A stretch of 64,000 bases of DNA from positions 7,068,001 through 7,132,000 of the forward strand of contig NZ_CP015163.1 of NCBI RefSeq assembly GCF_003312875.1, written 5' to 3'. Made by a program: the position numbers and the translations under genes. The DNA is from Amycolatopsis albispora. Lineage in GTDB: Bacteria; Actinomycetota; Actinomycetes; Mycobacteriales; Pseudonocardiaceae. A model generated the notes under the pieces. That model saw only the letters and a program-made list of their open reading frames with translations, searched no databases and was not told where the DNA came from. Positions 1 to 64,000 of this stretch are shown here, piece by piece (position 1 is the stretch's first letter; each line of letters starts with the position of its first letter).

Positions 1-138
1 ATCACGCTGCCGGTCGAAGTGGCCGACCTGCCCGACGGCGTGGTCTGGCTGCCGGGCAACTCCGAAGGCTCCCGGGTCCGCGCCGCGCTCGCGGCCGGGC
101 ACGGCTCGGTGGTCTCGATCGCTGGAGGTGCGCGGTGA
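1..138 (+). CDS. nuoG: NADH-quinone oxidoreductase subunit G, C-terminal end (partial)
   Basis: An open frame runs from the first base to a TGA at 136-138 and gives the last 45 residues of a protein ending in SIAGGAR. It includes the stretch [14 protein letters not shown], typical of the end of the molybdopterin-oxidoreductase-like domain of NuoG, the large iron-sulfur subunit of complex I. The gene sits directly before nuoH and overlaps its GTG start by four bases (GTGA), which is the usual nuoG-nuoH arrangement. The rest of the gene lies outside the window, so the assignment rests on position and on this short tail. Confidence 0.85.
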
Positions 139-1466
139 CCCCGTTCCTGATGCAGGCCCAGGAAATGACCAGGGCCGAGATCCTCGCCGACGACCCGTGG
201 TGGCTGGTGCTGATCAAGGCCGTGGTCATCCTGCTGATCGGCCCGATCCTGACGATTTTCCTGATCGTCTGGGAGCGCAAGGCGGTCGGCCGGATGCAGA
301 ACCGGCCCGGCCCCAACCGGGTCGGCCCCGGCGGGTACCTGCAGTCGCTCGCGGACGCGCTGAAGCTGCCGTTCAAGGAACAGGTCATCCCGGACACCGC
401 CGACCGCAAGGTCTACTTCCTGGCGCCGGTGCTGTCCGCGGTGCCCGCGCTGGTCGGGCTCTCGGCGATCCCGTTCGGCCCGGAGGTTTCGATCTTCGGT
501 GAGCGGACCCTGCTGCAGCTGGTCGACCTGCCGGTCGGCGTGCTGGTGATCCTCGCCTGCTCCTCGATCGGCGTGTACGGCATCGTGCTGGCCGGCTGGT
601 CGTCCGGTTCGCCGTACCCGCTGCTCGGTGGGCTGCGCTCGGCGGCGCAGGTGATCTCCTACGAGATCGCGATGGGCCTGTCGATCGTCGGCGTGATCCT
701 GTACGCGCAGTCGATGTCCACCAGCGACATCGTCGCCTCGCAGCAGTCGGGCTGGTACTTCTACCTGCTGCTGCCGAGCTTCGTGATCTACCTGATCTCC
801 ATGGTCGGCGAGACCAACCGCGCGCCGTTCGACCTGCCGGAGGCCGAATCCGAGCTGGTCGGCGGCTTCCACACCGAGTACAGCTCGATGAAGTTCGCCA
901 TGTTCTTCCTCGCCGAGTACGTGAACATGGTGATCGTCTCGGCGTTCGCCACCACGTTGTTCCTCGGCGGCTGGATGTTCCCGTTCGTCGGCGCCGACCA
1001 CGCGCTGAACAGCGGCTGGCTGCCGGTCATCTGGTTCATGGCCAAGATGTTCGTGCTGCTGTTCGGCTTCATCTGGCTGCGCGGCACGCTGCCCCGGTAC
1101 CGCTACGACCAGTTCATGCGCTTGGGCTGGAAGGTGCTGGTCCCGCTGAACCTGGTGTGGATCGTCATGATCGCCACCATCCGGGCCATCCGCGGCACCG
1201 ACGAGGTGCCGCTGGGGGTGTGGATCGCGGTCGGCGCGGTGGTGCTCCTGGTGCTGGTCGTGATCGCGTTCATGGTGCCGGAGAAGCAGTTGCGCGACGC
1301 CGACAGCGTGCCGGTCACCGGCAGCGACTACCCGCTGCCCCCGCTCGACCTCAAGGTCCCCGAGACCACCCCGCGCCAACGGGCGCTCAAGGCCAAGGCA
1401 CGGGTGTCGAAGAAGCAGCCCGCCGCGGTCTCCGCCGGAAGGGAGAACACCGATGGGGATGTTTGA
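135..1466 (+). CDS. nuoH: NADH-quinone oxidoreductase subunit H
   Basis: NuoH is the membrane subunit of complex I that joins the peripheral arm to the proton-pumping arm and forms the quinone-binding chamber. The 443-residue product has about eight hydrophobic helices and family signatures such as [19 protein letters not shown] near residues 45-63 and [17 protein letters not shown] near 223-239. It is about 110 residues longer than the E. coli protein because of a hydrophilic, Lys/Arg-rich C-terminal tail from about residue 380, a common actinobacterial trait. The GTG start overlaps the end of nuoG, and the end overlaps nuoI, so translation is probably coupled. Confidence 0.97.
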
Positions 1467-1980
1467 TCCCATCAAGGGCTTCGGCGTCACCTTCTCGATG
1501 ATGTTCAAGAAGGTGGCCACCGAGGAGTACCCGGAGGCCGGGGCGCCGGCGGCGCCGCGCTACCACGGGCGCCACCAGCTCAACCGGCACCCGGACGGGC
1601 TGGAGAAGTGCGTCGGCTGCGAGCTGTGCGCCTGGGCCTGCCCGGCCGACGCGATCTTCGTCGAGGGTGGTGACAACACCGAGGAGGAGCGCTACTCGCC
1701 CGGCGAGCGGTACGGCGCGGACTACCAGATCAACTACCTGCGCTGCATCGGCTGCGGCCTGTGCGTCGAGGCCTGCCCGACCCGGTCCCTGACGATGATC
1801 AACTTCTACGAGCTGGCCGACGACGACCGCCAGCGGCTGATCTACACCAAGGAGGACCTGCTCGCCCCGCTGCTGCCCGGCATGGAGCAGCCGCCGCACC
1901 CGATGCGGCTCGGTGAGAACGAGCAGGACTACTACGTGAACGGGCCGCAGCTGGCTCGTGAGCAAGGGAGCGCGTCATGA
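1453..1980 (+). CDS. nuoI: NADH-quinone oxidoreductase subunit I (2x[4Fe-4S] ferredoxin-like)
   Basis: NuoI carries clusters N6a and N6b, which pass electrons towards quinone at the membrane interface of complex I. The 175-residue product has two CxxCxxCxxxCP motifs, with cysteines at about 53/56/59/63 and 98/101/104/108, exactly as expected for the family. The ATG start lies inside the end of nuoH (14 bases shared) and is preceded by an AGGGAGA ribosome-binding site. The stop overlaps the ATG of nuoJ (ATGA). Confidence 0.97.
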
Positions 1981-2840
1981 TCACCGCGCTGCTCGCGCAG
2001 GCTCCGCTGCCCGAGGCGGTGCCGGTGACCACCGGCGAGACCATCGCCTTCTGGGTGCTGGCCCCGCTCGCGGTGGCCGGTGCGCTCGGCATGATCTTCG
2101 CCCGCAACGCGGTGCACTCCGCGCTGTGGCTGGTGCTGACCATGCTCTCGCTCGGCGTGCTCTACATGGTCCAGCAGGCGCCGTTCCTCGGCTTCACCCA
2201 GATCATCGTCTACACCGGCGCGATCATGATGCTGTTCCTGTTCGTGCTGATGCTGGTCGGCCGCGACTCCTCGGACTCGGTGGTGGAGGTGCTGCGCGGG
2301 CAGCGGCTCGCCGCCGCGCTGCTCGGCATCGGCATGGCCGGGCTGTTCGCCGCCGCGCTGGCCCGGTCGCTGGCCGACGTCACCCCGGCTCCGCTGGTCG
2401 ACCCGGCCAGCCCGCAGGGCGGTGCGGCGGGCGGTCTCGGCCGCAAGATCTTCACCGAGTACCTCTTCCCGTTCGAGCTGACCTCGGCGCTGCTGATCAC
2501 CGCGGCGATGGGCGCGATGGTGCTGGCCTTCTCCGACCGGCACGGCAAGGGCGGCAAGAAGTCGCAGAAGGAACTGGTGGTGGCCCGCTTCCGCGGTGAG
2601 CACGCCCGGCCTTCGCCGCTGCCCGGCCCCGGGGTGTTCGCCACCGCCAACTCGGTGGCCACCCCCGCGCTGCTGCCGGACGGTTCGGTGGCGCCCGAGT
2701 CGCTGTCGGAGATCATCGAGTCCACCACCGCCTCGCACTTCGAGAGCGAGCGCAAGCAGGTCGCCGGCGACGAGCCCGGCCCCGACGCGCACGCACTGGT
2801 CGGTGGCAAGGAAGAAAAGGACGAAGGCGAAGCGAAATGA
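1977..2840 (+). CDS. nuoJ: NADH-quinone oxidoreductase subunit J
   Basis: NuoJ is a small membrane subunit of the complex I proton-pumping arm. Five hydrophobic segments occupy about residues 20-185, including the conserved [19 protein letters not shown] stretch (about 72-90). Beyond residue 190 there is a hydrophilic extension of about 100 residues, rich in Glu, Lys and Pro, making this 287-residue protein longer than the roughly 180-residue E. coli form; such tails are common in actinobacteria. It is joined by four-base overlaps to nuoI and nuoK. Confidence 0.95.
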
Positions 2841-3136
2841 CGCCGACGAACTACCTCCTGCTCTCCGCGCTGCTGTTCTCCATCGGTGCGGTCGGGGTGC
2901 TGGTGCGCCGCAACGCGATCGTGGTGTTCATGTGCATCGAGCTGATGCTCAACGCGGTGAACCTCACGCTGGTCACCTTCGCCAGGATCAACGGCAATCT
3001 CGACGGCCAGGTGATGGCGTTCTTCGTGATGGTCGTGGCCGCCGCCGAAGTGGTGGTCGGGCTGGCGATCATCATGTCGATCTTCCGCACCCGCCGGTCG
3101 GCCTCGGTCGACGACACGAACCTGCTGAAGTACTAG
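2837..3136 (+). CDS. nuoK: NADH-quinone oxidoreductase subunit K
   Basis: The product is a 99-residue, three-helix membrane protein of normal family length (MrpC/NuoK family). It contains the conserved buried glutamates in [13 protein letters not shown] (about residues 32-44) and in the third helix ([11 protein letters not shown]), which take part in proton translocation in complex I. It lies between nuoJ (ATGA overlap) and nuoL (10-base gap). Confidence 0.96.
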
Positions 3137-3146
3137 GGGTCATAGA

Positions 3147-5042
3147 GTGATCGCATCATCGTGGCTGCTGGTCGCCTTCCCGGCGCTCGGCGCGCTGATC
3201 CTGCTGGTCGGGGGCAAGCGCACCGACGCGTGGGGGCACCTGCTCGGTACGGCCACCGTCGCACTGTCCTTTGTGTACGGTCTGGTGCTGTTCTTCGCGA
3301 ACAGCTTCGACACGCCCAGCGACGTCAAGCTGTTCTCGTGGATCCCGGTCAACGAGCTGCAGGTGGACTTCGGGCTGCGGATGGATCCGCTGTCGATGAC
3401 CTTCGTGCTGCTGATCACCGGGGTGGGCATGCTGATCCACTTCTACTCGGTGGGTTACATGCACGACGACCGCGGCAGGCGGCGGTTCTTCGGTTACCTG
3501 AACCTGTTCGTCGCCTCGATGCTGATCCTGGTGCTGGGCAACAGCTTCGTCACGCTGTACCTCGGCTGGGAGGGCGTCGGCCTCGCCTCGTACCTGCTGA
3601 TCGGCTGGTACCAGGACCGCCCGTCCGCGGCCACCGCGGCGAAGAAGGCGTTCCTGATGAACCGCGTCGGTGACGTCGGGCTGGCGCTGGCGATCTTCCT
3701 GATGTTCAAGTACGTCGGCAGCACCGGTTACGCCGAGGTCTTCGCCGCGGTGGACCAGATCCCGCCGGGCGTGGTCACCGCGATCGCGATCCTGCTGCTG
3801 CTCGGGGCGTGCGGCAAGTCCGGTCAGTTCCCGCTCCAGGCGTGGCTGCCGGACGCGATGGAGGGCCCGACCCCGGTTTCCGCGCTGATCCACGCCGCGA
3901 CGATGGTCACCGCGGGCGTCTACCTGGTCGCCCGCTCCGGCGAGATCTTCAACGCCACCGAGTCCGGGCGGCTGGTGGTCACCCTGGTCGGCGTGGTCAC
4001 GCTCCTGATCGGGTGCGTCATCGGCTGCGCGTACGACGACATCAAGAAGGTGCTCGCCTACTCCACGGTGAGCCAGATCGGCTACATGATGCTGGCGGTC
4101 GGGCTCGGCCCGTTCGGTTACGCGCTGGGCATCATGCACCTGCTCACCCACGGTTTCTTCAAGGCGGGGCTCTTCCTCGGCGCCGGTTCGGTCATGCACG
4201 GCATGAACGACGAGGTGGACATGCGGAAGTTCGGCGGGCTGTGGCGCAAGATGCCGATCACCTTCGCCACCTTCGGCCTCGGTTACCTCGCGTTGATCGG
4301 CTTCCCGTTCCTGTCGGGCTTCTACTCGAAGGACGCGATCATCGAAGCGGCCTTCGGCGCGCCCGGCTGGCAGGGCTGGGTCTTCGGTGGCGCGGCCGCC
4401 TTCGGCGCGGCGCTCACCGCGTTCTACATGACCCGACTGGTGATGCTCACCTTCTTCGGCAAGCAGCGCTGGAAGGAGATCAAGTCCAGCGATGGCCGCG
4501 ACTTCCACCCGCACGAGTCCCCACCGGTGATGACCGTGCCGATGATCATCCTGGCGGTCGGCTCGGTGGCCGCGGGCTTCCTGTTCACCACCGGCGACGC
4601 GCTGGTCGAATGGCTCACGCCGGCGCTGGGTGAGCTGCGGGAGGCCGAGCACACCGCGCTGCCGCACGGCCTCATCCCGTTCCTGGTGGTCGGCCTGTCC
4701 GCGCTCGGCGCGCTGGCCGCCTACCTGATCTTCCGCCGCGACACCCCGGTCGAGCGGCCGGAGCGGGTCTCCTTCCCGGTCCGCGCGGCCCGCAAGGACC
4801 TGTACGGCAACGCGCTGAACGAGACGCTGGTCGCCCGGCCGGGCATCTGGCTCACCCGGTTCGCCGTGTTCCTGGACAACCGGGGTGTGGACGGCGCGGT
4901 CAACGGCCTGGCCGCGAGCCTGGGCGGCGGCTCCGGTCGCCTGCGCCGGCTGCAGACCGGATTCGTCCGCTCCTACGCGCTGTCCATGCTCGGCGGTTCG
5001 TTCGTCGTCATCGCCGCGCTCCTGCTGGTGAGGTTCTCATGA
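3147..5042 (+). CDS. nuoL: NADH-quinone oxidoreductase subunit L
   Basis: NuoL is the distal antiporter-like proton-pumping subunit of complex I, with the long lateral helix. The 631-residue product has the [19 protein letters not shown] motif near residues 133-151, with the essential Glu, and [20 protein letters not shown] near 226-245, with the key Lys, both hallmarks of the family. The start is GTG at 3147, preceded by AGGGGTCATAGA. The C-terminal region, with a charged stretch around residue 530 and a last hydrophobic helix, fits the lateral helix and final membrane anchor. The stop overlaps the ATG of nuoM. Confidence 0.96.
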
Positions 5043-6589
5043 CCCTGTTGCTAGTCCTCATCCTGCTGCCGCTGGCCGGGGCGATCGCGGTCACCGCGCT
5101 GCGCTCGAACGACCGGGTCGCCACGCTCACCGCGCTCGGCGTCTCGGTGGTCGAGCTGCTGCTGATCATCCCGCTGTGGCTCGGTTACGAGCCGCGCGGC
5201 GAGCGCATCCAGCAGGCGTCCTCGATGGACTGGATCCCGAACTTCGGCATCCACATCTCCTTCGGCATGGACGGCATCGCGCTGGTGATGATCGCGGTGA
5301 TCGCGTTGCTGGTGCCGCTGATCATCGGCGGCACCGCGGCCATCGACAAGCTGCCGAAGGGGCGCAGCGCGGGTGGCTACTTCGCGCTGATCCTGGTGCA
5401 GCAGTCGCTGACCATCGCGGTCTTCGCGGCCACCGACGTGTTCCTGTTCTACGTGCTGTTCGAGATCATGCTGATCCCGATGTACTTCCTGATCGGCGGC
5501 TACGGCGGCCCGAACCGGCAGTACGCGGCGGTCAAGTTCTTCCTGTACTCGTTCCTCGGCGGCCTGATCATGCTGGCCTCGGCGATCGGCGCCTACTCGA
5601 TGGCGTCGGACGAACTGGGCCAGGGCACCTTCGACTGGGCCACGCTGGTCTCGGTGGTGCGGGACGCGCCGACCGGTACGCAGATCTGGCTGTTCCTCGG
5701 CTTCTTCCTGGCCTTCGCGATCAAGGCGCCGCTGGTGCCGCTGCACACCTGGCTGCCGGACGCGGCCGGGCAGGCGCCGATCGGCGTGGCCGTGCTGCTG
5801 GTCGGCGTGCTGGACAAGGTCGGCACGTTCGGCTTCCTGCGCTACTGCATCCCGATGTTCCCCGACGCCAGCCAGGCGCTCGCGCCGCTGGTGCTCACCC
5901 TGGCCGTGGCCGGTGTGGTCTACGGCTCGATGCTGGCCGCCGGGCAGTCGGACATGAAGCGGTTCATCGCCTACGTGTCCATCGCCCACTTCGGCTTCAT
6001 CGCGCTGGGCATCTTCGCCTTCACCGAGCAGGCCCAGGTCGGCTCGGTGTCGTACATGCTCAACCACAGCCTGGCCACCGGCATGCTGATCCTGGTGATC
6101 GGCATGGTGATCGCCCGCGGCGGGTCCACCCGGATCGCCGACTACGGCGGCATGGCCAAGGTGACCCCGGTGCTCGGCGGGCTGTTCTTCATCGCCGGTC
6201 TGTCCACCCTGTCCCTGCCGGGGACGAACTCGTTCATCAGCGAGTTCCTGGTGCTGCTGGGGTCCTTCGACACCCGGCCGGTGTTCACCATCGTGGCCAC
6301 GCTGGGCCTGGTGCTCGCCGCGGCCTACGTGCTCTGGCTGTACCAGCGGATCTTCCAGGGGCCGGTGCGGGGTGACGCGCTGATCGGCGCCGGTGGTGGT
6401 CCCGGCACGGCGGTGGCGCCGGAGATCGGTGCTCGCAAGTCCATTCGCGACCTGTCCAAAGTGGAGATCGGCGTGCTGGCGCCGATGGTGGTGCTGATCA
6501 TCGGGCTGGGCTTCTACCCGAAGCCGGTCCTGGACACGATTACTCCTTCGGTGGAAGCCACGATGTCCGCCGTGCAGGAAGGCAACTGA
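5039..6589 (+). CDS. nuoM: NADH-quinone oxidoreductase subunit M
   Basis: This is the second antiporter-like proton-pumping subunit of complex I. The 516-residue product shows the [20 protein letters not shown] segment (about 137-156), with the conserved functional Glu, and [19 protein letters not shown] (about 229-247), with the conserved Lys. About fourteen hydrophobic helices can be read. It overlaps nuoL (ATGA) and nuoN (TGATG), so it is part of the same polycistronic unit. Confidence 0.96.
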
Positions 6590-8157
6590 TGCTCGAGGTA
6601 TTCCTGGCCCAGGATCCGGGCAAGATCTCCGCGCCGGCGATCGACTACGCGGCGATCCTGCCGATCCTGATCATTCTCGGTGCGGCGTGCGTCGGCGTAC
6701 TGTTCGAGGCGTTCCTGATCAAGCACCAGCGGTGGTGGGCGCAGGTCACGCTGTCGCTGCTCGCCATCGTGGCGGCCGGTCTCGCGCTGGTGCTCTACGT
6801 GGCCGATTCGCCGGAGCGCGGGGTCACCACGCTGAGCGGGTCGCTCTCGGTGGACAAGCCCGCGTTGTTCCTGTGGGGCACGCTGCTGGCGCTGGCGATC
6901 GGCGCGGTGCTGCTGATCGGTGACCGGTCGGTGGAGCCGGGCGGCGCGTTCGTCGCGCAGGCGGCGATCCGGCCGGGCACCTTCCAGGACCGCGCGCAGG
7001 TCGGCTCCACCGGCATGCAGACCGAGGTCTTCCCGCTGACGCTCTTCGCGCTCGGCGGCATGATGGTCTTCACCGCGGCGAACGACCTGCTCACCATGTT
7101 CATCGCGCTCGAGGTGCTTTCGCTGCCGCTGTACCTGATGTGCGGCCTCGCCCGCCGTCGCCGCCTGATCTCGCAGGAGGCGGCGGTCAAGTACTTCCTG
7201 CTGGGCGCGTTTTCCAGCGCGTTCTTCCTGTACGGGCTGGCGCTGCTGTACGGCTACGCGAACTCGGTGAAGCTGGCCGACATCGCGAACGCCACCGCGG
7301 GCACCAACCGCTCGGACACGCTGCTGTTCGCCGGTCTCGGCCTGCTCATGGTCGGCTTGCTGTTCAAGGGTTCGGTCGGCCCGTTCCACACCTGGACGCC
7401 GGACGTCTACCAGGGCGCGCCCACCCCGGTCACCGCCTTCATGGCGGCCTGCACCAAGGTCGCCGCGTTCGGGGCCATCCTGCGTGTGCTGACCGTCGGC
7501 TTCGAGTCGACCAGCTGGGAATGGCGCGGGGTGCTGTGGGGCGTGGCGATCGCGTCGATGGTGCTGGGCGCGGTGCTCGGCCTGACCCAGACCGACGTCA
7601 AGCGCATGATCGCCTACTCGTCCATCGCGCACGCCGGCTTCCTGCTGGTGGGCTCGATCGCGATGACCGAGCAGGGCCTGTCGGGCACGCTGTTCTACCT
7701 GCTGGCCTACGGTTTCACCACGCTCGCCGCGTTCGGTGTGGTCAGCCTGGTCCGCGACTCGAACGGCGAGGCCACGCACCTGTCGGCATGGGCTGGGCTG
7801 GCGAAGCGCTCGCCACTGCTGGCCGGCACGTTCACGTTCCTCTTGCTCGCGCTCGCCGGTATCCCGCTGACCAGCGGGTTCGTCGGCAAGTTCGTGGTGT
7901 TCGAGGCCGCGCTGACCGACGGCATGGCCCCGCTGGTGGTGATCGCCCTGGTCGCCAGCGCCGTGGCGGCGTTCTTCTACCTGCGCGTGGTGGTGCTGAT
8001 GTACTTCTCGGAACCCTCGCCGGAAGGCCCGACGGTGACCGTGCCGGGCACCTTCACCACGGTGGCCATCACCCTCGGTGTGATCGTCACGCTGGTGCTG
8101 GGCATCCTGCCCGCCTTCGCCCTCGACTGGGCAGGCGCCGGCGGCTTCGCCAGCTGA
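6589..8157 (+). CDS. nuoN: NADH-quinone oxidoreductase subunit N
   Basis: This is the third antiporter-like subunit of complex I and the last gene of the nuo operon. The 522-residue product has FIALEVLSLPLYLMCGLAR (about 170-188), with the conserved Glu, and KGSVGPFHTWTPDVYQGAP (about 259-277), with the conserved Lys. The ATG overlaps the nuoM stop by one base. A strong hairpin starts 13 bases after the stop codon and probably ends the operon. Confidence 0.96.
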   Translation: MLEVFLAQDPGKISAPAIDYAAILPILIILGAACVGVLFEAFLIKHQRWWAQVTLSLLAIVAAGLALVLYVADSPERGVTTLSGSLSVDKPALFLWGTLLALAIGAVLLIGDRSVEPGGAFVAQAAIRPGTFQDRAQVGSTGMQTEVFPLTLFALGGMMVFTAANDLLTMFIALEVLSLPLYLMCGLARRRRLISQEAAVKYFLLGAFSSAFFLYGLALLYGYANSVKLADIANATAGTNRSDTLLFAGLGLLMVGLLFKGSVGPFHTWTPDVYQGAPTPVTAFMAACTKVAAFGAILRVLTVGFESTSWEWRGVLWGVAIASMVLGAVLGLTQTDVKRMIAYSSIAHAGFLLVGSIAMTEQGLSGTLFYLLAYGFTTLAAFGVVSLVRDSNGEATHLSAWAGLAKRSPLLAGTFTFLLLALAGIPLTSGFVGKFVVFEAALTDGMAPLVVIALVASAVAAFFYLRVVVLMYFSEPSPEGPTVTVPGTFTTVAITLGVIVTLVLGILPAFALDWAGAGGFAS

Positions 8158-8169
8158 ACCAGTATTCGA

Positions 8170-8203
8170 AAGTGGGGCGCTGCTTACGGGCAGCGCCCCA
8201 CTT
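8170..8203. terminator. Strong hairpin between convergent genes, probable bidirectional terminator
   Basis: The arm AAGTGGGGCGCTGC (8170-8183) pairs without mismatch with 8190-8203 around a six-base loop (TTACGG). The flanking A and T bases fold into the stem, so each strand ends with a short U run at the hairpin base. It lies between the nuoN stop and the stop of the next gene on the other strand (8220). Confidence 0.85.
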
Positions 8204-8219
8204 CCGCGTTCAGGGGCTT

Positions 8220-9128
8220 TTATCGAAGCCAGTGGTACCCGAACCGGCAGCCGCCCTCGATACCCATTGCGCCCCAATGCTTGTTCAGCTCGGGCGTGTG
8301 CCGCGCCCGGTCGCGCGGCACGGTGTGGAGGTCCATCACCAGTGCCACCGGATCGCCGTGCTCGCCGGGTGCGTGGAGCGCGGTCAACCGGACCGGCTCG
8401 ATGTCGGTCCGGCGCAGCGACCAGACGGGCTGGTTGTTGCGCCTGCCGTTGATGGCCACCTCGGTGAGGTGGACCTGGTAGCCGCGGCGCAGCGAAACCT
8501 CCGCCGTGGTCAGGTCGGCGGCGTACGGCCGGGTCACCAGCCTGCCTTCGCGCAGCAGCTTCGCGACGAACTTCTCGCCGACGACGGGGTTGGCCTTGAT
8601 CCTGCGGGCCAGCCCGGGCACCATCCAGCTCGGCCACCGCCGCAGGCCCGCGTAGCAGAGCGCGAGCACGGGGAAGCCGATCGGGACGAGGACCCACACC
8701 TTGGCCCAGGTGAGTTCGCCCGTTTCGTGGTACCGGTGCAGGTCCTTGCCGATCTCTTCGACCGCCAGCGTCTTGCCGACGTCGGCCGGGGTGAAGACAC
8801 TGCTCAGCGTCTCCCGCGACCGCGGCTCCAGCGTGTGCCCGGCGTAGCCGTAGTCGACCGAGCAAGCCCAGTGGAAGCCGAAGCCCGCGTGGCTGATCGG
8901 GCCGTACTCCGAGCATTCCTTGACGTACGCGACCGTGCCGGTCTCCTCCACGGTGTACGCGGCGCCGCGCTGGAGGTGGAGATCCACGGTGCCCAGCGTC
9001 AGGGTGAGGAAGAACAGGACCGGGAGCGCGAGCCAGGAGAGCACGAACCGCAGCCAGCCGGCGAGCCGCTCCCGCGGTGTCTGCAACGCCGCGAGCCGGT
9101 GCGCCACGGAGCTGGTCGTGGTCGTCAC
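8220..9128 (-). CDS. Two-helix membrane protein of an ESX-associated paralogous family (copy C)
   Basis: The function is unknown. The 302-residue product has one hydrophobic segment near residues 25-50 and a second near 155-175. Between them is a conserved, probably extracytoplasmic part with RGAAYTVEETG, a YVKECSEYGPISHAGFGFHW-like motif with two cysteines, and FTPADVGKT. The C-terminal half ends with HWGAMGIEGG. Two paralogues in this window (10224-11213 and 14253-15266) share all these motifs, so this is one family; it may be the one catalogued as DUF6346, which I cannot confirm here. The ATG start overlaps the end of the upstream PH-like gene (ATGA). It is the last gene of the ESX-like block and faces nuoN across a terminator. 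Confidence 0.85.
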   Translation of the reverse strand: MTTTTSSVAHRLAALQTPRERLAGWLRFVLSWLALPVLFFLTLTLGTVDLHLQRGAAYTVEETGTVAYVKECSEYGPISHAGFGFHWACSVDYGYAGHTLEPRSRETLSSVFTPADVGKTLAVEEIGKDLHRYHETGELTWAKVWVLVPIGFPVLALCYAGLRRWPSWMVPGLARRIKANPVVGEKFVAKLLREGRLVTRPYAADLTTAEVSLRRGYQVHLTEVAINGRRNNQPVWSLRRTDIEPVRLTALHAPGEHGDPVALVMDLHTVPRDRARHTPELNKHWGAMGIEGGCRFGYHWLR

Positions 9129-10207
9129 CGCTCCACGCCTTCGGGATGGGCTTCCTCGTACGCGCCGGGGTGGTAGCGCTCGATGAAGCCACGCAGCTCC
9201 TGGAGCGCGCCGGCGCTGAACGTGCGGTCGAGGCGGTAGGTGCCGTCCGGCCGCAGCCAGTGCTTGCGCATTTCGGGGTGCCGCTGGGCGAACCGGTTGT
9301 CGCCGGGCACGATGTCGACGAGGTACTCGTCGCCCTCCGCGCTCGCGCGGAAGGTGCCGATCTCCGCCCAGGTGAGCTCGAACCCGCTCGCCAGCGGGTC
9401 GCGGCTCCAGTTGTCGCCCAGGAACGAGTTCCAGCGCACGCCGACCGCGCTGACCAGGAAACCGGCGAACTTGAGCGGGTTCTGCACCGTGCTGGTGGTG
9501 CGCACCGAGCCACCGGCGGGAAGGTCCACTGTGTACAGGAAGTACGGCCCGAACGGCCGGTCGCCCCAGTAGCTCTCGGTGCCGGGCGGGATTGGCCGCG
9601 GAATGAGTTTCTGTTGCGGGCCACCCTTTTCCGCGGGCGGCAACGCGGTGGCCCGCACCGGGCCGTCGTAGTGGACGCGAGCCCGTTCCTGGACGGCGTA
9701 CGCCTCGACCTCGGACAACTCGATCTCGGCGGTGTACACGTCACGCGCGCGCCTGCCCGCGCGGGCCTTGCGGAAGAACTCGGGCGGAACGGTCAACCGC
9801 AGTTCGTACCCGTAGGCCGGGTCCGTGAGGTATCGGGGCCGCAACCAGCGGCGCCGCAACTCGACCCGGCCGATCTCCGCCCACGGCAACGACCACCCAC
9901 CGGTCGGGAGCCAAACCAGCCGGATGCCCGCTGCGTCCACGTGCAGTCGCCAGCCGCCGGTGCCGCGAACGAGCCCCACCACGATCCGGGCGGCGCACCC
10001 GACCGTCGCCAGGCCGAACAGGATCGCCCACTTCAGGAACTCGGTGCTCCCGGTGTTGACGATGTACACGTTCCAACCGGTGGCATACACCAACACAGCC
10101 AGCGCGATGTACCACCGCTTGAGCCGCCGCCGCACGCCGCGATCGACGACCGGTGCCCCGGCGTCACTCATCAAGTGAGCCGGAGAGTGCTGGTCAGGGC
10201 TCGTCAC
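9125..10207 (-). CDS. Membrane protein with PH-like domains; start borrowed from a YbaB-like gene
   Basis: The predicted 360-residue protein has two hydrophobic helices near residues 28-75. After these comes a PH-like beta-rich domain (GWRLHVDAAGIRLVWLP followed by SLPWAEIGRVEL), and a second beta-rich part with FELTWAEIGTF and VDIVPGDNRFAQRHPEMRKHW. The latter motif recurs in the neighbour at 11210-12457 (EIVPGDDEFAKRHPEMQRLW), so the two are paralogues. The role is unknown. I chose the GTG at 10207 because GGGGGAGGT precedes it at ideal distance, while the internal ATG at 10171 has no ribosome-binding site. That GTG and its leader match the start region of the YbaB-like genes (VTSPDQ), see the findings. 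Confidence 0.75.
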   Translation of the reverse strand: MTSPDQHSPAHLMSDAGAPVVDRGVRRRLKRWYIALAVLVYATGWNVYIVNTGSTEFLKWAILFGLATVGCAARIVVGLVRGTGGWRLHVDAAGIRLVWLPTGGWSLPWAEIGRVELRRRWLRPRYLTDPAYGYELRLTVPPEFFRKARAGRRARDVYTAEIELSEVEAYAVQERARVHYDGPVRATALPPAEKGGPQQKLIPRPIPPGTESYWGDRPFGPYFLYTVDLPAGGSVRTTSTVQNPLKFAGFLVSAVGVRWNSFLGDNWSRDPLASGFELTWAEIGTFRASAEGDEYLVDIVPGDNRFAQRHPEMRKHWLRPDGTYRLDRTFSAGALQELRGFIERYHPGAYEEAHPEGVER

Positions 10208-10221
10208 GGCGAACCTCCCCC
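10190..10221 (-). repeat. Remnant of the YbaB-like gene start region (third copy)
   Basis: The roughly 32-base stretch covering the ribosome-binding site, the GTG start and codons for TSPDQ is almost identical to 14239-14270 and 17269-17300, where it begins full YbaB-like genes. Here similarity stops after codon 6 and the frame continues into the PH-like membrane gene. Confidence 0.75.
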
Positions 10222-10223
10222 GT

Positions 10224-11213
10224 TCAGCGGCTCGTTTCCTGACGGTTCGTGACCATCGAGTGGATCGCGGTGGCCTTTTCCTGGCTGAGGAAATACCCGA
10301 TCCGGGCTCCGCCTTGGATTCCCCAGGTGCCCCAGTGTTCCTTGAGTCCCGGTTCACGGGAAGCCCATTCCCTGGGGATCGTGTAGATGTCCATGACACG
10401 GGCGATGGGGTGCTCGCCAGTCCAGTCGTCGGCCCGGTGGAACGCGGTCAGTTCCACCTTCTCGACCTGTGCCCACCGCACCGACCAGACGGGTGCGTCG
10501 TGGCGCTTGTCGGCGATCCCGGACTTGGTGAGATAGATCCGGTGGCCGTCTCGCCCGGCTATTTCCACCGAGGAGGCGGGCTTCGGCGCGCGTGCAGGGG
10601 CATAACGCCGCGCCACGAGACGCCCTTGACGCAGGAGTTGCTCGATGAACCGGTCACCCACGGCCGGATTGGCCCTGATCCGGGCGGTCAGGCTCCCCTT
10701 CGCCCAGTCCGGCCATCGTCGCTTCGACAACGCGTAGATGAGCACGAAGATGACCAAGGCCAGAGGGAACACCAGCAACACGTGAGCCCAAGGGTACGGG
10801 TTGTCGTGGTGGTGGCGGTAGAAGTGCTTGCCGCTCTTCTTGACCGCGAAGGTCATTCCGATGTCGGCCGGGGTGAAGACACTCCTCAAGGTTTCTTTCC
10901 TCTCGGGTCTCACCGCGAGGCCGGTTCGCTTGTAATCGATCGAACAACTCCAGTGATAGCCGAAGCCGGCGTGGCTGATCGGTCCGTACTCGGCGCATTC
11001 CCTGACGTAGGCGGTCTCGCCGGTTTCGTCCACTGTGTACTCGGCGCCGCGTTGCAGCTGGTCGTCGAGGTGGAACAGCGTCAGCGTGCCGAAGAAGAGG
11101 ACCGGGATCGACAACCAGAACACGGCGCACTGGAGCCAGCCGACGAGCTTCTCCCGCGGGGTTTGCAACTGGGCGAGCAAGGACGCTTCGGGCTCGCCGG
11201 GTTTCCGCCTCAT
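10224..11213 (-). CDS. Two-helix membrane protein of an ESX-associated paralogous family (copy A)
   Basis: This 329-residue protein is a paralogue of 8220-9128 and 14253-15266. It shares RGAEYTVDETGETAYVRE, the two-cysteine motif with YGPISHAGFGYHW, SVFTPADIGMTFAVKK, and EHWGTWGIQGGARIGYFLS near the C-terminus. Hydrophobic helices lie near residues 25-50 and 160-185. The function is unknown; fold and context suggest a membrane component that accompanies the small secreted helical proteins of this block. The ATG overlaps the stop of the upstream PH-like gene (ATGA). Sixteen bases separate its stop from the next GTG start. Confidence 0.85.
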   Translation of the reverse strand: MRRKPGEPEASLLAQLQTPREKLVGWLQCAVFWLSIPVLFFGTLTLFHLDDQLQRGAEYTVDETGETAYVRECAEYGPISHAGFGYHWSCSIDYKRTGLAVRPERKETLRSVFTPADIGMTFAVKKSGKHFYRHHHDNPYPWAHVLLVFPLALVIFVLIYALSKRRWPDWAKGSLTARIRANPAVGDRFIEQLLRQGRLVARRYAPARAPKPASSVEIAGRDGHRIYLTKSGIADKRHDAPVWSVRWAQVEKVELTAFHRADDWTGEHPIARVMDIYTIPREWASREPGLKEHWGTWGIQGGARIGYFLSQEKATAIHSMVTNRQETSR

Positions 11214-12457
11214 GACCGTCCACTTCCAGTCAGGTTGTGGTCCCGCAGCACTCCAGGCCGGCGCAGTCCGGCCGCACCCGCCAGGCGGCGCGCCGCCTTG
11301 GCCGCGAACTCGGTCTGCAACCGGTACGCCCCGGTGGCCGGCGGCACTGCCTCACCCAGCTGCAGGCCCGCCTCCCAGAGGCGTTGCATTTCCGGATGGC
11401 GCTTCGCGAACTCGTCGTCGCCGGGCACGATCTCCACCGTGCGCACGGTGGAGCCGTCCACGACGTGGGTGGTTACCTGGATGGCGCTCACCTCGGCCCA
11501 GCGGAGTTCGAACCGGTACGGGACCTGGGGCTCGCGGTACTTCGTCGGCTTGTAGTACTTCCAGAGCAGTCCGGTCGCGGTGATCCGCAACTCGGGAGCC
11601 CGCCTGCGCCGCGCGCGCCACTCGCTGTCCAGCAGGCTGACCCAGCCGGGGATGGTGACACCACCGATGACGACGCCCAAGAAGGTGAAGAAGAGCGCGG
11701 TGCTCTCGGCGATCTCCCGGAACGTCCCCATCGCGACCACCGCGGCGAGCGCGGTCCACCCCATGACGGTGGCGAACACCCGCTTGACCCGCGGGTTCGG
11801 CCTCGTCGCGTAGACCGTGCCGAGCGGCGTCGACAGGCCCGCCGGGAAGACGACAACCTGGCGGCGGTCCGGGGCCTCGGCAGGTGGCGGCGGGACGGCC
11901 CTGACCACCTCGCCGCGGACGGTGGGCGGGACCTGGCTGGCGACGACCGGGACCCCGAGCCGATCGCGGGCGAACTCCTGGATCCGCCACGCCTCCGCCT
12001 CGGTGAACCGGTCCGGGGTGGTCTGCACCAAGCCGCGGGTGGTGCTGGTCAGCCCGGGCTGCTTTCCCGGTTCGGCCCCGGGGTGGAGCCTGATCCTGAG
12101 TTCGTACGCGTAGACCGGAAGATCGTGGTGGTCGTCGGCCTGCCTGCTCCGGCGCAGGACCAGGCGTTCGATGTCGGCCAGGGCGATCCGCCACCCGGAA
12201 CCGTCGGACGCGCGGAGTTCGACGGCCTGGTCGCCGAGCAGGAGAGTGCGTTTCCGGGTCTTGCGGTTGAGCATCCAGCCGAGCAGCAGCAGGCCGAGAA
12301 TGGCGAGGAAACCGCCCAGGTACATGCTGTCGTGGCCGAGGTCGTCCCTGATCGTGAGAACGCCGAGCCAGCCGCCGACAACCGTCAGCGCGACAGCCGC
12401 GGCCCATCGGCGCCGAGTGAACTTCTCGGTTTTGCCGATGACCAGCCGCTCAGTCAA
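11210..12457 (-). CDS. Membrane protein with PH-like domains
   Basis: The 415-residue product has an N-terminal pair of hydrophobic helices (about residues 17-65), then a PH-like segment (LLGDQAVELRASDGSGWRI, LADIERLVLRR). A second hydrophobic pair lies near 232-275, followed by another beta-rich part that ends with IVPGDDEFAKRHPEMQRLW. It resembles the protein encoded at 9125-10207, which lacks the second helix pair. No enzymatic motif is visible. The start overlaps the end of the large WXG100-like gene by eight bases, so it is read as part of the same operon. Confidence 0.8.
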   Translation of the reverse strand: MTERLVIGKTEKFTRRRWAAAVALTVVGGWLGVLTIRDDLGHDSMYLGGFLAILGLLLLGWMLNRKTRKRTLLLGDQAVELRASDGSGWRIALADIERLVLRRSRQADDHHDLPVYAYELRIRLHPGAEPGKQPGLTSTTRGLVQTTPDRFTEAEAWRIQEFARDRLGVPVVASQVPPTVRGEVVRAVPPPPAEAPDRRQVVVFPAGLSTPLGTVYATRPNPRVKRVFATVMGWTALAAVVAMGTFREIAESTALFFTFLGVVIGGVTIPGWVSLLDSEWRARRRRAPELRITATGLLWKYYKPTKYREPQVPYRFELRWAEVSAIQVTTHVVDGSTVRTVEIVPGDDEFAKRHPEMQRLWEAGLQLGEAVPPATGAYRLQTEFAAKAARRLAGAAGLRRPGVLRDHNLTGSGRS

Positions 12458-13490
12458 TTCTCCCCGTCCAGGTCTGGGTGGTCTCCGGATTGCTCACCGG
12501 GAACACCCTGGTCATCTTCTCGTCGTGCTCGCGCTTTTCCAGCGTTTCCCCGGACGCCGCCTGGTCGTTGTGCTCGGTGCTGCCGGTGATCCCGGCGGTG
12601 ATGCCCTTGCCCTGCTCGCCGAAGACCTTCTTGCCGCTTTCCTTGAAGCCTTCGAGGCCGACCCGCTCAGCGAGTTTCCTGCCGCCGAAGATGTCGCCGC
12701 TTTCGGCGGCGAAGGTCTTCCCCGCCTCCCGCATGCGGAGGCCGATTTGGGTGAGCTGGTCCACGAACCGCTGCCACACCCGCATGAGCTTCTGCAGCAG
12801 GCTGACGCCCTCCTGGGTCTTGGACACGACCACGGGCATGCCTTCGGCAGCCAGCGCCGCGGGGTAGGCGGGCGGAGGAGTCCTGGCGAAGATGTAGATC
12901 AACTTGGCGCAGACGTCCGTGATCAGGTCGCGGATCAGGTTCCGCACCACGCCGAGCACCGTTTTTGCCACGTCGATCAGGCCGGCGCCCGATTTCGCGT
13001 CGTCGGAGAGCTGAACCAGGGCGTCCAGCCGGCGCTGGATGTACTCGCGGTAGCGGTCGACGGAGGCTCCGCTCCAGGTCGCGCAGTCCTCCCGCACGGT
13101 CTTGTTGAGTTCTTCGGCGGTGGTCTGCACCTGCTTGCTGACCTGCGACCAGGTCTGGATGGTCAGATCGAGCTCGTCCTGGTTCCCGGTGAGCTGGTCC
13201 AGCCAGTCCTTCATCGGGGAGAGGTGCTCGATGACCCAGCCGAGGCCCATGCTGATCAGGACCTCGGCCGGGTTGTCCCCACTCGCCTTCTTCACGCTGA
13301 AGTCCAGGCCGGCCGCGGCCAGGCTGAGCAGCCCTTCGGTCCAGTCACCCTTGATCAGCTGCTCAACGCCGCCGACCGTGTCCTGGAGCAGGCCTGAGCC
13401 CTGCAGCGCGCTCTTGACCGGGGTTTTGCCCGCCTCGGTTTCCGCCTTGGCGGCGGTGATGATCGAGTTTTCTCCCTGCGGCTGCCCCAT
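12450..13490 (-). CDS. Large WXG100-like (ESX substrate-type) protein, copy A
   Basis: The 346-residue, mostly helical product carries a central WXG100-like helical hairpin. One helix contains LDLTIQTWSQVSKQVQTTAE, and a turn with W-S-G (TWSG, about residue 140) precedes RYREYIQRRLDAL. This resembles the N-terminal domains of large type VII substrates. No toxin or enzyme domain follows; the C-terminus is charged and probably flexible. The gene at 15270-16418 is a clear paralogue (shared GEWTEGLL-like, SMGFGWVIEHLSP-like and RTPPPGY-like motifs). The ATG overlaps the stop of the EspC-like gene by one base (TGATG), a pairing typical of an ESX partner set. Secretion and function are inferred. 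Confidence 0.8.
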   Translation of the reverse strand: MGQPQGENSIITAAKAETEAGKTPVKSALQGSGLLQDTVGGVEQLIKGDWTEGLLSLAAAGLDFSVKKASGDNPAEVLISMGLGWVIEHLSPMKDWLDQLTGNQDELDLTIQTWSQVSKQVQTTAEELNKTVREDCATWSGASVDRYREYIQRRLDALVQLSDDAKSGAGLIDVAKTVLGVVRNLIRDLITDVCAKLIYIFARTPPPAYPAALAAEGMPVVVSKTQEGVSLLQKLMRVWQRFVDQLTQIGLRMREAGKTFAAESGDIFGGRKLAERVGLEGFKESGKKVFGEQGKGITAGITGSTEHNDQAASGETLEKREHDEKMTRVFPVSNPETTQTWTGRID

Positions 13491-13813
13491 CACTCGCCTG
13501 CCTTCTTGAGCAGTGCGCCGATGCTGTCTTCGTCGACGCGCTTGACCTCGGCCCACTTGCGAACCAGGTCGACGTGGTGCTGGCTGGATTCGGTGGCGGC
13601 CTGCAGGGTGGCACGGAGCTCTTCCAAGGAGCTGTTGCAGCACGAGGCCACCAGTGCGCCGAGCTTGCCGAACGCTTCTTCGCCCATGCGCTGGTTGGCG
13701 GCGTCCAGCGCGGTGTCCAGCTGGGCCTGCACCTCGCCCACTCGCCTGGCGTGGGCGTCGATCTCGTCCGGGTCGGCGTTGAAGCCCTGGTCCCCGCCCA
13801 CCGGGCCGCTCAT
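13490..13813 (-). CDS. EspC-like small helical protein, copy A
   Basis: The 107-residue, cysteine-poor protein is almost wholly helical (PDEIDAHARRVGEVQAQLDTALDAANQ), as in the EspC/WXG100-type family of ESX-associated secreted partners; the WXG motif itself is absent. It lies between the YbaB-like gene (ATGA overlap) and the large WXG100-like protein (TGATG overlap). Its paralogue at 16415-16726 has the same position in the neighbouring module. A role as heterodimer partner or co-secreted protein is inferred from family and context. Confidence 0.75.
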   Translation of the reverse strand: MSGPVGGDQGFNADPDEIDAHARRVGEVQAQLDTALDAANQRMGEEAFGKLGALVASCCNSSLEELRATLQAATESSQHHVDLVRKWAEVKRVDEDSIGALLKKAGE

Positions 13814-14256
13814 CGGCGGTCGCCTTCGTCGGTGAGGAAGTCGTTGCCGGAGAAGTAGTCGTCGTCGGGGGCGGTGCCGTAGCCGCCTCCGCCTTCGATG
13901 TAGTCGTCGGGTTCTGGTTCGGGGTAGGCGGCGTTGAGTTGTTCGATCAGTTCGGCCATGGTTTCGGTGCCTGCGATCGAGGGGACGCCGCCTTGCATTG
14001 CTTCGGCGAGTTTGCTTTGCGCGGTTTGCATGGTGCGCATGATCTGCTGGTCGAGGTCGGCCTTGGTGCGGGCGATGGGGCCGATTTCCAGGCCGGTGAG
14101 GTTGCCGGCGTGGTTGACGGTGACCTTGATCTGTCCGTCCTTGCTGCGTTCGCTGACCGAGATCTGCTCGATTTCCGCGCGCATCTGTTCGGCTTTGCGC
14201 TGGGTTTCGGCGAGTTTGGCTTCGAAGTCAGCGAAGAGCTGGTCAGGGCTCGTCAC
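13810..14256 (-). CDS. YbaB/EbfC-like protein, copy A
   Basis: The 148-residue product begins VTSPDQLFADFEAKLAETQRKAEQ, a coiled-coil helix, followed by a small beta part (VTVNHAGNLTGLEIG) and a second helix, the plan of the YbaB/EbfC family (nucleoid-associated in other bacteria). Such proteins are common next to ESX-type substrate genes in actinomycetes, where their role is unclear. The tail is acidic. The GTG start has GGGGGAGGT upstream and overlaps the preceding gene by GTGA. From base 13873 to the start it differs by one base from the copy at 16903-17286; the second copy has an extra Pro-rich insert of about 39 residues. Confidence 0.85.
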   Translation of the reverse strand: MTSPDQLFADFEAKLAETQRKAEQMRAEIEQISVSERSKDGQIKVTVNHAGNLTGLEIGPIARTKADLDQQIMRTMQTAQSKLAEAMQGGVPSIAGTETMAELIEQLNAAYPEPEPDDYIEGGGGYGTAPDDDYFSGNDFLTDEGDRR

Positions 14257-14275
14257 GGGCGAACCTCCCCCTGTT
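13873..14275. repeat. Near-identical direct repeat, copy A (pairs with 16903-17305)
   Basis: Read base by base, this segment matches the segment 3030 bp downstream; within the coding part I find one mismatch (14203 versus 17233). It covers most of the YbaB-like gene, its start and its ribosome-binding site. A second identical stretch, 13810-13868 versus 16723-16781, covers the 3' end of the same genes. Confidence 0.9.
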
Positions 14276-15266
14276 GCTTCTTCGCGTTGATGGCCGTGTA
14301 GGCCGCGACGGTGGTGTTGATGGCCAGCGCCTTCTCCCGGCTGAGGAAGTACTCGAACCGCGCGCCGCCCTGGATTCCCATTGCGCCCCAGTGCTTCTTG
14401 AGCCCCGGTTCGACCGAAGCCCACTCCCTGGGAATGGTGTAGATGTCTATGACCCTGGCGATGGGGTACTCGCCGTCCTTGTCGTCGGGCCGGTAGAACG
14501 CGGTCAGCTCGACCTTCTCGAGCTGCACCCACTTCAGCGTCCAGGTGTGCACTTTCTTTCTGTACTTCGCCGAATGGTAATGCGTGATCCCGATCTTGCC
14601 GAACTTGACGGAGTTCCCGTGCTGCCGGTTCAGTTCCACGGTCGCGGCCGCTTCGGGGTAGTAGCCGGGGTTGTAGGGCCGAGCTTCGAGTCGTCCTTGA
14701 CGCATCAGCTTTTCGACGAACTTGCGTCCGACGTGAGGGTTCAACTTGATGCCCAGCGCTAGGCTGCCCACCGCCCAGCGCATGAGTCCCCAATACTGAC
14801 CGGTGGCGATCAAGGCCACTATCGCGAACGGGAACACGCTATGAAGAGACGCCCAGTTGAACCGGTCCACCTCGTGATAGCGCTCGAGGAACTTGCCGAT
14901 CTTCTTGACCGCGAAGGTCTTTCCGATGTCGGCCGGGGTGAAGATGCTGCTCCTGGTTTTTTGACTGAAAGGCTTCAGTTTTCCACCCGGGGCACCGTAG
15001 TCGACCGAACACTCCCAATGGAAACCGAAGCCGGCGTGGCTGAACGGCCCGTACTGGTTGCATTCCTTGACGTAGGCGACGCGGTCGGTTTCCTCGACGG
15101 TGTAAGCAGCGCCGCGCTTGTTCAGCTGGTCGGCGTGCATGACGGTCAAGCCAAGGAAGAAAATTCCCGGAATCGACAGCCAGAACACCACGAACCGGAG
15201 CAGACCGCCGAGCTTCTCCAGCAGGGTCTGCTCTTGGGCCAGTCTCCTCAGTACCGAGACGTGCAT
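14253..15266 (-). CDS. Two-helix membrane protein of an ESX-associated paralogous family (copy B)
   Basis: This 337-residue paralogue of 10224-11213 and 8220-9128 has hydrophobic helices near residues 20-45 and 155-180. It shares RGAAYTVEET, the two-cysteine motif with YGPFSHAGFGFHW, FTPADIGKTFAVKK, KLMRQGRLEARPY, and HWGAMGIQGGARFEYFLS. The ATG start lies three bases after the stop of the large WXG100-like gene, and the stop overlaps the GTG of the YbaB-like gene. The function is unknown. Recurrence of this gene once per module shows it is a fixed partner of the ESX-like substrates here. Confidence 0.85.
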   Translation of the reverse strand: MHVSVLRRLAQEQTLLEKLGGLLRFVVFWLSIPGIFFLGLTVMHADQLNKRGAAYTVEETDRVAYVKECNQYGPFSHAGFGFHWECSVDYGAPGGKLKPFSQKTRSSIFTPADIGKTFAVKKIGKFLERYHEVDRFNWASLHSVFPFAIVALIATGQYWGLMRWAVGSLALGIKLNPHVGRKFVEKLMRQGRLEARPYNPGYYPEAAATVELNRQHGNSVKFGKIGITHYHSAKYRKKVHTWTLKWVQLEKVELTAFYRPDDKDGEYPIARVIDIYTIPREWASVEPGLKKHWGAMGIQGGARFEYFLSREKALAINTTVAAYTAINAKKQQGEVRP

Positions 15267-15269
15267 GGC

Positions 15270-16418
15270 TCAGTCGATCGATCCGCTGATCGTGTTGTCA
15301 CCCTTGGTCTGGAACGGCATGACCGGTTGCGCCGCCGCGGGTTCTTCGGGCACGTCGTACTCGGGCCGGGTGTCGTAGATGTGGGTCTTCTGCTGGTCGC
15401 TCTGCTGCTTGGCGTCCGACTCACTCCAGCGAGCCTGCTTGTCTGCTTCGGTTCTGCCTTCCGAAGTTTGGCTCTTTACGTAGTTGCCGCCAGCGCTTTT
15501 GGTTGCTTCCTTGCCGATTTCCGTCCCCACGCGTTTGGGCAGGTTCAGCAGTTGCTCGTTGAAGGCCTGGGTGGTCGCGTTCTTGAGCACGCTGCCGTAC
15601 GCGCCGCCCTCCTTGCCCAGGTTCGTCATCAGCCTGCCGAGCCCGCCGAGCCGGCCCATCAGGTCGGAAAGCAGCTTCTGCAGGTTCTGGAACGCTTTGA
15701 CCAGGCGCTGGGTCCACGACATGGCCTTCGTCGACTGCTGCGCGACGGTCGGCGCCACCTCGGTGGCGACCGCGACGGCATACCCCGGCGGCGGGGTGCG
15801 GCAAAGGATCATCATCACCTTGGCCGCGGTGTCGGCGAGGATGCCGCGGATGATGTCGCGGACCACCTTCAGGATCGACTTGCTGATCTCCACCGCGGTG
15901 GCCACGGTGCGGGCCGAGTCGGAAAGGGCACGCAGGATGTCGACGCGCTGCTGCGCGTACTTCCGGTACTGCTCCGCGGCGACGCCCCACCAGGTGGCGC
16001 TGTCCTCCATCACCTTGGCGGTGAAGTGCTCGGCGGCCGCCTGCACCCCGTCGGAAACCTTGCTCCACGCGTTCACGGCCAGGCTCAGCTGGTCCTGGTT
16101 GCCGACGAACCAGTCGAGCAGGTCCTTCAACGGCGACAGGTGCTCGATGACCCAGCCGAATCCCATGCTGAGCAGCGACTCGACGGGGTTTTTGAGGTAG
16201 CCCGCACCATCGACGACGGCGCCGACCGCGACGTCGAGCAGGCCCTCGGTCCACTCCCCGTTCGTGCATTTTGTGTAGCCGTCGGCGATGTCCTGGATCA
16301 GGCCCGCGCCCTCGAAATCAGGCGCGCCGTCCCATAACCGGGTCTTGTTCTTCTCGATGTCCTCCTGGGCTCCGGCGAGAAGATCCTTCTGGGTCATCGG
16401 CTGGTGCTCTTCGGTCAC
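15270..16418 (-). CDS. Large WXG100-like (ESX substrate-type) protein, copy B
   Basis: The 382-residue helical product is a paralogue of 12450-13490: both have GxWTEGLL near residue 55, a GFGWVIEHLSPLKDLLDW-like segment, and a WXG100-like hairpin with a W-W-G turn (ATWWG, about residue 143) followed by QYRKYAQQRVDIL. The C-terminal part diverges and ends in a charged, disordered-looking tail, with no visible catalytic domain. The start overlaps the stop of the EspC-like gene by four bases. It is probably an ESX-type secreted or surface protein; this is inferred. Confidence 0.8.
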   Translation of the reverse strand: MTEEHQPMTQKDLLAGAQEDIEKNKTRLWDGAPDFEGAGLIQDIADGYTKCTNGEWTEGLLDVAVGAVVDGAGYLKNPVESLLSMGFGWVIEHLSPLKDLLDWFVGNQDQLSLAVNAWSKVSDGVQAAAEHFTAKVMEDSATWWGVAAEQYRKYAQQRVDILRALSDSARTVATAVEISKSILKVVRDIIRGILADTAAKVMMILCRTPPPGYAVAVATEVAPTVAQQSTKAMSWTQRLVKAFQNLQKLLSDLMGRLGGLGRLMTNLGKEGGAYGSVLKNATTQAFNEQLLNLPKRVGTEIGKEATKSAGGNYVKSQTSEGRTEADKQARWSESDAKQQSDQQKTHIYDTRPEYDVPEEPAAAQPVMPFQTKGDNTISGSID

Positions 16419-16726
16419 TTCCGCTCCTCGATGGTGGCGAAGAGCGCCTTGATCGACTCCTCGTTGTCATCGGTGCGCTCGGCCCAGGTCTGCACCTTCT
16501 GCAGGTGATCGTTGGTGGTGTCCGCCGCGGTACGCAGCTGGGTCGTCGTCTCGTCGATGAAGTTGGCGCAGATCATCGCGAGCGGCCGGCCGATCATGCC
16601 GAAGGCGTCCGGGTCGGTCACCTGGGTGACCGCGCCGAGTGCGGCTGACAGCTCGTGCTGCAGGTTCTGGATGTTCTTGGCGTGGTGCCGCAGCTCCTCC
16701 GGGTCGGCTTCGATGTCCCGGCTCAT
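16415..16726 (-). CDS. EspC-like small helical protein, copy B
   Basis: The product has 103 residues in two long helices (ADPEELRHHAKNIQNLQHEL and IDETTTQLRTAADTTNDHLQ), without a WXG motif, like the EspC-type partners of ESX systems. It sits between the YbaB-like gene (16723, ATGA overlap) and the large WXG100-like gene (16418, ATGA overlap). It is the positional equivalent of 13490-13813, but the two have diverged far more than the YbaB-like genes next to them. Confidence 0.75.
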   Translation of the reverse strand: MSRDIEADPEELRHHAKNIQNLQHELSAALGAVTQVTDPDAFGMIGRPLAMICANFIDETTTQLRTAADTTNDHLQKVQTWAERTDDNEESIKALFATIEERK

Positions 16727-17286
16727 CGGCGGTCGCCTTCGTCGGTGAGGAAGTCGTTGCCGGAGAAGTAGTCGTCGTCGTGGGGGTCTTCGGTGGAGCG
16801 GGCGGGGCGGGGTCGTCGTTCTGGTGTGGGGGCCGGGGGTGGTGGCGGGGGTGCTGGGGTGTCGGTTTCGGCGATGAAGCGGTGGTCGTCGTCGGCTGGG
16901 GTGGTGCCGTAGCCGCCTCCGCCTTCGATGTAGTCGTCGGGTTCTGGTTCGGGGTAGGCGGCGTTGAGTTGTTCGATCAGTTCGGCCATGGTTTCGGTGC
17001 CTGCGATCGAGGGGACGCCGCCTTGCATTGCTTCGGCGAGTTTGCTTTGCGCGGTTTGCATGGTGCGCATGATCTGCTGGTCGAGGTCGGCCTTGGTGCG
17101 GGCGATGGGGCCGATTTCCAGGCCGGTGAGGTTGCCGGCGTGGTTGACGGTGACCTTGATCTGTCCGTCCTTGCTGCGTTCGCTGACCGAGATCTGCTCG
17201 ATTTCCGCGCGCATCTGTTCGGCTTTGCGCTGCGTTTCGGCGAGTTTGGCTTCGAAGTCAGCGAAGAGCTGGTCAGGGCTCGTCAC
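16723..17286 (-). CDS. YbaB/EbfC-like protein, copy B, with Pro-rich insert
   Basis: The 187-residue product has the same N-terminal coiled coil and YbaB-like core as 13810-14256. It carries an extra segment of about 39 residues rich in Pro, Asp and Arg before the shared acidic C-terminus (YFSGNDFLTDEGDRR). An ATG lies 33 bases upstream in frame (17319), but the GTG at 17286 has the GGGAGGT site and matches the start of copy A, so I take it as the start. It is the first gene of the tandem module array after the EspG-PPE unit. Confidence 0.85.
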   Translation of the reverse strand: MTSPDQLFADFEAKLAETQRKAEQMRAEIEQISVSERSKDGQIKVTVNHAGNLTGLEIGPIARTKADLDQQIMRTMQTAQSKLAEAMQGGVPSIAGTETMAELIEQLNAAYPEPEPDDYIEGGGGYGTTPADDDHRFIAETDTPAPPPPPPAPTPERRPRPARSTEDPHDDDYFSGNDFLTDEGDRR

Positions 17287-17305
17287 GCGCGAACCTCCCC
17301 TGTTC
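16903..17305. repeat. Near-identical direct repeat, copy B (pairs with 13873-14275)
   Basis: This is the partner of the repeat at 13873-14275, offset by 3030 bp with one mismatch found in the coding part. The retained identity contrasts with the strong divergence of the neighbouring EspC-like and membrane genes, which fits recent duplication or gene conversion. Confidence 0.9.
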
Positions 17306-17336
17306 ACGTCCGTAGTCATCCGGAGGCCGAGTGTGG

Positions 17337-17350
17337 CACACCGGGGTGTG
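17337..17350 (-). terminator. Short inverted repeat after the EspG-family gene
   Basis: CACACC (17337-17342) pairs with GGTGTG (17345-17350) around a two-base loop, three bases after the stop of the EspG-family gene. The stem is short and lacks a U tract. It may be a weak terminator or an operator for the downstream module. Confidence 0.3.
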
Positions 17351-17352
17351 GC

Positions 17353-18105
17353 TCAGTGCGCGCTTGCGCCCAACGAGGCGACCTTTTCGCTCAGCCGGGA
17401 ACGGTCACCGGGCAGCACGACGATGTGCTCGTTGCCGCGCGGGCCGCCGCTGGCCAGGCCGACGCGACCGGCGTCGAGGTCGAGATAGCTGAGCCCGGAC
17501 GGTGCCTGGTGCCGATCACCGCGGTAGTCCCGCCTCGCCGCGTGCAGCAGACCGGAACCGTAGTGCGGCACGGAGAAGATTTCGTCCAGCTCCTTGGCTT
17601 CCGGGCTTCGCGAACGCTTCTCGTCGTAGATCCCCTGAACGCCGTTGGCCTCCGCCATTTCGTGCCTGGGCACGGTGAACGGCGTGAAACTGGCGGCGGG
17701 AAAGCTAGGCAGGTGGTCCACCAGCAGCGTCGCCGCGTCCTTGCCGCGGTACGGCTTGAGCCACACCCGCTCGTCCTGGTGCACCGCCACCACGGCGGTC
17801 CGGTCGTGGCCGGCGACGAGGATTTCGTAGCTTTCGTCCCGGGTGCGGACGTGCGCGAAATACTCGATCGGCGGGCGGTTGAGCAGGTGCAGCGTGTCCT
17901 CGAAATCGCCGGTGAGGCGGTTGCCCGCGGCGAATCCGAGGTCACGCAGCTCGTCCATCGCGGCCTTTTCCAGCCCGGTTGACGCGGACGGCGGAATGTA
18001 GCGTTCGCCACCCGCGAAAACCAGGTGCGGGTGGTCGTAGCCGGTCCACCGCATGGCGGTGAGCAAGGTGTTCAGCGATATTTCGGTGCGGTGCCCGATA
18101 ACCAC
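17353..18105 (-). CDS. EspG-family ESX secretion-associated protein
   Basis: EspG proteins are cytoplasmic chaperones that bind the tip of PPE proteins and keep them soluble until type VII export. The 250-residue product fits the family in length. It shows the typical opening of a short strand-rich part, followed by AAMDELRDLGF, and motifs such as YFAHVRTRDESYEILVAGHDRTAVVAV and the Gly-rich end DAGRVGLASGGPRG. It lies two bases after the stop of the PPE-like gene, the partner expected for an EspG. Which ESX machine it serves cannot be told, since no ecc gene is present in the window. Confidence 0.8.
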   Translation of the reverse strand: MVIGHRTEISLNTLLTAMRWTGYDHPHLVFAGGERYIPPSASTGLEKAAMDELRDLGFAAGNRLTGDFEDTLHLLNRPPIEYFAHVRTRDESYEILVAGHDRTAVVAVHQDERVWLKPYRGKDAATLLVDHLPSFPAASFTPFTVPRHEMAEANGVQGIYDEKRSRSPEAKELDEIFSVPHYGSGLLHAARRDYRGDRHQAPSGLSYLDLDAGRVGLASGGPRGNEHIVVLPGDRSRLSEKVASLGASAH

Positions 18106-18107
18106 GA

Positions 18108-19400
18108 TCAGTCGGGCTTTCTCGTCTCACCGATGACCGGCGGCACCGGCTTCTCCCGATCGCCGCCGAACAGCACGTCCGGGTCGGGGCCGAGCAGGTA
18201 GTCGGGGCGCTGGTGCTCCTTGTCCTCCTCGCCGCGGTTGGCGCCGGGCGCGGCACCGCCCATCGGTGCGCCGCCGGGGGCGCCGGGCCGTCCGGTGGCA
18301 CCGGCCGCACCACCGCGCGCGGCGACGCCCTCGACGGGCATGCCGCCGCCGACCATCCGGCCAGGTCCGGCCGGGTTGCCTGGCACCGCAGGGCGTCCGG
18401 GGCCGCCGGCCACCGGCCCGGGTGCGCCGGGTTTGCCGGGCTGTCCACCCGTGCCTACGCCCGGTTGGCCACCGGGGCCGATGCGACCGGTACCGCCGCC
18501 GACGCGGCCGGTGCCACCCGGTTGCCCGTTCGCGCCAGGGCCGAAGTTCGTGTTGAACGCGCCGACCGGCGTGGGCACGCCGGGATTGGTCGGCCCGCTC
18601 GGCGGCAGGTACGGCGTCGTGGGCGGCATCTTGGGCGTGGTGGGCGGGTTGTAGGCGGCCGCCTTTGTGTTGTCGGTGGGATTCGGCGCGGGCGGCGTGC
18701 CCTGGGCGGGCACGTTGGGCTGGCCGGCGTTCGGCTGACTGCCGTTCGGCTGGCCCGTGTTCGGCTGCCCGCCACCGATCGGGTGCGGCTGACCGCCGCC
18801 GACTCCGCCGGTCGGGCCGTTCGGCTGGCCACCCCCGGGAGGCGCGTTCTTTTCGCCTCCGGCTTCGGCCAGCGACACGGACGCGCCGGGATCGACCAGC
18901 GGGGTGAAGGAACTCGGCATGGTGTCGCCGTTGCCCATGCTCGTCGCGTGGTAACCGGCGAAGGCGTCGATGTTCTGCTGGCTTTTCGCCTGCCAATCAC
19001 CGACTTTGTCGTTGTAGCTGTTCCAGTTGCCGGTGGTGATCGCCTCGAAAACATCGGCCGAGGTCAGCTCGGGCTTGTTCGGCGGCACGGGCACCACGCT
19101 GTTCTTCACCGTGCCGAAGGCGGACGTCTGGTCCTCCAGCGCGGAGCCAGCCTTGGCGAGCAAACTCGCGTCCTCGAGGGAGGCCTTCGCCAGCGGCAGG
19201 GCGGCGTTGGCCGCGTTGTTCCCGGCTTCCCCGGTCCAGCCCGCCTGGATCTTGGACGCCAGATTCGCGATCTGCTGCGCCCGCTCGGACAGGTTCGACG
19301 TCAGGCTGACCGAACTCTCCTGGGCCGCCACCAGCCAGTTCGTGCCCGGGCCGCCGTTGATCTGTTCGTAGATCTGAGAGGCGTTAAGAGGGCCGTTCAT
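18108..19400 (-). CDS. PPE-like ESX substrate with Gly/Pro-rich C-terminus
   Basis: The 430-residue product starts with a helical domain of about 175 residues, with IYEQINGGPGTNWLVAAQ and a W-T-G turn (AGWTGEAGNNAANAAL, about residues 54-69), as in the helical hairpin of PPE/WXG100 proteins. From about residue 190 it is low-complexity, rich in Pro, Gly, Asn and Gln with many GQPN- and GG-type repeats, and probably disordered. It ends in a charged tail. It is flanked by its likely chaperone gene (EspG family) and a DUF3558 lipoprotein gene whose stop it overlaps by one base. An exported surface or wall protein is the likely role (inferred). Confidence 0.8.
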   Translation of the reverse strand: MNGPLNASQIYEQINGGPGTNWLVAAQESSVSLTSNLSERAQQIANLASKIQAGWTGEAGNNAANAALPLAKASLEDASLLAKAGSALEDQTSAFGTVKNSVVPVPPNKPELTSADVFEAITTGNWNSYNDKVGDWQAKSQQNIDAFAGYHATSMGNGDTMPSSFTPLVDPGASVSLAEAGGEKNAPPGGGQPNGPTGGVGGGQPHPIGGGQPNTGQPNGSQPNAGQPNVPAQGTPPAPNPTDNTKAAAYNPPTTPKMPPTTPYLPPSGPTNPGVPTPVGAFNTNFGPGANGQPGGTGRVGGGTGRIGPGGQPGVGTGGQPGKPGAPGPVAGGPGRPAVPGNPAGPGRMVGGGMPVEGVAARGGAAGATGRPGAPGGAPMGGAAPGANRGEEDKEHQRPDYLLGPDPDVLFGGDREKPVPPVIGETRKPD

Positions 19401-20035
19401 CAGTTACCCCCTTGGAGATTGCCAACAACCATGTCCAGCACATCATGCGTGGCCTCACACGGGTCCTTCTTGCCGATGTTCTTGTCCGAAAGGGTGACGG
19501 TGGCGTCCATGGTCGACCTGTCCGTGATGCCGATCGAAACACCGCAACGTCCCTGCGTTTTCGTGTCGTCGACCTGGCCCCAGGCCACCGCCGGAAGGCC
19601 CCGCACCGGTGGCATCTCCTTGAAGAACTGGAACTGCTGGCCCTTGCCCCGGTACAGCGCGGTGAGCCCGAGGTCGTTCACCGTCGGGAAGCCGACCGCG
19701 ATGAAGGCGCCTTCCGAGCCGTAGCTGTGCCACGAGCACGCCGGTCCGGTGACGTTCTCTTCCTTTTCGGTGGTGTCCGAGCCCAGCAGTTCGGTGACCT
19801 GAGCGTCGGTGAGGGCCGTGCACGGGCGCTGGACGAGGTCGCCGACTTCGAGCGGGTTGTCCACCTTCGGTGCCCCGTAGGCGGGGACGTCCGATTCGCC
19901 CGCGGACGGTGAGGGTTCACTCGCGCTCGCGGCGGGCAGCGCGGGCGTGCCCGGCACGTCCTTGCCTTCGCAGCCGCTGGCCAGCAACAACAGGCCTGCT
20001 GCCAACGGCAGCACGCGCTTGACTGGTCGACGCAT
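19400..20035 (-). CDS. DUF3558-family lipoprotein
   Basis: The 211-residue product has a signal peptide with a lipobox-like end (LLLLASGC, Cys at about 22), then a low-complexity linker and a globular domain with PCTALTDAQVTELLG, CSWHSYG and MPPVRGLPAVAWG. These are hallmarks of DUF3558 lipoproteins, which abound in mycobacteria and Pseudonocardiaceae. The function is unknown; it is anchored outside the membrane. It starts right after the stop of the TTG-started gene, whose last codons hold its ribosome-binding site. Two further paralogues lie at 36892 and 37558 with the same neighbour. Confidence 0.9.
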   Translation of the reverse strand: MRRPVKRVLPLAAGLLLLASGCEGKDVPGTPALPAASASEPSPSAGESDVPAYGAPKVDNPLEVGDLVQRPCTALTDAQVTELLGSDTTEKEENVTGPACSWHSYGSEGAFIAVGFPTVNDLGLTALYRGKGQQFQFFKEMPPVRGLPAVAWGQVDDTKTQGRCGVSIGITDRSTMDATVTLSDKNIGKKDPCEATHDVLDMVVGNLQGGN

Positions 20036-20470
20036 CTAGAGCGAGCCTCCTTGCTTGCCGATCTCGGCCCCCGCGTCCGCTTCGGCCTCGGCGTAGTGGC
20101 CGGCGGCGGCGCGGAACTTCTTGGCTTGGGCGTGGCAGTAGTCGATCCGCTCTTGCAACGTGGACCGCAGTGTTTGCCCCGACTGGCGGACGAGCTGGGC
20201 GTTGTCGCCCGACGCGTACTCGGCACCTGGCCCCTCGACCGTGCAGAGCTGGTCGGCGTAGCGGATGTCCCGCTCGTAGCCCGCCGCGAGGTCGTCCCAT
20301 TCTCGGGCGATGGAGATGAGTTCGTCCGGTTCGAACGAGTAGCCGCCTGCTGGTGCGGCGGCGGCTTCGCCTGCCGCGGCCGCCCAGGCGCTTATCTCGT
20401 CCAGCCAGCTGCCACCGCCGCCCCCGCGCGGAGGCGGGGTGTACTGCGGTGACTGGTCGGGCGTGGTCAA
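20036..20470 (-). CDS. Helical ESX-associated protein with TTG start
   Basis: The function is unknown. The 144-residue product has a Gly/Pro-rich start (TTPDQSPQYTPPP) and a helical part with GGYSFEPDELISIAREWDDL, VEGPGAEYASGDNA and a closing helix that ends GKQGGSL. It resembles small ESX-associated helical proteins. Its paralogue at 36463-36891 shares all these motifs and also precedes a DUF3558 gene. I chose TTG at 20470 because GGGGAGGGGA lies just upstream and the paralogue has the same TTG plus TTPD start. An in-frame ATG at 20518 lacks such a site. Confidence 0.75.
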   Translation of the reverse strand: MTTPDQSPQYTPPPRGGGGGSWLDEISAWAAAAGEAAAAPAGGYSFEPDELISIAREWDDLAAGYERDIRYADQLCTVEGPGAEYASGDNAQLVRQSGQTLRSTLQERIDYCHAQAKKFRAAAGHYAEAEADAGAEIGKQGGSL

Positions 20471-20714
20471 AGGTCCCCTCCCCAAGGGCCGTTTGCTCCG
20501 GCGACAGCGCGTCGTCACGGAGGCACACGCAGTTCGCTACGCACCGAAGCTAGCACGCCACCCACCCCCTTGTTCAACGTTCACTCGGACCCGCGTCACC
20601 CGTGGTTTGTCGTGTTCGTCACCTGTGGCGAGTAGCAGGAGCCCACCGGCGGTAGCAGCACAGCCATTAGGCTTGGGTGAACCCGTGACCCAGTGCTGAG
20701 AGGGCGGAGCCGAA

Positions 20715-21734
20715 GTGGCAGTGCGTGATGGCGCTATGGAGGACTTGCGCGCGGCCGTCGGCCTGCAGATCGCCGACGAGCAACTCCTGCGCGACCTGGC
20801 CGGCGGCCTGAGTGACGTGGAGGCGCTCCTGCGCGAAACCGTGCGCAGCGACGTGAAGGCGGTCAACGACGCCGCATCGCACCTGGTGGAGGCCGGTGGC
20901 AAACGCTTCCGCCCGCTCTTCACGCTGCTCGCCTCGCAGTTCGGCACCGGTGGCCGGGACGCGGTGGTGACCGCGGCGGCCGCGGTCGAGCTGGTGCACC
21001 TGGCGACGCTGTACCACGACGACGTGATGGACGAGGCGACCATGCGCCGCGGCGCGCAGAGCGTGAACGCCCGCTGGGACAACACGATCGCCATCCTCAC
21101 CGGCGACTTCCTCTTCGCGCACGCCTCCCGGCTGGTCGCCGACCTCGGCACCGACGCCGCCCGGATCATCGCGGAGACCTTCGGCGAGCTGGTCACCGGC
21201 CAGATGCGGGAAACCGTCGGCCCGCTCGACGGGGAGGACCCGGTCCAGCACTACCTGTCGGTGATCGCGCAGAAGACCGGTTCGCTGATCGCCACCGCCG
21301 GTCGCTTCGGCGGCATGCTGTCGAACGCGCCCGCCGAGCACATCGACGCGCTCCGCCGTTTCGGCGACATCATCGGCACCTCGTTCCAGATCTCCGACGA
21401 CGTCATCGACATCGCCTCGGCCTCCGAGCAGTCGGGCAAGTCGCCGGGCACCGACCTGCGCGAGGGCGTGCGCACGCTGCCGATGCTGTACGCGCTGGCC
21501 GACCCGGCGACCGACCCTCGACTGGTTGAACTGCTCTCCGGGCCGATCACCGAAGACCACCTGGTAGACGAGGCGCTGGGCTTGCTGCGGGCTTCTTCCG
21601 GACTCGATCGGGCGAAGGACACCCTGGCCGACTACGCTCAGCGCGCACGGGTCGAACTGGCCGCGCTGCCCGCGTCACCGGCGCGGGATGCCTGTGAGTC
21701 GGTCGCCGACTACCTGGTGGCGCGGACCGGCTGA
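20715..21734 (+). CDS. Polyprenyl diphosphate synthase (menaquinone side chain)
   Basis: This trans-type polyprenyl synthase joins isopentenyl diphosphate units to make the long prenyl tail of menaquinone. The 339-residue product has the first Asp-rich motif as DDVMD (about residue 102), the second as DDVID (about 228), and the upstream GGKRFRP motif (about 61-67) that binds diphosphate. The length is normal. The GTG start is preceded by GAGAGGGCGGAG. In other actinobacteria this gene (grcC/ispB type) lies in the same neighbourhood as nuo, korAB and htpX. Chain length cannot be predicted with certainty; hepta- to nonaprenyl is likely. Confidence 0.92.
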   Translation: MAVRDGAMEDLRAAVGLQIADEQLLRDLAGGLSDVEALLRETVRSDVKAVNDAASHLVEAGGKRFRPLFTLLASQFGTGGRDAVVTAAAAVELVHLATLYHDDVMDEATMRRGAQSVNARWDNTIAILTGDFLFAHASRLVADLGTDAARIIAETFGELVTGQMRETVGPLDGEDPVQHYLSVIAQKTGSLIATAGRFGGMLSNAPAEHIDALRRFGDIIGTSFQISDDVIDIASASEQSGKSPGTDLREGVRTLPMLYALADPATDPRLVELLSGPITEDHLVDEALGLLRASSGLDRAKDTLADYAQRARVELAALPASPARDACESVADYLVARTG

Positions 21735-21816
21735 GGGGTCCCCCGAAAGGGGCGTAAGGAAGGCTGCCCGGTCCCGTCACCCCACGGAGGGGACCGGAAG
21801 GAGGGACGCGGCGGAG

Positions 21817-23223
21817 ATGTCCATTTTCACGCAGGTCTGGTTGTGGAGCGTGGCGGCGTTCGCGATCGGAGTGCTGCTGACCGTTCTGCTGCTGGTTCTC
21901 CCCGCGCGCAAGCAGGTCAAGGAGCTGCAGCGGCGGCTGACCGCCGCGGAGGCGGCGCCGCGCGAGGGGACTCGCCAGTTCACGCCGGACGCGCCGCGGG
22001 CCGAGCCGACCCGGACCTTCGAGCCGCCGGCCGCCGCACCGACGGGGTATCTCCAGCCTGCCGCGGACGCTGAGCCGACCGGATACCGCCCAGCTGCGGC
22101 CGAGCCCGAGCCGACTGGCTATGGGCAGTCTGCTGGCCAGCGGGAGCCGACTGGTTATGGGCAGTCTGCTGGCCAGCGGGAGCCGACTGGTTATGGGCAG
22201 TCTGCTGGCCAGCGGGAGCCGACTGGTTATGGGCAGGCTGGCATCGACTCTGAGCCGACGGCTTATCGCCCGGCTGGTGTCGAGCCCGAGCCGATGGATT
22301 TTCGGCAGGCTGGTGCCGAGTCTGAGCCGACGGGCTATCGGCAGGCTGCTGTGGAGCCGGAGCCCGAGCCCACTGGGTTCCATCGGGCGCCAAGCGAGCC
22401 GGAGCCGTCAGCGACTGGGTACCAGTCCGCGTTCGAGGACGAGCCGGTGCGTGACGAGGAGCCGGTCACCGAGGCGTACCAGCCTGAGCCGATTCAGGCG
22501 GACATCGAGATCGGCAATCACTACGAAGCCGAGGAATCCCGGCCCGCTCACGCACGCGAAGACGACGAAGAAGACCAGCCCCACCATGAATCCGTGGAGC
22601 AGAGCTGGTTTTCCCGCGACCGCGACCGCGACCGCGACCGCGGCAAAGCCGAGGAAACCGCCTACTACAACGGAAGTGGCGTACTCGACGACGAACGTCC
22701 CGGCAGTCTCTTCACCCCGGCGCCCGTCGACGAAGAGCCGCCCGCCTACGCCTTCAGCGACGACGAGCCCGAACCGTCCCTTGAGGACGAACTGGCCGCC
22801 GAGCGCACCCAGGTGCTGCCCAAGCGCCAGCCCCGCCAGGCGCCGCCCGGGGGGTTCGATCCGCCGCAGCCGATCGAGCCGTCGGTCCGCCAGGTCGAGC
22901 GTCGTGAGCCCGCACTGGAGCAGAACAGCGGCTCACTCTTCGAACCGGCGGTGCCCGCGGGCGCCAACGGTGCCATTCCGGACGCCCCGCCCGCGCGCGA
23001 GTTCGCCCCCGACGTCTCGGTGCCGATCGGCCCGTTCGGACCCGGCTCGGCCATGCCGAAGCCGGGCGGTGGCCGCCCGTCCGAGGAGTTCACCGTCAAG
23101 GCCAGTGTGACCGCTTTGCGCTACTGCACCGAGGATTCACCGCAGTTCCCGCGCATGGTCGCCGAGGTCTGGTTCCGCAGCGCGACCGACGCCGAGCGGG
23201 TCGGCTTCCGCCCGCTCGGCTGA
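21817..23223 (+). CDS. Membrane-anchored, repeat-rich disordered protein
   Basis: The 468-residue product begins with one strong membrane helix (about residues 3-27), then a short coiled coil (KQVKELQRRLTAAEA). A long acidic, Pro/Glu/Thr-rich region follows, with many E-P-T-G-Y units, including three perfect 12-residue repeats of EPTGYGQSAGQR. A short run of Asp-Arg pairs lies near residue 270. The last 60 residues look folded (VKASVTALRYCTEDSPQFPRMVAEVWFRS). The function is unknown; the plan suggests a cell-envelope protein that spans some distance from the membrane. The ATG at 21817 is chosen because GGAAGGAGGGA precedes it. The stop lies six bases from the convergent korB stop. Confidence 0.8.
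   Translation: MSIFTQVWLWSVAAFAIGVLLTVLLLVLPARKQVKELQRRLTAAEAAPREGTRQFTPDAPRAEPTRTFEPPAAAPTGYLQPAADAEPTGYRPAAAEPEPTGYGQSAGQREPTGYGQSAGQREPTGYGQSAGQREPTGYGQAGIDSEPTAYRPAGVEPEPMDFRQAGAESEPTGYRQAAVEPEPEPTGFHRAPSEPEPSATGYQSAFEDEPVRDEEPVTEAYQPEPIQADIEIGNHYEAEESRPAHAREDDEEDQPHHESVEQSWFSRDRDRDRDRGKAEETAYYNGSGVLDDERPGSLFTPAPVDEEPPAYAFSDDEPEPSLEDELAAERTQVLPKRQPRQAPPGGFDPPQPIEPSVRQVERREPALEQNSGSLFEPAVPAGANGAIPDAPPAREFAPDVSVPIGPFGPGSAMPKPGGGRPSEEFTVKASVTALRYCTEDSPQFPRMVAEVWFRSATDAERVGFRPLG
22108..22215 (+). repeat. Three tandem 36-bp repeats inside a coding region
   Basis: Units at 22108-22143, 22144-22179 and 22180-22215 are identical apart from one base, and a partial fourth unit follows. Each encodes EPTGYGQSAGQR. 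Since 36 is divisible by three, gain or loss of units keeps the frame. Confidence 0.95.
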
Positions 23224-23229
23224 AAAACC

Positions 23230-24294
23230 TCAGACGACGGTCCAGGTGTCCTTGCCGTGCAGCAGGGACTGCAGGTCCGGCTGCTTCGCCGCCGCGGCCT
23301 GCGCCACCTGGGCGCGGGCCTGGTCGTCGTAGGTGGGCCGGGAAACCTGGCGCAGGATGCCGATCGGCGTGTGGTTCAGGTTCTGGTCGCCGATCCGCGA
23401 CAGCGCGAACGCGTACGAAGTGTCCTCAATGGACGGATCGTGCACGACCAGGCTGTCCTCGCCGATCTCGCTGACCTTGGCCACCTCCAGGCCGCCCCAG
23501 CCGCTGCGCGTGACACCGAACTCGCCCTCCGGCCCGAACCGGATCGGCTCACCGGCCTTCAGCGGGATCAGCCGGCGCTGCGCCTCGTCCTTGTCCTTGA
23601 GCACCTCGAACGCGCCGTCGTTGAAGATCGGGCAGTTCTGGTAGATCTCCACCAGCGCCGACCCGCGGTGCTCGGCCGCGGCCTGCAGCACCTCGGTCAG
23701 CCCCTTGCGGTCGGAGTCCAGCGCGCGGCCGACGAACGAGGCCTCCGCGCCGATCGCCAGCGACAGCGGGTTGAACGGGGTGTCCAGGCTGCCCATCGGG
23801 GTGGACTTGGTGACCATGCCCGGCCCGGAGGTCGGCGAGTACTGGCCCTTGGTCAGCCCGTAGATCCGGTTGTTGAACAGCAGGATCTTCAGGTTCACGT
23901 TGCGGCGCAGGGCGTGGATGAGGTGGTTGCCGCCGATGGACAGCGCGTCGCCGTCACCGGTGACCACCCACACCGACAGGTCCGGCCGCGTGGTGGCCAG
24001 CCCGGTCGCGATGGCCGGCGCGCGCCCGTGGATCGAGTGCATGCCGTAGGTGTTCAGGTAGTACGGGAAGCGCGACGAGCAGCCGATGCCCGAGATGAAC
24101 ACGATGTTCTCGCGCTTGAGGCCCAGCGTCGGCAGGAACGACTGCACGGCGTTGAGCACCACGTAGTCACCGCAACCGGGGCACCAGCGGACTTCCTGGT
24201 CGCTCTTGTAGTCCTTGGCCTTCTGCGGCTCGTCGGTGGTCGGCACGCCGTCGAGGCCGCCGAGCGTGGGCAGGCCCAGATCGATCGCGGTCAT
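23230..24294 (-). CDS. korB: 2-oxoacid:ferredoxin oxidoreductase, beta subunit
   Basis: KorB, with KorA, oxidatively decarboxylates 2-oxoglutarate (or a related 2-oxoacid) to an acyl-CoA, reducing ferredoxin; in actinobacteria it can replace or support the 2-oxoglutarate dehydrogenase step of the TCA cycle. The 354-residue product has CPGCGD at about 38-43 and the thiamine diphosphate motif GDGDALSIGGNHL (about 110), closing with an LFNN-type end (about 137). The ATG overlaps the korA stop by four bases. Substrate choice is inferred from similarity in layout to mycobacterial and streptomycete KorAB. Confidence 0.93.
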   Translation of the reverse strand: MTAIDLGLPTLGGLDGVPTTDEPQKAKDYKSDQEVRWCPGCGDYVVLNAVQSFLPTLGLKRENIVFISGIGCSSRFPYYLNTYGMHSIHGRAPAIATGLATTRPDLSVWVVTGDGDALSIGGNHLIHALRRNVNLKILLFNNRIYGLTKGQYSPTSGPGMVTKSTPMGSLDTPFNPLSLAIGAEASFVGRALDSDRKGLTEVLQAAAEHRGSALVEIYQNCPIFNDGAFEVLKDKDEAQRRLIPLKAGEPIRFGPEGEFGVTRSGWGGLEVAKVSEIGEDSLVVHDPSIEDTSYAFALSRIGDQNLNHTPIGILRQVSRPTYDDQARAQVAQAAAAKQPDLQSLLHGKDTWTVV

Positions 24295-26210
24295 TTGCCC
24301 TCGACCCCCTTGATGATGTCGGTGAAGACGCCCTGCAGTTCTTCGGCCTTGAACGGCAGTCCGGCGACCTTGGTGTAGGAGCGGACGTCGACCAGGTACT
24401 TGGCGCGCAGCACCATGGCCAGCTGGCCCAGGTTCATTTCCGGCAGCACCACGGTGTCGTAGGAGTTCAGGATGTCGCCGAGGTTGGCCGGCAACGGGTT
24501 CAGGTGCCGCAGGTGCGCCTGCGCGATCGGCATGCCGTTCTTGCGCACCCGGCGGCAGGCCGCGCCGATCGGGCCGTAGGACGAACCCCAGCCGAGCGCG
24601 AGCACCCTGGCCTTGCCGCCGCTCGGGTCGTCCACCACCAGGTCCGGCACGTCGATGCCGTCGACCTTGGCCTGGCGCAGCCGGACCATCTTGTCGTGGT
24701 TGTCCGGGTCGTAGGAGATGTGCCCGGTGCCGTCGGCCTTCTCCAGCCCGCCGATGCGGTGCTGCAGCCCGGCCGTGCCGGGGACCGCCCACGCGCGGGC
24801 GAGTGTCTCGGGATCCCTGACGTAGGGCCAGAATTCGCCGGATCCGTCGGTGGCGTTCGGCTCCTTGGCGAATTCGACCTGCAGATCCGGCAGGCTGTCC
24901 ACGTCCGGGATCAGCCACGGCTCGCTGCCGTTGGCGATGGCACCGTCGGACAGCAGCAGCACCGGCGTGCGGTACTTCAGCGCGATCCGGGTGGCCTCGA
25001 TGGCGGCGTCGAAGCAGTCGGCCGGGGTCTGCGGCGCGACCACCGGCACCGGGCTTTCGCCGTTGCGGCCGTAGAGCGCCTGCAGCAGGTCGGCCTGCTC
25101 GGTTTTGGTCGGCAGGCCGGTAGACGGGCCACCGCGCTGCACGTCGATGACCACCAGCGGCAGCTCGGTCATCACGCCGAGGCCGATGGTCTCCGACTTC
25201 AGCGCCACGCCGGGGCCGGAGGTGGAGGTGACGCCCAGCGCGCCGCCGTAGGAGGCGCCGAGCGCGGCGCCGATGCCGGCGATCTCGTCCTCGGCCTGGA
25301 AGGTCAGGATGCCGAAGTTCTTGTGCTTGGACAGCTCGTGCAGCACGTCCGAAGCCGGGGTGATCGGGTAGGTGCCGAGCAGGATCGGCAGCCCGGCCCG
25401 CTGCCCGGCGGCGACCAGCCCGTAGGCCAGCGCGGTGTTGCCGGTGATCTGGCGGTAGGTGCCCCGCGCCAGCTTCGCCGGGGCCACCTCGAAGGTGGTG
25501 GCGAAGGATTCGGTGGTTTCGCCGTAGTTCCAGCCGGCGCGGAAGGCGAGGATGTTCGCCTCGGCGATGTCCGGCTTCTTGGCGAACTTCTCGCGCAGGA
25601 AGCGCTCGGTGCCCTCGGTCGGCCGGTGGTACATCCAGGACAGCAGCCCGAGCGCGAACATGTTCTTCGCGCGCTCGGCGTCCTTCTTCGACAGCCCGGT
25701 TTCCTCCAGCGCCCCGCGGGTGAGCGTGGACATGGCCACCTTGTGCACCTGGAACGGCGCGAGCGTGTCGTCCTCGAGCGGGTTCGCGTCGAAGCCGACC
25801 TTGGTCATGTTTCGGCCGGAGAACTCGTCGGTGTTCACGATGACCGTCCCGCCATGTGGGACGTCGCCGAGGTTCGCCTTGAGCGCGGCGGGATTCATCG
25901 CGACCAGCACGTCGGGCCGGTCGCCGGGGGTCAGGATGTCGTAGTCGGCGAAGTGCACCTGGAAGCTGGAGACGCCGGGAATGGTGCCCTGCGGGGCGCG
26001 GATCTCGGCCGGGAAGTTCGGCATGGTGGACAGGTCGTTGCCGAAGGCGGCCGCCTCCGAGGTGAACCTGTCCCCGGTCAGCTGCATGCCGTCACCGGAG
26101 TCGCCGGCGAAGCGGATGACCACCCGGTCCAGCTTGCTGACCTCGGTCCGCCTGGCAGGCGACAGCGCGGTCGGTGCGTCTGCGCCGTTGCCGTTCGCAC
26201 TCGTGCTCAT
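24291..26210 (-). CDS. korA: 2-oxoacid:ferredoxin oxidoreductase, fused gamma-alpha subunit
   Basis: The 639-residue product has an N-terminal gamma domain (FAGDSGDGMQLTG, about 35-47, and PAEIRAPQGTIPG) and a C-terminal alpha domain. The alpha domain includes YPITPASDVLHELSKH, the GVTSTSGPGVALKSETIGL motif (about 335) and DVQRGGPSTGLPTKTEQADL, which bind substrate and cofactor in this enzyme class. The gamma-alpha fusion is normal for the KorA type. About 175 bp upstream of the start are free of genes and hold its promoter region. korB follows with a four-base overlap. Confidence 0.93.
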   Translation of the reverse strand: MSTSANGNGADAPTALSPARRTEVSKLDRVVIRFAGDSGDGMQLTGDRFTSEAAAFGNDLSTMPNFPAEIRAPQGTIPGVSSFQVHFADYDILTPGDRPDVLVAMNPAALKANLGDVPHGGTVIVNTDEFSGRNMTKVGFDANPLEDDTLAPFQVHKVAMSTLTRGALEETGLSKKDAERAKNMFALGLLSWMYHRPTEGTERFLREKFAKKPDIAEANILAFRAGWNYGETTESFATTFEVAPAKLARGTYRQITGNTALAYGLVAAGQRAGLPILLGTYPITPASDVLHELSKHKNFGILTFQAEDEIAGIGAALGASYGGALGVTSTSGPGVALKSETIGLGVMTELPLVVIDVQRGGPSTGLPTKTEQADLLQALYGRNGESPVPVVAPQTPADCFDAAIEATRIALKYRTPVLLLSDGAIANGSEPWLIPDVDSLPDLQVEFAKEPNATDGSGEFWPYVRDPETLARAWAVPGTAGLQHRIGGLEKADGTGHISYDPDNHDKMVRLRQAKVDGIDVPDLVVDDPSGGKARVLALGWGSSYGPIGAACRRVRKNGMPIAQAHLRHLNPLPANLGDILNSYDTVVLPEMNLGQLAMVLRAKYLVDVRSYTKVAGLPFKAEELQGVFTDIIKGVEGK

Positions 26211-26342
26211 GGGTCAGGGATTCCCTCTCTCCCGACTGGCAGTGCCTAGCACCGGGGATCTCACAATGCCGCCTCTACCTCAAGGCTACTTGGAGAGCTT
26301 CTGGTGTATCTCGTGGTGTGAGCCGACTTACCTGTGACTCAT

Positions 26343-26355
26343 GGTAACAGTTACC
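26343..26355. promoter_or_regulatory. Perfect small palindrome upstream of korA
   Basis: GGTAAC (26343-26348) and GTTACC (26350-26355) form a 13-bp palindrome with one central base. It lies about 130 bp upstream of the korA start, between korA and the end of the crotonase gene. It could be a repressor site; no matching regulator gene is adjacent. Confidence 0.3.
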
Positions 26356-26387
26356 GCCGGTATCCCCGCGTGGGCCCGATCACCCCG

Positions 26388-27161
26388 CTACTTGATAGCG
26401 CCCCGATCTGTATCGCGGCTAAGGCGCGACCGGAGTTCGCCGAGGCGCCTGGCGAACTCCGGGGATTCCAAAGAGTCCAGTTGGGGCGCTATCTCGATGT
26501 TGACCGCCGCCTCGTGCGACGGCTCGGCGGCGGTCGCGCGCATCGACGCCTTGGTCGCGATGACGAGTTCGCGAGGCGCGCCGGCGGCGGGCGCGGCCAG
26601 TTCCAGCGCGGCATCGATCAGTCGCCCGTGGTCACCGTCGACCGTCCGCATGGTGAGACGAGCGGCCTCGGCGGCGGCCGCGTCGAGCACTTCGCCGAAC
26701 AACGTCATCGCGACCGCGCGCTGCCGTCCGACGGCCCGCTGGAGCATCCAGGTCATGCCGCCGCCCGGGTGCAGCCCGAGTTCGAGGAAGCGGGCGACGA
26801 ACTTCGCGCGCGGACCGGCCAGCCGGACGTCGGCGGCCAGTGCCAGGTTGAGCCCGGCGCCGACGGCGGCACCGCCGACCGCGGCGATCGTCGGCAGCTT
26901 GCAGCGCGCGACCGAGAGAAAGCCCTCGTAGATCGCCCGCAGTCCGGCTTCCTTCGCTTCGCCCAGTGCGGAGAGGTCGGCGCCGGCGCAGAAGCCGGGC
27001 GGGGTTCCGGTGACCACCACGGCGTGGACGCCTTCATCGGCCTCCGCGGCGGCGACCTCGGCGGCCAGCCGCGCGGAAAGGTCCAGCGTGAGGGCGTTGC
27101 GGGTGTCCGGGGCGTCGATGGTGAGCACGGCGACCTTGCCGCGCTTCTCGCTGCGGATCAT
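26388..27161 (-). CDS. Enoyl-CoA hydratase/isomerase (crotonase) family protein
   Basis: The 257-residue product shows the crotonase plan: the first oxyanion-hole segment with FCAGADLSALGEA (about residues 60-72) and the second with AAVGGAAVGAGLNLALAADVRL (about 97-118), then LGLHPGGGMTWMLQRAVG. It may act in fatty-acid or amino-acid acyl-CoA breakdown; the substrate is not predictable. The ATG at 27161 gives the expected N-terminus (MIRSEKRGKVAVLTIDAPDTRNAL). Upstream frame extension would run into the Lrp-type gene, whose stop is only seven bases away, so the two may be co-transcribed. Confidence 0.85.
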   Translation of the reverse strand: MIRSEKRGKVAVLTIDAPDTRNALTLDLSARLAAEVAAAEADEGVHAVVVTGTPPGFCAGADLSALGEAKEAGLRAIYEGFLSVARCKLPTIAAVGGAAVGAGLNLALAADVRLAGPRAKFVARFLELGLHPGGGMTWMLQRAVGRQRAVAMTLFGEVLDAAAAEAARLTMRTVDGDHGRLIDAALELAAPAAGAPRELVIATKASMRATAAEPSHEAAVNIEIAPQLDSLESPEFARRLGELRSRLSRDTDRGAIK

Positions 27162-27168
27162 CGGTCCA

Positions 27169-27615
27169 TCATGCGCCCGGGTTCGGCGGGCGCTCCAGCA
27201 GCCTCGACAACACCACGGTGGACACGGTCCGATCGACGATCTCCAGCCCGCGCAGGCGTTCCAGCGCGGTTTCCAGCTGGTGGATGTCACCGGCGCGCAG
27301 GTGCACGATGGCGTCGGCGGCCCCGGTCACGGTGTACGCGGCAACCACCTCGGGCAGCGGTTCGAGGCGCGCGCGGATGCGGGCCGGGGCGATGTTGCCC
27401 TGGCAGTGCACCTCGACGAAGGCCTCCGTGCCCCAGCCCAGCGCCTCCGGATTGACCACCGCGGTGAAGCCCTTGAGCACCCCGGTTTCCAGCAGCCGGT
27501 CGACCCGGCGCTTGACCGCCGGCGCGGACAATCCGACCACCTTGCCGATCTCGGCGTAGCTGGAGCGCGCGTTGGTCACCAGACACGAAACGATCCGCTG
27601 GTCGATGGTGTTCAT
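27169..27615 (-). CDS. Lrp/AsnC-family transcriptional regulator
   Basis: The 148-residue product has an N-terminal helix-turn-helix (SYAEIGKVVGLSAPAVKRRVDRL, about residues 18-40) and a C-terminal ligand-binding ferredoxin-like (RAM) domain, the normal Lrp/AsnC plan. It is divergent from a DDAH-like gene at 27690. A similar divergent pair of an AsnC regulator and a DDAH-like gene exists in M. tuberculosis (Rv2324/Rv2323c, as I recall), so arginine-type ligand control is likely. I prefer the ATG at 27615 to the TTG two codons upstream. Confidence 0.88.
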   Translation of the reverse strand: MNTIDQRIVSCLVTNARSSYAEIGKVVGLSAPAVKRRVDRLLETGVLKGFTAVVNPEALGWGTEAFVEVHCQGNIAPARIRARLEPLPEVVAAYTVTGAADAIVHLRAGDIHQLETALERLRGLEIVDRTVSTVVLSRLLERPPNPGA

Positions 27616-27623
27616 TCGCAATG

Positions 27624-27643
27624 TTTAGCATGAATATGCGCAA
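27624..27643. promoter_or_regulatory. Candidate Lrp-type operator
   Basis: The imperfect palindrome TTTAGCAT-GAAT-ATGCGCAA has 6 of 8 matching positions per arm. It begins nine bases upstream of the Lrp-type start and about 50 bp before the divergent DDAH-like gene. Size and AT-richer centre fit Lrp/AsnC sites. Confidence 0.45.
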
Positions 27644-27689
27644 GGAACGGCGATTGCTTGCACACTGAGGTCACCCTTACCTTGGCGCT

Positions 27690-28547
27690 ATGACGGTTGT
27701 CGATCAGGCCATGCGGGCCTCGGTGCGCGTGCCGACCACACGCCGGTACCTGATGTGCGAGCCGCGGTACTTCGCGGTCGAGTACTCGATCAACCCCTGG
27801 ATGGACCCGAGCAAGCCGGCGAGCGCCGAACGCGCCGTCGCGCAGTGGCGCGAGCTGCGGGACACCTACCGCCGCCTCGGCCACACCGTCGACGAGATCA
27901 CCCCGCAGCCCGGCCTGCCGGACATGGTTTTCGCGGCGAACTCCGGCACCGTGATCGACGGCCGGGTGCTCGGCTCGCGCTTCCGCGCGCCGCAGCGGGC
28001 CGCCGAGGCCGAGCACTTCCGCCGCTGGTTCGTCGAGCACGGCTACCGCGACCTCACCATGCCGTCCAAGATCAACGAGGCCGAGGGCGACTTCGCCTGG
28101 ACCGGGCGGCTGCTGCTGGCGGGCACCGGCTTCCGCACCGATCCCGAGGCACACGCCGAAGCGCAGGAAGTGCTGGGCGTGCCGGTGGTGTCGCTGCGGT
28201 TGATCGACCCGAAGTACTACCACCTGGACACCGCGCTCTTCGTACTGGCGGAGGCGACCGACAGCACCCCGGCGCAGGTGGCCTACTACCCGGCCGCCTT
28301 CTCCGCCGGCTCGCTGCGCGTGCTGCGGCGGCTCTTCCCGGACGCGGTCGAGGCGACCGACGCCGACGCCGAATGCTTCGGCCTCAACGCGGTTTCCGAC
28401 GGCCGGAACGTGGTGCTGCCGGTGGAGGCCACCGCGCTGGGCGACCGCCTCGCCGAACGCGGCTACGAGCCGGTGTACGTCGACATCTCGGAGCTGCGCA
28501 AGGCGGGCGGCGGCCCGAAGTGCTGCACCATGGAGATTCGCAAGTAG
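27690..28547 (+). CDS. DDAH-like amidinotransferase/hydrolase family protein
   Basis: The 285-residue product belongs to the guanidino-group-modifying superfamily, which includes dimethylarginine dimethylaminohydrolase and arginine deiminase. Visible landmarks are the substrate-binding start MCEPRYFAVEYSINPWM, FAANSGTVIDG, NEAEGDFAW, the catalytic-His strand KYYHLDTALFVL (about 174-185) and the terminal nucleophile Cys in KCCTMEIRK. It probably hydrolyses arginine or a methylated or guanidino derivative to citrulline or ornithine-type products. Divergent from the Lrp-type regulator, which likely controls it. The exact substrate is unknown. Confidence 0.85.
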   Translation: MTVVDQAMRASVRVPTTRRYLMCEPRYFAVEYSINPWMDPSKPASAERAVAQWRELRDTYRRLGHTVDEITPQPGLPDMVFAANSGTVIDGRVLGSRFRAPQRAAEAEHFRRWFVEHGYRDLTMPSKINEAEGDFAWTGRLLLAGTGFRTDPEAHAEAQEVLGVPVVSLRLIDPKYYHLDTALFVLAEATDSTPAQVAYYPAAFSAGSLRVLRRLFPDAVEATDADAECFGLNAVSDGRNVVLPVEATALGDRLAERGYEPVYVDISELRKAGGGPKCCTMEIRK

Positions 28548-28564
28548 CTAGACGAACACCAGGG

Positions 28565-28614
28565 CGAGGGCAAGCACGCTGACGGCCGCGAGCGCCAGCA
28601 GCAGCTTGCCCTCG
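28565..28614. terminator. Long hairpin between convergent genes
   Basis: CGAGGGCAAGC (28565-28575) pairs perfectly with 28604-28614. The enclosed 28 bases can add an inner GCTG/CAGC stem. It occupies the 71-bp gap between the DDAH-like gene and the convergent glycosyltransferase gene, as expected of a bidirectional terminator, though without a clear U tract. Confidence 0.55.
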
Positions 28615-28618
28615 CGGG

Positions 28619-30679
28619 TCAGGTACGGGCCCTCTCGGCGATTTCGGTGAGCGCCGCCGCACGGGAGCGCCACGAGTAGCCGGCGACCGAGGCTCGGAGC
28701 CGCTCCGGAGTGCACAACCCGCCCAGGCGCAGGCTCTCGCGGACCGCTTCGACGAACTCGGCGTGGCCCGGCGCCACCCGCACGCGGCCTTCGTACTTCG
28801 CCAGTTCGGCGAATCCCGTGCTGACCACGGGCCGCCCGAGCGCAAGATATTCCTTGAGCTTGACGGGGTTCGAGTGGTGAATCCATGGGTTGTCCTGCCA
28901 GGGCATGAGCGCGACGTCGAATCCGGAGCCGTACGCCGGAATGGTTTCGTACGCGCGGAAGCCCAGCCAGTACACGTTCGGGTACTTGTCGAACCGGTCC
29001 ATGGGGTGGCTCGCATCGCCGATCAGCACCAGCGAGGCCTCCGGCAGTTCGGCGGCCACGCGTTCGAGCAGTTCGAAGTCGACCACGAAGTCGTCGAGCG
29101 CGCCGAAGAAGCCGAGCCGCGGCCCGGGGATCCGGCGCAGATCGGCGGGCTGCTCGGAGGCGGGCCGCGGCCGGAAGTGGTCGAAATCCACGCCGTGGTC
29201 GAGGAAGTGCGCGCGCTCGCCGGTCAGCGGGCGCTCCTCGTCCATCAGCGCCTGGCTGACGTAGAGCACGGCGTCGGCCTCGCGCAGCAGCCCGCGTTCC
29301 AGTTCCTCGATGGTCGCCCGGTCGGCTTCGGGGAAGTCGGAATGCCGGTCGGACCGGTTGAACACCAGCGACCGGCGGGCCATCGGCCGCACCACGTCCC
29401 ACGCGGTCGGAATGGTCACCATCAGCACCGGCCGCCGCAGCCCGAGCGCGGCGCTGACCGCGCGGACCTGCGCGCGCACCACAACGGCGTTGATCCGGCG
29501 CAGCAGCGGGGAACCGTAGAACGGCAGCGGCAGCGGGGACATCACGTGGAAGTCCGGCAGCTCCGGCAGCGGCCGCCGCACCAGCATCGCCACGCTGCGC
29601 AGCTTCCGCAGGATCTTCCTGGTCACCTGGGTGCTGCGGCCGGGCGACGGCATGCGCATGCCGATGCTGTTGACCACCAGCACCTTCCGGTTCCCGGCGA
29701 CCGCGCGCATCAGCTGGAAGTCCGAATGCGCCTTGTTGTGGTACCACCAGTCCTGCGCGGAAAAGCAGACGTAGCCGATGTCCGCGCCCGGCGGTGACGG
29801 CCAGCGCCGCCAGCGGAGGAGGTCACGCAACGCGAGCCGGTGCTTCGGCCCGCGGCGGATCCGCAGGAGTTCGTTGAGCACCACGGCGAACCACATGGCC
29901 AGCGCGGCGAGGCGGCCGGCACGCTGGCGTCGCAGGCGCACCCGGTTCGTCGTGGCCATCGACCAGAGTTCGGGTGAGGTCGACTGCTCGCCACCGAGGT
30001 GCGTGGCGGCGGCACGCGGCGCGAAGCGGACCGCGTAACCGGCATCGCCCGCGCGCAGCATGTATTCGGTTTCCTCCGAGTAGAGGAAGTAGCGCTCTTC
30101 GAGGCGGCCGGTCGCGGCCAGGCACTCCCGCGACACCAGCCACGCGGCGCCGGTCGCCCAGTCCGCGGTGCCCGGTTCGCGGTAGCGGCTGTGCCGGACG
30201 ACGAGCTCCCCGAAGGCCGGGACGAGCCCGGCCCTGGTGCCGCCGAGCAGGGCTTCACCCAGTGCACGCAGGGCGGTCGGCTTCCGGCGCAGGGAGAACG
30301 CCGGGCGCCCGATCTTGTCCAGCAGCAACGGCACCGCGATGCCGGTGCCCGGCACGGTCACCGCGTCCCGCAGGGCCCGGATCGCGCCGGGTTCGAGGCG
30401 GATGTCCGGATTGAGCACCAGCACGTCGGCCCCACCGGCCGCGTCGATCCCGGCGTTCACCCCGGCGGCGAAACCGCGGTTCTCGGGCAGCTGGACGATC
30501 TCGGCTTCCGGGCAGGCGGATCTTGTGACGTCGAGCGTGTGGTCGCCGGAGTTGTTGTCCACCACGATGATCCGCGCGTTTTCGATGCCGTCCAGCGCTG
30601 TCCGTACCGACGCCAGGCACTCGGGCAGCACGTCCGCGCTGTGGTAGGTCACCACCACCACGGCGAGCGGTTCGGTCAT
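28619..30679 (-). CDS. Two-domain glycosyltransferase, GT2-GT4 fusion
   Basis: The 686-residue product joins two enzymes. Residues 1-270 form a GT-A domain of the GT2 rhamnosyltransferase type (VVVVTYHSADVLPECL, IVVDNNSGDHTLDV, ENRGFAAGVNAGI, LVLNPDIRLEPGA). From about residue 300 a GT-B domain follows (IGYVCFSAQDWWYHNKAH to the C-terminus), with HGVDFDHFRP, LGFFGALDDFVVDFELL and NPVKLKEYLALGRPVVSTGFAEL, typical of GT4-like sugar transferases. It probably adds two successive sugars to the EPS repeat unit at the inner membrane face. The ATG overlaps the stop of the GT26 gene (four bases). The GT2 part resembles the stand-alone enzyme at 33903. Confidence 0.88.
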   Translation of the reverse strand: MTEPLAVVVVTYHSADVLPECLASVRTALDGIENARIIVVDNNSGDHTLDVTRSACPEAEIVQLPENRGFAAGVNAGIDAAGGADVLVLNPDIRLEPGAIRALRDAVTVPGTGIAVPLLLDKIGRPAFSLRRKPTALRALGEALLGGTRAGLVPAFGELVVRHSRYREPGTADWATGAAWLVSRECLAATGRLEERYFLYSEETEYMLRAGDAGYAVRFAPRAAATHLGGEQSTSPELWSMATTNRVRLRRQRAGRLAALAMWFAVVLNELLRIRRGPKHRLALRDLLRWRRWPSPPGADIGYVCFSAQDWWYHNKAHSDFQLMRAVAGNRKVLVVNSIGMRMPSPGRSTQVTRKILRKLRSVAMLVRRPLPELPDFHVMSPLPLPFYGSPLLRRINAVVVRAQVRAVSAALGLRRPVLMVTIPTAWDVVRPMARRSLVFNRSDRHSDFPEADRATIEELERGLLREADAVLYVSQALMDEERPLTGERAHFLDHGVDFDHFRPRPASEQPADLRRIPGPRLGFFGALDDFVVDFELLERVAAELPEASLVLIGDASHPMDRFDKYPNVYWLGFRAYETIPAYGSGFDVALMPWQDNPWIHHSNPVKLKEYLALGRPVVSTGFAELAKYEGRVRVAPGHAEFVEAVRESLRLGGLCTPERLRASVAGYSWRSRAAALTEIAERART

Positions 30680-31467
30680 CCCCTCACCCGCCGGAGGGCG
30701 GCCCCGGCCAGCAGGCGCAGGGCGAACGGCGCGTCGTCGACGAAGTACCGGCGGGCCAGCCGCTTCGGCTCCAGCGCCAGCCGGTGCAGCCACTCGCCGC
30801 CGAGGCGCTGGAGCCGTTCGGGGGCCCGGCTGAACTCGCCGGCGGCCATCGGGATCCCGGCTCCGCAGCCGACGTACCAGGCGTCGGGGTGCACCTCGCG
30901 CAATCGCCGGATCAGGTGTTCCTGCTTGGGAAAGCCGAGCCCGACCAGCACCAGGTCCGGGTTCGCGCCGCGCACGGCCTCGATCACTTCGGCCAGTTCG
31001 CCCGGGTCGCGCTCGAAGCCGAACGACGGCGAGTGCGCCCCGGCCACCTTCAGCGCAGGGTACCGCGCGGTCAATGCGTCGGCGGCGGCGTCCGGCACCC
31101 CGGGTTCGCCGCCGAGCAGGTAGACCGAGCGACCGGCGGCGGCCGCGGCGGCGGACAGCGAGAACACCAGCGAGGAACCGGTGACCCGCTCCGGCAGGTG
31201 GTCACCGGCGATCCGCGCGGCCCACACCAGCGGCATGCCGTCGGCGATCACCAGGTCCGCCTGGCCGATCAGCGCGGCGAGTTCGGGGCGGCGGGCGGCC
31301 GCGCGGGCGATGTCCACGTTCGCGGTGACGATCCAGCCGCCGTCCCCGCGGGTCCACGCGTGGCCGACGTGGTCGATGAGATCGGTTTCGGTCAGCGCCG
31401 CTATTTCCAGCACACCGACCTTTGCTCTTTCCGGACTAGTCCGAACGCCGACCAGCTCAGCAGTCAT
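30676..31467 (-). CDS. WecB/TagA/CpsF-family glycosyltransferase (GT26)
   Basis: GT26 enzymes transfer N-acetylmannosaminuronic acid, N-acetylmannosamine or glucose to lipid-linked intermediates during wall or capsule polymer synthesis. The 263-residue product has TANVDIARAAARRPELAALI, the catalytic ADGMPLVWAAR segment (about 74-84), VYLLGGEPGVPDAAA and the PDLVLVGLGFPKQE motif (about 170-183), all standard for the family. It is the first gene of a two-gene unit and has a putative ECF-type promoter 70 bp upstream. A partner sugar could be the diamino-uronic acid predicted from the wbp-like genes in this cluster (inference). Confidence 0.9.
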   Translation of the reverse strand: MTAELVGVRTSPERAKVGVLEIAALTETDLIDHVGHAWTRGDGGWIVTANVDIARAAARRPELAALIGQADLVIADGMPLVWAARIAGDHLPERVTGSSLVFSLSAAAAAAGRSVYLLGGEPGVPDAAADALTARYPALKVAGAHSPSFGFERDPGELAEVIEAVRGANPDLVLVGLGFPKQEHLIRRLREVHPDAWYVGCGAGIPMAAGEFSRAPERLQRLGGEWLHRLALEPKRLARRYFVDDAPFALRLLAGAALRRVRG

Positions 31468-31536
31468 GCACGCCGCCTCGAATTCCGGGAGAAGGGAATT
31501 GCGCGACCGGGTGCGAATGCGGCCGCCGGGAATTTA

Positions 31537-31562
31537 GTCGACCGGGACCCGGAAACGTTACA
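31537..31562 (-). promoter_or_regulatory. Putative ECF sigma-factor promoter (SigD/BldN type) of the GT26 unit
   Basis: Read on the minus strand, TGTAAC - 16 nt - CGAC. GTAAC(G) with CGA(T/C) 16 bases away is the published recognition pattern of M. tuberculosis SigD and is close to that of Streptomyces BldN. The start codon lies about 65 bases downstream of the predicted initiation point. Confidence 0.6.
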
Positions 31563-31571
31563 GTGGTTCGT

Positions 31572-32549
31572 TCAGCGCAGCGGAACCGGTGAGGACGCGT
31601 CGGCGACCAGCAGTTCCGGCGGGGCCGAACCATCGGCGGGAACGGCGAAGACGGAAGATTTCCGACCGTCGCCGGGAACCTGTCCATAGGCCAACCGGGT
31701 GTCGTTCAGCCAGACCGCCTGGTCGTCGATTCCCGTTGTACCGGGCAGAACCTGCTCGTGACGGCTGGTCAGATCGAGTACCGCGAGTTCCCACGAACCC
31801 AGCCTGCCCACTCGCTTTTTGTAGGCCACTTTGGTGCCATCGGGTGAAAGTGACGGGCATTCGGGTCCAGGTCGCACTTCCTGCATGGTTCTGGTGGGCA
31901 GATCGCCTTTCACCAACCACGTTCGGTTCTGGGAAGAAACCGTCGCGTAGAAGGTGCGATCATCACCGGCGACCGTCACGCCCCAGTAATTGCGATCCGC
32001 CGAGAGCAGTGGTTCTCCGGCCACCGTGGTGGAGAAGTCCTCCAGTGACTCCACGAGTGCGCCCGTGCGCAGATCGAGCACCCCGGTGCGGGTGGAAAAC
32101 CCGCCGGGAACCGCGTAGGAGTCACCGGTGACGAACGAGGTCCACGAGACGATCTGGCCGGAGGCCGAAACCCGGGCGCGGTTCGGGATCCCGGCCAGGC
32201 CCAGCGTGCGCAGGAGCCTGCCGTCCGCGCCGAGCACGGCGACCTCGTAGCTGGGGCCGGGCCCGGCCAGGCGCAGGCACACCGTGGTGCCGCCCGCCGA
32301 ATACACCCGCTGGCAGCGTTCGGCGGTGTCCTGCCGCGGCCCGCCGGGATCGGCCATCCGCACCCGCTGCACCACGTCCCGGCCGTCGGACTGGTCGATG
32401 AACAGCAGGTCACCGGGCCCGGCCGCGCTCGCCGAGGCGCCGCCGCGCTCGCTCGCCGACGTCCAGAAGACGTACGCGCCCCCGGCCAGCACCACCAGCA
32501 GCATCGACACGATCCCGGCCGCCACCCGGTGTTCACGCAGCCAGCGCAT
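31572..32549 (-). CDS. Membrane-anchored beta-propeller-like (TolB-type) protein
   Basis: The 325-residue product has a short N-terminal membrane helix (about residues 9-28) that could be a signal anchor. A series of beta-strand repeats follows, of the TolB/WD type (LSPDGTKVAYKKRVGRLGSWELAVLDL, then VWLNDTRLAYGQVPG). No catalytic motif is visible. The start overlaps the end of the MFS gene by 17 bases, so both probably belong to one unit. In the EPS cluster it may be a surface accessory protein; the function is unknown. Confidence 0.75.
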   Translation of the reverse strand: MRWLREHRVAAGIVSMLLVVLAGGAYVFWTSASERGGASASAAGPGDLLFIDQSDGRDVVQRVRMADPGGPRQDTAERCQRVYSAGGTTVCLRLAGPGPSYEVAVLGADGRLLRTLGLAGIPNRARVSASGQIVSWTSFVTGDSYAVPGGFSTRTGVLDLRTGALVESLEDFSTTVAGEPLLSADRNYWGVTVAGDDRTFYATVSSQNRTWLVKGDLPTRTMQEVRPGPECPSLSPDGTKVAYKKRVGRLGSWELAVLDLTSRHEQVLPGTTGIDDQAVWLNDTRLAYGQVPGDGRKSSVFAVPADGSAPPELLVADASSPVPLR

Positions 32550-33813
32550 CCGGCCTCCGACGTCGCAGCAGCAGCGCGGCCCCGGCCAGCGCGAGCACAA
32601 AGGCGGCCAGCACCAGCAGCACCGCCGCGCGCATGGACATCGCCGCCAGCAGGAAACCGAAGCCCACCGAGGAAAGCAGGCGCGCCACGGCCTGCCCGGT
32701 CTGCACCACGGCCAGCCCGCTCGCCCGCAACGGCTCCGGCACCAGCGGCCCGGCGCAGGCCATCAGCACGCCGTCGGTGGCCGCGTAGAACAGGCCGTGC
32801 CCGAGCAGCGCGGCGATCGCGACCGGGAAACCGCCGCCCGGCACCAGCAGCACCGCGTACACCCCGAGCAGCACCACGTGCCCGGCGAAGAACACCGGCC
32901 AGCGCCCGAACCGGTCGGCGGCCAGCCCCATCGGCACGGCCGCGGTGAGGAATACCAGCGCGGTGCCCAGCGGCAGCAGCGGCAGCAGTTCCAGCGGCAC
33001 GCCGGAGGTCTTCTGCAGCACCACAAAAACGAAGGCGTCGCTGATGGTGACCAGGCCGAGCAGCCCGGCGGCGAGCGTGATCCGGCGGACGCGGCGGTCA
33101 CGCAGCAACCCGGCGCAGGCACGCCACGACACCGGCGAGCGCGCCGGTTTTGGTGACGGCGGCACGTGCTCGCGGACGAAGGTGGCCAGCACGATGCAGC
33201 CCAGCACGGCAAAGCAGAAGCTGACCGCGAAAACCGGGGAAGCGCCGGTGCCCAGTTCCGCCAGGATCCAGAAAGTGACCAACGGGCCGAGCAACGCGCC
33301 GAAGGTGTCCATCGCCCGGTGCACCCCGAACGCGCGGCCGAGCCTGCCCGGCGGGGTGGCCAGCGTGATCAGCGCGTCGCGCGGGGCGGTGCGCAGGCCC
33401 TTGCCCGCGCGGTCGAAGGCCAGCACCCCGCCGATGCCCGCACCCGAGGCACCGGCCAGCGGAAAGGCCAGTTTCGCCAGCGCGGAGGCGCCGTACCCGG
33501 CCATGGCGACCAGTTTCGGGCGGCGCAGGCGATCGGACACAAAACCACCGAGCAGCCGCAGCATCGCCGTGGCCCCGTTGTACAGCCCGTCCAGCAGTCC
33601 GAACTGGACATAACCGAGCTGCAGCGTGTACAGCAGGTAGACCGGCAGGAACGCGGTGATCATTTCGGCGGAGACGTCGGTGAGCAGGCTGACCGCGCCC
33701 AGCGCGAACACCGTCGACGGCAGTTTTCCGCCGGTCACCGGCTTTTCGGTGACCGGTGGTCCGTTCCGCGTAGTGAGGTACACCAGCCGGCGCCTTTCGT
33801 CCGGCTGTTGCAT
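32533..33813 (-). CDS. Major facilitator superfamily transporter
   Basis: The 426-residue product has about twelve hydrophobic helices in two halves with a cytoplasmic loop near residue 200. It also has MFS-type loop motifs such as GGFVSDRLRRPKLVAMAG after helix 2 (about residues 88-105) and GLAADRFGRWPVFF in the second half. MFS proteins move small solutes; the substrate is unknown, and an efflux or sugar role is possible in this EPS setting. The given ATG lies on top of a promoter-like CGAT, so a later start is possible; no better ribosome-binding site is visible. Confidence 0.85.
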   Translation of the reverse strand: MQQPDERRRLVYLTTRNGPPVTEKPVTGGKLPSTVFALGAVSLLTDVSAEMITAFLPVYLLYTLQLGYVQFGLLDGLYNGATAMLRLLGGFVSDRLRRPKLVAMAGYGASALAKLAFPLAGASGAGIGGVLAFDRAGKGLRTAPRDALITLATPPGRLGRAFGVHRAMDTFGALLGPLVTFWILAELGTGASPVFAVSFCFAVLGCIVLATFVREHVPPSPKPARSPVSWRACAGLLRDRRVRRITLAAGLLGLVTISDAFVFVVLQKTSGVPLELLPLLPLGTALVFLTAAVPMGLAADRFGRWPVFFAGHVVLLGVYAVLLVPGGGFPVAIAALLGHGLFYAATDGVLMACAGPLVPEPLRASGLAVVQTGQAVARLLSSVGFGFLLAAMSMRAAVLLVLAAFVLALAGAALLLRRRRPDALAA

Positions 33814-33838
33814 CGATTATCGGGCGCGTGCCGTTATC
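33812..33838 (-). promoter_or_regulatory. Weak candidate ECF-type promoter at the MFS gene
   Basis: On the minus strand GATAAC - 17 nt - CGAT. It has an A-for-G change in the upstream element, and its downstream element overlaps the ATG at 33813. It would need a start further inside the gene, so it is the weakest member of the set. Confidence 0.25.
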
Positions 33839-33866
33839 GGCCGCCAGGTCTCGGATCGGCATCCTT

Positions 33867-33893
33867 CGTAACGGGCCGCCGAAACCTCCCGAT
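33867..33893 (+). promoter_or_regulatory. Putative ECF sigma-factor promoter (SigD/BldN type) of the GT2 unit
   Basis: CGTAACG is followed at 17 nt by CGAT, only nine bases before the ATG at 33903. Initiation would fall at or within a few bases of the start codon, giving a leaderless or near-leaderless message, which is common in actinomycetes. No ribosome-binding site is visible before this ATG, in agreement. Confidence 0.55.
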
Positions 33894-33902
33894 TAGCCGG
33901 GC

Positions 33903-34757
33903 ATGCCGGTTGCGGTGGTCGTGACCCACAACAGTGCCCGTGACCTTCCCGCGCTGCTCGCGGGCCTCGCCGAAGCGGAACTGCCCGCGTTGGTGGTGGA
34001 CAACGACTCCGGCGACGGCTCCGCCGCCGTGGCCAGGGCGGCGGGGGCGCGGGTGGTCGAAACCGGGGCCAATCTCGGGTACGCGGGGGCGCTCAACGTG
34101 GCCTGGCGCCACGTCGGCGCCGACGACGCGGTGCTGGTGCTGAATCCGGATTCCACTGTGGACGCTGAGTCGGTGGCCGCGCTGGTGCGCGCGGCCGGGG
34201 AGGGAGTGGGCGTGGCGGTGCCGGCGCTCAGGACGGCGGACGGGGCAGTGGCCCGGTCGCGCCGCTTCGAGCCGTCCCGGCGGCGTGCGCTGGCCGACGC
34301 CCTGCTCGGCCGCCGGGCGGCGTGGCTGCCCGCCGGGTGGAGCGAGACGGAATGGGCCGAAAGCGCGTACCGGCCGGGGGCCGCCGATCCCGAATGGGCG
34401 TGTGGCGCGGCCCTGCTGATCACCGCGCGTTGCCGTGCACTGGTCGGGGACTGGGACGAAAGGTTCTGGCTGTACTCCGAAGAGGTCGATTTCTTCCGCC
34501 GCGTCCGCGCCACCGGCCTGCGCACGGTTTTTGTGCCCGAGGCCACGGTGGTCCACCGCGGTGGTGGTTCGGGCTCCGGGCCCGCGCTGACCGCGCTGCT
34601 CGCGGTCAACCGCGTGCGGTACTTCGCCAAATACCACGGGCGGGTCGCGGTCGCGATGTTCCGCTCACTGGTGGTGCTGCACGAACTCCTGCGGTTCCGC
34701 GACGCCGGGCACCGCGCCGCCTTGATGGCCGTACTGAGACGGGAATGCGCCGGATGA
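33903..34757 (+). CDS. Glycosyltransferase family 2 (rhamnosyltransferase type)
   Basis: The 284-residue product is a GT-A enzyme: VAVVVTHNSARDLPALL, LVVDNDSGDGSAAVARAAG, ANLGYAGALNVAWRHVG and VLVLNPDSTVDAESV in the first 90 residues, then ACGAALLITARCRALVGDWDERFWLYSEEVDF near residue 165, the acceptor-side motif of this GT2 group. It is cytoplasmic and probably adds one sugar to the EPS unit. It starts a three-gene unit: its stop overlaps the ATG of the next gene (ATGA), and a methyltransferase gene follows. Confidence 0.88.
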   Translation: MPVAVVVTHNSARDLPALLAGLAEAELPALVVDNDSGDGSAAVARAAGARVVETGANLGYAGALNVAWRHVGADDAVLVLNPDSTVDAESVAALVRAAGEGVGVAVPALRTADGAVARSRRFEPSRRRALADALLGRRAAWLPAGWSETEWAESAYRPGAADPEWACGAALLITARCRALVGDWDERFWLYSEEVDFFRRVRATGLRTVFVPEATVVHRGGGSGSGPALTALLAVNRVRYFAKYHGRVAVAMFRSLVVLHELLRFRDAGHRAALMAVLRRECAG

Positions 34758-35626
34758 CCGATTTTGCCGTGCTGACGCCGAGTTACGCGCCGGACGCGCC
34801 GCTGTTCGAAGCGCTGCACCGGTCCGTGCTCGACCACACCGACGCGGTGCACCACGTGGTGGTGCCGCCCGCAGATCGCGCTTTGTTTGCCCGGTTCGAG
34901 GGCGATCGGTGTCGCATTTGGACATACCCCGAGCTGCTGCCGAAGCGGTACCTGGCCACGCCGAAGGCGGGGATCTGGCTCAACGCGAGGCGGCCGTGGC
35001 CGCCGGTGCGCGGCTGGGTGCTGCAGCAGGCGGTGAAGCTGGCGGCCGCCGCGCGGTTCGACGTCCGTGCCGTGCTGATGATGGACTCCGACGTGGTGCT
35101 CGTCCGCCGCACCACGGCGGAAAGTTTCGCGGTCAACGGCCGGATCGGGCTCTTCCGCGCGGAGAACGCGGTGCACGCGGGCATGCCGCGGCACGTGCGC
35201 TGGCACGCCGTCGCGCGTGAGCTGCTCGGGCTGCCGCCGTCGCCGGGACTGCCGTTGCCGGACTACGTCAGCCCGTTCAACGTGTGGGAACCCGCCGTGG
35301 TCCGGTTGCTGCAGGAACGCATTCAGGAGGTCAGCGGCAAGAGCTGGCTGGACCTGTTCACCGGGCGGCTGCACATCTCGGAGTTCGTGCTGTATGGCGT
35401 GTTCGCCGACGAGGTGCTCGGTGGTGTGCCGCGGGTGCCGTCGGATTCGCTGTACTGCCACACCTACTGGGACACCACCCCGCTCGACGAAGCCGGTGCG
35501 CTGGAGTTCGCCGGCCGCCTCGCCCCGGACGCGCTGGCCGTGATGATCTCCGCGAAGTCCGGTACCTCACCCGAAAACCGGCACACGGCCCTGCGGGCGT
35601 GCGTGGCCGCGACCAGACAGGACTGA
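34754..35626 (+). CDS. GT-A-like protein of unknown specificity (DUF6492-like)
   Basis: The 290-residue product begins DFAVLTPSYAPDAPLFEALHRSV, has the DxD-like motif LMMDSDVVLVRR (about residues 114-125) and later FNVWEPAVVRLLQERI and HISEFVLYGVFADEVLGG. Opening strand plus DSD motif fit a GT-A glycosyltransferase, and the protein resembles the group catalogued as DUF6492; I cannot check this here. It overlaps the GT2 gene by four bases and is followed two bases later by a methyltransferase gene, so it likely acts on the same glycan. Confidence 0.72.
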   Translation: MTDFAVLTPSYAPDAPLFEALHRSVLDHTDAVHHVVVPPADRALFARFEGDRCRIWTYPELLPKRYLATPKAGIWLNARRPWPPVRGWVLQQAVKLAAAARFDVRAVLMMDSDVVLVRRTTAESFAVNGRIGLFRAENAVHAGMPRHVRWHAVARELLGLPPSPGLPLPDYVSPFNVWEPAVVRLLQERIQEVSGKSWLDLFTGRLHISEFVLYGVFADEVLGGVPRVPSDSLYCHTYWDTTPLDEAGALEFAGRLAPDALAVMISAKSGTSPENRHTALRACVAATRQD

Positions 35627-35628
35627 GC

Positions 35629-36360
35629 ATGCGCGCATTCGGCTCCGAGGACTTCGCCCGCGCCTTCGAGCAGGTGGTGCTCGCCGGGCGGTGGCAGGAG
35701 GAACCGCGGTACTACCCGCGGTACCAGAGCAGGTACGAAGCCGTGCTGCACCGGTTCGCCGCGCTGGCGCCGGGCGAGCCGGTGGACGTGCTGGAGGTCG
35801 GCGGCGGGCAGCTGGCCGCGATGGCGCGGCACCTGTGGTCCGATCGCGCGACCGTCGCCGACATCACCGACGCGTGCTTCCCGACCCTGGCCGAGCAGGG
35901 CATCGAGACCTTCCGCTTCAACCTGGCGCTCGACGAAAGCGGCGGCGATCGCCGGTTCGACGTGATCCTGCTGTCGGAGGTGATCGAGCACCTGCCGGTG
36001 CCGGGGCACGTCGCGCTGCGGCGGCTGCGGGCCATGCTGCGCCCCGGCGGGCACCTGATCTGCACCACGCCGAACCTGTACCGGCTGCGGAACGTCGTCT
36101 ACCTGGCGCTCGGGCGGCCGATCTTCGACCACTTCGACACCCCGGGCGATCGCGGCTGCGGGCACGTGCTGGAGTACTCGGCCGAGCACCTGCGCTGGCA
36201 GATCGAACGGGCCGGTTTCGCCGACATCGAGCTGGAACTGCGGGAGTTCGCGCACGTCCCGCACCGCCGCACGGACCGGCTGCTGATGCGCGTCGGCAAG
36301 CCCCTGCTGCGCGTCCCTCGCTTCCGGGACAACCTGCTCGCGACGGCCGTGGCGCCCTGA
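35629..36360 (+). CDS. SAM-dependent methyltransferase (class I)
   Basis: The 243-residue product has the SAM-binding motif VDVLEVGGGQLAAMA (about residues 49-63), an acidic strand end in ATVADIT, and the FDVILLSEVIEHLPVPGH segment (about 110-127) with LRPGGHLICTTPN, standard for the Methyltransf_11/23 group. It likely methylates a sugar hydroxyl of the EPS unit or a lipid-linked intermediate. The ATG lies two bases after the previous stop. It is the last gene of the GT2 unit, followed by a change to the lipoprotein module. Confidence 0.85.
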   Translation: MRAFGSEDFARAFEQVVLAGRWQEEPRYYPRYQSRYEAVLHRFAALAPGEPVDVLEVGGGQLAAMARHLWSDRATVADITDACFPTLAEQGIETFRFNLALDESGGDRRFDVILLSEVIEHLPVPGHVALRRLRAMLRPGGHLICTTPNLYRLRNVVYLALGRPIFDHFDTPGDRGCGHVLEYSAEHLRWQIERAGFADIELELREFAHVPHRRTDRLLMRVGKPLLRVPRFRDNLLATAVAP

Positions 36361-36462
36361 TCAGCTGAACGGCGGACAAGCCCGGGCGGCGGCGTGTAAG
36401 TTACGTACGGCGTTCGGATGGTGACCCGTCGGTCGCCGATGGCCTCGGGGGAGGAGACCAGC

Positions 36463-36891
36463 TTGACCACGCCCGACACCCCACCCGGAAGCGGCGGCTT
36501 CCTGGACCAACTGGGCGACGCGGTTGGAGACCTGGGTAAACTGGCACATGCCACCGGCAGTTCCGCGGGGGCGCCTTCGGGTGGCTACTCGTTCGAACCC
36601 GATCAACTGAACGAAATCGCCCGAGAGTGGGATGACCTGGCGGAGGCCTACACGGGGGACATATTGCTAGCCGAGCGGCTCGCGCGGGTGGAGGGGCCTG
36701 GTGCCGAATACGCATCGGGGGACAACGCCCTGTGCGTACGTCAATCGGGGGAAGCGCTCCTGTCCGCGCTGTGGAGCCGGATCGAATACTGCCGGTCCCA
36801 GGCCGAGAAGTTTCGCGCGGCCGCCGGGCAATACGCCGAGGCCGAAGCCAGTGCCGGTGACCAGATCGGCAACCAAGGAGGTTCGCTCTAG
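36463..36891 (+). CDS. Helical ESX-associated protein with TTG start (second copy)
   Basis: The 142-residue product is a paralogue of 20036-20470: TTPD at the start, GGYSFEPDQLNEIAREWDDLAEAY, VEGPGAEYASGDNA, and a final helix that ends NQGGSL. The function is unknown. GGGGAGGAGACC precedes the TTG at 36463, and TTG plus TTPD is conserved in the paralogue. ATG codons at 36439 and 36418 are in frame but badly placed. The last codons contain AAGGAGG, which serves the next gene. The gene and its DUF3558 neighbours interrupt the EPS cluster. Confidence 0.75.
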   Translation: MTTPDTPPGSGGFLDQLGDAVGDLGKLAHATGSSAGAPSGGYSFEPDQLNEIAREWDDLAEAYTGDILLAERLARVEGPGAEYASGDNALCVRQSGEALLSALWSRIEYCRSQAEKFRAAAGQYAEAEASAGDQIGNQGGSL

Positions 36892-37527
36892 ATGCGCCGC
36901 TCGACCCGGAACCTGTGCTGGGCAGCCTGCCTGGTCCTGCTGCTCAGTGGCTGCGGAGGCAACGACGTGCCTGGCACGCCGACCGTGCCCACCGCGGGCG
37001 CGATCGAACCCTCACCGCCGCCCAGCGAACCAGCAGCAGATGTTTCCGGTGCCCCGAAGGTGGAGAACCCGCTCGACATCAGTGGGGCGGAAGCGCAGCC
37101 GTGCGAAATGCTCACCGATGCGCAGGTCACCGGCCTGCTCGGCACTGACATCAACGAGACCCGGGATGATCGCTCGGGCCCGACCTGCAGGTGGTACCGA
37201 TACGGGTCTCAGTCCGCGTCGGTCGCAGTCGGGGTCCCGAATGTCACCGACAACGGTCTCACTGCGATCTACGTTGCGGCGAATGACCAGACGTACAAGT
37301 TCTTCAAGGAAATGACCCCCGTTCGGGGCTACCCGGCGGTGGCCTGGGGCACCAATGACGACACCATGACAAGGGGCGTGTGCAACGTTGCCGTGGGGAC
37401 GTCCGACCGGGCCACCGTGGAAGCAACCGTGACGTTGTCGAAGCAGAACATCGGTACGAAGGATCCGTGTGAGGCGGCGCATCAGGTGTTGGACATGGTG
37501 ATCGGCAATATTCAAGGGTCCAACTGA
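36892..37527 (+). CDS. DUF3558-family lipoprotein (second locus, first copy)
   Basis: The 211-residue product has a signal peptide that ends in LLLSGC (lipidated Cys at about 21), a Pro-rich linker, and a DUF3558 domain with PCEMLTDAQVTGLLGTDINE, CRWYRYG and MTPVRGYPAVAWG. It is directly after the TTG-started gene. The next gene is a close tandem copy: long stretches of DNA are nearly identical, such as the part encoding KVENPLDISGAEAQPCEML. It is a surface-anchored protein of unknown function. Confidence 0.9.
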   Translation: MRRSTRNLCWAACLVLLLSGCGGNDVPGTPTVPTAGAIEPSPPPSEPAADVSGAPKVENPLDISGAEAQPCEMLTDAQVTGLLGTDINETRDDRSGPTCRWYRYGSQSASVAVGVPNVTDNGLTAIYVAANDQTYKFFKEMTPVRGYPAVAWGTNDDTMTRGVCNVAVGTSDRATVEATVTLSKQNIGTKDPCEAAHQVLDMVIGNIQGSN

Positions 37528-37557
37528 CGAACCGGTAAGCGAGGGGGTTCGCTGTAG

Positions 37558-38151
37558 ATGCGCCGCGTCACCTGGAGCGTGTTTTGCCTGGTGCTGCTGC
37601 TCAGTGGCTGCGGGGGCAAGGACGTGCCTGGTAAGCCGCTAGCGGGGTCGGTCGAAGCGGGGGTTCCCGGGTTTGGTGCGCCGAAGGTGGAGAACCCGCT
37701 CGATACCAGTGGGGCGGAAGCGCAGCCGTGTGAAATGCTCACTGATGCGCAGGTCACCGGCCTGCTCGGCACTGACATCAACGAAGTCAGAGGCGACCGC
37801 GGTGGCCCGGGTTGCCGGTGGTACAGCTACGAGTCGCAGGCCTCCGTTGCGGTCGACTTCCCGAAGATCACCGACAACGGCCTCACCGCCATCTACGCCG
37901 CAGCGAAGGACCACAGGTACAAGTTCTTCAAGGAAATGACCCCCGTTCGGGGTTACCCGGCGGTCGCCTGGGGCACTAACGACGAAACCATGACACACGG
38001 CGAGTGCCATGTCGCGGTGGGCACGTCGGATCAGTCGACGGTGGAGGCATCGGTGTCGTTGTCGAAGCAGAACGTCGGTACGAAGGATCCCTGCGAAGCC
38101 GCGCGTCAGGTGCTCGACATGGCGATCGGCAACCTCCACCGAACCCCCTGA
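37558..38151 (+). CDS. DUF3558-family lipoprotein (second locus, tandem copy)
   Basis: The 197-residue product has a lipobox LLLSGC (Cys at about 18), a shorter linker than the preceding paralogue, and the same DUF3558 domain. The two proteins differ mainly in the linker and at scattered positions (for example CRWYSYE versus CRWYRYG), which indicates a fairly recent tandem duplication. GAGGGGGTTCGCTGTAG precedes the ATG as its ribosome-binding site. A promoter-like element for the next operon begins six bases after the stop. Confidence 0.9.
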   Translation: MRRVTWSVFCLVLLLSGCGGKDVPGKPLAGSVEAGVPGFGAPKVENPLDTSGAEAQPCEMLTDAQVTGLLGTDINEVRGDRGGPGCRWYSYESQASVAVDFPKITDNGLTAIYAAAKDHRYKFFKEMTPVRGYPAVAWGTNDETMTHGECHVAVGTSDQSTVEASVSLSKQNVGTKDPCEAARQVLDMAIGNLHRTP

Positions 38152-38156
38152 GCAGC

Positions 38157-38182
38157 GGTAACGAATCCTCGCGAGGTGCGAC
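38157..38182 (+). promoter_or_regulatory. Putative ECF sigma-factor promoter (SigD/BldN type) of the wzz-wzy-wzx unit
   Basis: GGTAACG is followed at 16 nt by CGAC. The start codon of the first gene (38231) lies about 40 bases after the predicted initiation point, with GGAGGGG as the ribosome-binding site. This is one of the two best matches of the set. Confidence 0.6.
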
Positions 38183-38230
38183 TACACCAGTGACGCCTGG
38201 GCGCCCCAGGACCGGCTCGTGGAGGGGTAG

Positions 38231-38977
38231 ATGGACTTCTGGGGATTCGTTCAGCTCGCCCGCAGGCGGTGGTACGTGGTACTGCCCGCGCTCGCGGTGG
38301 CGCTCGGGCTGACCGCGTTCACCTACCTCTCCATCCCCACCCGCTACAGCTCGTCCGGCACGCTGGTCCTGACCGCCCCCTCCACCGGTGCCAAGGTTTC
38401 CGCCGAGGACACCACCGGCTCCCTCACCAACCCCCTGCTCTCCTTCGACGGCAGCCTGGTCATCTCCGCGCAGATCGTCTCCCAGATCCTCAACGACCCC
38501 CAGACCAAGGAGCAGGTCGGCGCCGGGCCGGAATCGGGTAGCACCTATCTGGCCAACAACGGCCAGACCAACGGGCCCTTCGTGTTCGTCACCACCGAAG
38601 CCACCTCCGAACAGGAGAGCCGCGACCTGGTGGCACGGGTGCTGGAGCGGGCCAGGACCGAGCTGGACAACCGGCAGCGCGCCGTGCAGGCACCCGAGTC
38701 GACCTTCATCAAGGTGCAGGACCTGGTGCAGCCCACCCAGCCCGAACCGCTGACCGGCGGCAAGATCCGGTTCGCCGGGGCCGCGCTCGTGCTGTCGCTG
38801 CTGCTCACCCTCGCGGGCACGTTCGCCTTCGACAGCGTGGCGCGCGCGATGCGGCGCCGTCGTGAGGAAGGGAAGGGCGAGCCCGCACGGCCGCGGCTGG
38901 AGAACGGGCAGCCGGACGACGACGCGACCGTTTTCATCGCGAGCGTCGGGCCGTTGCAGTCCGAGCCAAGACGCTGA
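38231..38977 (+). CDS. Wzz-type chain-length/EPS co-polymerase protein without kinase domain
   Basis: The 248-residue product has a membrane helix near residues 16-36, an extracytoplasmic part with STGAKVSAEDTTGSLTNPLLSF, and a second helix near 176-196, the plan of polysaccharide co-polymerases (Wzz/YveK). The usual Pro-rich start of the second helix is seen (VQPTQPEPLTGGKIRFAGAA). The cytoplasmic tail is short, basic and acidic in turn, with no tyrosine-kinase (Wzc/BY-kinase) domain. It likely helps set the length or export of the EPS chain together with the next two genes. Confidence 0.8.
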   Translation: MDFWGFVQLARRRWYVVLPALAVALGLTAFTYLSIPTRYSSSGTLVLTAPSTGAKVSAEDTTGSLTNPLLSFDGSLVISAQIVSQILNDPQTKEQVGAGPESGSTYLANNGQTNGPFVFVTTEATSEQESRDLVARVLERARTELDNRQRAVQAPESTFIKVQDLVQPTQPEPLTGGKIRFAGAALVLSLLLTLAGTFAFDSVARAMRRRREEGKGEPARPRLENGQPDDDATVFIASVGPLQSEPRR

Positions 38978-38988
38978 CGGAGACCGGC

Positions 38989-40353
38989 GTGCCGACCGCG
39001 CCCCTGGCCGAGCCGATCTGGAAGCGGATCGACGGCGCCGGGCTGGTGTGCGTCTACCTGGCGATGCTGCTGATCGTCCCGGCGCGCCTGGTCTTCTCCC
39101 GCATCCCGATGACGCTGGCGCCGACCATCGCCTTCGCCGCGCTGCTCGGCGTGCTGTGGTTGTGCAGCCAGCTGGTCGACACGCTCGGTGTGGCCAAGGG
39201 GCACAACGCACCCCGCGTCGCGCTCGCCTGCTTCCTCGCGGCGAACCTGATCACCTACGGCGTCGCGACCCGGCGGTACCTGCCCGACGACGAGCTGAAC
39301 TTGGCCGACAGCGGGATGATCCGGATCACCGCGATGACCGCGCTCGGCGTTTTTGTCTGCGACACGGTGACCGTGCGCGAGCGGCTGAACCGCGTGCTGC
39401 GCGTGCTGGTCACGGTGATCGCGATCTGCGCGGGCATCGGGCTGGTGCAGTTCGCGCTGGACCTCGACCTGACGCAGTACCTGAACTTCCCCGGCCTGCG
39501 CGCCACCTCGGAGTACAGCAACCCGGAACGCGCCAGCTTCCGGCGGCCGTCCGGCACCACGAACCACCCGATCGAATTCGGCGTGGTGTGCGCGCTGGCG
39601 ATCCCGTTCGCCGCGCACTACCTGTTCCGCGCGATGGACCGCGGCGAGCCGCGCTGGCTGTGGGCGCTGTGCCTGTGCGCGGTCGGCGGTGGCGCGCTGG
39701 TTTCGTTGTCCCGCACCGCGATCCTCAGCCTCGCGGTGGTGCTGCTGGTGGTGCTCGCCACCGTGCGCGGCCGGCGCAGGCTGGTGGTGGCCGGGATGTC
39801 GCTCGGCTTCGCCTCGGCCGCGGTGCTGGCGGTGCCCGGCCTGTTCGGCACGATCTACGCGCTTTTCGCCAACATCGACACCGATCCGAGCGTCACCTCG
39901 CGCACCGACGACTACGACGAGGCGTGGCGGCACATCGCGCTGCACCCGGTGTCCGGCCGCGGCTTCGGCACCTTCCTGCCGGACAAGTACCTGATCCTCG
40001 ACAACCAGTACCTGATGACGCTGATCGAGACCGGCTGGATCGGGCTGGTCACCTTCGTCGGCATGTTCGTGGTGGGGCTGTACGCGGCGGTGCGGGTGTG
40101 CGTGATCAGCCGGAACCGCGAGCTGCGCAGCCTGGCGGGCGCGATGATCTCGGCGATGCTCATCGCGTTGATCTCGGCGGCCACCTTCGACCTGCTGAGC
40201 TTCAGCGTGATCGCCGGGCTCAGCTTCTTCTCCGTGGGGCTGTGCGGTGCGCTGCTGCGGATCGCGCGTGCGGAGAACCCGCCGCCGGCTCGGATCGGCC
40301 GCGTGACCTGGACGCAGAAGTTCAAGGCGAGCCTGAAGGCGGGAGCGGAATGA
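38989..40353 (+). CDS. O-antigen ligase/polymerase-like membrane protein (Wzy type)
   Basis: The 454-residue product has about eleven to twelve hydrophobic helices and a large extracytoplasmic loop near residues 285-345, with VTSRTDDYDEAWRHIALHPVSGRGFGTFLPD, the conserved loop of the O-antigen ligase/polymerase (Wzy_C) family. It most likely polymerises lipid-linked repeat units outside the membrane. The GTG start at 38989 follows ACGGAGA. Its stop overlaps the flippase gene by four bases. Assignment as polymerase rather than ligase is inferred from the Wzx and Wzz neighbours. Confidence 0.82.
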   Translation: MPTAPLAEPIWKRIDGAGLVCVYLAMLLIVPARLVFSRIPMTLAPTIAFAALLGVLWLCSQLVDTLGVAKGHNAPRVALACFLAANLITYGVATRRYLPDDELNLADSGMIRITAMTALGVFVCDTVTVRERLNRVLRVLVTVIAICAGIGLVQFALDLDLTQYLNFPGLRATSEYSNPERASFRRPSGTTNHPIEFGVVCALAIPFAAHYLFRAMDRGEPRWLWALCLCAVGGGALVSLSRTAILSLAVVLLVVLATVRGRRRLVVAGMSLGFASAAVLAVPGLFGTIYALFANIDTDPSVTSRTDDYDEAWRHIALHPVSGRGFGTFLPDKYLILDNQYLMTLIETGWIGLVTFVGMFVVGLYAAVRVCVISRNRELRSLAGAMISAMLIALISAATFDLLSFSVIAGLSFFSVGLCGALLRIARAENPPPARIGRVTWTQKFKASLKAGAE

Positions 40354-41771
40354 CCACCCAGGACGAGGCGCCGCCGAAGGTCCGGCGGGCGCTGGTGCTG
40401 AGCCTGCTGAACACGGTGCTCGGCAAGTTCGGCGGGTTTTTCGTCTCGTTGCTGCTGGCCAGGTTGCTGGCGCCGGAGGACTTCGGGGTGTTCGCGGTGG
40501 CGCTGGTGGCCCTGCAGGCCGTGCTGTCGCTGAACGAGCTGGGCGTGAGCCTGGCGATCGTGCGGTGGCAGGGCGATCCACGCACGATCGCGCCGACGGT
40601 GACCACGATTTCGACGGTGTCCAGCGCGCTGCTGTACGCCGGGTGCTGGTTCGGCGCGCCCGCCTTCGCCGAGGCGATGGGCTCACCGGAGGCGGTGGGC
40701 GTGCTGCGATTGCTGTGCGTGTCGGTGCTCATCGACGGGGTCACCGCGACCGCGGTGCAGCTGGTGAACCGGGCGTTCCGGCAGGGCGCGCAACTCGCCG
40801 CGGACCTGCTGAACCTCGTGGTGACGTGCGGGCTGACGGTGACGCTGGCGCTCGACGGCGCGGGGGCGTGGAGCCTGGCGTGGGGGCAGCTGGCCGGGAA
40901 CGCGTTGTCGGCGTTGATGTTGCTGAAGCTGGTCGACTACTGGCCGCGGCCGGGGTTCGACCGGCGGCAGGCGCGGGAACTGCTGGCGTTCGGGCTGCCG
41001 CTGGCGGCGGCGAGCTTTGTCGTTTTTGCCATGCTGAACGTGGACTACGTGGTGATCGGGCGGCTGCTGGACGTCACGGCGCTGGGCTTCTACGTGGTCG
41101 CGTTCAACCTGTCGAGCTGGCCGGTGAACACGTTTTCCGTGGTGATGCGCCGGGTTTCACTGGCGGCTTTCGCCCGGGTGCAGGACGAGGTGGCTACGCG
41201 CGGGGAGGCGCTGACGCGGCTGGCCGTGCTGCTGGCGGTGCCGACGCTGCCGGTGTGCGCGGCGCTGGGGGTGCTGGCCTTGCCCGCGGTGACCACTTTG
41301 TACGGGGCCAAGTGGGCCACGGCGGCGGCTGTGGTGCAGTTCCTGGCGATCCTGGGCGTGGTACGGGTTTTCGCCGAGCTGTGTTACGACTTCCTGGTGG
41401 CGCTGGGCAAGTCGCGGGTCTGCCTGTGGTTGCAGGTGGGGTGGTTCCTGGCGCTGGCGGTCGCGTTGCCGGTGGGCGCGTTGGTGGACGGCATCGCGGG
41501 GGTGGCGGCGATGCACGCGTTGGTGGCCGCGCTGGTGATCCTGCCCGCTTTCGCGTGGATGGTGCGGCGGACGGGCGTTTCGCTGCGGGCGTTGGGCGTG
41601 GCGTTGTGGCGGCCGGTGGTGGGGGTGGTGGCGATGGTGGTGGTGATGTTCGGCGTGCGGTTTGTCACCGAGCCGTCGGCGTTGCAGTTGTTCTTGGGTA
41701 TTGGTCTTGGTTTGCTCGCCTACGTTCCCTTTGTGTGGCGGCTGCGTCACGTGCTGCGCGAATTGCGCTGA
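40350..41771 (+). CDS. MOP-family lipid-linked oligosaccharide flippase (Wzx type)
   Basis: The 473-residue product has about fourteen hydrophobic helices and the N-terminal pattern LNTVLGKFGGFFVSLLLARLLAPEDFGVFAVAL (about residues 20-52), typical of polysaccharide-type MOP flippases. It likely moves undecaprenyl-linked repeat units across the inner membrane. The ATG is inside the end of the Wzy-type gene. From about 40600 the codon bias shifts to G-rich wobble positions with more GCG/GTG/GGG than neighbours, but no other sign of transfer is visible. The stop lies three bases from the convergent next gene. Confidence 0.88.
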   Translation: MTTQDEAPPKVRRALVLSLLNTVLGKFGGFFVSLLLARLLAPEDFGVFAVALVALQAVLSLNELGVSLAIVRWQGDPRTIAPTVTTISTVSSALLYAGCWFGAPAFAEAMGSPEAVGVLRLLCVSVLIDGVTATAVQLVNRAFRQGAQLAADLLNLVVTCGLTVTLALDGAGAWSLAWGQLAGNALSALMLLKLVDYWPRPGFDRRQARELLAFGLPLAAASFVVFAMLNVDYVVIGRLLDVTALGFYVVAFNLSSWPVNTFSVVMRRVSLAAFARVQDEVATRGEALTRLAVLLAVPTLPVCAALGVLALPAVTTLYGAKWATAAAVVQFLAILGVVRVFAELCYDFLVALGKSRVCLWLQVGWFLALAVALPVGALVDGIAGVAAMHALVAALVILPAFAWMVRRTGVSLRALGVALWRPVVGVVAMVVVMFGVRFVTEPSALQLFLGIGLGLLAYVPFVWRLRHVLRELR

Positions 41772-41774
41772 CGC

Positions 41775-43061
41775 CTAACCTCCGGTGATTTTGTAGACGT
41801 GGTAGCTGTGTTCGGCGGTGAAGGTGTCGGTGAGGGTGCCGTTCACCACGGGAATGCTGCGGTTTTCGAACAGCACGGTCGCCTCACCGCCCAGTCCGGC
41901 GGGCAGGGTCAGCGTGTGCGCGCCCGGCGCACTTCCCTGGCCTGGCATGGCGAAGATGTAGGTGGCGCCGTCGTGTCGCTTGAACATGGTGTCCAGGTCC
42001 GGGCTGAACCGGTGCACCAGCGACTGCGTGTTCAGCACCGGCGCCAGCTCGGTGATCCGCCGGTTCACCTCGGTCACGGCGGGCCGGATGGCGGCACCGC
42101 AGGCATCGCGCAGCACGTGTTGTGAGATGCACTCGCCGCCGAAGTTGTGGTTGAAGTAGATGATGCCCCGCGCTTCGTGGATCAGGGAGTTGAACACCGC
42201 GCCCGCCAGCTGCTCGCCGGTGATGGTGGGCGAATCCGCTTCGGTGAACGGGTGGCCGGTTTCGATCAGGGCGTAGATCGGCTGCAGCTCCCCGTCGGCC
42301 TGGTCGAGCGACCGCATCCGGTCCATGGTGCGCCCGTAGTTGGACGCCACCCGGCACTGTGACGGCGGCACCCCGATCGCCGGGCCTTCCGACGGCGACG
42401 TGCAGATGTTCGGATCCGTGTACCAGTACAGATCCGCCGACACCGCGGTGGTGTAGTCGTTGACGAACGGCCGCGCCTGCTCGTCGGTCTCCCAGAACAT
42501 CACGCCCTTGCCGAAGTTCGCATAACGCAGGCGGCCGTCGGGCGGCAGCTTGTCCAAAAGGGACTTCAGCACGGTGTACCCGCACGGGCCGCCGACGCAC
42601 ACCTCACCCTGGCCGGGGGAGTTCCCGGTCCAGGTGCCGTGGCCCGGCCCCGCCCACATGTCGGGTTCGTCGGTGAGCGTCCAGCCGACCGTCTCCGGCC
42701 CGGCTTCGGCGTTGGGACCGCTGGGAAGGGCGTGCATCCCGGCCTCGCGCACCAGCGGCAGCGAGCTGTTCGCGGTCAGTTCGAAGTAGGTGTTGATCCC
42801 GGCGGCCTTGTCGATCTCGGTGTCCTTCGGGGCGAGCACCGATTCGAACCAGACGCCGATGGGGAAGAACGACGGGTCGGTCCAGGCGGCGGCCTTGTCG
42901 AACGCCGAATAGTACGACGGGCCGCCTTCCCAGGGCACCGAAGCGAAGGTCACCGGTGCCGGGAGCCTGCTGGTGGACCCAGTGGACACCGGCGCGGCGG
43001 GGGCGCAGGCGAGCGTGACCAGCACGGTTCCGCACAGCGCTGCCTGCCGCGCCGCCCTCAT
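41775..43061 (-). CDS. Secreted glycoside-hydrolase-like protein
   Basis: The 428-residue product has a signal sequence (VLVTLACAPAAPVS, possible lipid site at Cys-19 or so). A TIM-barrel-like domain follows, with SFFPIGVWFESVLAP, AGINTYFELTANSS and TVGWTLTDEPDMW (about 120-132). DEP in such a place matches the acid/base region of clan GH-A-like enzymes. The C-terminal part is a small beta domain (GEATVLFENRSIPVVNGTLTD). It could trim or modify the secreted polysaccharide, as cluster-encoded hydrolases often do. The ATG at 43061 overlaps the acetyltransferase stop, and this is the last gene of the long minus-strand operon. Confidence 0.68.
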   Translation of the reverse strand: MRAARQAALCGTVLVTLACAPAAPVSTGSTSRLPAPVTFASVPWEGGPSYYSAFDKAAAWTDPSFFPIGVWFESVLAPKDTEIDKAAGINTYFELTANSSLPLVREAGMHALPSGPNAEAGPETVGWTLTDEPDMWAGPGHGTWTGNSPGQGEVCVGGPCGYTVLKSLLDKLPPDGRLRYANFGKGVMFWETDEQARPFVNDYTTAVSADLYWYTDPNICTSPSEGPAIGVPPSQCRVASNYGRTMDRMRSLDQADGELQPIYALIETGHPFTEADSPTITGEQLAGAVFNSLIHEARGIIYFNHNFGGECISQHVLRDACGAAIRPAVTEVNRRITELAPVLNTQSLVHRFSPDLDTMFKRHDGATYIFAMPGQGSAPGAHTLTLPAGLGGEATVLFENRSIPVVNGTLTDTFTAEHSYHVYKITGG

Positions 43062-43630
43062 GCCGTTCGCCGCCGCAGGCCGCGGCCGTCGTCGCGGTGT
43101 TCGTAGACCGACTGGCACCCGGCGCAGGTCAGCGAGGCGTCCAGCGGCTCACCGCATTCGCACACCCAGCCCTTCTGCCGTGCCGGGTTGCCCGCGACAA
43201 AGGCGTGCGCCGGCACGTCCCCCGTGACCACCGCACCGGCCGCGGCGAAGGCGTGCTCACCGATTTCCGTGCCGCACACCACCACCACGCCCGCGCCAAG
43301 CGTCGCGCCGTGGCGGACCTTGGTCAGCAGCAGCGAATCCGGGCCGCGCTTGATGTGCGCGCGAGGGCGCAGGTCATTGGTGAACACCACGTTCGGTCCG
43401 AGGAAAACGTCGTTCTCACAGGTCACTCCACGGAAGACGAGGGTCGAGTTCTTCACCGTCACGTTGTCGCCCAGCACCGCGCCGTCTTCGACGAACGCAC
43501 CGTCGCAGATGTTGCAGTCCTTGCCGACCTTCGCCCCCGGCAGCACGTGCGCGAACGCCCACACCCGCGTGCCCGCGCCGACCTGGTCGCTTTCGCACAA
43601 CCCGTGGGGGTGCACCCGAACCTCGGTCAT
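43058..43630 (-). CDS. Left-handed beta-helix N-acetyltransferase (WbpD-like)
   Basis: The 190-residue product is made of hexapeptide repeats (VGAGTRVWAFAHVLPGAKVG, ICDGAFVEDGAVLGDNVTV, DVFLGPNVVFTNDLRPRAHI) with LGAGVVVVCGTEIGEHAFAAAGAVVTGDVPAHAFVAGNPAR, close to WbpD of Pseudomonas aeruginosa. That enzyme acetylates the 3-amino group of a UDP-GlcNAcA-derived sugar. A four-cysteine C-terminal stretch (CECGE...CAGC) looks like a small zinc knuckle, common in this subgroup. It follows the WbpE-like aminotransferase with a four-base overlap. Confidence 0.85.
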   Translation of the reverse strand: MTEVRVHPHGLCESDQVGAGTRVWAFAHVLPGAKVGKDCNICDGAFVEDGAVLGDNVTVKNSTLVFRGVTCENDVFLGPNVVFTNDLRPRAHIKRGPDSLLLTKVRHGATLGAGVVVVCGTEIGEHAFAAAGAVVTGDVPAHAFVAGNPARQKGWVCECGEPLDASLTCAGCQSVYEHRDDGRGLRRRTA

Positions 43631-44733
43631 CGAACCGCCTCCATCAGCACTCGCACCACTTGTTCCTGTTGTGCCGCGGTGATCTCCGGGAAAAGCGGGA
43701 TCGACAGCAGCTGCCCGGCCAGCCGTTCGGTGACCGGGAAAGCACCCGGCCGGTGGCCGAGCGAAGCGAAGGCGGGCGTGAGGTGCACCGGCGTCGGGTA
43801 GTGGATGCCCGCGCCGATCCCGTTGGCCTGCAGGTGCGCGAGGACCCGGTCGCGCTCGGCGACCCGCAGCACGTACAGGTGCCACACGGGTTCGTTGCCC
43901 GGCAGCACCTCCGGCGGCTGGACCTCCGGAACGTCGCGCAGCAGCACCGAATACCGCGCGGCGGCGGCGCGGCGTGCCGCGTTCCACCCGGCGAGCCGGC
44001 GCAGTTTCGCCGACAGCACCACGGCCTGGAGGGTGTCCAGGCGGCTGTTGAAGCCGAGCGTCGTGTGCTCGTACTTCCGCGGGGAGCCGTGCTCCCGCAG
44101 CAGCCTGACGCGTTCGGCGATCCCGGCGTCCCGCGTCAGCACGGCACCGCCGTCCCCGTAGGCGCCGAGGTTCTTGCCCGGGTAGAAGCTGGTCGCCGCG
44201 ACGTCACCGAGTCCTCCGGCGACCACGCCGTGACGCCGGGCGCCCTGCGCCTGCGCGGCGTCCTCGACCACGAACGCCCCGGCGGCCCGCGCGATCGGCA
44301 GGATGTCCTCGACCGCCGCGGTCTGCCCGTACAGGTGCACCGGCAGGATCGCCTTGGTGCGCGGGGTGATCCGCGCGGCGAGCAGGTCCGGGTCGAGCAG
44401 CGCGGTCCGCTCGTCGACGTCCACCAGCACGGGCGTGGCGCCGGTGCGCGCCACCGCTTCGGCGGTCGCGATGAAGGTGTTCGCCGGGAGCACGCACTCG
44501 TCACCGGGGCCGACGCCCAGCGCCCGCAGCGAAAGCTCGATCGCGTCCGTGCCGTTGCCGACCGCGGCGCAGTGCGCCACCCCGGAGAACGCGGCGAACT
44601 CGGCCTCGAACGCGGCGACCTGCGGACCACCGACAAACGCGGTGGCCTTGAGCACCGCCGCCCAGCCGTCGGCGACCTCGTCGGCCACCTGCCGGTGCTG
44701 CGCGGCCAGGTCGACCAGGGGGATTCCGCTCAT
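43627..44733 (-). CDS. DegT/DnrJ/EryC1-family sugar aminotransferase (WbpE-like)
   Basis: The 368-residue product is a PLP-dependent sugar-nucleotide aminotransferase. SFYPGKNLGAYGDGGAV holds the Schiff-base Lys (about residue 187), and VVEDAAQAQGARRHG (about 150-165) the PLP-contacting Asp. It likely converts a 3-keto-uronic acid nucleotide to the 3-amino sugar using glutamate, as WbpE does; the adjacent WbpD-like gene and the WbpB-like oxidoreductase at 54243 support this. The ATG at 44733 is preceded by GAGGGCAG, and the stop overlaps the next gene. Confidence 0.88.
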   Translation of the reverse strand: MSGIPLVDLAAQHRQVADEVADGWAAVLKATAFVGGPQVAAFEAEFAAFSGVAHCAAVGNGTDAIELSLRALGVGPGDECVLPANTFIATAEAVARTGATPVLVDVDERTALLDPDLLAARITPRTKAILPVHLYGQTAAVEDILPIARAAGAFVVEDAAQAQGARRHGVVAGGLGDVAATSFYPGKNLGAYGDGGAVLTRDAGIAERVRLLREHGSPRKYEHTTLGFNSRLDTLQAVVLSAKLRRLAGWNAARRAAAARYSVLLRDVPEVQPPEVLPGNEPVWHLYVLRVAERDRVLAHLQANGIGAGIHYPTPVHLTPAFASLGHRPGAFPVTERLAGQLLSIPLFPEITAAQQEQVVRVLMEAVR

Positions 44734-45986
44734 CTGACTGCCCTCTCGCGGGAAAGAACCGGGTTGGCGTTGGCGTCGTCGGTGCGGGCCGTGCCACGCA
44801 GGCCCTGGTACTTGCGGTGCAGCTTGTAACCGAGCAGCCCGGCGGCGCTGCGGGCCGCGTCGGCGGCGAGCGGGCCGAGCGGTCGCGGCCCGTACCGCGC
44901 GGCGGTGTACTCGCGTTCGAGCAGCTCGGCCGCGCCACGCAGGCTGAACCGCTCGAGCACCAGCTCCCGCGAGAACGCGCCGAGTTCCTGGCGCAGCACG
45001 GGATTGGCGATCACGTGGTCGAGCGTGTCCCGCAGCCCGGGCACCCCGGACCCGCGCGACCCCGGCCCCTGCCCGTACCACCCGGCGGACAGGAAGCGTG
45101 GTGCCGTCTCGCGGGTCAGCAGCTCGCTGAACCCGCGCTCGCCGACCACCACCAGCGGCTTGCCGAACGACATCCCGCGCAGCGCCGAGCCGCCCTGCCC
45201 GACCAGCACGTCCGCGGCGGCGTAGGCGGGTCGCGGGTCGCTGATCTCGCCGGTCAGCACCACCACGCGCGACCTGGCCAGCTCGTTCGCGCGTGCCGCG
45301 CGCACCTCGACCTCATCGCGGCTGCGGCCGTCGCCGACGATCACCAGCTGCACCTTCCGGCCCGCCACGGCGAGTTCCCCGACCGCGTCACACGCGGCGA
45401 GCAGGCCTTCGAGCTTCAGCTCCGGCACCAGGCGGCAGATCATCGCCAGCAGCGGCACCGCCGGGTCGAGCCCGTGCTCCTCGCGGAACGACGTCTCCAG
45501 CTCCGGCCGGTCGGCGTCGGTGTCGACCGGCGGTTCGAGCAGCGTGACCCGCCGGTGCCCGGCGGCGAGCGCGGCCGCCCTGATCTCCTCGGTGCCCACG
45601 GTCATCGGCACCGTGCGCGGGAAGAACGGCACCACCGACATCGACATCACGGTGGCGAAAACCGCGGTGTTCCGCCGGGTCGGGTTGGACACTGTGGCCG
45701 CCAAGGCCTCCAGCACCGGCGGCCACTCGTGCCCGTGCACCACGTCGATGCCCAGATCGTCGATCAACGAGCCGATCCGCCGCGCCACCGAGGCCGACGG
45801 ACGACGGCGGTGCAGGGGGATCTCGACGTGCGGCAGTCGCAGTTCATGCACGTGGTCGACCAGCGGACCCGGCTCGGACAACACCGTCACTTCGTGCCCG
45901 AGGTCGCGCACGGCCCCGGCCAGCTGCAGCGCGTTGAGCTGCGAGCCGCCGATCTCCATCGCGTGCGGGTAGACCAGCACCCTCAC
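44730..45986 (-). CDS. Glycosyltransferase, GT-B fold (GT4-like)
   Basis: The 418-residue product starts VRVLVYPHAMEIGGSQLNAL, the GT4-type N-terminal Gly-rich entry, and later has VQLVIVGDGRSRDEVE and a donor-site part with VLVGQGGSALRGMSFGKPLVVVGERGFSELL (about 275-305). A helical, basic C-terminus follows. The GTG start at 45986 overlaps the stop of the upstream acetyltransferase gene (GTGA). It probably adds one sugar to the EPS unit from a nucleotide donor; specificity is unknown. Confidence 0.87.
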   Translation of the reverse strand: MRVLVYPHAMEIGGSQLNALQLAGAVRDLGHEVTVLSEPGPLVDHVHELRLPHVEIPLHRRRPSASVARRIGSLIDDLGIDVVHGHEWPPVLEALAATVSNPTRRNTAVFATVMSMSVVPFFPRTVPMTVGTEEIRAAALAAGHRRVTLLEPPVDTDADRPELETSFREEHGLDPAVPLLAMICRLVPELKLEGLLAACDAVGELAVAGRKVQLVIVGDGRSRDEVEVRAARANELARSRVVVLTGEISDPRPAYAAADVLVGQGGSALRGMSFGKPLVVVGERGFSELLTRETAPRFLSAGWYGQGPGSRGSGVPGLRDTLDHVIANPVLRQELGAFSRELVLERFSLRGAAELLEREYTAARYGPRPLGPLAADAARSAAGLLGYKLHRKYQGLRGTARTDDANANPVLSRERAVR

Positions 45987-46621
45987 TTTTCCCCCAGTGG
46001 TCTCGCCGGTACGCCTGCCCAGGTCTGCCCGGCCGGCACGTCGGTGAGCACCACCGAGCCCATGCCGATCACCGCGCCCTCGCCGATCTTGGTGAACTCG
46101 CGGACCAGCGCGCCCTGGCCCAGGTACGCGCACTGTCCGATGTGGACGCCACCGGCGAGCACCGCCCGCGCGGCGAAGCAGCTGTGGTCGCCGACCTCGT
46201 CGTCGTGGGTGAACACCACGTGCGGCATGGCCAGCACGTGCCTGCCGACCCGCTGCGGCGCGGTCACCACCACGCCCGCGAACAGGATCGAGCCCGCGCC
46301 GACCTCCGTGCCGGGAGCCAGTGACGCGGCCGGGTGCACCACGGTGGCGTAGCGCTCGTCGGGCAGGTCCAGCCGGGCGGCGATGTCCCGGCGCGCGAAC
46401 GGCCGCCGGACGTTGGCCACGCAGATGACCACCGCCGCGTCCGGCATCTCGTGGACCAAAGTGGACGGTCCGAGCACCCGCAACCCGTCGATGCGGGTGC
46501 CGTGCGTGGCGGGGTTGTCGTCGAGCGCGCCGAGCGGGTGCCAGTCCGTCCCGGCCCGCACCGCGGCGAGCGTCTCGCGGGCCAGGCCACCGGCGCCCAC
46601 GAGCAGCAGCGGCCGCCTCAT
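45983..46621 (-). CDS. PglD/NeuD-type sugar N-acetyltransferase
   Basis: The 212-residue product has an N-terminal Rossmann-like nucleotide-sugar part (PLLLVGAGGLARETLAAV, about residues 4-21) and a C-terminal left-handed beta-helix (LAPGTEVGAGSILFAGVVVT, AVIGMGSVVLTDVPAGQTWAGVPARPL). This is the PglD/NeuD plan, an enzyme that acetylates 4-amino or related amino-sugar nucleotides. With the DegT-family gene just upstream it suggests a second N-acetylated amino sugar in the EPS. Overlaps of four bases on both sides place it in the operon. Confidence 0.85.
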   Translation of the reverse strand: MRRPLLLVGAGGLARETLAAVRAGTDWHPLGALDDNPATHGTRIDGLRVLGPSTLVHEMPDAAVVICVANVRRPFARRDIAARLDLPDERYATVVHPAASLAPGTEVGAGSILFAGVVVTAPQRVGRHVLAMPHVVFTHDDEVGDHSCFAARAVLAGGVHIGQCAYLGQGALVREFTKIGEGAVIGMGSVVLTDVPAGQTWAGVPARPLGEK

Positions 46622-47745
46622 CGGCTGGCCACCGGGTGCAGCGCGGCGGCGAGCGTGCCTACGACGTACCGCTGGTCCTCTGCGGTGAGTTCGTGGTGCA
46701 GCGGCAGGATCAGCGAATGCCGCGTGAGCCGTTCGGTGACCGGCAGCGGGACGTGCGCGTGCCCGGCGTAGGCCGGTTCCAGGTGTGACGCCATGATCCC
46801 GCGACGCGCCGAGATCCCGGCTTCGGCCAGCGTGCCGAGCAGCGCGTTGCGGTCCACGCGCTCGTCGAGCAGCACCCAGAACGTCTGGTAGTTCGTCTTG
46901 CCGTATGCGGGATCACGCAGCGGCCGCACGCCGGGCACGTCGGCCAGCAGTTCGTGGTACCGCGCCGCCAGCGACCGCCGATGCGCCACCAGCGCCTCCA
47001 GCCGGGTCAGCTGCACCAGGCCCATCGCCGCCTGGATGTCGGTCATCCGGTAGTTGAACGCGGTCTCCAGGTACTGCTCGACGATCGCGGTGCCCGCCGC
47101 GTGCCGGTCCGCCGCCGACACGCTCATCCCGTGCTCACGCAGCCGCCGCAGGCGCGCGGCCAGTTCGGCGTCGTCGGTGGTGAGCATGCCGCCCTCGCCG
47201 GTGGTCAGCAGCTTGCGCGGGTGGAACGACCACGCGGCGAGCGGGGCGCCCGCGCCGACCTGGTGGCCGAGATAGGTCGAGCCGGCCGCGCAGGCGGCGT
47301 CCTCGAGCACCGGGATGCTGCCGCACAACCGGCGCAGCGCGTCCACGTCGGCGGGCACGCCGCCCTGGTGCACGGCCAGCACCGCCTTGGTGCGCGTGGT
47401 CAGCACTTCGTCCACAGTGGACGCCGTGAGGTTGCCGGTCAGCGCGTCCACGTCGGCGAACACCGGGTCCGCGCCGCAGTAGCGCACCGCGTTGGCGGTG
47501 GCGATGAAGCTGAACGAGGGCACCACCACCTCGTCACCCGGCCCCACCCCGATGGCGTGCAGCGCCAGGTGCAGCGCCGTGGTGCACGACGAGACCGCGA
47601 CACCGTGCGCGGCACCGACCCTGGCCGCGAACGCCCGCTCGAACTCGGCCACCTTGGGGCCCTGCGCGACCCAGCCGGAGCGCACGACCGCCGCCACGGC
47701 GTCGGCCTCCTCGTCCCCCAGCATCGGCCGCATCACCGGAATCAC
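46618..47745 (-). CDS. DegT/DnrJ/EryC1-family sugar aminotransferase (second)
   Basis: The 375-residue product has VLEDAACAAGSTYLGH and the PLP-Lys segment SFHPRKLLTTGEGGML (Lys about residue 177), typical of aminotransferases such as PglE and ArnB that act on 4-keto-6-deoxy sugars. Next to a PglD-like acetyltransferase it likely produces an N-acetylated 4-amino sugar; the matching 4,6-dehydratase is not in the window. The GTG at 47745 is preceded by AGGGAGG, which decides the start, and it overlaps the previous stop (GTGA). Confidence 0.88.
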   Translation of the reverse strand: MIPVMRPMLGDEEADAVAAVVRSGWVAQGPKVAEFERAFAARVGAAHGVAVSSCTTALHLALHAIGVGPGDEVVVPSFSFIATANAVRYCGADPVFADVDALTGNLTASTVDEVLTTRTKAVLAVHQGGVPADVDALRRLCGSIPVLEDAACAAGSTYLGHQVGAGAPLAAWSFHPRKLLTTGEGGMLTTDDAELAARLRRLREHGMSVSAADRHAAGTAIVEQYLETAFNYRMTDIQAAMGLVQLTRLEALVAHRRSLAARYHELLADVPGVRPLRDPAYGKTNYQTFWVLLDERVDRNALLGTLAEAGISARRGIMASHLEPAYAGHAHVPLPVTERLTRHSLILPLHHELTAEDQRYVVGTLAAALHPVASR

Positions 47746-48908
47746 GTGGTTCCCTCCCTGATCTCCAGCAGTTCCACCAGGTGGGCCGCGCGGGCGGCCC
47801 ACGAATGCCGGCGAGCGAACGCGCGCCGCGCCGCCACCCGCGCCCGGGTGGGCGAGGTGGCCAGCGCGTCGAGCACCCCGAGCGCGAACGAATCGGCGTC
47901 GCCGGTGATCTCCAGTTCCCGGAACTCGGCCTGCAGCCGCCTGCTGGCCGGGAGGTCCGTGCTCACCACGGGCAGGCCCGCGGCGAGGTATTCGAGCGTC
48001 TTCAACGGAAAGGACGCGCGGTTGAACGCGGTGTCCGCGTACGGGGTGAGCCCGACGCCGAACCGCGCGAGGCAGGGCAGCAGCCGCTCGAACGGCACCG
48101 GCCCGGTGTGGTGCACGTTGTCCCGCGCGAGCAGCGCGCCGACCCGTTCCGGCTGCCAGCCGGGCGCCCGCGGGCCGACCAGCAGCAGCCCCACCCCGGT
48201 GTCCGCGACCGCCTCCAGCAACCGCAGGTCGATCCGGTCGGACAGCTGCCCGCACAATCCGGCGATCTTGTCCGGGAAGCCCGGCGGCAGCTCGATCGGC
48301 GTCACCGCGTCGATCCCGGCGTAGGCGCCGGGATCGACCCCGTTGGGGAAGACCACCGGGGTCACGCCGTGGTCCCGCCAGCGCGCGGCGAGCTCCGGCC
48401 CGACCGCGAGCACCACGTCCGCCCTGGCCAGGTTCCGCCGCTCACCGGCCACGACCTGCTGGACGTCGATGCCCATCAGCTCGGCACCGGCCACCCAGTC
48501 GTCGGTGCCGTAGAGCACCTTCGTCACGCCCGCGCCCCACCGCCCCAGCACGTCGTGCGTAGAGCACGCGATCACCGTGTCCGGCCACCGCCGCAGTCCG
48601 CGCAGCACCCGGCGGAGCTGCGCGCGCACCAGCGGCCAGGTGGTGGCGCGCACGCCCGGCCGCGACAGGCCCGGCAGGGCGACCGGGGTCAGCCGGGTCA
48701 GCCGGTCGGAAACCGGCCGTGACCGCGGTCGCCACCGCCTGCCCTCCCCGGCGAGCCCGCGGTACCGCGCGGGCGTGGCCGGGGAAACCGGCGGATCCAC
48801 CCACAGCACGTCCGTGTGCGCGGTGAGGGCCTCGGCGAGCTGGCGCTCCGAGCCCTTCACCCCGTCCCACGGCACGCCCGAGACGAGGACCGTCAGCCGC
48901 CCCGTCAT
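47742..48908 (-). CDS. Glycosyltransferase, GT-B fold
   Basis: The 388-residue product begins LTVLVSGVPWDGVKGSERQLAEAL. Its C-terminal donor domain has GLLLVGPRAPGWQPERVGALL and FGVGLTPYADTAFNRASFPLKTLEYLAAGLPVVSTDLPASRRLQ, with the conserved Glu of GT-B enzymes in KTLEYLAAG (about residue 304). It resembles TuaH-type and other EPS-cluster transferases. The ATG overlaps the stop of the large upstream gene by four bases. Confidence 0.87.
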   Translation of the reverse strand: MTGRLTVLVSGVPWDGVKGSERQLAEALTAHTDVLWVDPPVSPATPARYRGLAGEGRRWRPRSRPVSDRLTRLTPVALPGLSRPGVRATTWPLVRAQLRRVLRGLRRWPDTVIACSTHDVLGRWGAGVTKVLYGTDDWVAGAELMGIDVQQVVAGERRNLARADVVLAVGPELAARWRDHGVTPVVFPNGVDPGAYAGIDAVTPIELPPGFPDKIAGLCGQLSDRIDLRLLEAVADTGVGLLLVGPRAPGWQPERVGALLARDNVHHTGPVPFERLLPCLARFGVGLTPYADTAFNRASFPLKTLEYLAAGLPVVSTDLPASRRLQAEFRELEITGDADSFALGVLDALATSPTRARVAARRAFARRHSWAARAAHLVELLEIREGTT

Positions 48909-51900
48909 GGAGCCGGCTGCCAGACCACGTCGACCCAGTAGTTCGCACCGCGGAACGAGGACTGCGGGAAGCCCGGCCCGACGTGGTAAACGCCGTTGGG
49001 CGTGTCACCGCCGGTCGCGCCCGCGGTCAGCGGCGTGCTGGTCACCGCGGTCCGCTCGAAGTAGCTCCCGTCGGCCGAGTAGTGGCCGTTGGGCGCGGTG
49101 TACGACGCGATGTAGGACTCACCGGCCTGGATGCCCACCGGGGTGGCGAACAGCAGGGTCTGCCAGCCCGTCGCGGTTTCGTTCACGAAGGTCCCGCTGG
49201 CCACCAGCTGACCGCCCGCGGTCCACAGGCTGCCGGTGTGCGTGCCGGTGTTGCCCGGTCCCTTGTAGAACTTCACCCCGGTGACCGTGCCCGGCACCGA
49301 CGAGCTGAACCGGACGCCCAGCTCGTACGAGCCGCTGTCGTTCTCCGCCTGGACCGTCGGCACGGTGGCCGCCGAGAACAGCGAGCACGGGCAGCTCGGC
49401 GTGGTTGTGGTGGTGAACGACCAGGTGGTCGGCGACGGCATGGCGTTGCCGTTGGCGTCGGCCACCTTCAGGTTCGCCGTGTAGGTGGTGCCGGGCGCGA
49501 GCCGGGCCGACGGCGTCCAGGTGACCGTCTTCTGGTCGGCGGACAGCGACGCCGTGCCGGACAGCTTCGCCAATCCCGGGTCCTGCAGGGTGAACTGCAC
49601 GCTGGACGGGTCGATCGGCTCGTTGAAGGTGGCGCTGACCGCAGAGGTCAACGGCACGTTCGTGGCTGCCGACGCCGGGGTGCGGCCGGTGACCGCGGGC
49701 GGCGTGGTGTCGCCGTTGAGGCCGTTCTGGAAGATCACGTCGACCCAGTAGTTCGTCGAACCCCACGAGTTCTGCGGGAAGCCGCCACCGGCGCCGTAGC
49801 GGTAGACGCCGTTGCCGCCGTCGACCCCTTCACCGAGCGCGCGGATGCCGCCGTAGTCGGCACCGGTGTCGCGGAAGAACGCATTGTCCCCGGCGTAGTG
49901 CCCGTTCGGCGCGTAGTACGAGACCACGTAGGTGGTGTTCGCCTGCACCTCGACCGGCGAGCTGAACATCAGCGTCTGCCAGCCGACCGCGCTCTCGTTG
50001 ACGAAGGTGCCGGTGCGCAGCGGCTGCCCGGCGGCGTTCCACAGCGTGCCGGTGTGCGTGCCGGTGTTGCCCGGTCCTTTGTAGAACCGCACGCCGAGCA
50101 CGTTGCCCTTGCCGTCGAAGCGCACTTTCGTGCCCAGCTCGACCGGCGACGAGTCGTGCGGATCGGCCTTGTTCACCGGGTGGGTGAAGTCGTCCCAGAC
50201 CGTGCACGGGCAGGCCGCCGGGCGTGGTGATCCGGTGGTGAACTGCCACTGCACCGGCTGGGCCGCGTTGCCGGCGGCGTCCGAGGCACGCACGGTCGCG
50301 GTGTAGACCGTGCCCGCGTCCAGCGCCAGCGACGGGGTGAAGGTCACCTTGCCGCCGGTGACGGACACCGAACCCGGCTCGGTGCCGCCCGGGTAGGTCA
50401 GCGAGAACTGCACGGTGCTCGGCGCGACGTTCTCGTCGAAGGTGACCGACACCGGCGGGCTCGCGGTCTTCACCGAGGTCTCCCCGGCCAGCGGCGCGGT
50501 GTTCAGCAGCATCGGCGCGCGCGTGTCCGGGCCGGGATCGAGCGCCCACACCACGTCCACCCAGTAGTTCGTGTCCTGGTAGCTGGACTGCGGGAAGCCG
50601 GGACCGCCGCCCTTGAACACCCCGTTCGGGCCGTCCACGCCGCTCTTGAGCGCGGTCAGCGGATCGAGCGAGACGCCGTTGTTGGTGAAGGTGAAGTTGT
50701 CCGCGCTGTACCGCCCGTTGGGCGCGTAGTACGAGGCCACGTAGGTGACTCCGGCGGTCACCGGTACCGAAGTCGGCAGGGTCAGCGTCTGCCAGCCCGT
50801 CGCCGTTTCGTTGGTGAACGTGCCGGTGCCGAGCAGCTGCCCGTCCTTGGTCCACAGGCTGCCGGTGTGCGTGCCGGTGTTGCCCTGTCCTTTGTAGAAC
50901 TTGATGCCGCGCACGTAACCGTCGGCCGAGGCACGCCACTTCACGCCGACCTCGATCGCGCCCGCGTCGTTGGCCGCCGGATTGGCCGGGGCCATCTGCG
51001 GGGTCCAGATGCTGCACGGGCAGGTCCGCGTGTTGACCGTGATCACCCGCGACACCGGTGGCGACAGGTTCGCCGAGTCGTCCACCGCGCGCACCTTGAC
51101 CGTCGGCGTGCCCGAGGTGGCCGGGGTGAACCTGTACTGCCAGCTGGTGGTGCCCGCGGTCCACAGGCCCGGGTGCCAGGTGGCGCCGTCGTCCACCGAG
51201 ACCTCGACCCCGGCCACCTTGCCCGCGGCGTCGGTGACCGTGCCGGCGATGGTGTAGTCGGTGCCGACCGTGGTCGGCGGCGCGCTGGTGATGGCCACCA
51301 CCGGCGGCGTGGTGTCGGTGCTGGCGGTGGCCGCGACCAGGCCCGCCATCAGCGTGGTCGGCTGCACGCCCATGTCCGCCAGCAGGTTCACGGTGGCCTG
51401 CTGGATCGCCGGGTCGGCGGTCTGGTCGTGCTCTCCGAATGCGTGCTCGTTGTCCAGTCCCCAGGCCCACTGCACGGTCCCGGCGCCGAAGACCAGCGAG
51501 CCGCTGGGGTGCCGGTACAGCGTCAGCGCGTGCGTTTTGGTGCCGGAGCCGTATTCGTCCCCTTCGTTCTGGAGCACCCAGAACCCGTCCATGGTCACCG
51601 TGGTGCGGGACAGCTGTGCCGTGCCGGGCGGGGTGAACCCGTTGTCCTCCACGGAATTCCACTCGTAGCCGAGCGTGCCCGGCTGGAAGGTGTACACGTC
51701 ACCGGCGGGCTTCTGCGCCACCGCGGTGTTGCGCCAGAGGCGCATCTTGCCGTACGCCGACGGCACGGTGAGCGAGTCCTCCCGCTTGCCGTTGACGGTG
51801 AAAATGTTGCCCAGCAAGGCGTTCTCCGGCCTGCCACCGTCCGACGGCGGGCTGTAGCGGGCGTCGCGCCAGGTGCCGGTCCAGTCCGGGTGCGGATCGA

Positions 51901-53014
51901 TCTTGCCGTCGTGCTTGGTCTCCTTGTAGCAGACCACGGTGCGCCAGTCGGTCGGCGTGCCCGCGATGCTCGGCTCCCAGCGGGTCTTCCAGAACACCTC
52001 GTTGCCGGTCATGAAGGCCAGGTGCACTCCGGCGTCGCGGGCGGCCTCCACCTGGGACCGCTGCTCCTTCGACCAGTACTCGTCGTGCCCGACGGCCATG
52101 AACACCTGGTGGTTCTTGATCAGGCGGCCGCGCCGGGCGGTGTCCACGTCGGTGGTGTAGCTCAGGTCGTAACCGTTGCGCTCCATGAACTTCAACATGG
52201 GGTACTCGGCGTTGAAGATGAAGTTCTCGTCGCCCTGGCCGTAGAGCGGGCGGTTGTAGCTGACCTTGTACGCCGAGCCCTGCGGGCCGGGCCCGGTCGG
52301 ATTGGCCGGCTGGCCCGGGGCCGGCTCGTCGTAGGTGGTGTAGTACAGGCTGTTCCCGGCGCGGTTCGGGCCGTTGCCGTAGGTGTTGTAGGCCTGCCAG
52401 GTTGAGTCCGAGGTCTGGAACAGGATCTTCGAGGTGCTCGCGTCGTCGCGGACGACAAAGGCGATCTCGTTCTCCGGCGGGTTGCTGGCCAATTCCTCCG
52501 GCGTCAGGTTGTTCCGGCGCAGCACCGCGTAGTACAGCCCAGAGGTGGCGTTCGCGGGCACGGTCCAGGTCACCGACGGCGCCCAGTTGCCGCAGTCGAG
52601 CAGCCCGGTCGGATCGGTCAGGCAGGCGGGCTGCGACTGGCCGGTGTTCCTGGTCGCGGTGCCCAGGTACCGCGCGCCCTTGCCCTGGTACCAGCCCAGC
52701 CGGTAGATGGTCACGGTGTAACCGGGTGCGGCCGTTTTGATCTTGAAGGTGACCGTGGAACCCGGGGTCGCGCTGATGTCGGTGGTGAACCCGGCGATGG
52801 TGTCGTCGAAGTTCGTGACCTGCCAGTCGTCGGTGCCGGTGGCTTCGTTCTCACAGGCGATCTTGTTCGCGCAGGCCGCCTGCGCCTGCGCCAGCGCGCC
52901 GAACGGGACCGGGGCGGCCACCAGGCAGCCCGCGAGCACGAACAGCACCGCGGCCAGCAGCAGCGGCCGCAACGGCCGCACCCGGCCGCGCTCCCCCGTG
53001 GAATGGGCGTGCAT
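48905..53014 (-). CDS. Large secreted protein with three DUF4082 domains
   Basis: The 1369-residue product has a signal sequence with a possible lipobox (LAGC, Cys about 30) and a further ALAQA cleavage-like site. Residues about 50-545 form a large folded part resembling the C-terminal domain of N,N-dimethylformamidase-type proteins (TSDSTWQAYNTYGNG, MAVGHDEYWSKEQRSQVEAARD). An Ig-like domain lies near 565-655. Three DUF4082 domains follow, each opening with CPC and carrying KFYKGPGNTGTHTG-like repeats, at about 660-825, 935-1093 and 1208-1369, with Ig-like (Big_5-type) linkers between. It is probably a surface protein that binds carbohydrate; no enzyme activity can be claimed. First gene of the long minus-strand operon, with an ECF-type promoter upstream. 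Confidence 0.85.
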   Translation of the reverse strand: MHAHSTGERGRVRPLRPLLLAAVLFVLAGCLVAAPVPFGALAQAQAACANKIACENEATGTDDWQVTNFDDTIAGFTTDISATPGSTVTFKIKTAAPGYTVTIYRLGWYQGKGARYLGTATRNTGQSQPACLTDPTGLLDCGNWAPSVTWTVPANATSGLYYAVLRRNNLTPEELASNPPENEIAFVVRDDASTSKILFQTSDSTWQAYNTYGNGPNRAGNSLYYTTYDEPAPGQPANPTGPGPQGSAYKVSYNRPLYGQGDENFIFNAEYPMLKFMERNGYDLSYTTDVDTARRGRLIKNHQVFMAVGHDEYWSKEQRSQVEAARDAGVHLAFMTGNEVFWKTRWEPSIAGTPTDWRTVVCYKETKHDGKIDPHPDWTGTWRDARYSPPSDGGRPENALLGNIFTVNGKREDSLTVPSAYGKMRLWRNTAVAQKPAGDVYTFQPGTLGYEWNSVEDNGFTPPGTAQLSRTTVTMDGFWVLQNEGDEYGSGTKTHALTLYRHPSGSLVFGAGTVQWAWGLDNEHAFGEHDQTADPAIQQATVNLLADMGVQPTTLMAGLVAATASTDTTPPVVAITSAPPTTVGTDYTIAGTVTDAAGKVAGVEVSVDDGATWHPGLWTAGTTSWQYRFTPATSGTPTVKVRAVDDSANLSPPVSRVITVNTRTCPCSIWTPQMAPANPAANDAGAIEVGVKWRASADGYVRGIKFYKGQGNTGTHTGSLWTKDGQLLGTGTFTNETATGWQTLTLPTSVPVTAGVTYVASYYAPNGRYSADNFTFTNNGVSLDPLTALKSGVDGPNGVFKGGGPGFPQSSYQDTNYWVDVVWALDPGPDTRAPMLLNTAPLAGETSVKTASPPVSVTFDENVAPSTVQFSLTYPGGTEPGSVSVTGGKVTFTPSLALDAGTVYTATVRASDAAGNAAQPVQWQFTTGSPRPAACPCTVWDDFTHPVNKADPHDSSPVELGTKVRFDGKGNVLGVRFYKGPGNTGTHTGTLWNAAGQPLRTGTFVNESAVGWQTLMFSSPVEVQANTTYVVSYYAPNGHYAGDNAFFRDTGADYGGIRALGEGVDGGNGVYRYGAGGGFPQNSWGSTNYWVDVIFQNGLNGDTTPPAVTGRTPASAATNVPLTSAVSATFNEPIDPSSVQFTLQDPGLAKLSGTASLSADQKTVTWTPSARLAPGTTYTANLKVADANGNAMPSPTTWSFTTTTTPSCPCSLFSAATVPTVQAENDSGSYELGVRFSSSVPGTVTGVKFYKGPGNTGTHTGSLWTAGGQLVASGTFVNETATGWQTLLFATPVGIQAGESYIASYTAPNGHYSADGSYFERTAVTSTPLTAGATGGDTPNGVYHVGPGFPQSSFRGANYWVDVVWQPAP

Positions 53015-53102
53015 GGTCCTGCCTTCCGTTCAAAGGGAGGTCAACCGGCACCGGCGAGAAAACGCGGTGGTCAGACGCCCAGCTGTATCTGACAAAAGCG
53101 GA

Positions 53103-53129
53103 ATCGAGGCGGCCTCGAGTGTTGTTACA
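53103..53129 (-). promoter_or_regulatory. Putative ECF sigma-factor promoter (SigD/BldN type) of the DUF4082 operon
   Basis: On the minus strand TGTAAC - 17 nt - CGAT. The spacer contains the palindrome CGAGGCCGCCTCG. The start codon lies about 80 bases downstream of the predicted initiation point. The region 53015-53283 has no gene; besides this element I see only the 3' flank of the next minus-strand gene. Confidence 0.55.
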
Positions 53130-53283
53130 GCGATCCGGGCTTGCTCACGCTATTGGGCAGTCGCAATTCCATAACGCCCGGACCGGCGAGGAAAGCACTA
53201 CATAACGTAATGACGAAAAGCAGTAAAGCGGCCGAACAGGTAGGAAATCACGCGCGTCCCGCGAAAACCGCGGCCGGTCCCGC

Positions 53284-54246
53284 TCAGGCGCTTTGCCGCC
53301 ACCATTCGACCAGCCCCCGCAGGCCGTCGGGCAGCTTGATCCGGGGCTCCCAGCCGAGGTCGCGCGCGGCGGCGGAGATGTCGGCCAGCCGCCGGGTGAC
53401 GCCGTTGACCGCGCGTTCCGGGCCGTGCTCGGGTTCGAGGTCCGAGCCCATCGCGGTGAGCAGGTCGAGCGCCAGCTCGCGGAGGCTGGTCTCGGTGGCG
53501 CTCGCGATGTTGTAGACGCGGTCGGTGACCGGGGCGCGGGCGGCCAGGATGTTCGCGCGCGCGATGTCGTGCACGTGGACGAAGTCCATCGTCTGCGCGC
53601 CGTCCCCGAAGATCAGCGGCGGCCTGCCGTCGGCGATGCGCTCCATCCAGCGGATCAGCACCTCGGTGTAGAGCCCGTGCACGTCCATGCGCGGGCCGTA
53701 CACGTTGAAGTAACGCAGTGCCACGTAGTCGAGGTCGTACATCGCCTTGAAGCTGCGGAGCATGCCCTCGTTGAACGCCTTCGCGGCGCCGTAGAAGGTG
53801 TCGTTGTGGTAGGGGTGGTGGCGCTCGTCGGTGGGGAAGTACTCGGCCAGCCCGTATACCGACGCCGACGACGAGGCGATCACCTTGCGCACCTTGACCG
53901 CGGCGGCCGCTTCCAGCACGGTGAAAGTTCCGTCCACAAGGGACTCCAGCGCCAGGCGCGGTTCTTCGGCGCACTGGGTGATCCGGATGGCCGCGAGGTG
54001 GTAGACGAGATCGATGCCCTGGGTCAGCTCGTGGACCAGCTCGGCGTCGTTGATGTCCCCCTCGACGACGGTCAGCCGGTCACCTTCGGCGTCGGCCAGG
54101 TTCTCGCGACGGCCGCGCACGAAGTTGTCGAGCACCACGACCTCGGCGGCACCCGCTTCGAGCAGCTGGTCCACCACCGCGGACCCGATCGTGCCCGCGC
54201 CCCCGGTGACCAGGCACCGCTGACCTTCGATGGGCTGAGGGCTCAC
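53284..54246 (-). CDS. NAD-dependent sugar-nucleotide epimerase/dehydratase (extended SDR)
   Basis: The 320-residue product has GGAGTIGS (about residues 15-22) for NAD binding, the SSSASVYG segment, and the catalytic YGAAK (Tyr about 151, Lys about 155). Its C-terminal part fits UDP-hexose 4-epimerase and related SDR enzymes. It probably makes a sugar nucleotide for the EPS, such as a C4 epimer; the precise reaction cannot be read. The GTG start at 54246 has GGAGG seven bases upstream and overlaps the stop of the oxidoreductase gene. It is the second gene of a two-gene unit. Confidence 0.87.
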   Translation of the reverse strand: MSPQPIEGQRCLVTGGAGTIGSAVVDQLLEAGAAEVVVLDNFVRGRRENLADAEGDRLTVVEGDINDAELVHELTQGIDLVYHLAAIRITQCAEEPRLALESLVDGTFTVLEAAAAVKVRKVIASSSASVYGLAEYFPTDERHHPYHNDTFYGAAKAFNEGMLRSFKAMYDLDYVALRYFNVYGPRMDVHGLYTEVLIRWMERIADGRPPLIFGDGAQTMDFVHVHDIARANILAARAPVTDRVYNIASATETSLRELALDLLTAMGSDLEPEHGPERAVNGVTRRLADISAAARDLGWEPRIKLPDGLRGLVEWWRQSA

Positions 54247-55286
54247 GCGGCTACCTCCGTTTTGACGGGGACAAAAGTCCCTCCGGTCGCCAGGCTTTCG
54301 CTGGCGGCTTCGAGCAGGGCGAGCACCCGCAGGCCGGACCGGCCGTCGGTGAGCGGGCGGCGGCCTTCGGCGATCGAGCCGGCGAACTCCGCCATCACCG
54401 AGCGCAGCGCCTCGCGCTCGGTCAGCGCCGGGGCCACCATGTCGCCGACGCGGTAGGAGATGATCGCCTGCTCGCGCTCGCCGGCGCCCAGGTCGGCGCG
54501 CCGGTCCACGCCGCGGTCGTAGATCGACAGCCGCTGGCTCGGGTTCAGGTCGTCCCACACCACCGTGCGGCTCGACCCGCCGATCACCATGGTGCGGATC
54601 TTGGTCGGGGACAACCAGTTCACGTGCACGTGGGCCATCGCGCCGCCGGTCAGCCGGATGGTCAGGTGCGCCACGCAGGCCCGCCCGGCGCCGATCGGGT
54701 CGGACCCGTGCGCGGCCACCTCCAGCGGTTCCACGCCGTCGGGCAGGATCGCGCCGAACACCGACAGGTCGTGCGGGGCCAGGTCCCACAGCACGTCCAC
54801 GTCCGGCTGCACCAGGCCGAGATTGATGCGCACCGAGTCCAGGTACTGGATGTCGCCGAGCTCCCCGCCGCGCACCAGTTCCCGCAGGCGGCGCACGGCG
54901 GGGGTGTAGCAGTAGGTGTGGTCGAGCATGAGCACCAGCCCGCGGCTCTCCGCCGCCTCGACCAGCCGCCGCCCCTCGGCCAGGTTCGCCGCCAGCGGCT
55001 TCTCCACCAGCACGTGCTTGCCCGCTTCGAGCGCGGCGAGCGCGACCTTCAGGTGCGTGCCGGCCGGGGTGGCGATGGCCACCGCGCCGACCGCGTCGTC
55101 GGCGAGCACCTCGTCGAGCGACGCGCTCGCGCGCACCGTCGAGTAGTCGCCGAGCACCTGCCGCGCGCGGGAAACGTCCAGATCACACAGGTATTCCAGG
55201 CGCAGCCCCGGTGTCGCCTGCGCGTTCCGGACCAGGTTCGGGCCCCAGTACCCGGCACCGATCACGGCCAAGCCGATGCGTTCCAC
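54243..55286 (-). CDS. Gfo/Idh/MocA-family oxidoreductase (WbpB/WlbA-like)
   Basis: The 347-residue product has the NAD-binding start IGLAVIGAGYWGPNLVRN, then VAIATPAGTHLKVALAALEAGKHVLVEKPLA (Lys-Pro motif, about residue 97), typical of the family. It also has the DLAPHDLSVFGAILPDG segment with the catalytic His. WbpB/WlbA enzymes oxidise the 3-hydroxyl of UDP-N-acetylglucosaminuronic acid. With the WbpE- and WbpD-like genes at 43058-44733 this would yield a 2,3-diacetamido uronic acid donor. The GTG at 55286 is preceded by GGGGAG. Confidence 0.85.
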   Translation of the reverse strand: MERIGLAVIGAGYWGPNLVRNAQATPGLRLEYLCDLDVSRARQVLGDYSTVRASASLDEVLADDAVGAVAIATPAGTHLKVALAALEAGKHVLVEKPLAANLAEGRRLVEAAESRGLVLMLDHTYCYTPAVRRLRELVRGGELGDIQYLDSVRINLGLVQPDVDVLWDLAPHDLSVFGAILPDGVEPLEVAAHGSDPIGAGRACVAHLTIRLTGGAMAHVHVNWLSPTKIRTMVIGGSSRTVVWDDLNPSQRLSIYDRGVDRRADLGAGEREQAIISYRVGDMVAPALTEREALRSVMAEFAGSIAEGRRPLTDGRSGLRVLALLEAASESLATGGTFVPVKTEVAA

Positions 55287-55337
55287 GTCCGACTCCCCGT
55301 TCCGCGGGCCCCTTGCGGCCCCGGCTCCACGCTGTGA

Positions 55338-55364
55338 TTCGCCTGGCCACCGGGAGTCGTTACA
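55338..55364 (-). promoter_or_regulatory. Putative ECF sigma-factor promoter (SigD/BldN type) of the Gfo/Idh unit
   Basis: On the minus strand TGTAACG - 17 nt - CGAA, with the start codon about 45 bases after the predicted initiation point. The last base of the downstream element differs from the other sites. Confidence 0.5.
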
Positions 55365-55387
55365 CGGAGCGTGAACGCGTGATCGCG

Positions 55388-56599
55388 CTACGGTTCGAAA
55401 ATCACCGACCGCAGGGCGCCGATGGCCGCGGTTTCGGCCTCGTGGATCTCCCGCAGGCGCGCGGCGAGCTCGGCGAACAGCACCTGGACGTCCTTTTTGG
55501 ACAATGGGCAGACGGCGTCGTACTGGGCACGCAGCATCCACAGCTCCGCCGCGGCCTGCCCGGCCGACTGCTGCATCGCGTCGCCCTCGGTGAAGATGCC
55601 GCCGGTGATGGCCGAGGTCAGCTCGCGCATCCTGGCGAACGGCTCGATCGACGGATCGAGCGCGGCGTCGGCGAAACCGTGCCAGAGCCCGTTGATCTCA
55701 CGCCACCGCTGTGCCTGCTCGGCCAGCGCGGGCAGGTCGAGCACCGCCGCCGATTCGGTGAGCGCGGCGGCGAACAGCCCGCGCAGGCTGCCGCCGGTCA
55801 TCCCGGCGGGCGTGACACTGTCCCAGATGGACAGCAGCGTCCCGGTCAGTCCGCCGCGGTCGGCGAACACGGTGGGCCAGCCCTTCGGCTTCTGCTCGTC
55901 GGTCAGCAGGCGCGCCCAGTTGGCCCAGGCGGGCAGCGAGAAGGAGGCGGATTTCGCGGAGAGCCGTTCGGCGCATTCGGTGAGTCCGGCGCGCACCGCC
56001 GCACGCAGTTCCGCCGCGCCGATCCCGTCCTCCGGCGGCCGCAACCGGACCAGCAGGTTCTGGTAGGAGACGACCCGGCTGCGTGCCCGGTCGAAGGCGG
56101 CGCGCTCGACGGTCAGCGGGGCCAGGTTGCGGTCGTCGACCAGCACCCGGCCGTTCTCCTCGCCGTAGGCCACCACGAAGTGCCCGCCCATCGCCTCCGT
56201 GCTGGCGGGCAGGTGCCAGTAGCCGAGCAGGTAGCGGTCGGGCAGCACGATCACCGGGTGCCCGGCGGCCAGTTCCTCGCTCAGCCGCCGCGCGGCGCCC
56301 GCCGCGCCGGTGGTGGTGTGCACCTCGGCCGGCACGCCCAGACGTTCCACAGTGGACTCGAGCCAGGCCTGCGGGTACTGCCAGCGGCCGCGGAAACCGA
56401 GCACCAGCGGCTTGTTGCCGTCGTGCTGGAACTCCCACAGCAGGTAGCCAGCGCCGATCCCGCCGGAGCAGGCGAACACCAGCGCCTCGCTCAGCGGTGC
56501 GCCGTCCGGGCCGTGGAAACCCTGCCCCGCCAGTACGTTGGCGACCGCCGAGACATCCGGCTGGACGCCGCCGCGCAGCTGGTGACCCTGATTGCCCAC
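55388..56599 (-). CDS. BtrH-like N-terminal domain protein, probable active-site Cys missing
   Basis: The 403-residue product resembles proteins with a BtrH-type papain-fold N-terminal domain and a DUF4872-like C-terminus. BtrH acts as an acyltransferase in butirosin biosynthesis. Visible are FACSGGIGAGYLLWEF, RLSEELAAGHPVIVLPDRY, the His strand AMGGHFVVAYGEENGRVLVDDRN (about 140-162) and an all-helical C-terminal half. The usual active-site Cys before SALANLL is not seen; the matching stretch reads GVQPDVSAVANVLAGQG. It may therefore be inactive or bind its substrate only. I chose GTG at 56599 for its GAGGA site over GTG at 56617. Confidence 0.7.
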   Translation of the reverse strand: MGNQGHQLRGGVQPDVSAVANVLAGQGFHGPDGAPLSEALVFACSGGIGAGYLLWEFQHDGNKPLVLGFRGRWQYPQAWLESTVERLGVPAEVHTTTGAAGAARRLSEELAAGHPVIVLPDRYLLGYWHLPASTEAMGGHFVVAYGEENGRVLVDDRNLAPLTVERAAFDRARSRVVSYQNLLVRLRPPEDGIGAAELRAAVRAGLTECAERLSAKSASFSLPAWANWARLLTDEQKPKGWPTVFADRGGLTGTLLSIWDSVTPAGMTGGSLRGLFAAALTESAAVLDLPALAEQAQRWREINGLWHGFADAALDPSIEPFARMRELTSAITGGIFTEGDAMQQSAGQAAAELWMLRAQYDAVCPLSKKDVQVLFAELAARLREIHEAETAAIGALRSVIFEP

Positions 56600-56744
56600 T
56601 GGTCGTCCTCGGTGCACTCGCCCGGGTAGGAGCGACCAGTAAATTACGTGACGAGCGCCACGTCAACGAGAACGGCTAAAGTGGAGCGACCGCGGGAACC
56701 ACTTCGCGAATTCGCGGACCAGTTCGTCAGCCGCGCTTCAGCGC

Positions 56745-57680
56745 TCAGAAACCGGTGATGGCGAGCAGTGCGTCGCGCTGCGGGTCGGCGGCGTAGACGA
56801 CCCGGGTCCGCTGGTCCACCGCGACGTCCCCGGCGTTGGTGCCCAGCGTCAGCTCGCCGGACACCTCGTTCTTCGTGCCGTCGATCCGGATCAGCCCGTT
56901 CGGCCCGCCGTTGCTGTAGACGGTGTTGCTGGACTGGTGCACCGCCACCGCCGACGCCGCGCTGCGCAGCAGGACCGTGGCCTTCTCCGTCCTGGTCGCG
57001 CCGTCGACCACGGACATGTGGTGGATCCCGGAGTTCGCCACGTACAGCGTGTTGCTCGCCTCGTGCAGGTCGAGCCCGTCCGGCGCGGTGCCGACCGGGA
57101 CGCTGCCGACGAACGCCTCGCCGACGGTGTCGAGCACCTCGACCGTCTTGTTCCGCTCGCCGGTGAAGTAGGCAAGCCGCCTGCCGTCGTCGACCGCCAC
57201 CCCGGCCAGCGGGCCCGCCGGTCCGGGCAGCTTCTCGCGCACCGTGTCGCTCACGCCGTCGAGCACGGCCACCTCACCGGACGGGCCACCGGTGGCGTAG
57301 ACCGTGTTCGACTCCTCGTCGACATCCACTGTGGACTTCCCGGGCCCCGCCGCGATCACCCCGGCCACGGCGTTGCTGTCGCCGTCGAGCACGGTCACCG
57401 TGCCCGTGGCGGCGTTCGCCGCGTAGACCCGGCCGGTGCGCTCGTTGACCGCGATGTCGCTCAGCGGGCCGCCGATGTCGACGGTGGCGACCACCAGGTT
57501 GCCCGCCACCACGGTGACGGCCCGGCTGCCCGCCACGTAGACCGCACCGGTGACGGAATTCACCGCGATGGCCGATGGCCGGTCGCCGACGTTGATCGTG
57601 ACCACCTCCTCGGCGTGCGCCGATGGCGCGGTCACCAGGCCGATGGCCAGTACCAACGTCGAGACCAGCGTTGCCCGCAT
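56745..57680 (-). CDS. Secreted YncE-like beta-propeller protein
   Basis: The 311-residue product has a clean signal peptide (VLAIGLVTAPSAHA, cleavage after residue 23 or so) and about seven repeats of the type VDVDEESNTVYATGG, VAVLDGVSDTV, LYVANSGIHHM, which fold as a YncE/NHL beta-propeller. No enzyme motif is seen. Such proteins bind ligands or partners in the envelope. It is divergent from the HtpX gene across a 193-bp gap in which I see no clear regulatory palindrome. Confidence 0.82.
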   Translation of the reverse strand: MRATLVSTLVLAIGLVTAPSAHAEEVVTINVGDRPSAIAVNSVTGAVYVAGSRAVTVVAGNLVVATVDIGGPLSDIAVNERTGRVYAANAATGTVTVLDGDSNAVAGVIAAGPGKSTVDVDEESNTVYATGGPSGEVAVLDGVSDTVREKLPGPAGPLAGVAVDDGRRLAYFTGERNKTVEVLDTVGEAFVGSVPVGTAPDGLDLHEASNTLYVANSGIHHMSVVDGATRTEKATVLLRSAASAVAVHQSSNTVYSNGGPNGLIRIDGTKNEVSGELTLGTNAGDVAVDQRTRVVYAADPQRDALLAITGF

Positions 57681-57873
57681 GGTTCCTCACCGCCTCAGCC
57701 GTGGGTAGCGCTCCTGTCGCGTGCTGTCACCTTCCGCCCGACCCTAACTCCTCTCCTGGGTGACCGCCGGTTGTGCGGCCCGCCCGCCCGGGTGAGGATC
57801 CCGCCGGAACCTCGTGCGGTCCGCACGCGTTCTGACTCCGGGAGGCCCTGAGCGCGAAGGGAGGCGGCCACCA

Positions 57874-58731
57874 GTGCACAAGCACCGGAACGGGGTGCGG
57901 ACCGCCCTGCTGCTGGGCCTGCTCAGCGCGCTGATCATCGCGATCAGCGCCGCCTTCGGCCGCGGCGCGCTGCTGGTCGGCCTGGTGCTCGCGCTGGGCA
58001 TGAACGGCTTCGCCTACTTCCGCTCGGACAAGCTGGCGCTGCGCGCCATGCGTGCCAGGCCGATCTCCGAAGCCGAGTACCCGGCGATCCACCGCATCGT
58101 CCGCGAGCTGGCCACCAGCGCGCGGCAGCCGATGCCGCGCCTGTACCTGAGCCCGACGGCCGCGCCGAACGCCTTCGCCACCGGCCGCAGCCCGCGGCAC
58201 GCGGCGGTCTGCTGCACCACCGGCATCCTTGAGTTGCTCGACGAGCGTGAGCTGCGGGCCGTGCTCGGGCACGAGCTGGCCCACGTCTACAACCGCGACA
58301 TCCTGATTTCGTCGGTGGCCGGGGTGCTGGCCAGCGTGGTCAGCGTGGCCGCCAACGTGGCGATGTTCGCCGGGGTGTTCGGCGGCAGCGACCGCGAGGA
58401 CGACAACCCGCTGGTCACCCTGCTGCTGGTGCTGATCGGCCCGATCGCGGCCGGCATCGTGCGCATGGGCGTCAGCCGGTCCCGCGAGTACGAGGCGGAC
58501 GCCTCCGGCGCGGAGCTGACCGGCGATCCGCTCGGGCTCGCGTCCGCCCTGCGCAAGCTCGACGCGGGCACGAAGGCGGCGCCGCTGGTGCCCGAGCCGA
58601 GGCTGGTTTCCCAGTCGCACCTGATGATCGCGAACCCGTTCCGGCCGGGCGAGAAGTTCTCCCGCTGGTTCTCCACGCACCCGCCGATCGCCGAACGGGT
58701 GCGGCGGCTGGAAGAACTGGCTCGCGGCTAA
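57874..58731 (+). CDS. htpX: M48-family membrane zinc protease HtpX
   Basis: HtpX is an inner-membrane metalloprotease that degrades damaged membrane proteins under stress. The 285-residue product has two N-terminal membrane helices (about 9-28 and 30-46), the zinc-binding HELAH motif (about 133-137), the third ligand Glu in [13 protein letters not shown] (about 207), and two further helices between them. It ends with [18 protein letters not shown], normal for the family. GTG at 57874 is chosen because GGGAGGCGG lies upstream. It belongs to the same conserved neighbourhood as the polyprenyl synthase and YajQ in other actinobacteria. Confidence 0.93.
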
Positions 58732-58737
58732 GCCTGG

Positions 58738-59616
58738 TTACGCCGCGCCCGCCGACTTGGCCACGGCCATCAGGTAGTCGCCGTACCCGGACTTCGCCAG
58801 CGCGGCGCCGAGCGCGAAGCACTCGTCCGCGCTGATGAAGCCCATGCGCAGCGCGACCTCTTCCAGGCAGGCGATGCGCACGCCGGTGCGGTGCTCCAGC
58901 ACCTGCACGAACTGCCCGGCTTCCAGCAGCGAATCGTGTGTTCCGGTGTCCAGCCAGGCAAAGCCGCGGCCGAGGTCGACCAGCTTCGCGCGCCCGGCCC
59001 GCAGGTAGGCCAGGTTGACGTCGGTGATCTCCAGCTCGCCACGCGGCGACGGCTTGAGCGAGCGCGCGATCTCGACCACTTCGTTGTCGTAGAAGTAGAG
59101 CCCGGTGATCGCCTTGTTCGACTTCGGGTGCGCGGGCTTCTCCTCGATGGAGACGAGCTTTCCGTCGCCGTCCACCTCGCCGACGCCGTAGCGTTCCGGG
59201 TCCTTCACCGGGTAGCCGAACAGCACGCAACCGTCCAAGGTGGACACTTCCTGCTGCAGCCTGGTGGAGAAACCCTGACCGTAGAAGATGTTGTCACCGA
59301 GCACGAGCGCCACGTCGTCGTCGCCGACGAAGTCCGCGCCGATCACGAAGGCCTCGGCGAGGCCGTTGGGGCTGGGCTGCTCGGCGTAGCTGAAGTTGAG
59401 CCCGAAGGTGCTGCCGTCACCGAGCAGGCGCCGGAAGTTCGGCAGGTCGGCGGGGGTGGAGATGATCAGGATGTCGCGGATGCCGGCGAACATCAGCACC
59501 GAGATCGGGTAGTAGATCATCGGTTTGTCGTAGACCGGCAGCAACTGCTTGGAGACCGCCTGGGTGATCGGGTGGAGCCGCGTTCCACTGCCCCCGGCCA
59601 GCACGATGCCCTTCAT
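58738..59616 (-). CDS. rmlA: Glucose-1-phosphate thymidylyltransferase
   Basis: RmlA makes dTDP-glucose from glucose 1-phosphate and dTTP, the first step to dTDP-rhamnose and many deoxy sugars. The 292-residue product has the normal length and the motifs [14 protein letters not shown] (about 3-16), [25 protein letters not shown] (about 107-117), EEKPAHPKS and [17 protein letters not shown]. The ATG at 59616 is chosen because GGGGGAA lies just before it; longer frames would overlap the divergent promoter. rmlB, rmlC and rmlD are not in the window. It likely serves the EPS cluster or wall rhamnose synthesis. Confidence 0.95.
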
Positions 59617-59665
59617 ACGTTCCCCCATCTCGATTCCGCCTGCACCGGACCACAGTATCGGGTCA

Positions 59666-59694
59666 TTTACATACATACAGTCTGTATGTATTCT
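59666..59694 (+). promoter_or_regulatory. Sigma-70-type promoter with a TetR-type operator in its spacer
   Basis: TTTACA (59666-59671) and TATTCT (59689-59694) are 17 bases apart. A perfect palindrome, ATACATACAG-T-CTGTATGTAT (59671-59691, arms of ten bases), fills the spacer. The predicted initiation point is the A of the ATG at 59701, so the message would be leaderless. The TetR gene at 60572 in the same unit is the obvious repressor. Confidence 0.75.
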
Positions 59695-59700
59695 GCCCGC

Positions 59701-60567
59701 ATGGAACGGAGCCAGGAACTGGGGGCGCCCGCGGCGGTCGAACTACCGCAGGGCGCGGTGCGTTACTTCGAGCGGGGCGCCGGTCGTCCCGTGGTTTTTG
59801 TGCACGGGCTGCTGGTCAACGCCGAGCTGTGGCGCAAGGTGGTGCCCGCCGTCGCCGACGCCGGGTTCCGCTGCGTGGCCCCGGATCTGCCGCTCGGCGC
59901 GCACGAACTGCCGCTGCGCCCCGACTCGGACCTGAGCCCGGCTGGAGTGGCCGACCTGATCGCGGACTTCCTGGACGCGCTCGACCTGCGGGACGTGCTC
60001 CTGGTCGCGAACGACACCGGCGGCGCGCTCACCCAGCTGCTGCTGACGCGACGGCCCGAGCGCGTCGGTGCGGTGGTCTTCACGCCGTCCGACTGCTTCG
60101 AGAGCTTCTTCCCGCCGGTGTTCGCGCCGTTGCCGAAGCTGGCGCGCGTGCCCGGGTTCGGCCTGCTCACCGCGGGGCTGCTGCGGGTGAAACCGTTGCA
60201 GCGGCTGCCGGTCGCCTTCGGCTGGGTGGCGAAGCGGCCGGTCGACGCGCGGATCGTGCGGCGCTACCTCGATCCGGCGTGGCGCAGCGCGGGCGTGCGC
60301 CGGGACCTGCGGAAGTTCGTCCGCCAGGTGAGCAACCGGTACACGCTGGAGGCCGCGCCGAAGCTGGCCGCCTTCGACAAGCCGGTGCTGCTGGCGTGGG
60401 CCCGCGAGGACAAGCTGTTCCCGATGCCGCTGGCGCGGCGGTTCGCCGGGGCGTTCCCGGACGCGCGGCTCGTCGAGATCGAGGACTCCTACACCTTCGT
60501 TCCCGAGGACCAGCCGGGCGTGCTGGCCGGGCACATCGTCGAGTTCGCGGGCGTCATGGCAGATTGA
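59701..60567 (+). CDS. Alpha/beta-fold hydrolase
   Basis: The 288-residue product has the fold's opening [14 protein letters not shown] (about residues 21-34), the nucleophile elbow [13 protein letters not shown] with Asp in place of the usual Ser (about 103), and [12 protein letters not shown] near residue 235. The place of the catalytic His reads [11 protein letters not shown], without His. Asp at the nucleophile position is known from epoxide hydrolases and haloalkane dehalogenases. The reaction is unknown. It is followed four bases later by a TetR gene and preceded by the operator-bearing promoter. An ATG 15 bases upstream (59686) lies within the operator and is unlikely. Confidence 0.8.
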
Positions 60568-60571
60568 GCGG

Positions 60572-61186
60572 GTGCGGCGAACACAGCGGGACCGGTCGGC
60601 GGGAACGAAGAACGCGCTGGTGACAGCGGCGCGCGAGCTGTTCGCGGAGCGCGGTTACCAGGCTGTGCCCGCCGACGAGATCGTGCGCGCGGCCGGCGTG
60701 AGCCGGGGTGCGCTGTACCACCACTACGGCGACAAGCAGGGGCTCTTCCGTGCCGTGGTCGAGCAGCTGGAGCAGGAGGTCACCGACGCGATCCGGGCGG
60801 AAATGGCCGCGCAGCCGGACTTCCTGTCCGGGCTGGCGGTCGCGCTCACCGCGTTCCTCGACGCCTGCGCCCGGCCGGAGGTGCGGCAGATCTCCCTGAT
60901 CGACGGGCCGTCCGTGCTGGGCTGGCAGGCGTGGCGTGAGCTGGAGGCGCGGTACGGGCTCGGGCTGATCGAGGAACTGGTGGCGGCCGCGATCGAGCAC
61001 GGCCTGTTCGAGCCGCGGCCGGTGAAGGTGCTGGCGCAGCTGGTGCTCAGCGCGGTGGCGGAGGCGGCGCTGATGATCGCCTACGCCGACGACCCGGCGG
61101 CCACCCGTGCCCAGGCCGAAGAGGCGCTCGGCGCGTGGACGGCCGGGCTGCTGCGGGATCAGAACGCGGGGCCCTTGCCGAAGTAG
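60572..61186 (+). CDS. TetR-family transcriptional repressor
   Basis: The 204-residue product has a TetR N-terminal DNA-binding domain: LVTAARELFAERGYQAVPADEIVRAAGVSRGALYHHYGDKQGLFRAVVE (about 16-65). A helical ligand-binding C-terminus follows. It lies four bases after the hydrolase gene, so it is co-transcribed and probably regulates the unit by the palindrome at 59671-59691. The last 28 bases overlap the end of the convergent sialidase-like gene. Confidence 0.92.
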   Translation: MRRTQRDRSAGTKNALVTAARELFAERGYQAVPADEIVRAAGVSRGALYHHYGDKQGLFRAVVEQLEQEVTDAIRAEMAAQPDFLSGLAVALTAFLDACARPEVRQISLIDGPSVLGWQAWRELEARYGLGLIEELVAAAIEHGLFEPRPVKVLAQLVLSAVAEAALMIAYADDPAATRAQAEEALGAWTAGLLRDQNAGPLPK

Positions 61187-62316
61187 GCGCGGCACATCCC
61201 GTCCGGCTCGAGGTCGGCGGCGATCTGCAGCACGTTCGTGCCGCCGTCCACCGGGAGCAGGGTGGAGCTGTAGTTCGGGCACCAGTGGTCGATCGGCTTG
61301 GTGACGCGCACCGGCGCGGGCAGCTCGTACCAGTGCCCGGCGCCGAAGTTGTCGTTGGCGAGCAGGGTGGCGCCGTTGCCGGGCAGCGGGTCGCCGTTGT
61401 CCGCGACGAAGATCTGGCCGACCATCAGCAGCCGCGTGCCGTTCGGGCCGCCGGGGAACAGCGTGATGGTCTGGGCGTGCTGGAAGTGGCTGCCGTTGGC
61501 GGTGGTGATCTGCGTGCCCGGCGCGCCCGGCTCACCGAAGTTGGCGCCGTCCGGGGAGATCTTGTAGTACGGGTCGCAGAAGTGCTTGCCGTAGTTGCAG
61601 ATCTCGTAGCCGAAGTAGTAGCGGCCGCCGGGCAGCCTGCGCACGATCGGCATGCCGGGGCGCACGCGGTGCGGCGGGATCGCCATGGTGCGCTGCTTGG
61701 TGCCCCAGTTGAGCCCGTCGGCCGAGCCGATCCGGTTGAGCACCTGCGCGAACTGCGGGGCCTCGGTCTCGTCGGCGAAGTGCAGCCAGAGCGTGCCGCC
61801 GGCGTCGACGTTGAATTCGGGTTCCCAGATGCCGTCGTGGTTGTGGGAGCGGGCGGCTTCGGAGAGGAAGTCCCAGTCGCGGCCGCCGTTGCGGCTGGCC
61901 CAGATCTTGAGCGCGATCCGGCGGCCGGGGCCGGCGTTCTGGCCGTAGCTGGCGGCCCACAGCAGGGTGCCGGCGCGGAGCCGGCCGACGCGCTGGGGGA
62001 GTTCGTAGAGGGTGCCGCAGCACATGCCGGTGGCGCCCTCGGGGTCGCGGACCTCGCCGATCTGGCGGAAGGAGGCGCCCTCGTCGTCGCTCTGGAAGAT
62101 CGGCGCGTACCGGCCGCGGCCGTCCTCGCTGGTCATCGCGGCGAGGATGCGGCCGTTGCGGGCGCCGGAGTGTTCGAGGCGGATCAGCCGGGGGTAGGAC
62201 CCCATGCCCTCGAAGAGCAGCCGGCGGTCGGCCGTCGCCGCCTGGACCGGGCTGAGCAGGCTTCCCAGTACCGACAGCGAAACCAGCATGGCCAGGCCGG
62301 TGAGCACGCGACGCAT
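61159..62316 (-). CDS. Secreted sialidase/BNR-repeat-like protein
   Basis: The 385-residue product has a signal peptide (LAMLVSLSVLGSLLSPVQA, cleavage after about residue 26) and a six-bladed-propeller-like body. Asp-box-like motifs appear as SDDEGASFRQIG (about 75-86) and SRNGGRDWDFLSE. The RIRP-like and catalytic residues of true sialidases are not obvious, so it may be a glycan-binding or other glycosidase-type BNR protein. The C-terminus (YFGKGPAF) lies inside the TetR gene on the other strand. No terminator is visible between these two genes. Confidence 0.75.
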   Translation of the reverse strand: MRRVLTGLAMLVSLSVLGSLLSPVQAATADRRLLFEGMGSYPRLIRLEHSGARNGRILAAMTSEDGRGRYAPIFQSDDEGASFRQIGEVRDPEGATGMCCGTLYELPQRVGRLRAGTLLWAASYGQNAGPGRRIALKIWASRNGGRDWDFLSEAARSHNHDGIWEPEFNVDAGGTLWLHFADETEAPQFAQVLNRIGSADGLNWGTKQRTMAIPPHRVRPGMPIVRRLPGGRYYFGYEICNYGKHFCDPYYKISPDGANFGEPGAPGTQITTANGSHFQHAQTITLFPGGPNGTRLLMVGQIFVADNGDPLPGNGATLLANDNFGAGHWYELPAPVRVTKPIDHWCPNYSSTLLPVDGGTNVLQIAADLEPDGMCRAYFGKGPAF

Positions 62317-62400
62317 CGAACCCCTCTCGCACGGCGACCGCGCGATTACACCATGAGGTGGCGCCGGGGCCCGGCTACGTCGCCCACACGGGTGAACCCA

Positions 62401-62420
62401 CGGGGCGCCGTGGCACCCCG
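62401..62420 (-). terminator. Hairpin after the YajQ gene
   Basis: CGGGGCGCC (62401-62409) pairs with GGCACCCCG (62412-62420) with one mismatch, beginning ten bases after the YajQ stop. The U tract expected of classic terminators is absent, as is common in actinomycetes. The gap 62317-62430 otherwise holds the upstream region of the sialidase-like gene. Confidence 0.5.
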
Positions 62421-62430
62421 CGGGCGGTGG

Positions 62431-62922
62431 TCACCGGTAGTTGGTGAACTGCAGGGCGATCTCGAAGTCCTTGTTCTTCAGCGCCGCGATGACTTCCTGC
62501 AGGTGGTCCTTCTTCTTGCCGGACACCCGCAGCTGGTCGCCCTGGATCTGGGCCTGGACGCCCTTGGGGCCTTCGTCGCGGATGAACTTGGCGATCTGCT
62601 TGGCCTTGTCGGAGGCGATGCCCTGCAGGATGCGGCCGTTGACCTTGTAGATCTTGCCGGAGAGGGCGGGCTCGTCGGCCTCGAAGGCCTTGAGGGAGAT
62701 GCCGCGCTTGATCAGCTTCTCCTTGAACACCTCGACCGCGGCGAGCGCGCGCTCCTCGGTTTCGGCCTCGATCGCGATCGCTTCCTCGCCCGCCCAGGCG
62801 ACCTTCGCGTTCACCCCGCGGAAGTCGAAGCGGGTGGCGAGCTCCTTGCTCGCCTGGTTGAGCGCGTTGTCCACCTCCTGCCGGTCGACCTTGCTCACCA
62901 CGTCGAATGAGGGATCCGCCAC
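62431..62922 (-). CDS. YajQ-family (UPF0234) nucleotide-binding protein
   Basis: The 163-residue product matches the YajQ family in length and motifs: [32 protein letters not shown] at the start, [28 protein letters not shown] in the middle, and [31 protein letters not shown] at the end. YajQ proteins bind cyclic di-GMP in some Gram-negative bacteria and nucleic acids in others; the role in actinobacteria is not settled. The upstream 117 bp up to the tRNA contain its promoter region. Confidence 0.93.
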
Positions 62923-63039
62923 TGGTTCTCACACCTCGTCATCGCACTAGTCGGTCGGTCCACCCTAGCTTGGCCAGGCCGGGTGCCGAGCCCGCCAGGC
63001 CGCCCTGTATTCTCTTCCTCGGCCGGTTGATCCGGCTAC

Positions 63040-63121
63040 GGCAGGTTGCCCGAGCGGCCAAAGGGATCTGACTGTAAATCAGACGGCTTCGCCTTCGGGG
63101 GTTCGAATCCCTCACCTGCCA
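63040..63121 (+). tRNA. tRNA-Tyr (anticodon GTA)
   Basis: A class II tRNA: acceptor GGCAGGT (63040-63046) pairs with ACCTGCC (63114-63120), the anticodon stem TCTGA/TCAGA (63067-63071 and 63079-63083) encloses CTGTAAA with GTA at 63074-63076. A long variable arm and the T-loop TTCGAAT follow. The base after the acceptor is A; CCA is not encoded. TATTCT lies 27 bases upstream as a possible -10 element. The 3' side borders a recombinase pseudogene. Confidence 0.96.
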
Positions 63122-63130
63122 CACCAGCCA

Positions 63131-63172
63131 GATCGGCCCGGTGACCTGCGAAAACAGGACACCGGGCCGATC
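63131..63172. terminator. Strong hairpin downstream of tRNA-Tyr
   Basis: GATCGGCCCGGTG (63131-63143) pairs perfectly with 63160-63172, and an inner CCTG/CAGG stem (63145-63148, 63155-63158) extends it around a CGAAAA loop. TTGCT follows. It probably terminates the tRNA transcript and also faces the recombinase pseudogene. Confidence 0.8.
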
Positions 63173-63243
63173 TTGCTGTGTGCGGCCATGTGCGGCCACA
63201 GGCAGCCGTTTGCGGCGGCTCGCCCCAAATGCGCCCCGACGTT

Positions 63244-63887
63244 TCAGAGCCCGTCCAGCGCGCGCTCGACGCGGTCCCGGGCGGCTTGCTCGCCTCCGTC
63301 GAGGCACTTGGCGTAGACGCGGAGCAGGACGGAGAGGCTGTGCCCGGCCCACTTCGCGACCCTGGGCGGCTCCACCCCGCCGTTGAGCCACGTCGACACA
63401 GCGGCGTGGCGTAGGTCATACGGTCGCTTGGCGAGCGGGCCAGCGCCACCTCCGGCGTGAAGACGCGTTCCCGAGCTGCCGCCCACACACGGCCATAGAC
63501 GGTGCTGCCCACCCGGCCGCCGTCACGGGCACCGCGGAACAGGCGGCCGTCGCGCGCTGTGCCGAACCTGACCATGTGCTCGTGAAGCAGCTCGGTGAGC
63601 ACAGGTGGACAGGGCACCGTTCGGCCGGCGTCCTTCTCCCGGTGCTTCAGCGGAGCCAGTTCATTCGCCGTGCCCGAGTCCGTCCACTCCCGACCGATCT
63701 CGGGCCGGGTGCCTTCCAAGTGGAGATCTCCCCAACCCTTCTCCGGCAGGGAGAGGTCGTGCTTGCTGAGGTTGGTCACTTCCTCCGGTCGCAAGGCTGC
63801 GTAGTACATGAGCCCGAAGAACGCGACCAGCCGGCGGACCTGGACGCTTTGAACATCCACCCGTCGATGCGCCTTCGCATCGACCAC
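63244..63887 (-). pseudogene. Tyrosine recombinase (phage-type integrase), frameshifted and truncated
   Basis: The catalytic domain is split between two frames. One frame gives RLVAFFGLMYYAALRPEEVTNL (with the first catalytic Arg), EIGREWTDSGTANELAPLKHRE, GRVWAAARERVFTPEVALA. The next frame gives AKRPYDLRHAAVSTWLN (His-x-x-Arg-type motif, with Arg in DLRHA), VAKWAGHSLSVLLRVYAKCLDGG (the last His and the nucleophile Tyr). The break lies near 63425-63450 and needs one base shift. The N-terminal core-binding domain is missing; upstream similarity fades near 63890. The gene faces tRNA-Tyr, a classic target, so this is the edge of an integrated element. Sequencing error could also explain the single shift. 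Confidence 0.8.
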
Positions 63888-63913
63888 GGCCTGGACGCCG
63901 GCCGGACAGCTCC

Positions 63914-64000
63914 CTACTTGGGTTGAGCCTTCGCTAGCCGTTCCTCGGTGCGCTTCACAGCCTCTTTGAGGATCGGCGCTGCCTTCATCCAGGTCCGGTG
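63914..64000 (-). CDS. C-terminal end of an unidentified protein (partial)
   Basis: A frame open to the window end gives the last 28 residues, ending KEAVKRTEERLAKAQPK, a charged helix, with TAG at 63914-63916. It could be the end of a further gene of the integrated element or a displaced N-terminal part of the recombinase. Too short to assign. Confidence 0.35.
   Translation of the reverse strand, partial: HRTWMKAAPILKEAVKRTEERLAKAQPK

Follow-up and report, generated by a model that had tools for sequence, protein, structure and literature searches.

In mycobacteria, ESX-1 genes occur in the orders EspA-EspC-EspD and EspE-EspF-EspG1-EspH. The association of the YbaB-like proteins EspD and EspH with EspC and EspF, and with EspA and EspE, has already been described, and a chaperone role has been proposed for EspD, EspH and a further YbaB-like protein, EspL, in those parts of the reports drawn on here (PMC6107294, PMC6319747). 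In the T7SSb of Staphylococcus, the TspA/TsaI and EsaD/EsaG systems each pair a substrate with several immunity paralogues that stand in a string and differ from one another, those of TsaI being membrane proteins. The strings are polymorphic between strains and recombination has partly shaped them, according to the sections consulted (PMC7456083, PMC9484751), and little recombination was reported there among the tsaI genes (PMC9484751).

Here we consider an array of Amycolatopsis albispora genes lying within a 64,000-nucleotide stretch of DNA, hereafter the window, in which genes for YbaB-like, EspC-like, large WXG100-like (W) and membrane proteins recur. The claim of the initial annotation that no described system has this composition was too strong, since the EspD/H-EspC/F-EspA/E sets of ESX-1 match the first three families in the passages cited (PMC6107294, PMC6319747); YbaB, EspC and W resemble mycobacterial EspD-EspC-EspA and their combination is therefore not unprecedented. 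Our literature search found no description of the DUF6346 or PH-like membrane partner or of the behaviour of the cassettes, and no paper on DUF6346.

At positions 8220-17286 all frames are open on the minus strand at the coordinates first described, and the gene order, overlaps and paralogy were reproduced. Several gene starts sit inside longer open frames. The array and its upstream neighbours comprise the following features.

20036..20518, minus strand: PE-like protein (PF00934 0.0014, below cut-off)
19400..20035, minus strand: DUF3558 lipoprotein-like (PF12079 2.9e-26)
18108..19400, minus strand: PPE-like protein (PF00823 1.4e-7)
17353..18105, minus strand: neighbouring EspG-family T7SS chaperone (PF14011 1.2e-44)
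16723..17286, minus strand: YbaB1, YbaB/EbfC-like, putative T7SS chaperone and constant anchor of round 1 (PF02575 1.2e-12)
16415..16726, minus strand: EspC1, small helical EspC/WXG100-like protein (PF10824 2.2e-5, 25.3 bits, above the cut-off of 23.5)
15270..16418, minus strand: W1, large all-helical WXG100/PPE-like protein with a short tail (WXG100_2 6.3e-5, below cut-off)
14253..15266, minus strand: M1, two-helix DUF6346 membrane protein (PF19873 1.2e-12; family alignment)
13810..14256, minus strand: YbaB2, near-identical copy of YbaB1 with an in-frame deletion in the C-terminal linker (PF02575 6.5e-13; alignment)
13490..13813, minus strand: EspC2 (PF10824 0.0059, 17.5 bits, below the cut-off of 23.5)
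12450..13493, minus strand: W2 (PPE 1.1e-3, below cut-off; 39.4% identity to W1)
11210..12457, minus strand: P2, PH-like membrane protein (no Pfam match above cut-off; 27.9% identity to P3)
10224..11213, minus strand: M2, DUF6346 with a PH/PTB-like C-terminal domain (PF19873 1.7e-15; AF2 model pLDDT 80)
10189..10220, minus strand: 5' stump of YbaB with its ribosome-binding site and initial codons, joined in frame to P3 (equals the YbaB1/YbaB2 leader save for 1 nt in length)
9125..10207, minus strand: P3, PH-like membrane protein, an orphan whose native start is probably 10171 (71% identity to the L181 partner that follows a complete YbaB-EspC-W)
8220..9128, minus strand: M3, orphan DUF6346 membrane protein with a shortened C-terminus (PF19873 1.3e-16; alignment)

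The array genes overlap by 4 or 8 nt except for gaps of 3 nt between W1 and M1 and of 16 nt between M2 and P3, and the run extends upstream of YbaB1 through the EspG, PPE, DUF3558 and PE-like genes (17353-20518). Of the features of ESX-1 type, a PF10824 score above cut-off is seen in EspC1. Pfam confirmed the YbaB family for YbaB1 and YbaB2, which are putative chaperones. M1, M2 and M3 all match DUF6346 (PF19873, 1.2e-12 to 1.3e-16) with scores of 48.1, 57.3 and 60.9 bits, respectively, against a gathering score of 25. Genes for EccB, FtsK-type (EccC-like) and EccD proteins are present elsewhere in the genome.

The array is uneven in its divergence. YbaB1 and YbaB2 share 99.3% amino acid identity with a dS of 0.02, as against 0.6-0.9 for the other array genes, and in the alignment the stretch of identity coincides exactly with the YbaB gene, from ribosome-binding site to stop codon. 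The EspC, W and membrane genes differ like distant alleles (28-55% identity), with values of 33.7% for EspC1 and EspC2, 39.4% for W1 and W2, 27.9% for P2 and P3, and 51-55% between pairs of M1, M2 and M3. The YbaB-like start reported for the third round is genuine; its 32-nt leader, extending from the ribosome-binding site to codon 6, equals those of YbaB1 and YbaB2 save for a 1-nt length difference. The third round is the beginning of a YbaB gene joined to partner genes that are orphans.

The corresponding locus next to nuoN was inspected in 20 of the 80 genomes of the genus, which were picked mainly by nuoN similarity, so that the locus count of four of the 20, plus the window, gives no rate. 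At one such locus, L179, cassettes 2 and 1 lie in the order opposite to that of the window, with 79-80% identity for EspC and W, and at their junction a diverged YbaB 3' end, whose score was equalled by one in 2000 random segments of that locus, is fused to P2' before EspC1'. Two opposite YbaB stumps are present: the window has a 5' end preceding P3, and L179 a 3' end preceding EspC1'. L180 carries cassette 2 alone, and L181 has, at the same place, a complete third cassette, including W, with a P protein 71% identical to orphan P3. No close copy of this type of W was found in the A. albispora genome, the best match being W2 at 49%.

At a second locus in close Amycolatopsis species, the EspC-W-membrane alleles are swapped at the YbaB/EspC border. 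Comparison of L099 with classes 2 and 3 yielded identities of 91-97% for the flanks and 84-95% for YbaB, as against 32-54% for EspC and 33-54% for W, the fall occurring after the YbaB stop codon; ten further Amycolatopsis loci, whose flanks are less alike (ribokinase, where located, 69-77%), were also compared but kept out of the classes. At this locus A. azurea (L104) carries a single close W, yet its membrane genes match the partners of class 2a (58%), class 3 (86%), class 2b (75-78%) and class 1 (75-90%), and so resemble those of three other alleles. When W of class 1 and W of class 3 served as queries against its genome, for which completeness is unstated, the only close match was its own W (59% and 41%), while the other nine matches per query reached 23-29% and 27-36%, respectively. 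Partners matching other alleles were thus seen both in the L104 array and in P3 of the window, with no close matching W elsewhere in either genome.

The initial annotation had proposed that the four families form one functional unit, and tabulation of gene neighbours bore this out. The unit, consisting of YbaB-like, EspC-like and W proteins with a DUF6346 and/or PH-like membrane protein, is real, and was found across Pseudonocardiaceae and in some Micromonosporaceae in two gene orders, with M either before YbaB or after W. With profile HMMs built from the same loci that they afterwards scanned, YbaB, EspC and W all lay co-directionally within 4 kb of 44 of 59 DUF6346 genes examined, 4 others had W, with or without YbaB, and 11 had none. 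Among the named W loci (the best 80 of 165), YbaB accompanied 79, EspC 77, both 76 and DUF6346 41. By a crude test, 15 of these 80 loci had no adjacent gene with at least two predicted membrane helices, although three of the 15 (L102, L124 and L171) do have a DUF6346 match, that of L171 on the other strand.

The W proteins of these cassettes are naked, and about 290-440 aa long where intact. Residues W143 and G145 of W1 are conserved in a 20-row alignment, G145 is absent from the near-invariant columns of a 48-row alignment, and a crude search found the WxG motif in 52 of 83 W. The AF2 model of W1 is all-helical (pLDDT 72); structure searches with it gave no match with E < 0.001 and placed chemoreceptor and BAR-domain helices first, while PPE proteins came further down the ranking with probabilities of 0.90 and 0.84 at E about 1. 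The W profile matched EsxA at 0.0012 beneath two designed helical proteins, and helix bias is therefore possible. WXG100_2 exceeded the cut-off only in the W of L050 among those scanned. Close homology of W to EspA was rejected, with PF18879 (EspA/EspE family) values of only 0.01-0.06, all below cut-off (0.047 for W1, 0.0095 and 0.061 for two further W proteins, W2 unlisted). Pfam revealed no toxin family in seven short W proteins scanned, and their tails are short. Among 150 W matches listed, of more that exist, 46 head frames of over 1000 residues in A. albispora and related genomes, and the one scanned was an RHS-repeat protein. DUF6346 was linked to 38 of the 88 listed frames of under 600 residues vs none of the 62 of at least 600, and was discarded as a candidate immunity protein for toxin-length W. 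The YxxxD/E export motif is missing from both EspC proteins of the window, and matched in 45 of 91 EspC domains of the named loci.

For the membrane partners, structure searches with M2 gave no match with E < 0.001; the lowest E, 0.026, belonged to a FERM protein with a probability of 0.08, and the best supported matches were PTB/FERM domains, with probabilities reaching 0.97 at E about 0.08. When the P family and the M C-terminal domain were compared as profiles, the probability was only 7.7%, and the case for a common origin therefore draws on the L099-type loci, where P2-like sequence and a match to the DUF6346 model share one frame. The membrane gene showed an omega of 0.23 vs 0.08-0.11 for YbaB, EspC, W and two flanking genes; since omega is below 1, dN/dS demonstrates no positive selection.

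With moderate confidence, we interpret the array as T7SS substrate cassettes that recombine at YbaB and whose membrane partners confer cognate immunity or self-recognition. The locus would hold T7SS (ESX) substrate cassettes, stacked and open to exchange, with YbaB as the constant part, a putative cytosolic chaperone of the EspD/EspH/EspL kind whose DNA may supply the homology used in recombination. EspC and W would be an exported helical pair, and the DUF6346 and PH-like genes beside W would encode allele-specific partners travelling with it. New cassettes would come in at YbaB while older ones stay behind them, and the latter may lose EspC-W and keep the membrane partner. This protein may guard against, or recognise, the W of neighbouring strains, with W acting, possibly as a toxin, at the cell envelope. 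Retention of partners without their W suggests such a role, and in their swapping and their leftover partners the cassettes look like toxin/immunity genes of bacteria. Also in favour are the long frames headed by the W domain, the higher omega of the membrane gene, and the EccB, FtsK-type and EccD genes of the genome. Leftover partners could also be passive debris. The lack of a recognisable W toxin domain, the short W tail, the export motif missing from both EspC proteins of the window, the W copies without an intact partner in L179 and L180, the 15 of 80 W loci (best 80 of 165) without an adjacent membrane gene by the crude test, the 0 of 62 listed W frames of at least 600 residues with DUF6346, the possible helix bias of the EsxA match and the omega below 1 were all counted against this interpretation.

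The main alternative, possible but less likely, is an EspACD-like envelope factor, in which EspC-W, with YbaB as its chaperone, would be exported as a structural or effector pair, DUF6346 and PH-like proteins would serve as membrane dock or assembly partner, alleles would diversify under pressure on the surface from phages, predators or competitors, and orphans would be leftovers of allele replacement. This agrees with the EspD/H-EspC/F-EspA/E composition and the chaperone role proposed there (PMC6107294, PMC6319747, in the parts cited), with the toxin-free W and with the restriction of DUF6346 to short W among the matches listed. Furthermore, the W1' copy of L179 lacks an M1-like gene and the P2' partner of L180 is truncated, and a toxin lacking intact immunity would be odd. 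However, partners remain while W is gone in both the window and L104, and the membrane genes of three other alleles kept by A. azurea beside one close W in the genome would be unexpected for docks.

The array was first described as three rounds of decay and divergence of one ESX-like module. Such plain tandem duplication, although in line with the order and paralogy and with the finding that M1 and M2 (51-53%; next 27%) are the closest relatives of M3 among the 80 genus genomes searched, is improbable, and in its simple form was rejected on the dS contrast between YbaB and its operon neighbours, which argues against one drifting duplication. The reversed cassette order of L179 also opposes it, as does the fact that P3 matches a partner from another cassette, that of L181, and the sharp YbaB borders would fit only with gene conversion confined to YbaB, itself implying recombination there. 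Near-identical YbaB, breakpoints at gene borders, reversed order and orphan partners together point to accumulation of alternative cassettes. A role for YbaB as a DNA-binding regulator of nucleoid type, within a cytosolic or regulatory set that has no link to export, is very improbable: PF02575 is named as a DNA-binding family and EspL loss lowers whiB6 expression, but EspC/WXG100-like genes adjoin it with EspG-PPE-PE upstream, chaperone roles are proposed for EspD, EspH and EspL, and a direct effect of EspL on espE, espF and espH transcription was excluded, in the parts of the reports cited (PMC6107294, PMC6319747).

Returning to recombining cassettes with cognate partners, we tentatively extend this reading to a polymorphic system through which actinobacterial T7SSa would serve strain recognition or antagonism. 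Naked W would itself be the effector, acting at the envelope, DUF6346 and PH-like proteins would provide immunity specific to each allele, and YbaB would double as chaperone and as the recombination anchor by which whole cassettes are captured, reordered and reduced to orphan immunity arrays. DUF6346 gains a firm set of genomic partners, and the mycobacterial YbaB-like ESX chaperones are tied to a wide module family in other actinobacteria. Moreover, the locus makes it testable whether T7SSa substrates, like those of T7SSb, may have a part in competition or recognition between strains, and its natural allele pairs and orphan partners suit cross-protection tests in harmless soil bacteria.

Among known systems, ESX-1 EspACD and EspEFH share a small EspC-family protein, a larger helical partner, a YbaB-like putative chaperone and a nearby EspG (PMC6107294, PMC6319747, sections cited). 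They differ in that W is nearer to WXG100_2/PPE than to EspA/EspE, in the additional DUF6346/PH partners, which those sections do not mention for ESX-1 (PMC6107294, PMC6319747), and in the swapping and stacking of cassettes in the Amycolatopsis loci. The actinobacterial RHS/WXG polymorphic toxins carry the same N-terminal W domain at the head of frames exceeding 1000 residues, whereas W here is naked and DUF6346 is linked to short W only, among the 150 W matches listed. TspA/TsaI and EsaD/EsaG resemble the array in that a T7SS-type putative substrate goes with several differing partner genes in a row, polymorphic between strains and shaped in part by recombination; here, in contrast, the setting is actinobacterial T7SSa, W is without a toxin domain, the recombination anchor is the upstream YbaB gene and, beyond immunity genes, whole substrate cassettes are stacked.

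In the window (bases 7068001–7132000 of the 9.12 Mb single-contig genome), 15 closely spaced genes run along the minus strand, adjoining the nuo operon, in the following order:

From 20518, minus strand: PE-like, DUF3558, PPE and EspG genes
Minus strand, cassette 1: YbaB1-EspC1-W1-M1
Minus strand, cassette 2: YbaB2-EspC2-W2-P2-M2
To 8220, minus strand, third round: P3-M3

Here W is a large WXG100/PPE-like protein, M a DUF6346 (PF19873) membrane protein and P a PH-like membrane protein. The coordinates and gene overlaps of the initial annotation proved correct when the open frames were re-read and scanned against Pfam, which confirmed the YbaB family for YbaB1 and YbaB2, DUF6346 for M1, M2 and M3, and the EspC family for EspC1; EspC2 fell below the cut-off and W1 and W2 gave only sub-threshold WXG100/PPE matches. 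On the plus strand at 36418–38151 lies a further PE-like gene with two DUF3558-like ones, all paralogous to those at 19400–20518; from 38231 they are followed by genes other than PPE and EspG.

The unit of YbaB, EspC, W and membrane partner (M or P) is conserved, and tabulation of neighbours supported the proposal that these families form one functional unit. YbaB, EspC and W lie co-directionally within 4 kb of 44 of 59 DUF6346 genes (54 loci, window included), another 4 having W nearby, accompanied or not by YbaB, and the last 11 lacking all three. Among the named W loci (the best 80 of 165), YbaB is present at 79, EspC at 77 and both at 76, while DUF6346 occurs at 41, downstream at 26 and upstream at 15. 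Two gene orders exist, YbaB-EspC-W-M and M-YbaB-EspC-W. A co-directional neighbour with at least two predicted membrane helices was found at 65 of these 80 loci and, on the downstream side only, at 49/80 compared with 42/327 background genes. DUF6346 is present in 44 of 100 Pseudonocardiaceae genomes (41 exceeding the Pfam cut-off) and 27 of 46 genera, and in a phylum sample the sole carrier among 119 genomes was A. albispora itself. Named loci bearing it include Amycolatopsis, Lentzea, Saccharothrix and Actinophytocola, together with Paractinoplanes, Winogradskya and Mangrovihabitans, which we take to be Micromonosporaceae. Another YbaB-EspC-W set of A. albispora is followed by a 336-residue protein lacking a Pfam family (L012, 5317–6327), possibly a further partner type.

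The window array is a stack of cassettes. Synonymous divergence (dS) between YbaB1 and YbaB2 is 0.02, against 0.6–0.9 for their cassette neighbours; the near-identical DNA extends from the ribosome-binding site to the YbaB stop/EspC start, and YbaB2 carries an in-frame linker deletion. The third round starts YbaB-like, as annotated, in that the 32-nt YbaB leader also precedes P3, fused in frame. Cassettes occur at the nuoN site in 4 of 20 loci fetched (of 80):

L179: YbaB, cassette 2 (79% for both EspC and W, 56% for P) and, behind it, cassette 1 (80% for EspC and W, M1-like gene absent), the reverse of the window's order; at the junction between the cassettes, the P2 counterpart is joined to the 3' end of a diverged YbaB
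L180: cassette 2, P truncated
L181: a single other cassette, W 46% identical to W2 and 41% to W1, P 71% to P3
L182: more distant cassette, W 49% to W2, M 25–28% to M1–M3

The other 16 loci hold EspG-PPE-DUF3558-PE only or nothing recognised, and three cassette-less loci carry a lone YbaB or EspC match on the other strand. Because of these nuoN-site relatives, in particular the P of L181, and because a search of the A. albispora genome for a close counterpart of the L181 W gave none (best match W2, 49%), the third round is best read, on sequence relationships, as a partner remnant of an L181-kind cassette; M3, unlike P3, has no matching partner of that kind. At about 1.7–3.6 kb (nuoN orientation), L179 and L180 carry a putative sigma factor/anti-sigma-like pair at the nuoN-side array end.

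For a second locus, the ribokinase/PTS site (names judged from sequence), the comparison took in L085 together with nine named loci of Amycolatopsis. Relative to A. thailandensis (L099), flanking proteins are 91–97% identical where measured, the A. azurea stretch (L104) ending before the flanks, and YbaB 84–95%, while EspC and W split into classes:

Class 1: L085, L099, L100, L101, L115; W 87–96% among four compared
Class 2a: L103, L104; W 83%
Class 2b: L132; W 64–65% to class 2a
Class 3: L113, L117; W 80%

Between classes 1, 2 and 3, W identity is 34–58%; the A. thailandensis W shares 95% identity with the W of G085, a genome of the same genus. When L099 was aligned with L103, L132, L113 and L117, DNA identity dipped to 72–77% in the linker and reached 95–98% in the final YbaB window, then fell to 58–80% over the next 60 nt and to 40–67% thereafter, whereas in the same-class control (L099 and L100) it holds at 80–95% across the YbaB/EspC border. 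This pattern indicates that EspC-W alleles have been swapped among Amycolatopsis at this locus. Within class 1, the membrane gene has an omega (dN/dS) of 0.23, compared with 0.08–0.11 for YbaB, EspC, W and the two flanking genes.

In A. azurea the class 2a W is followed by a run of membrane genes:

Membrane gene, 58% identical to L103's class 2a partner
Membrane gene, 86% identical to L117's class 3 partner
148-residue piece, 70% to L103
13392–16202, 937-residue fusion, parts 75–78% to two class 2b genes and 75–90% to five class 1 partners
69% match to one more gene of the L117 array

The single 937-residue frame unites three membrane partner proteins, each encoded by its own gene in relatives. 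When the A. azurea genome was searched, a class 1 W query and a class 3 W query each found a single close match, the species' own W (59% and 41%, respectively), and the other matches listed reached no more than 29% and 36%; the class 1 search also covers class 2b, since 2b W is 54% identical to class 1. In Amycolatopsis antarctica (L111, 10168–15737), three tandem DUF6346 paralogues, 53–61% identical, lie behind a single W.

Of the 150 W matches listed, 88 are frames shorter than 600 residues, and 38 of these have DUF6346 within 3 kb; the remaining 62 frames are longer, 46 of them over 1000 residues, and none has DUF6346 within that distance. The one W-headed frame of >1000 residues scanned with Pfam is an RHS-repeat protein; it belongs to A. 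albispora and has its own YbaB ahead of it. Seven frames of about 1490–1760 residues in that genome begin with a W domain (e.g., L005, 8992–13830).

The W1 structure model is all-helical (pLDDT 72). Its profile matched EsxA with an E value of 0.0012, ranked behind two designed helical proteins, and the WxG turn of W is well conserved in one alignment and less so in wider comparisons. In the M2 model, a pair of long helices, presumed to cross the membrane, flanks a beta domain in which two cysteines are conserved across the DUF6346 family; a PH/PTB-like domain forms the C-terminus, and the sidedness of these domains is putative.

No description of the cassette system was found in a search of the literature on ESX-1 YbaB-like proteins, type VII secretion system (T7SS) immunity, WXG100 and Amycolatopsis T7SS/Rhs, or on actinobacterial EspA/C/D and orphan immunity (mostly titles and abstract openings); a literature search for DUF6346 found no paper, and the parts seen of a 2012 polymorphic-toxin survey (PMC3482391) held no mention of YbaB. 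The YbaB-like EspD, EspH and EspL stabilise ESX-1 substrates of the EspA/EspC and EspE/EspF types and have been proposed as chaperones (PMC6107294, PMC6319747). By analogy, YbaB would be a putative chaperone serving EspC-W; EccB, FtsK-type (EccC-like) and EccD genes are present in A. albispora.

For the membrane partners we rank immunity or self-recognition first, at roughly even chances; under immunity, W would be a putative exported, toxic protein. The weak points of this reading are that Pfam recognised no toxin domain in the short W proteins scanned, that no intact partner accompanies W in L179 and L180, and that the YxxxD/E motif is absent from both window EspC copies. That the partner instead serves as an envelope dock is a tentative reading, ranked second. 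Immunity or self-recognition is put first because partners that are kept without their W, and that match alleles of related species, follow a pattern described for immunity strings of the Staphylococcus T7SSb, among them tsaI and esaG (PMC7456083, PMC9484751).
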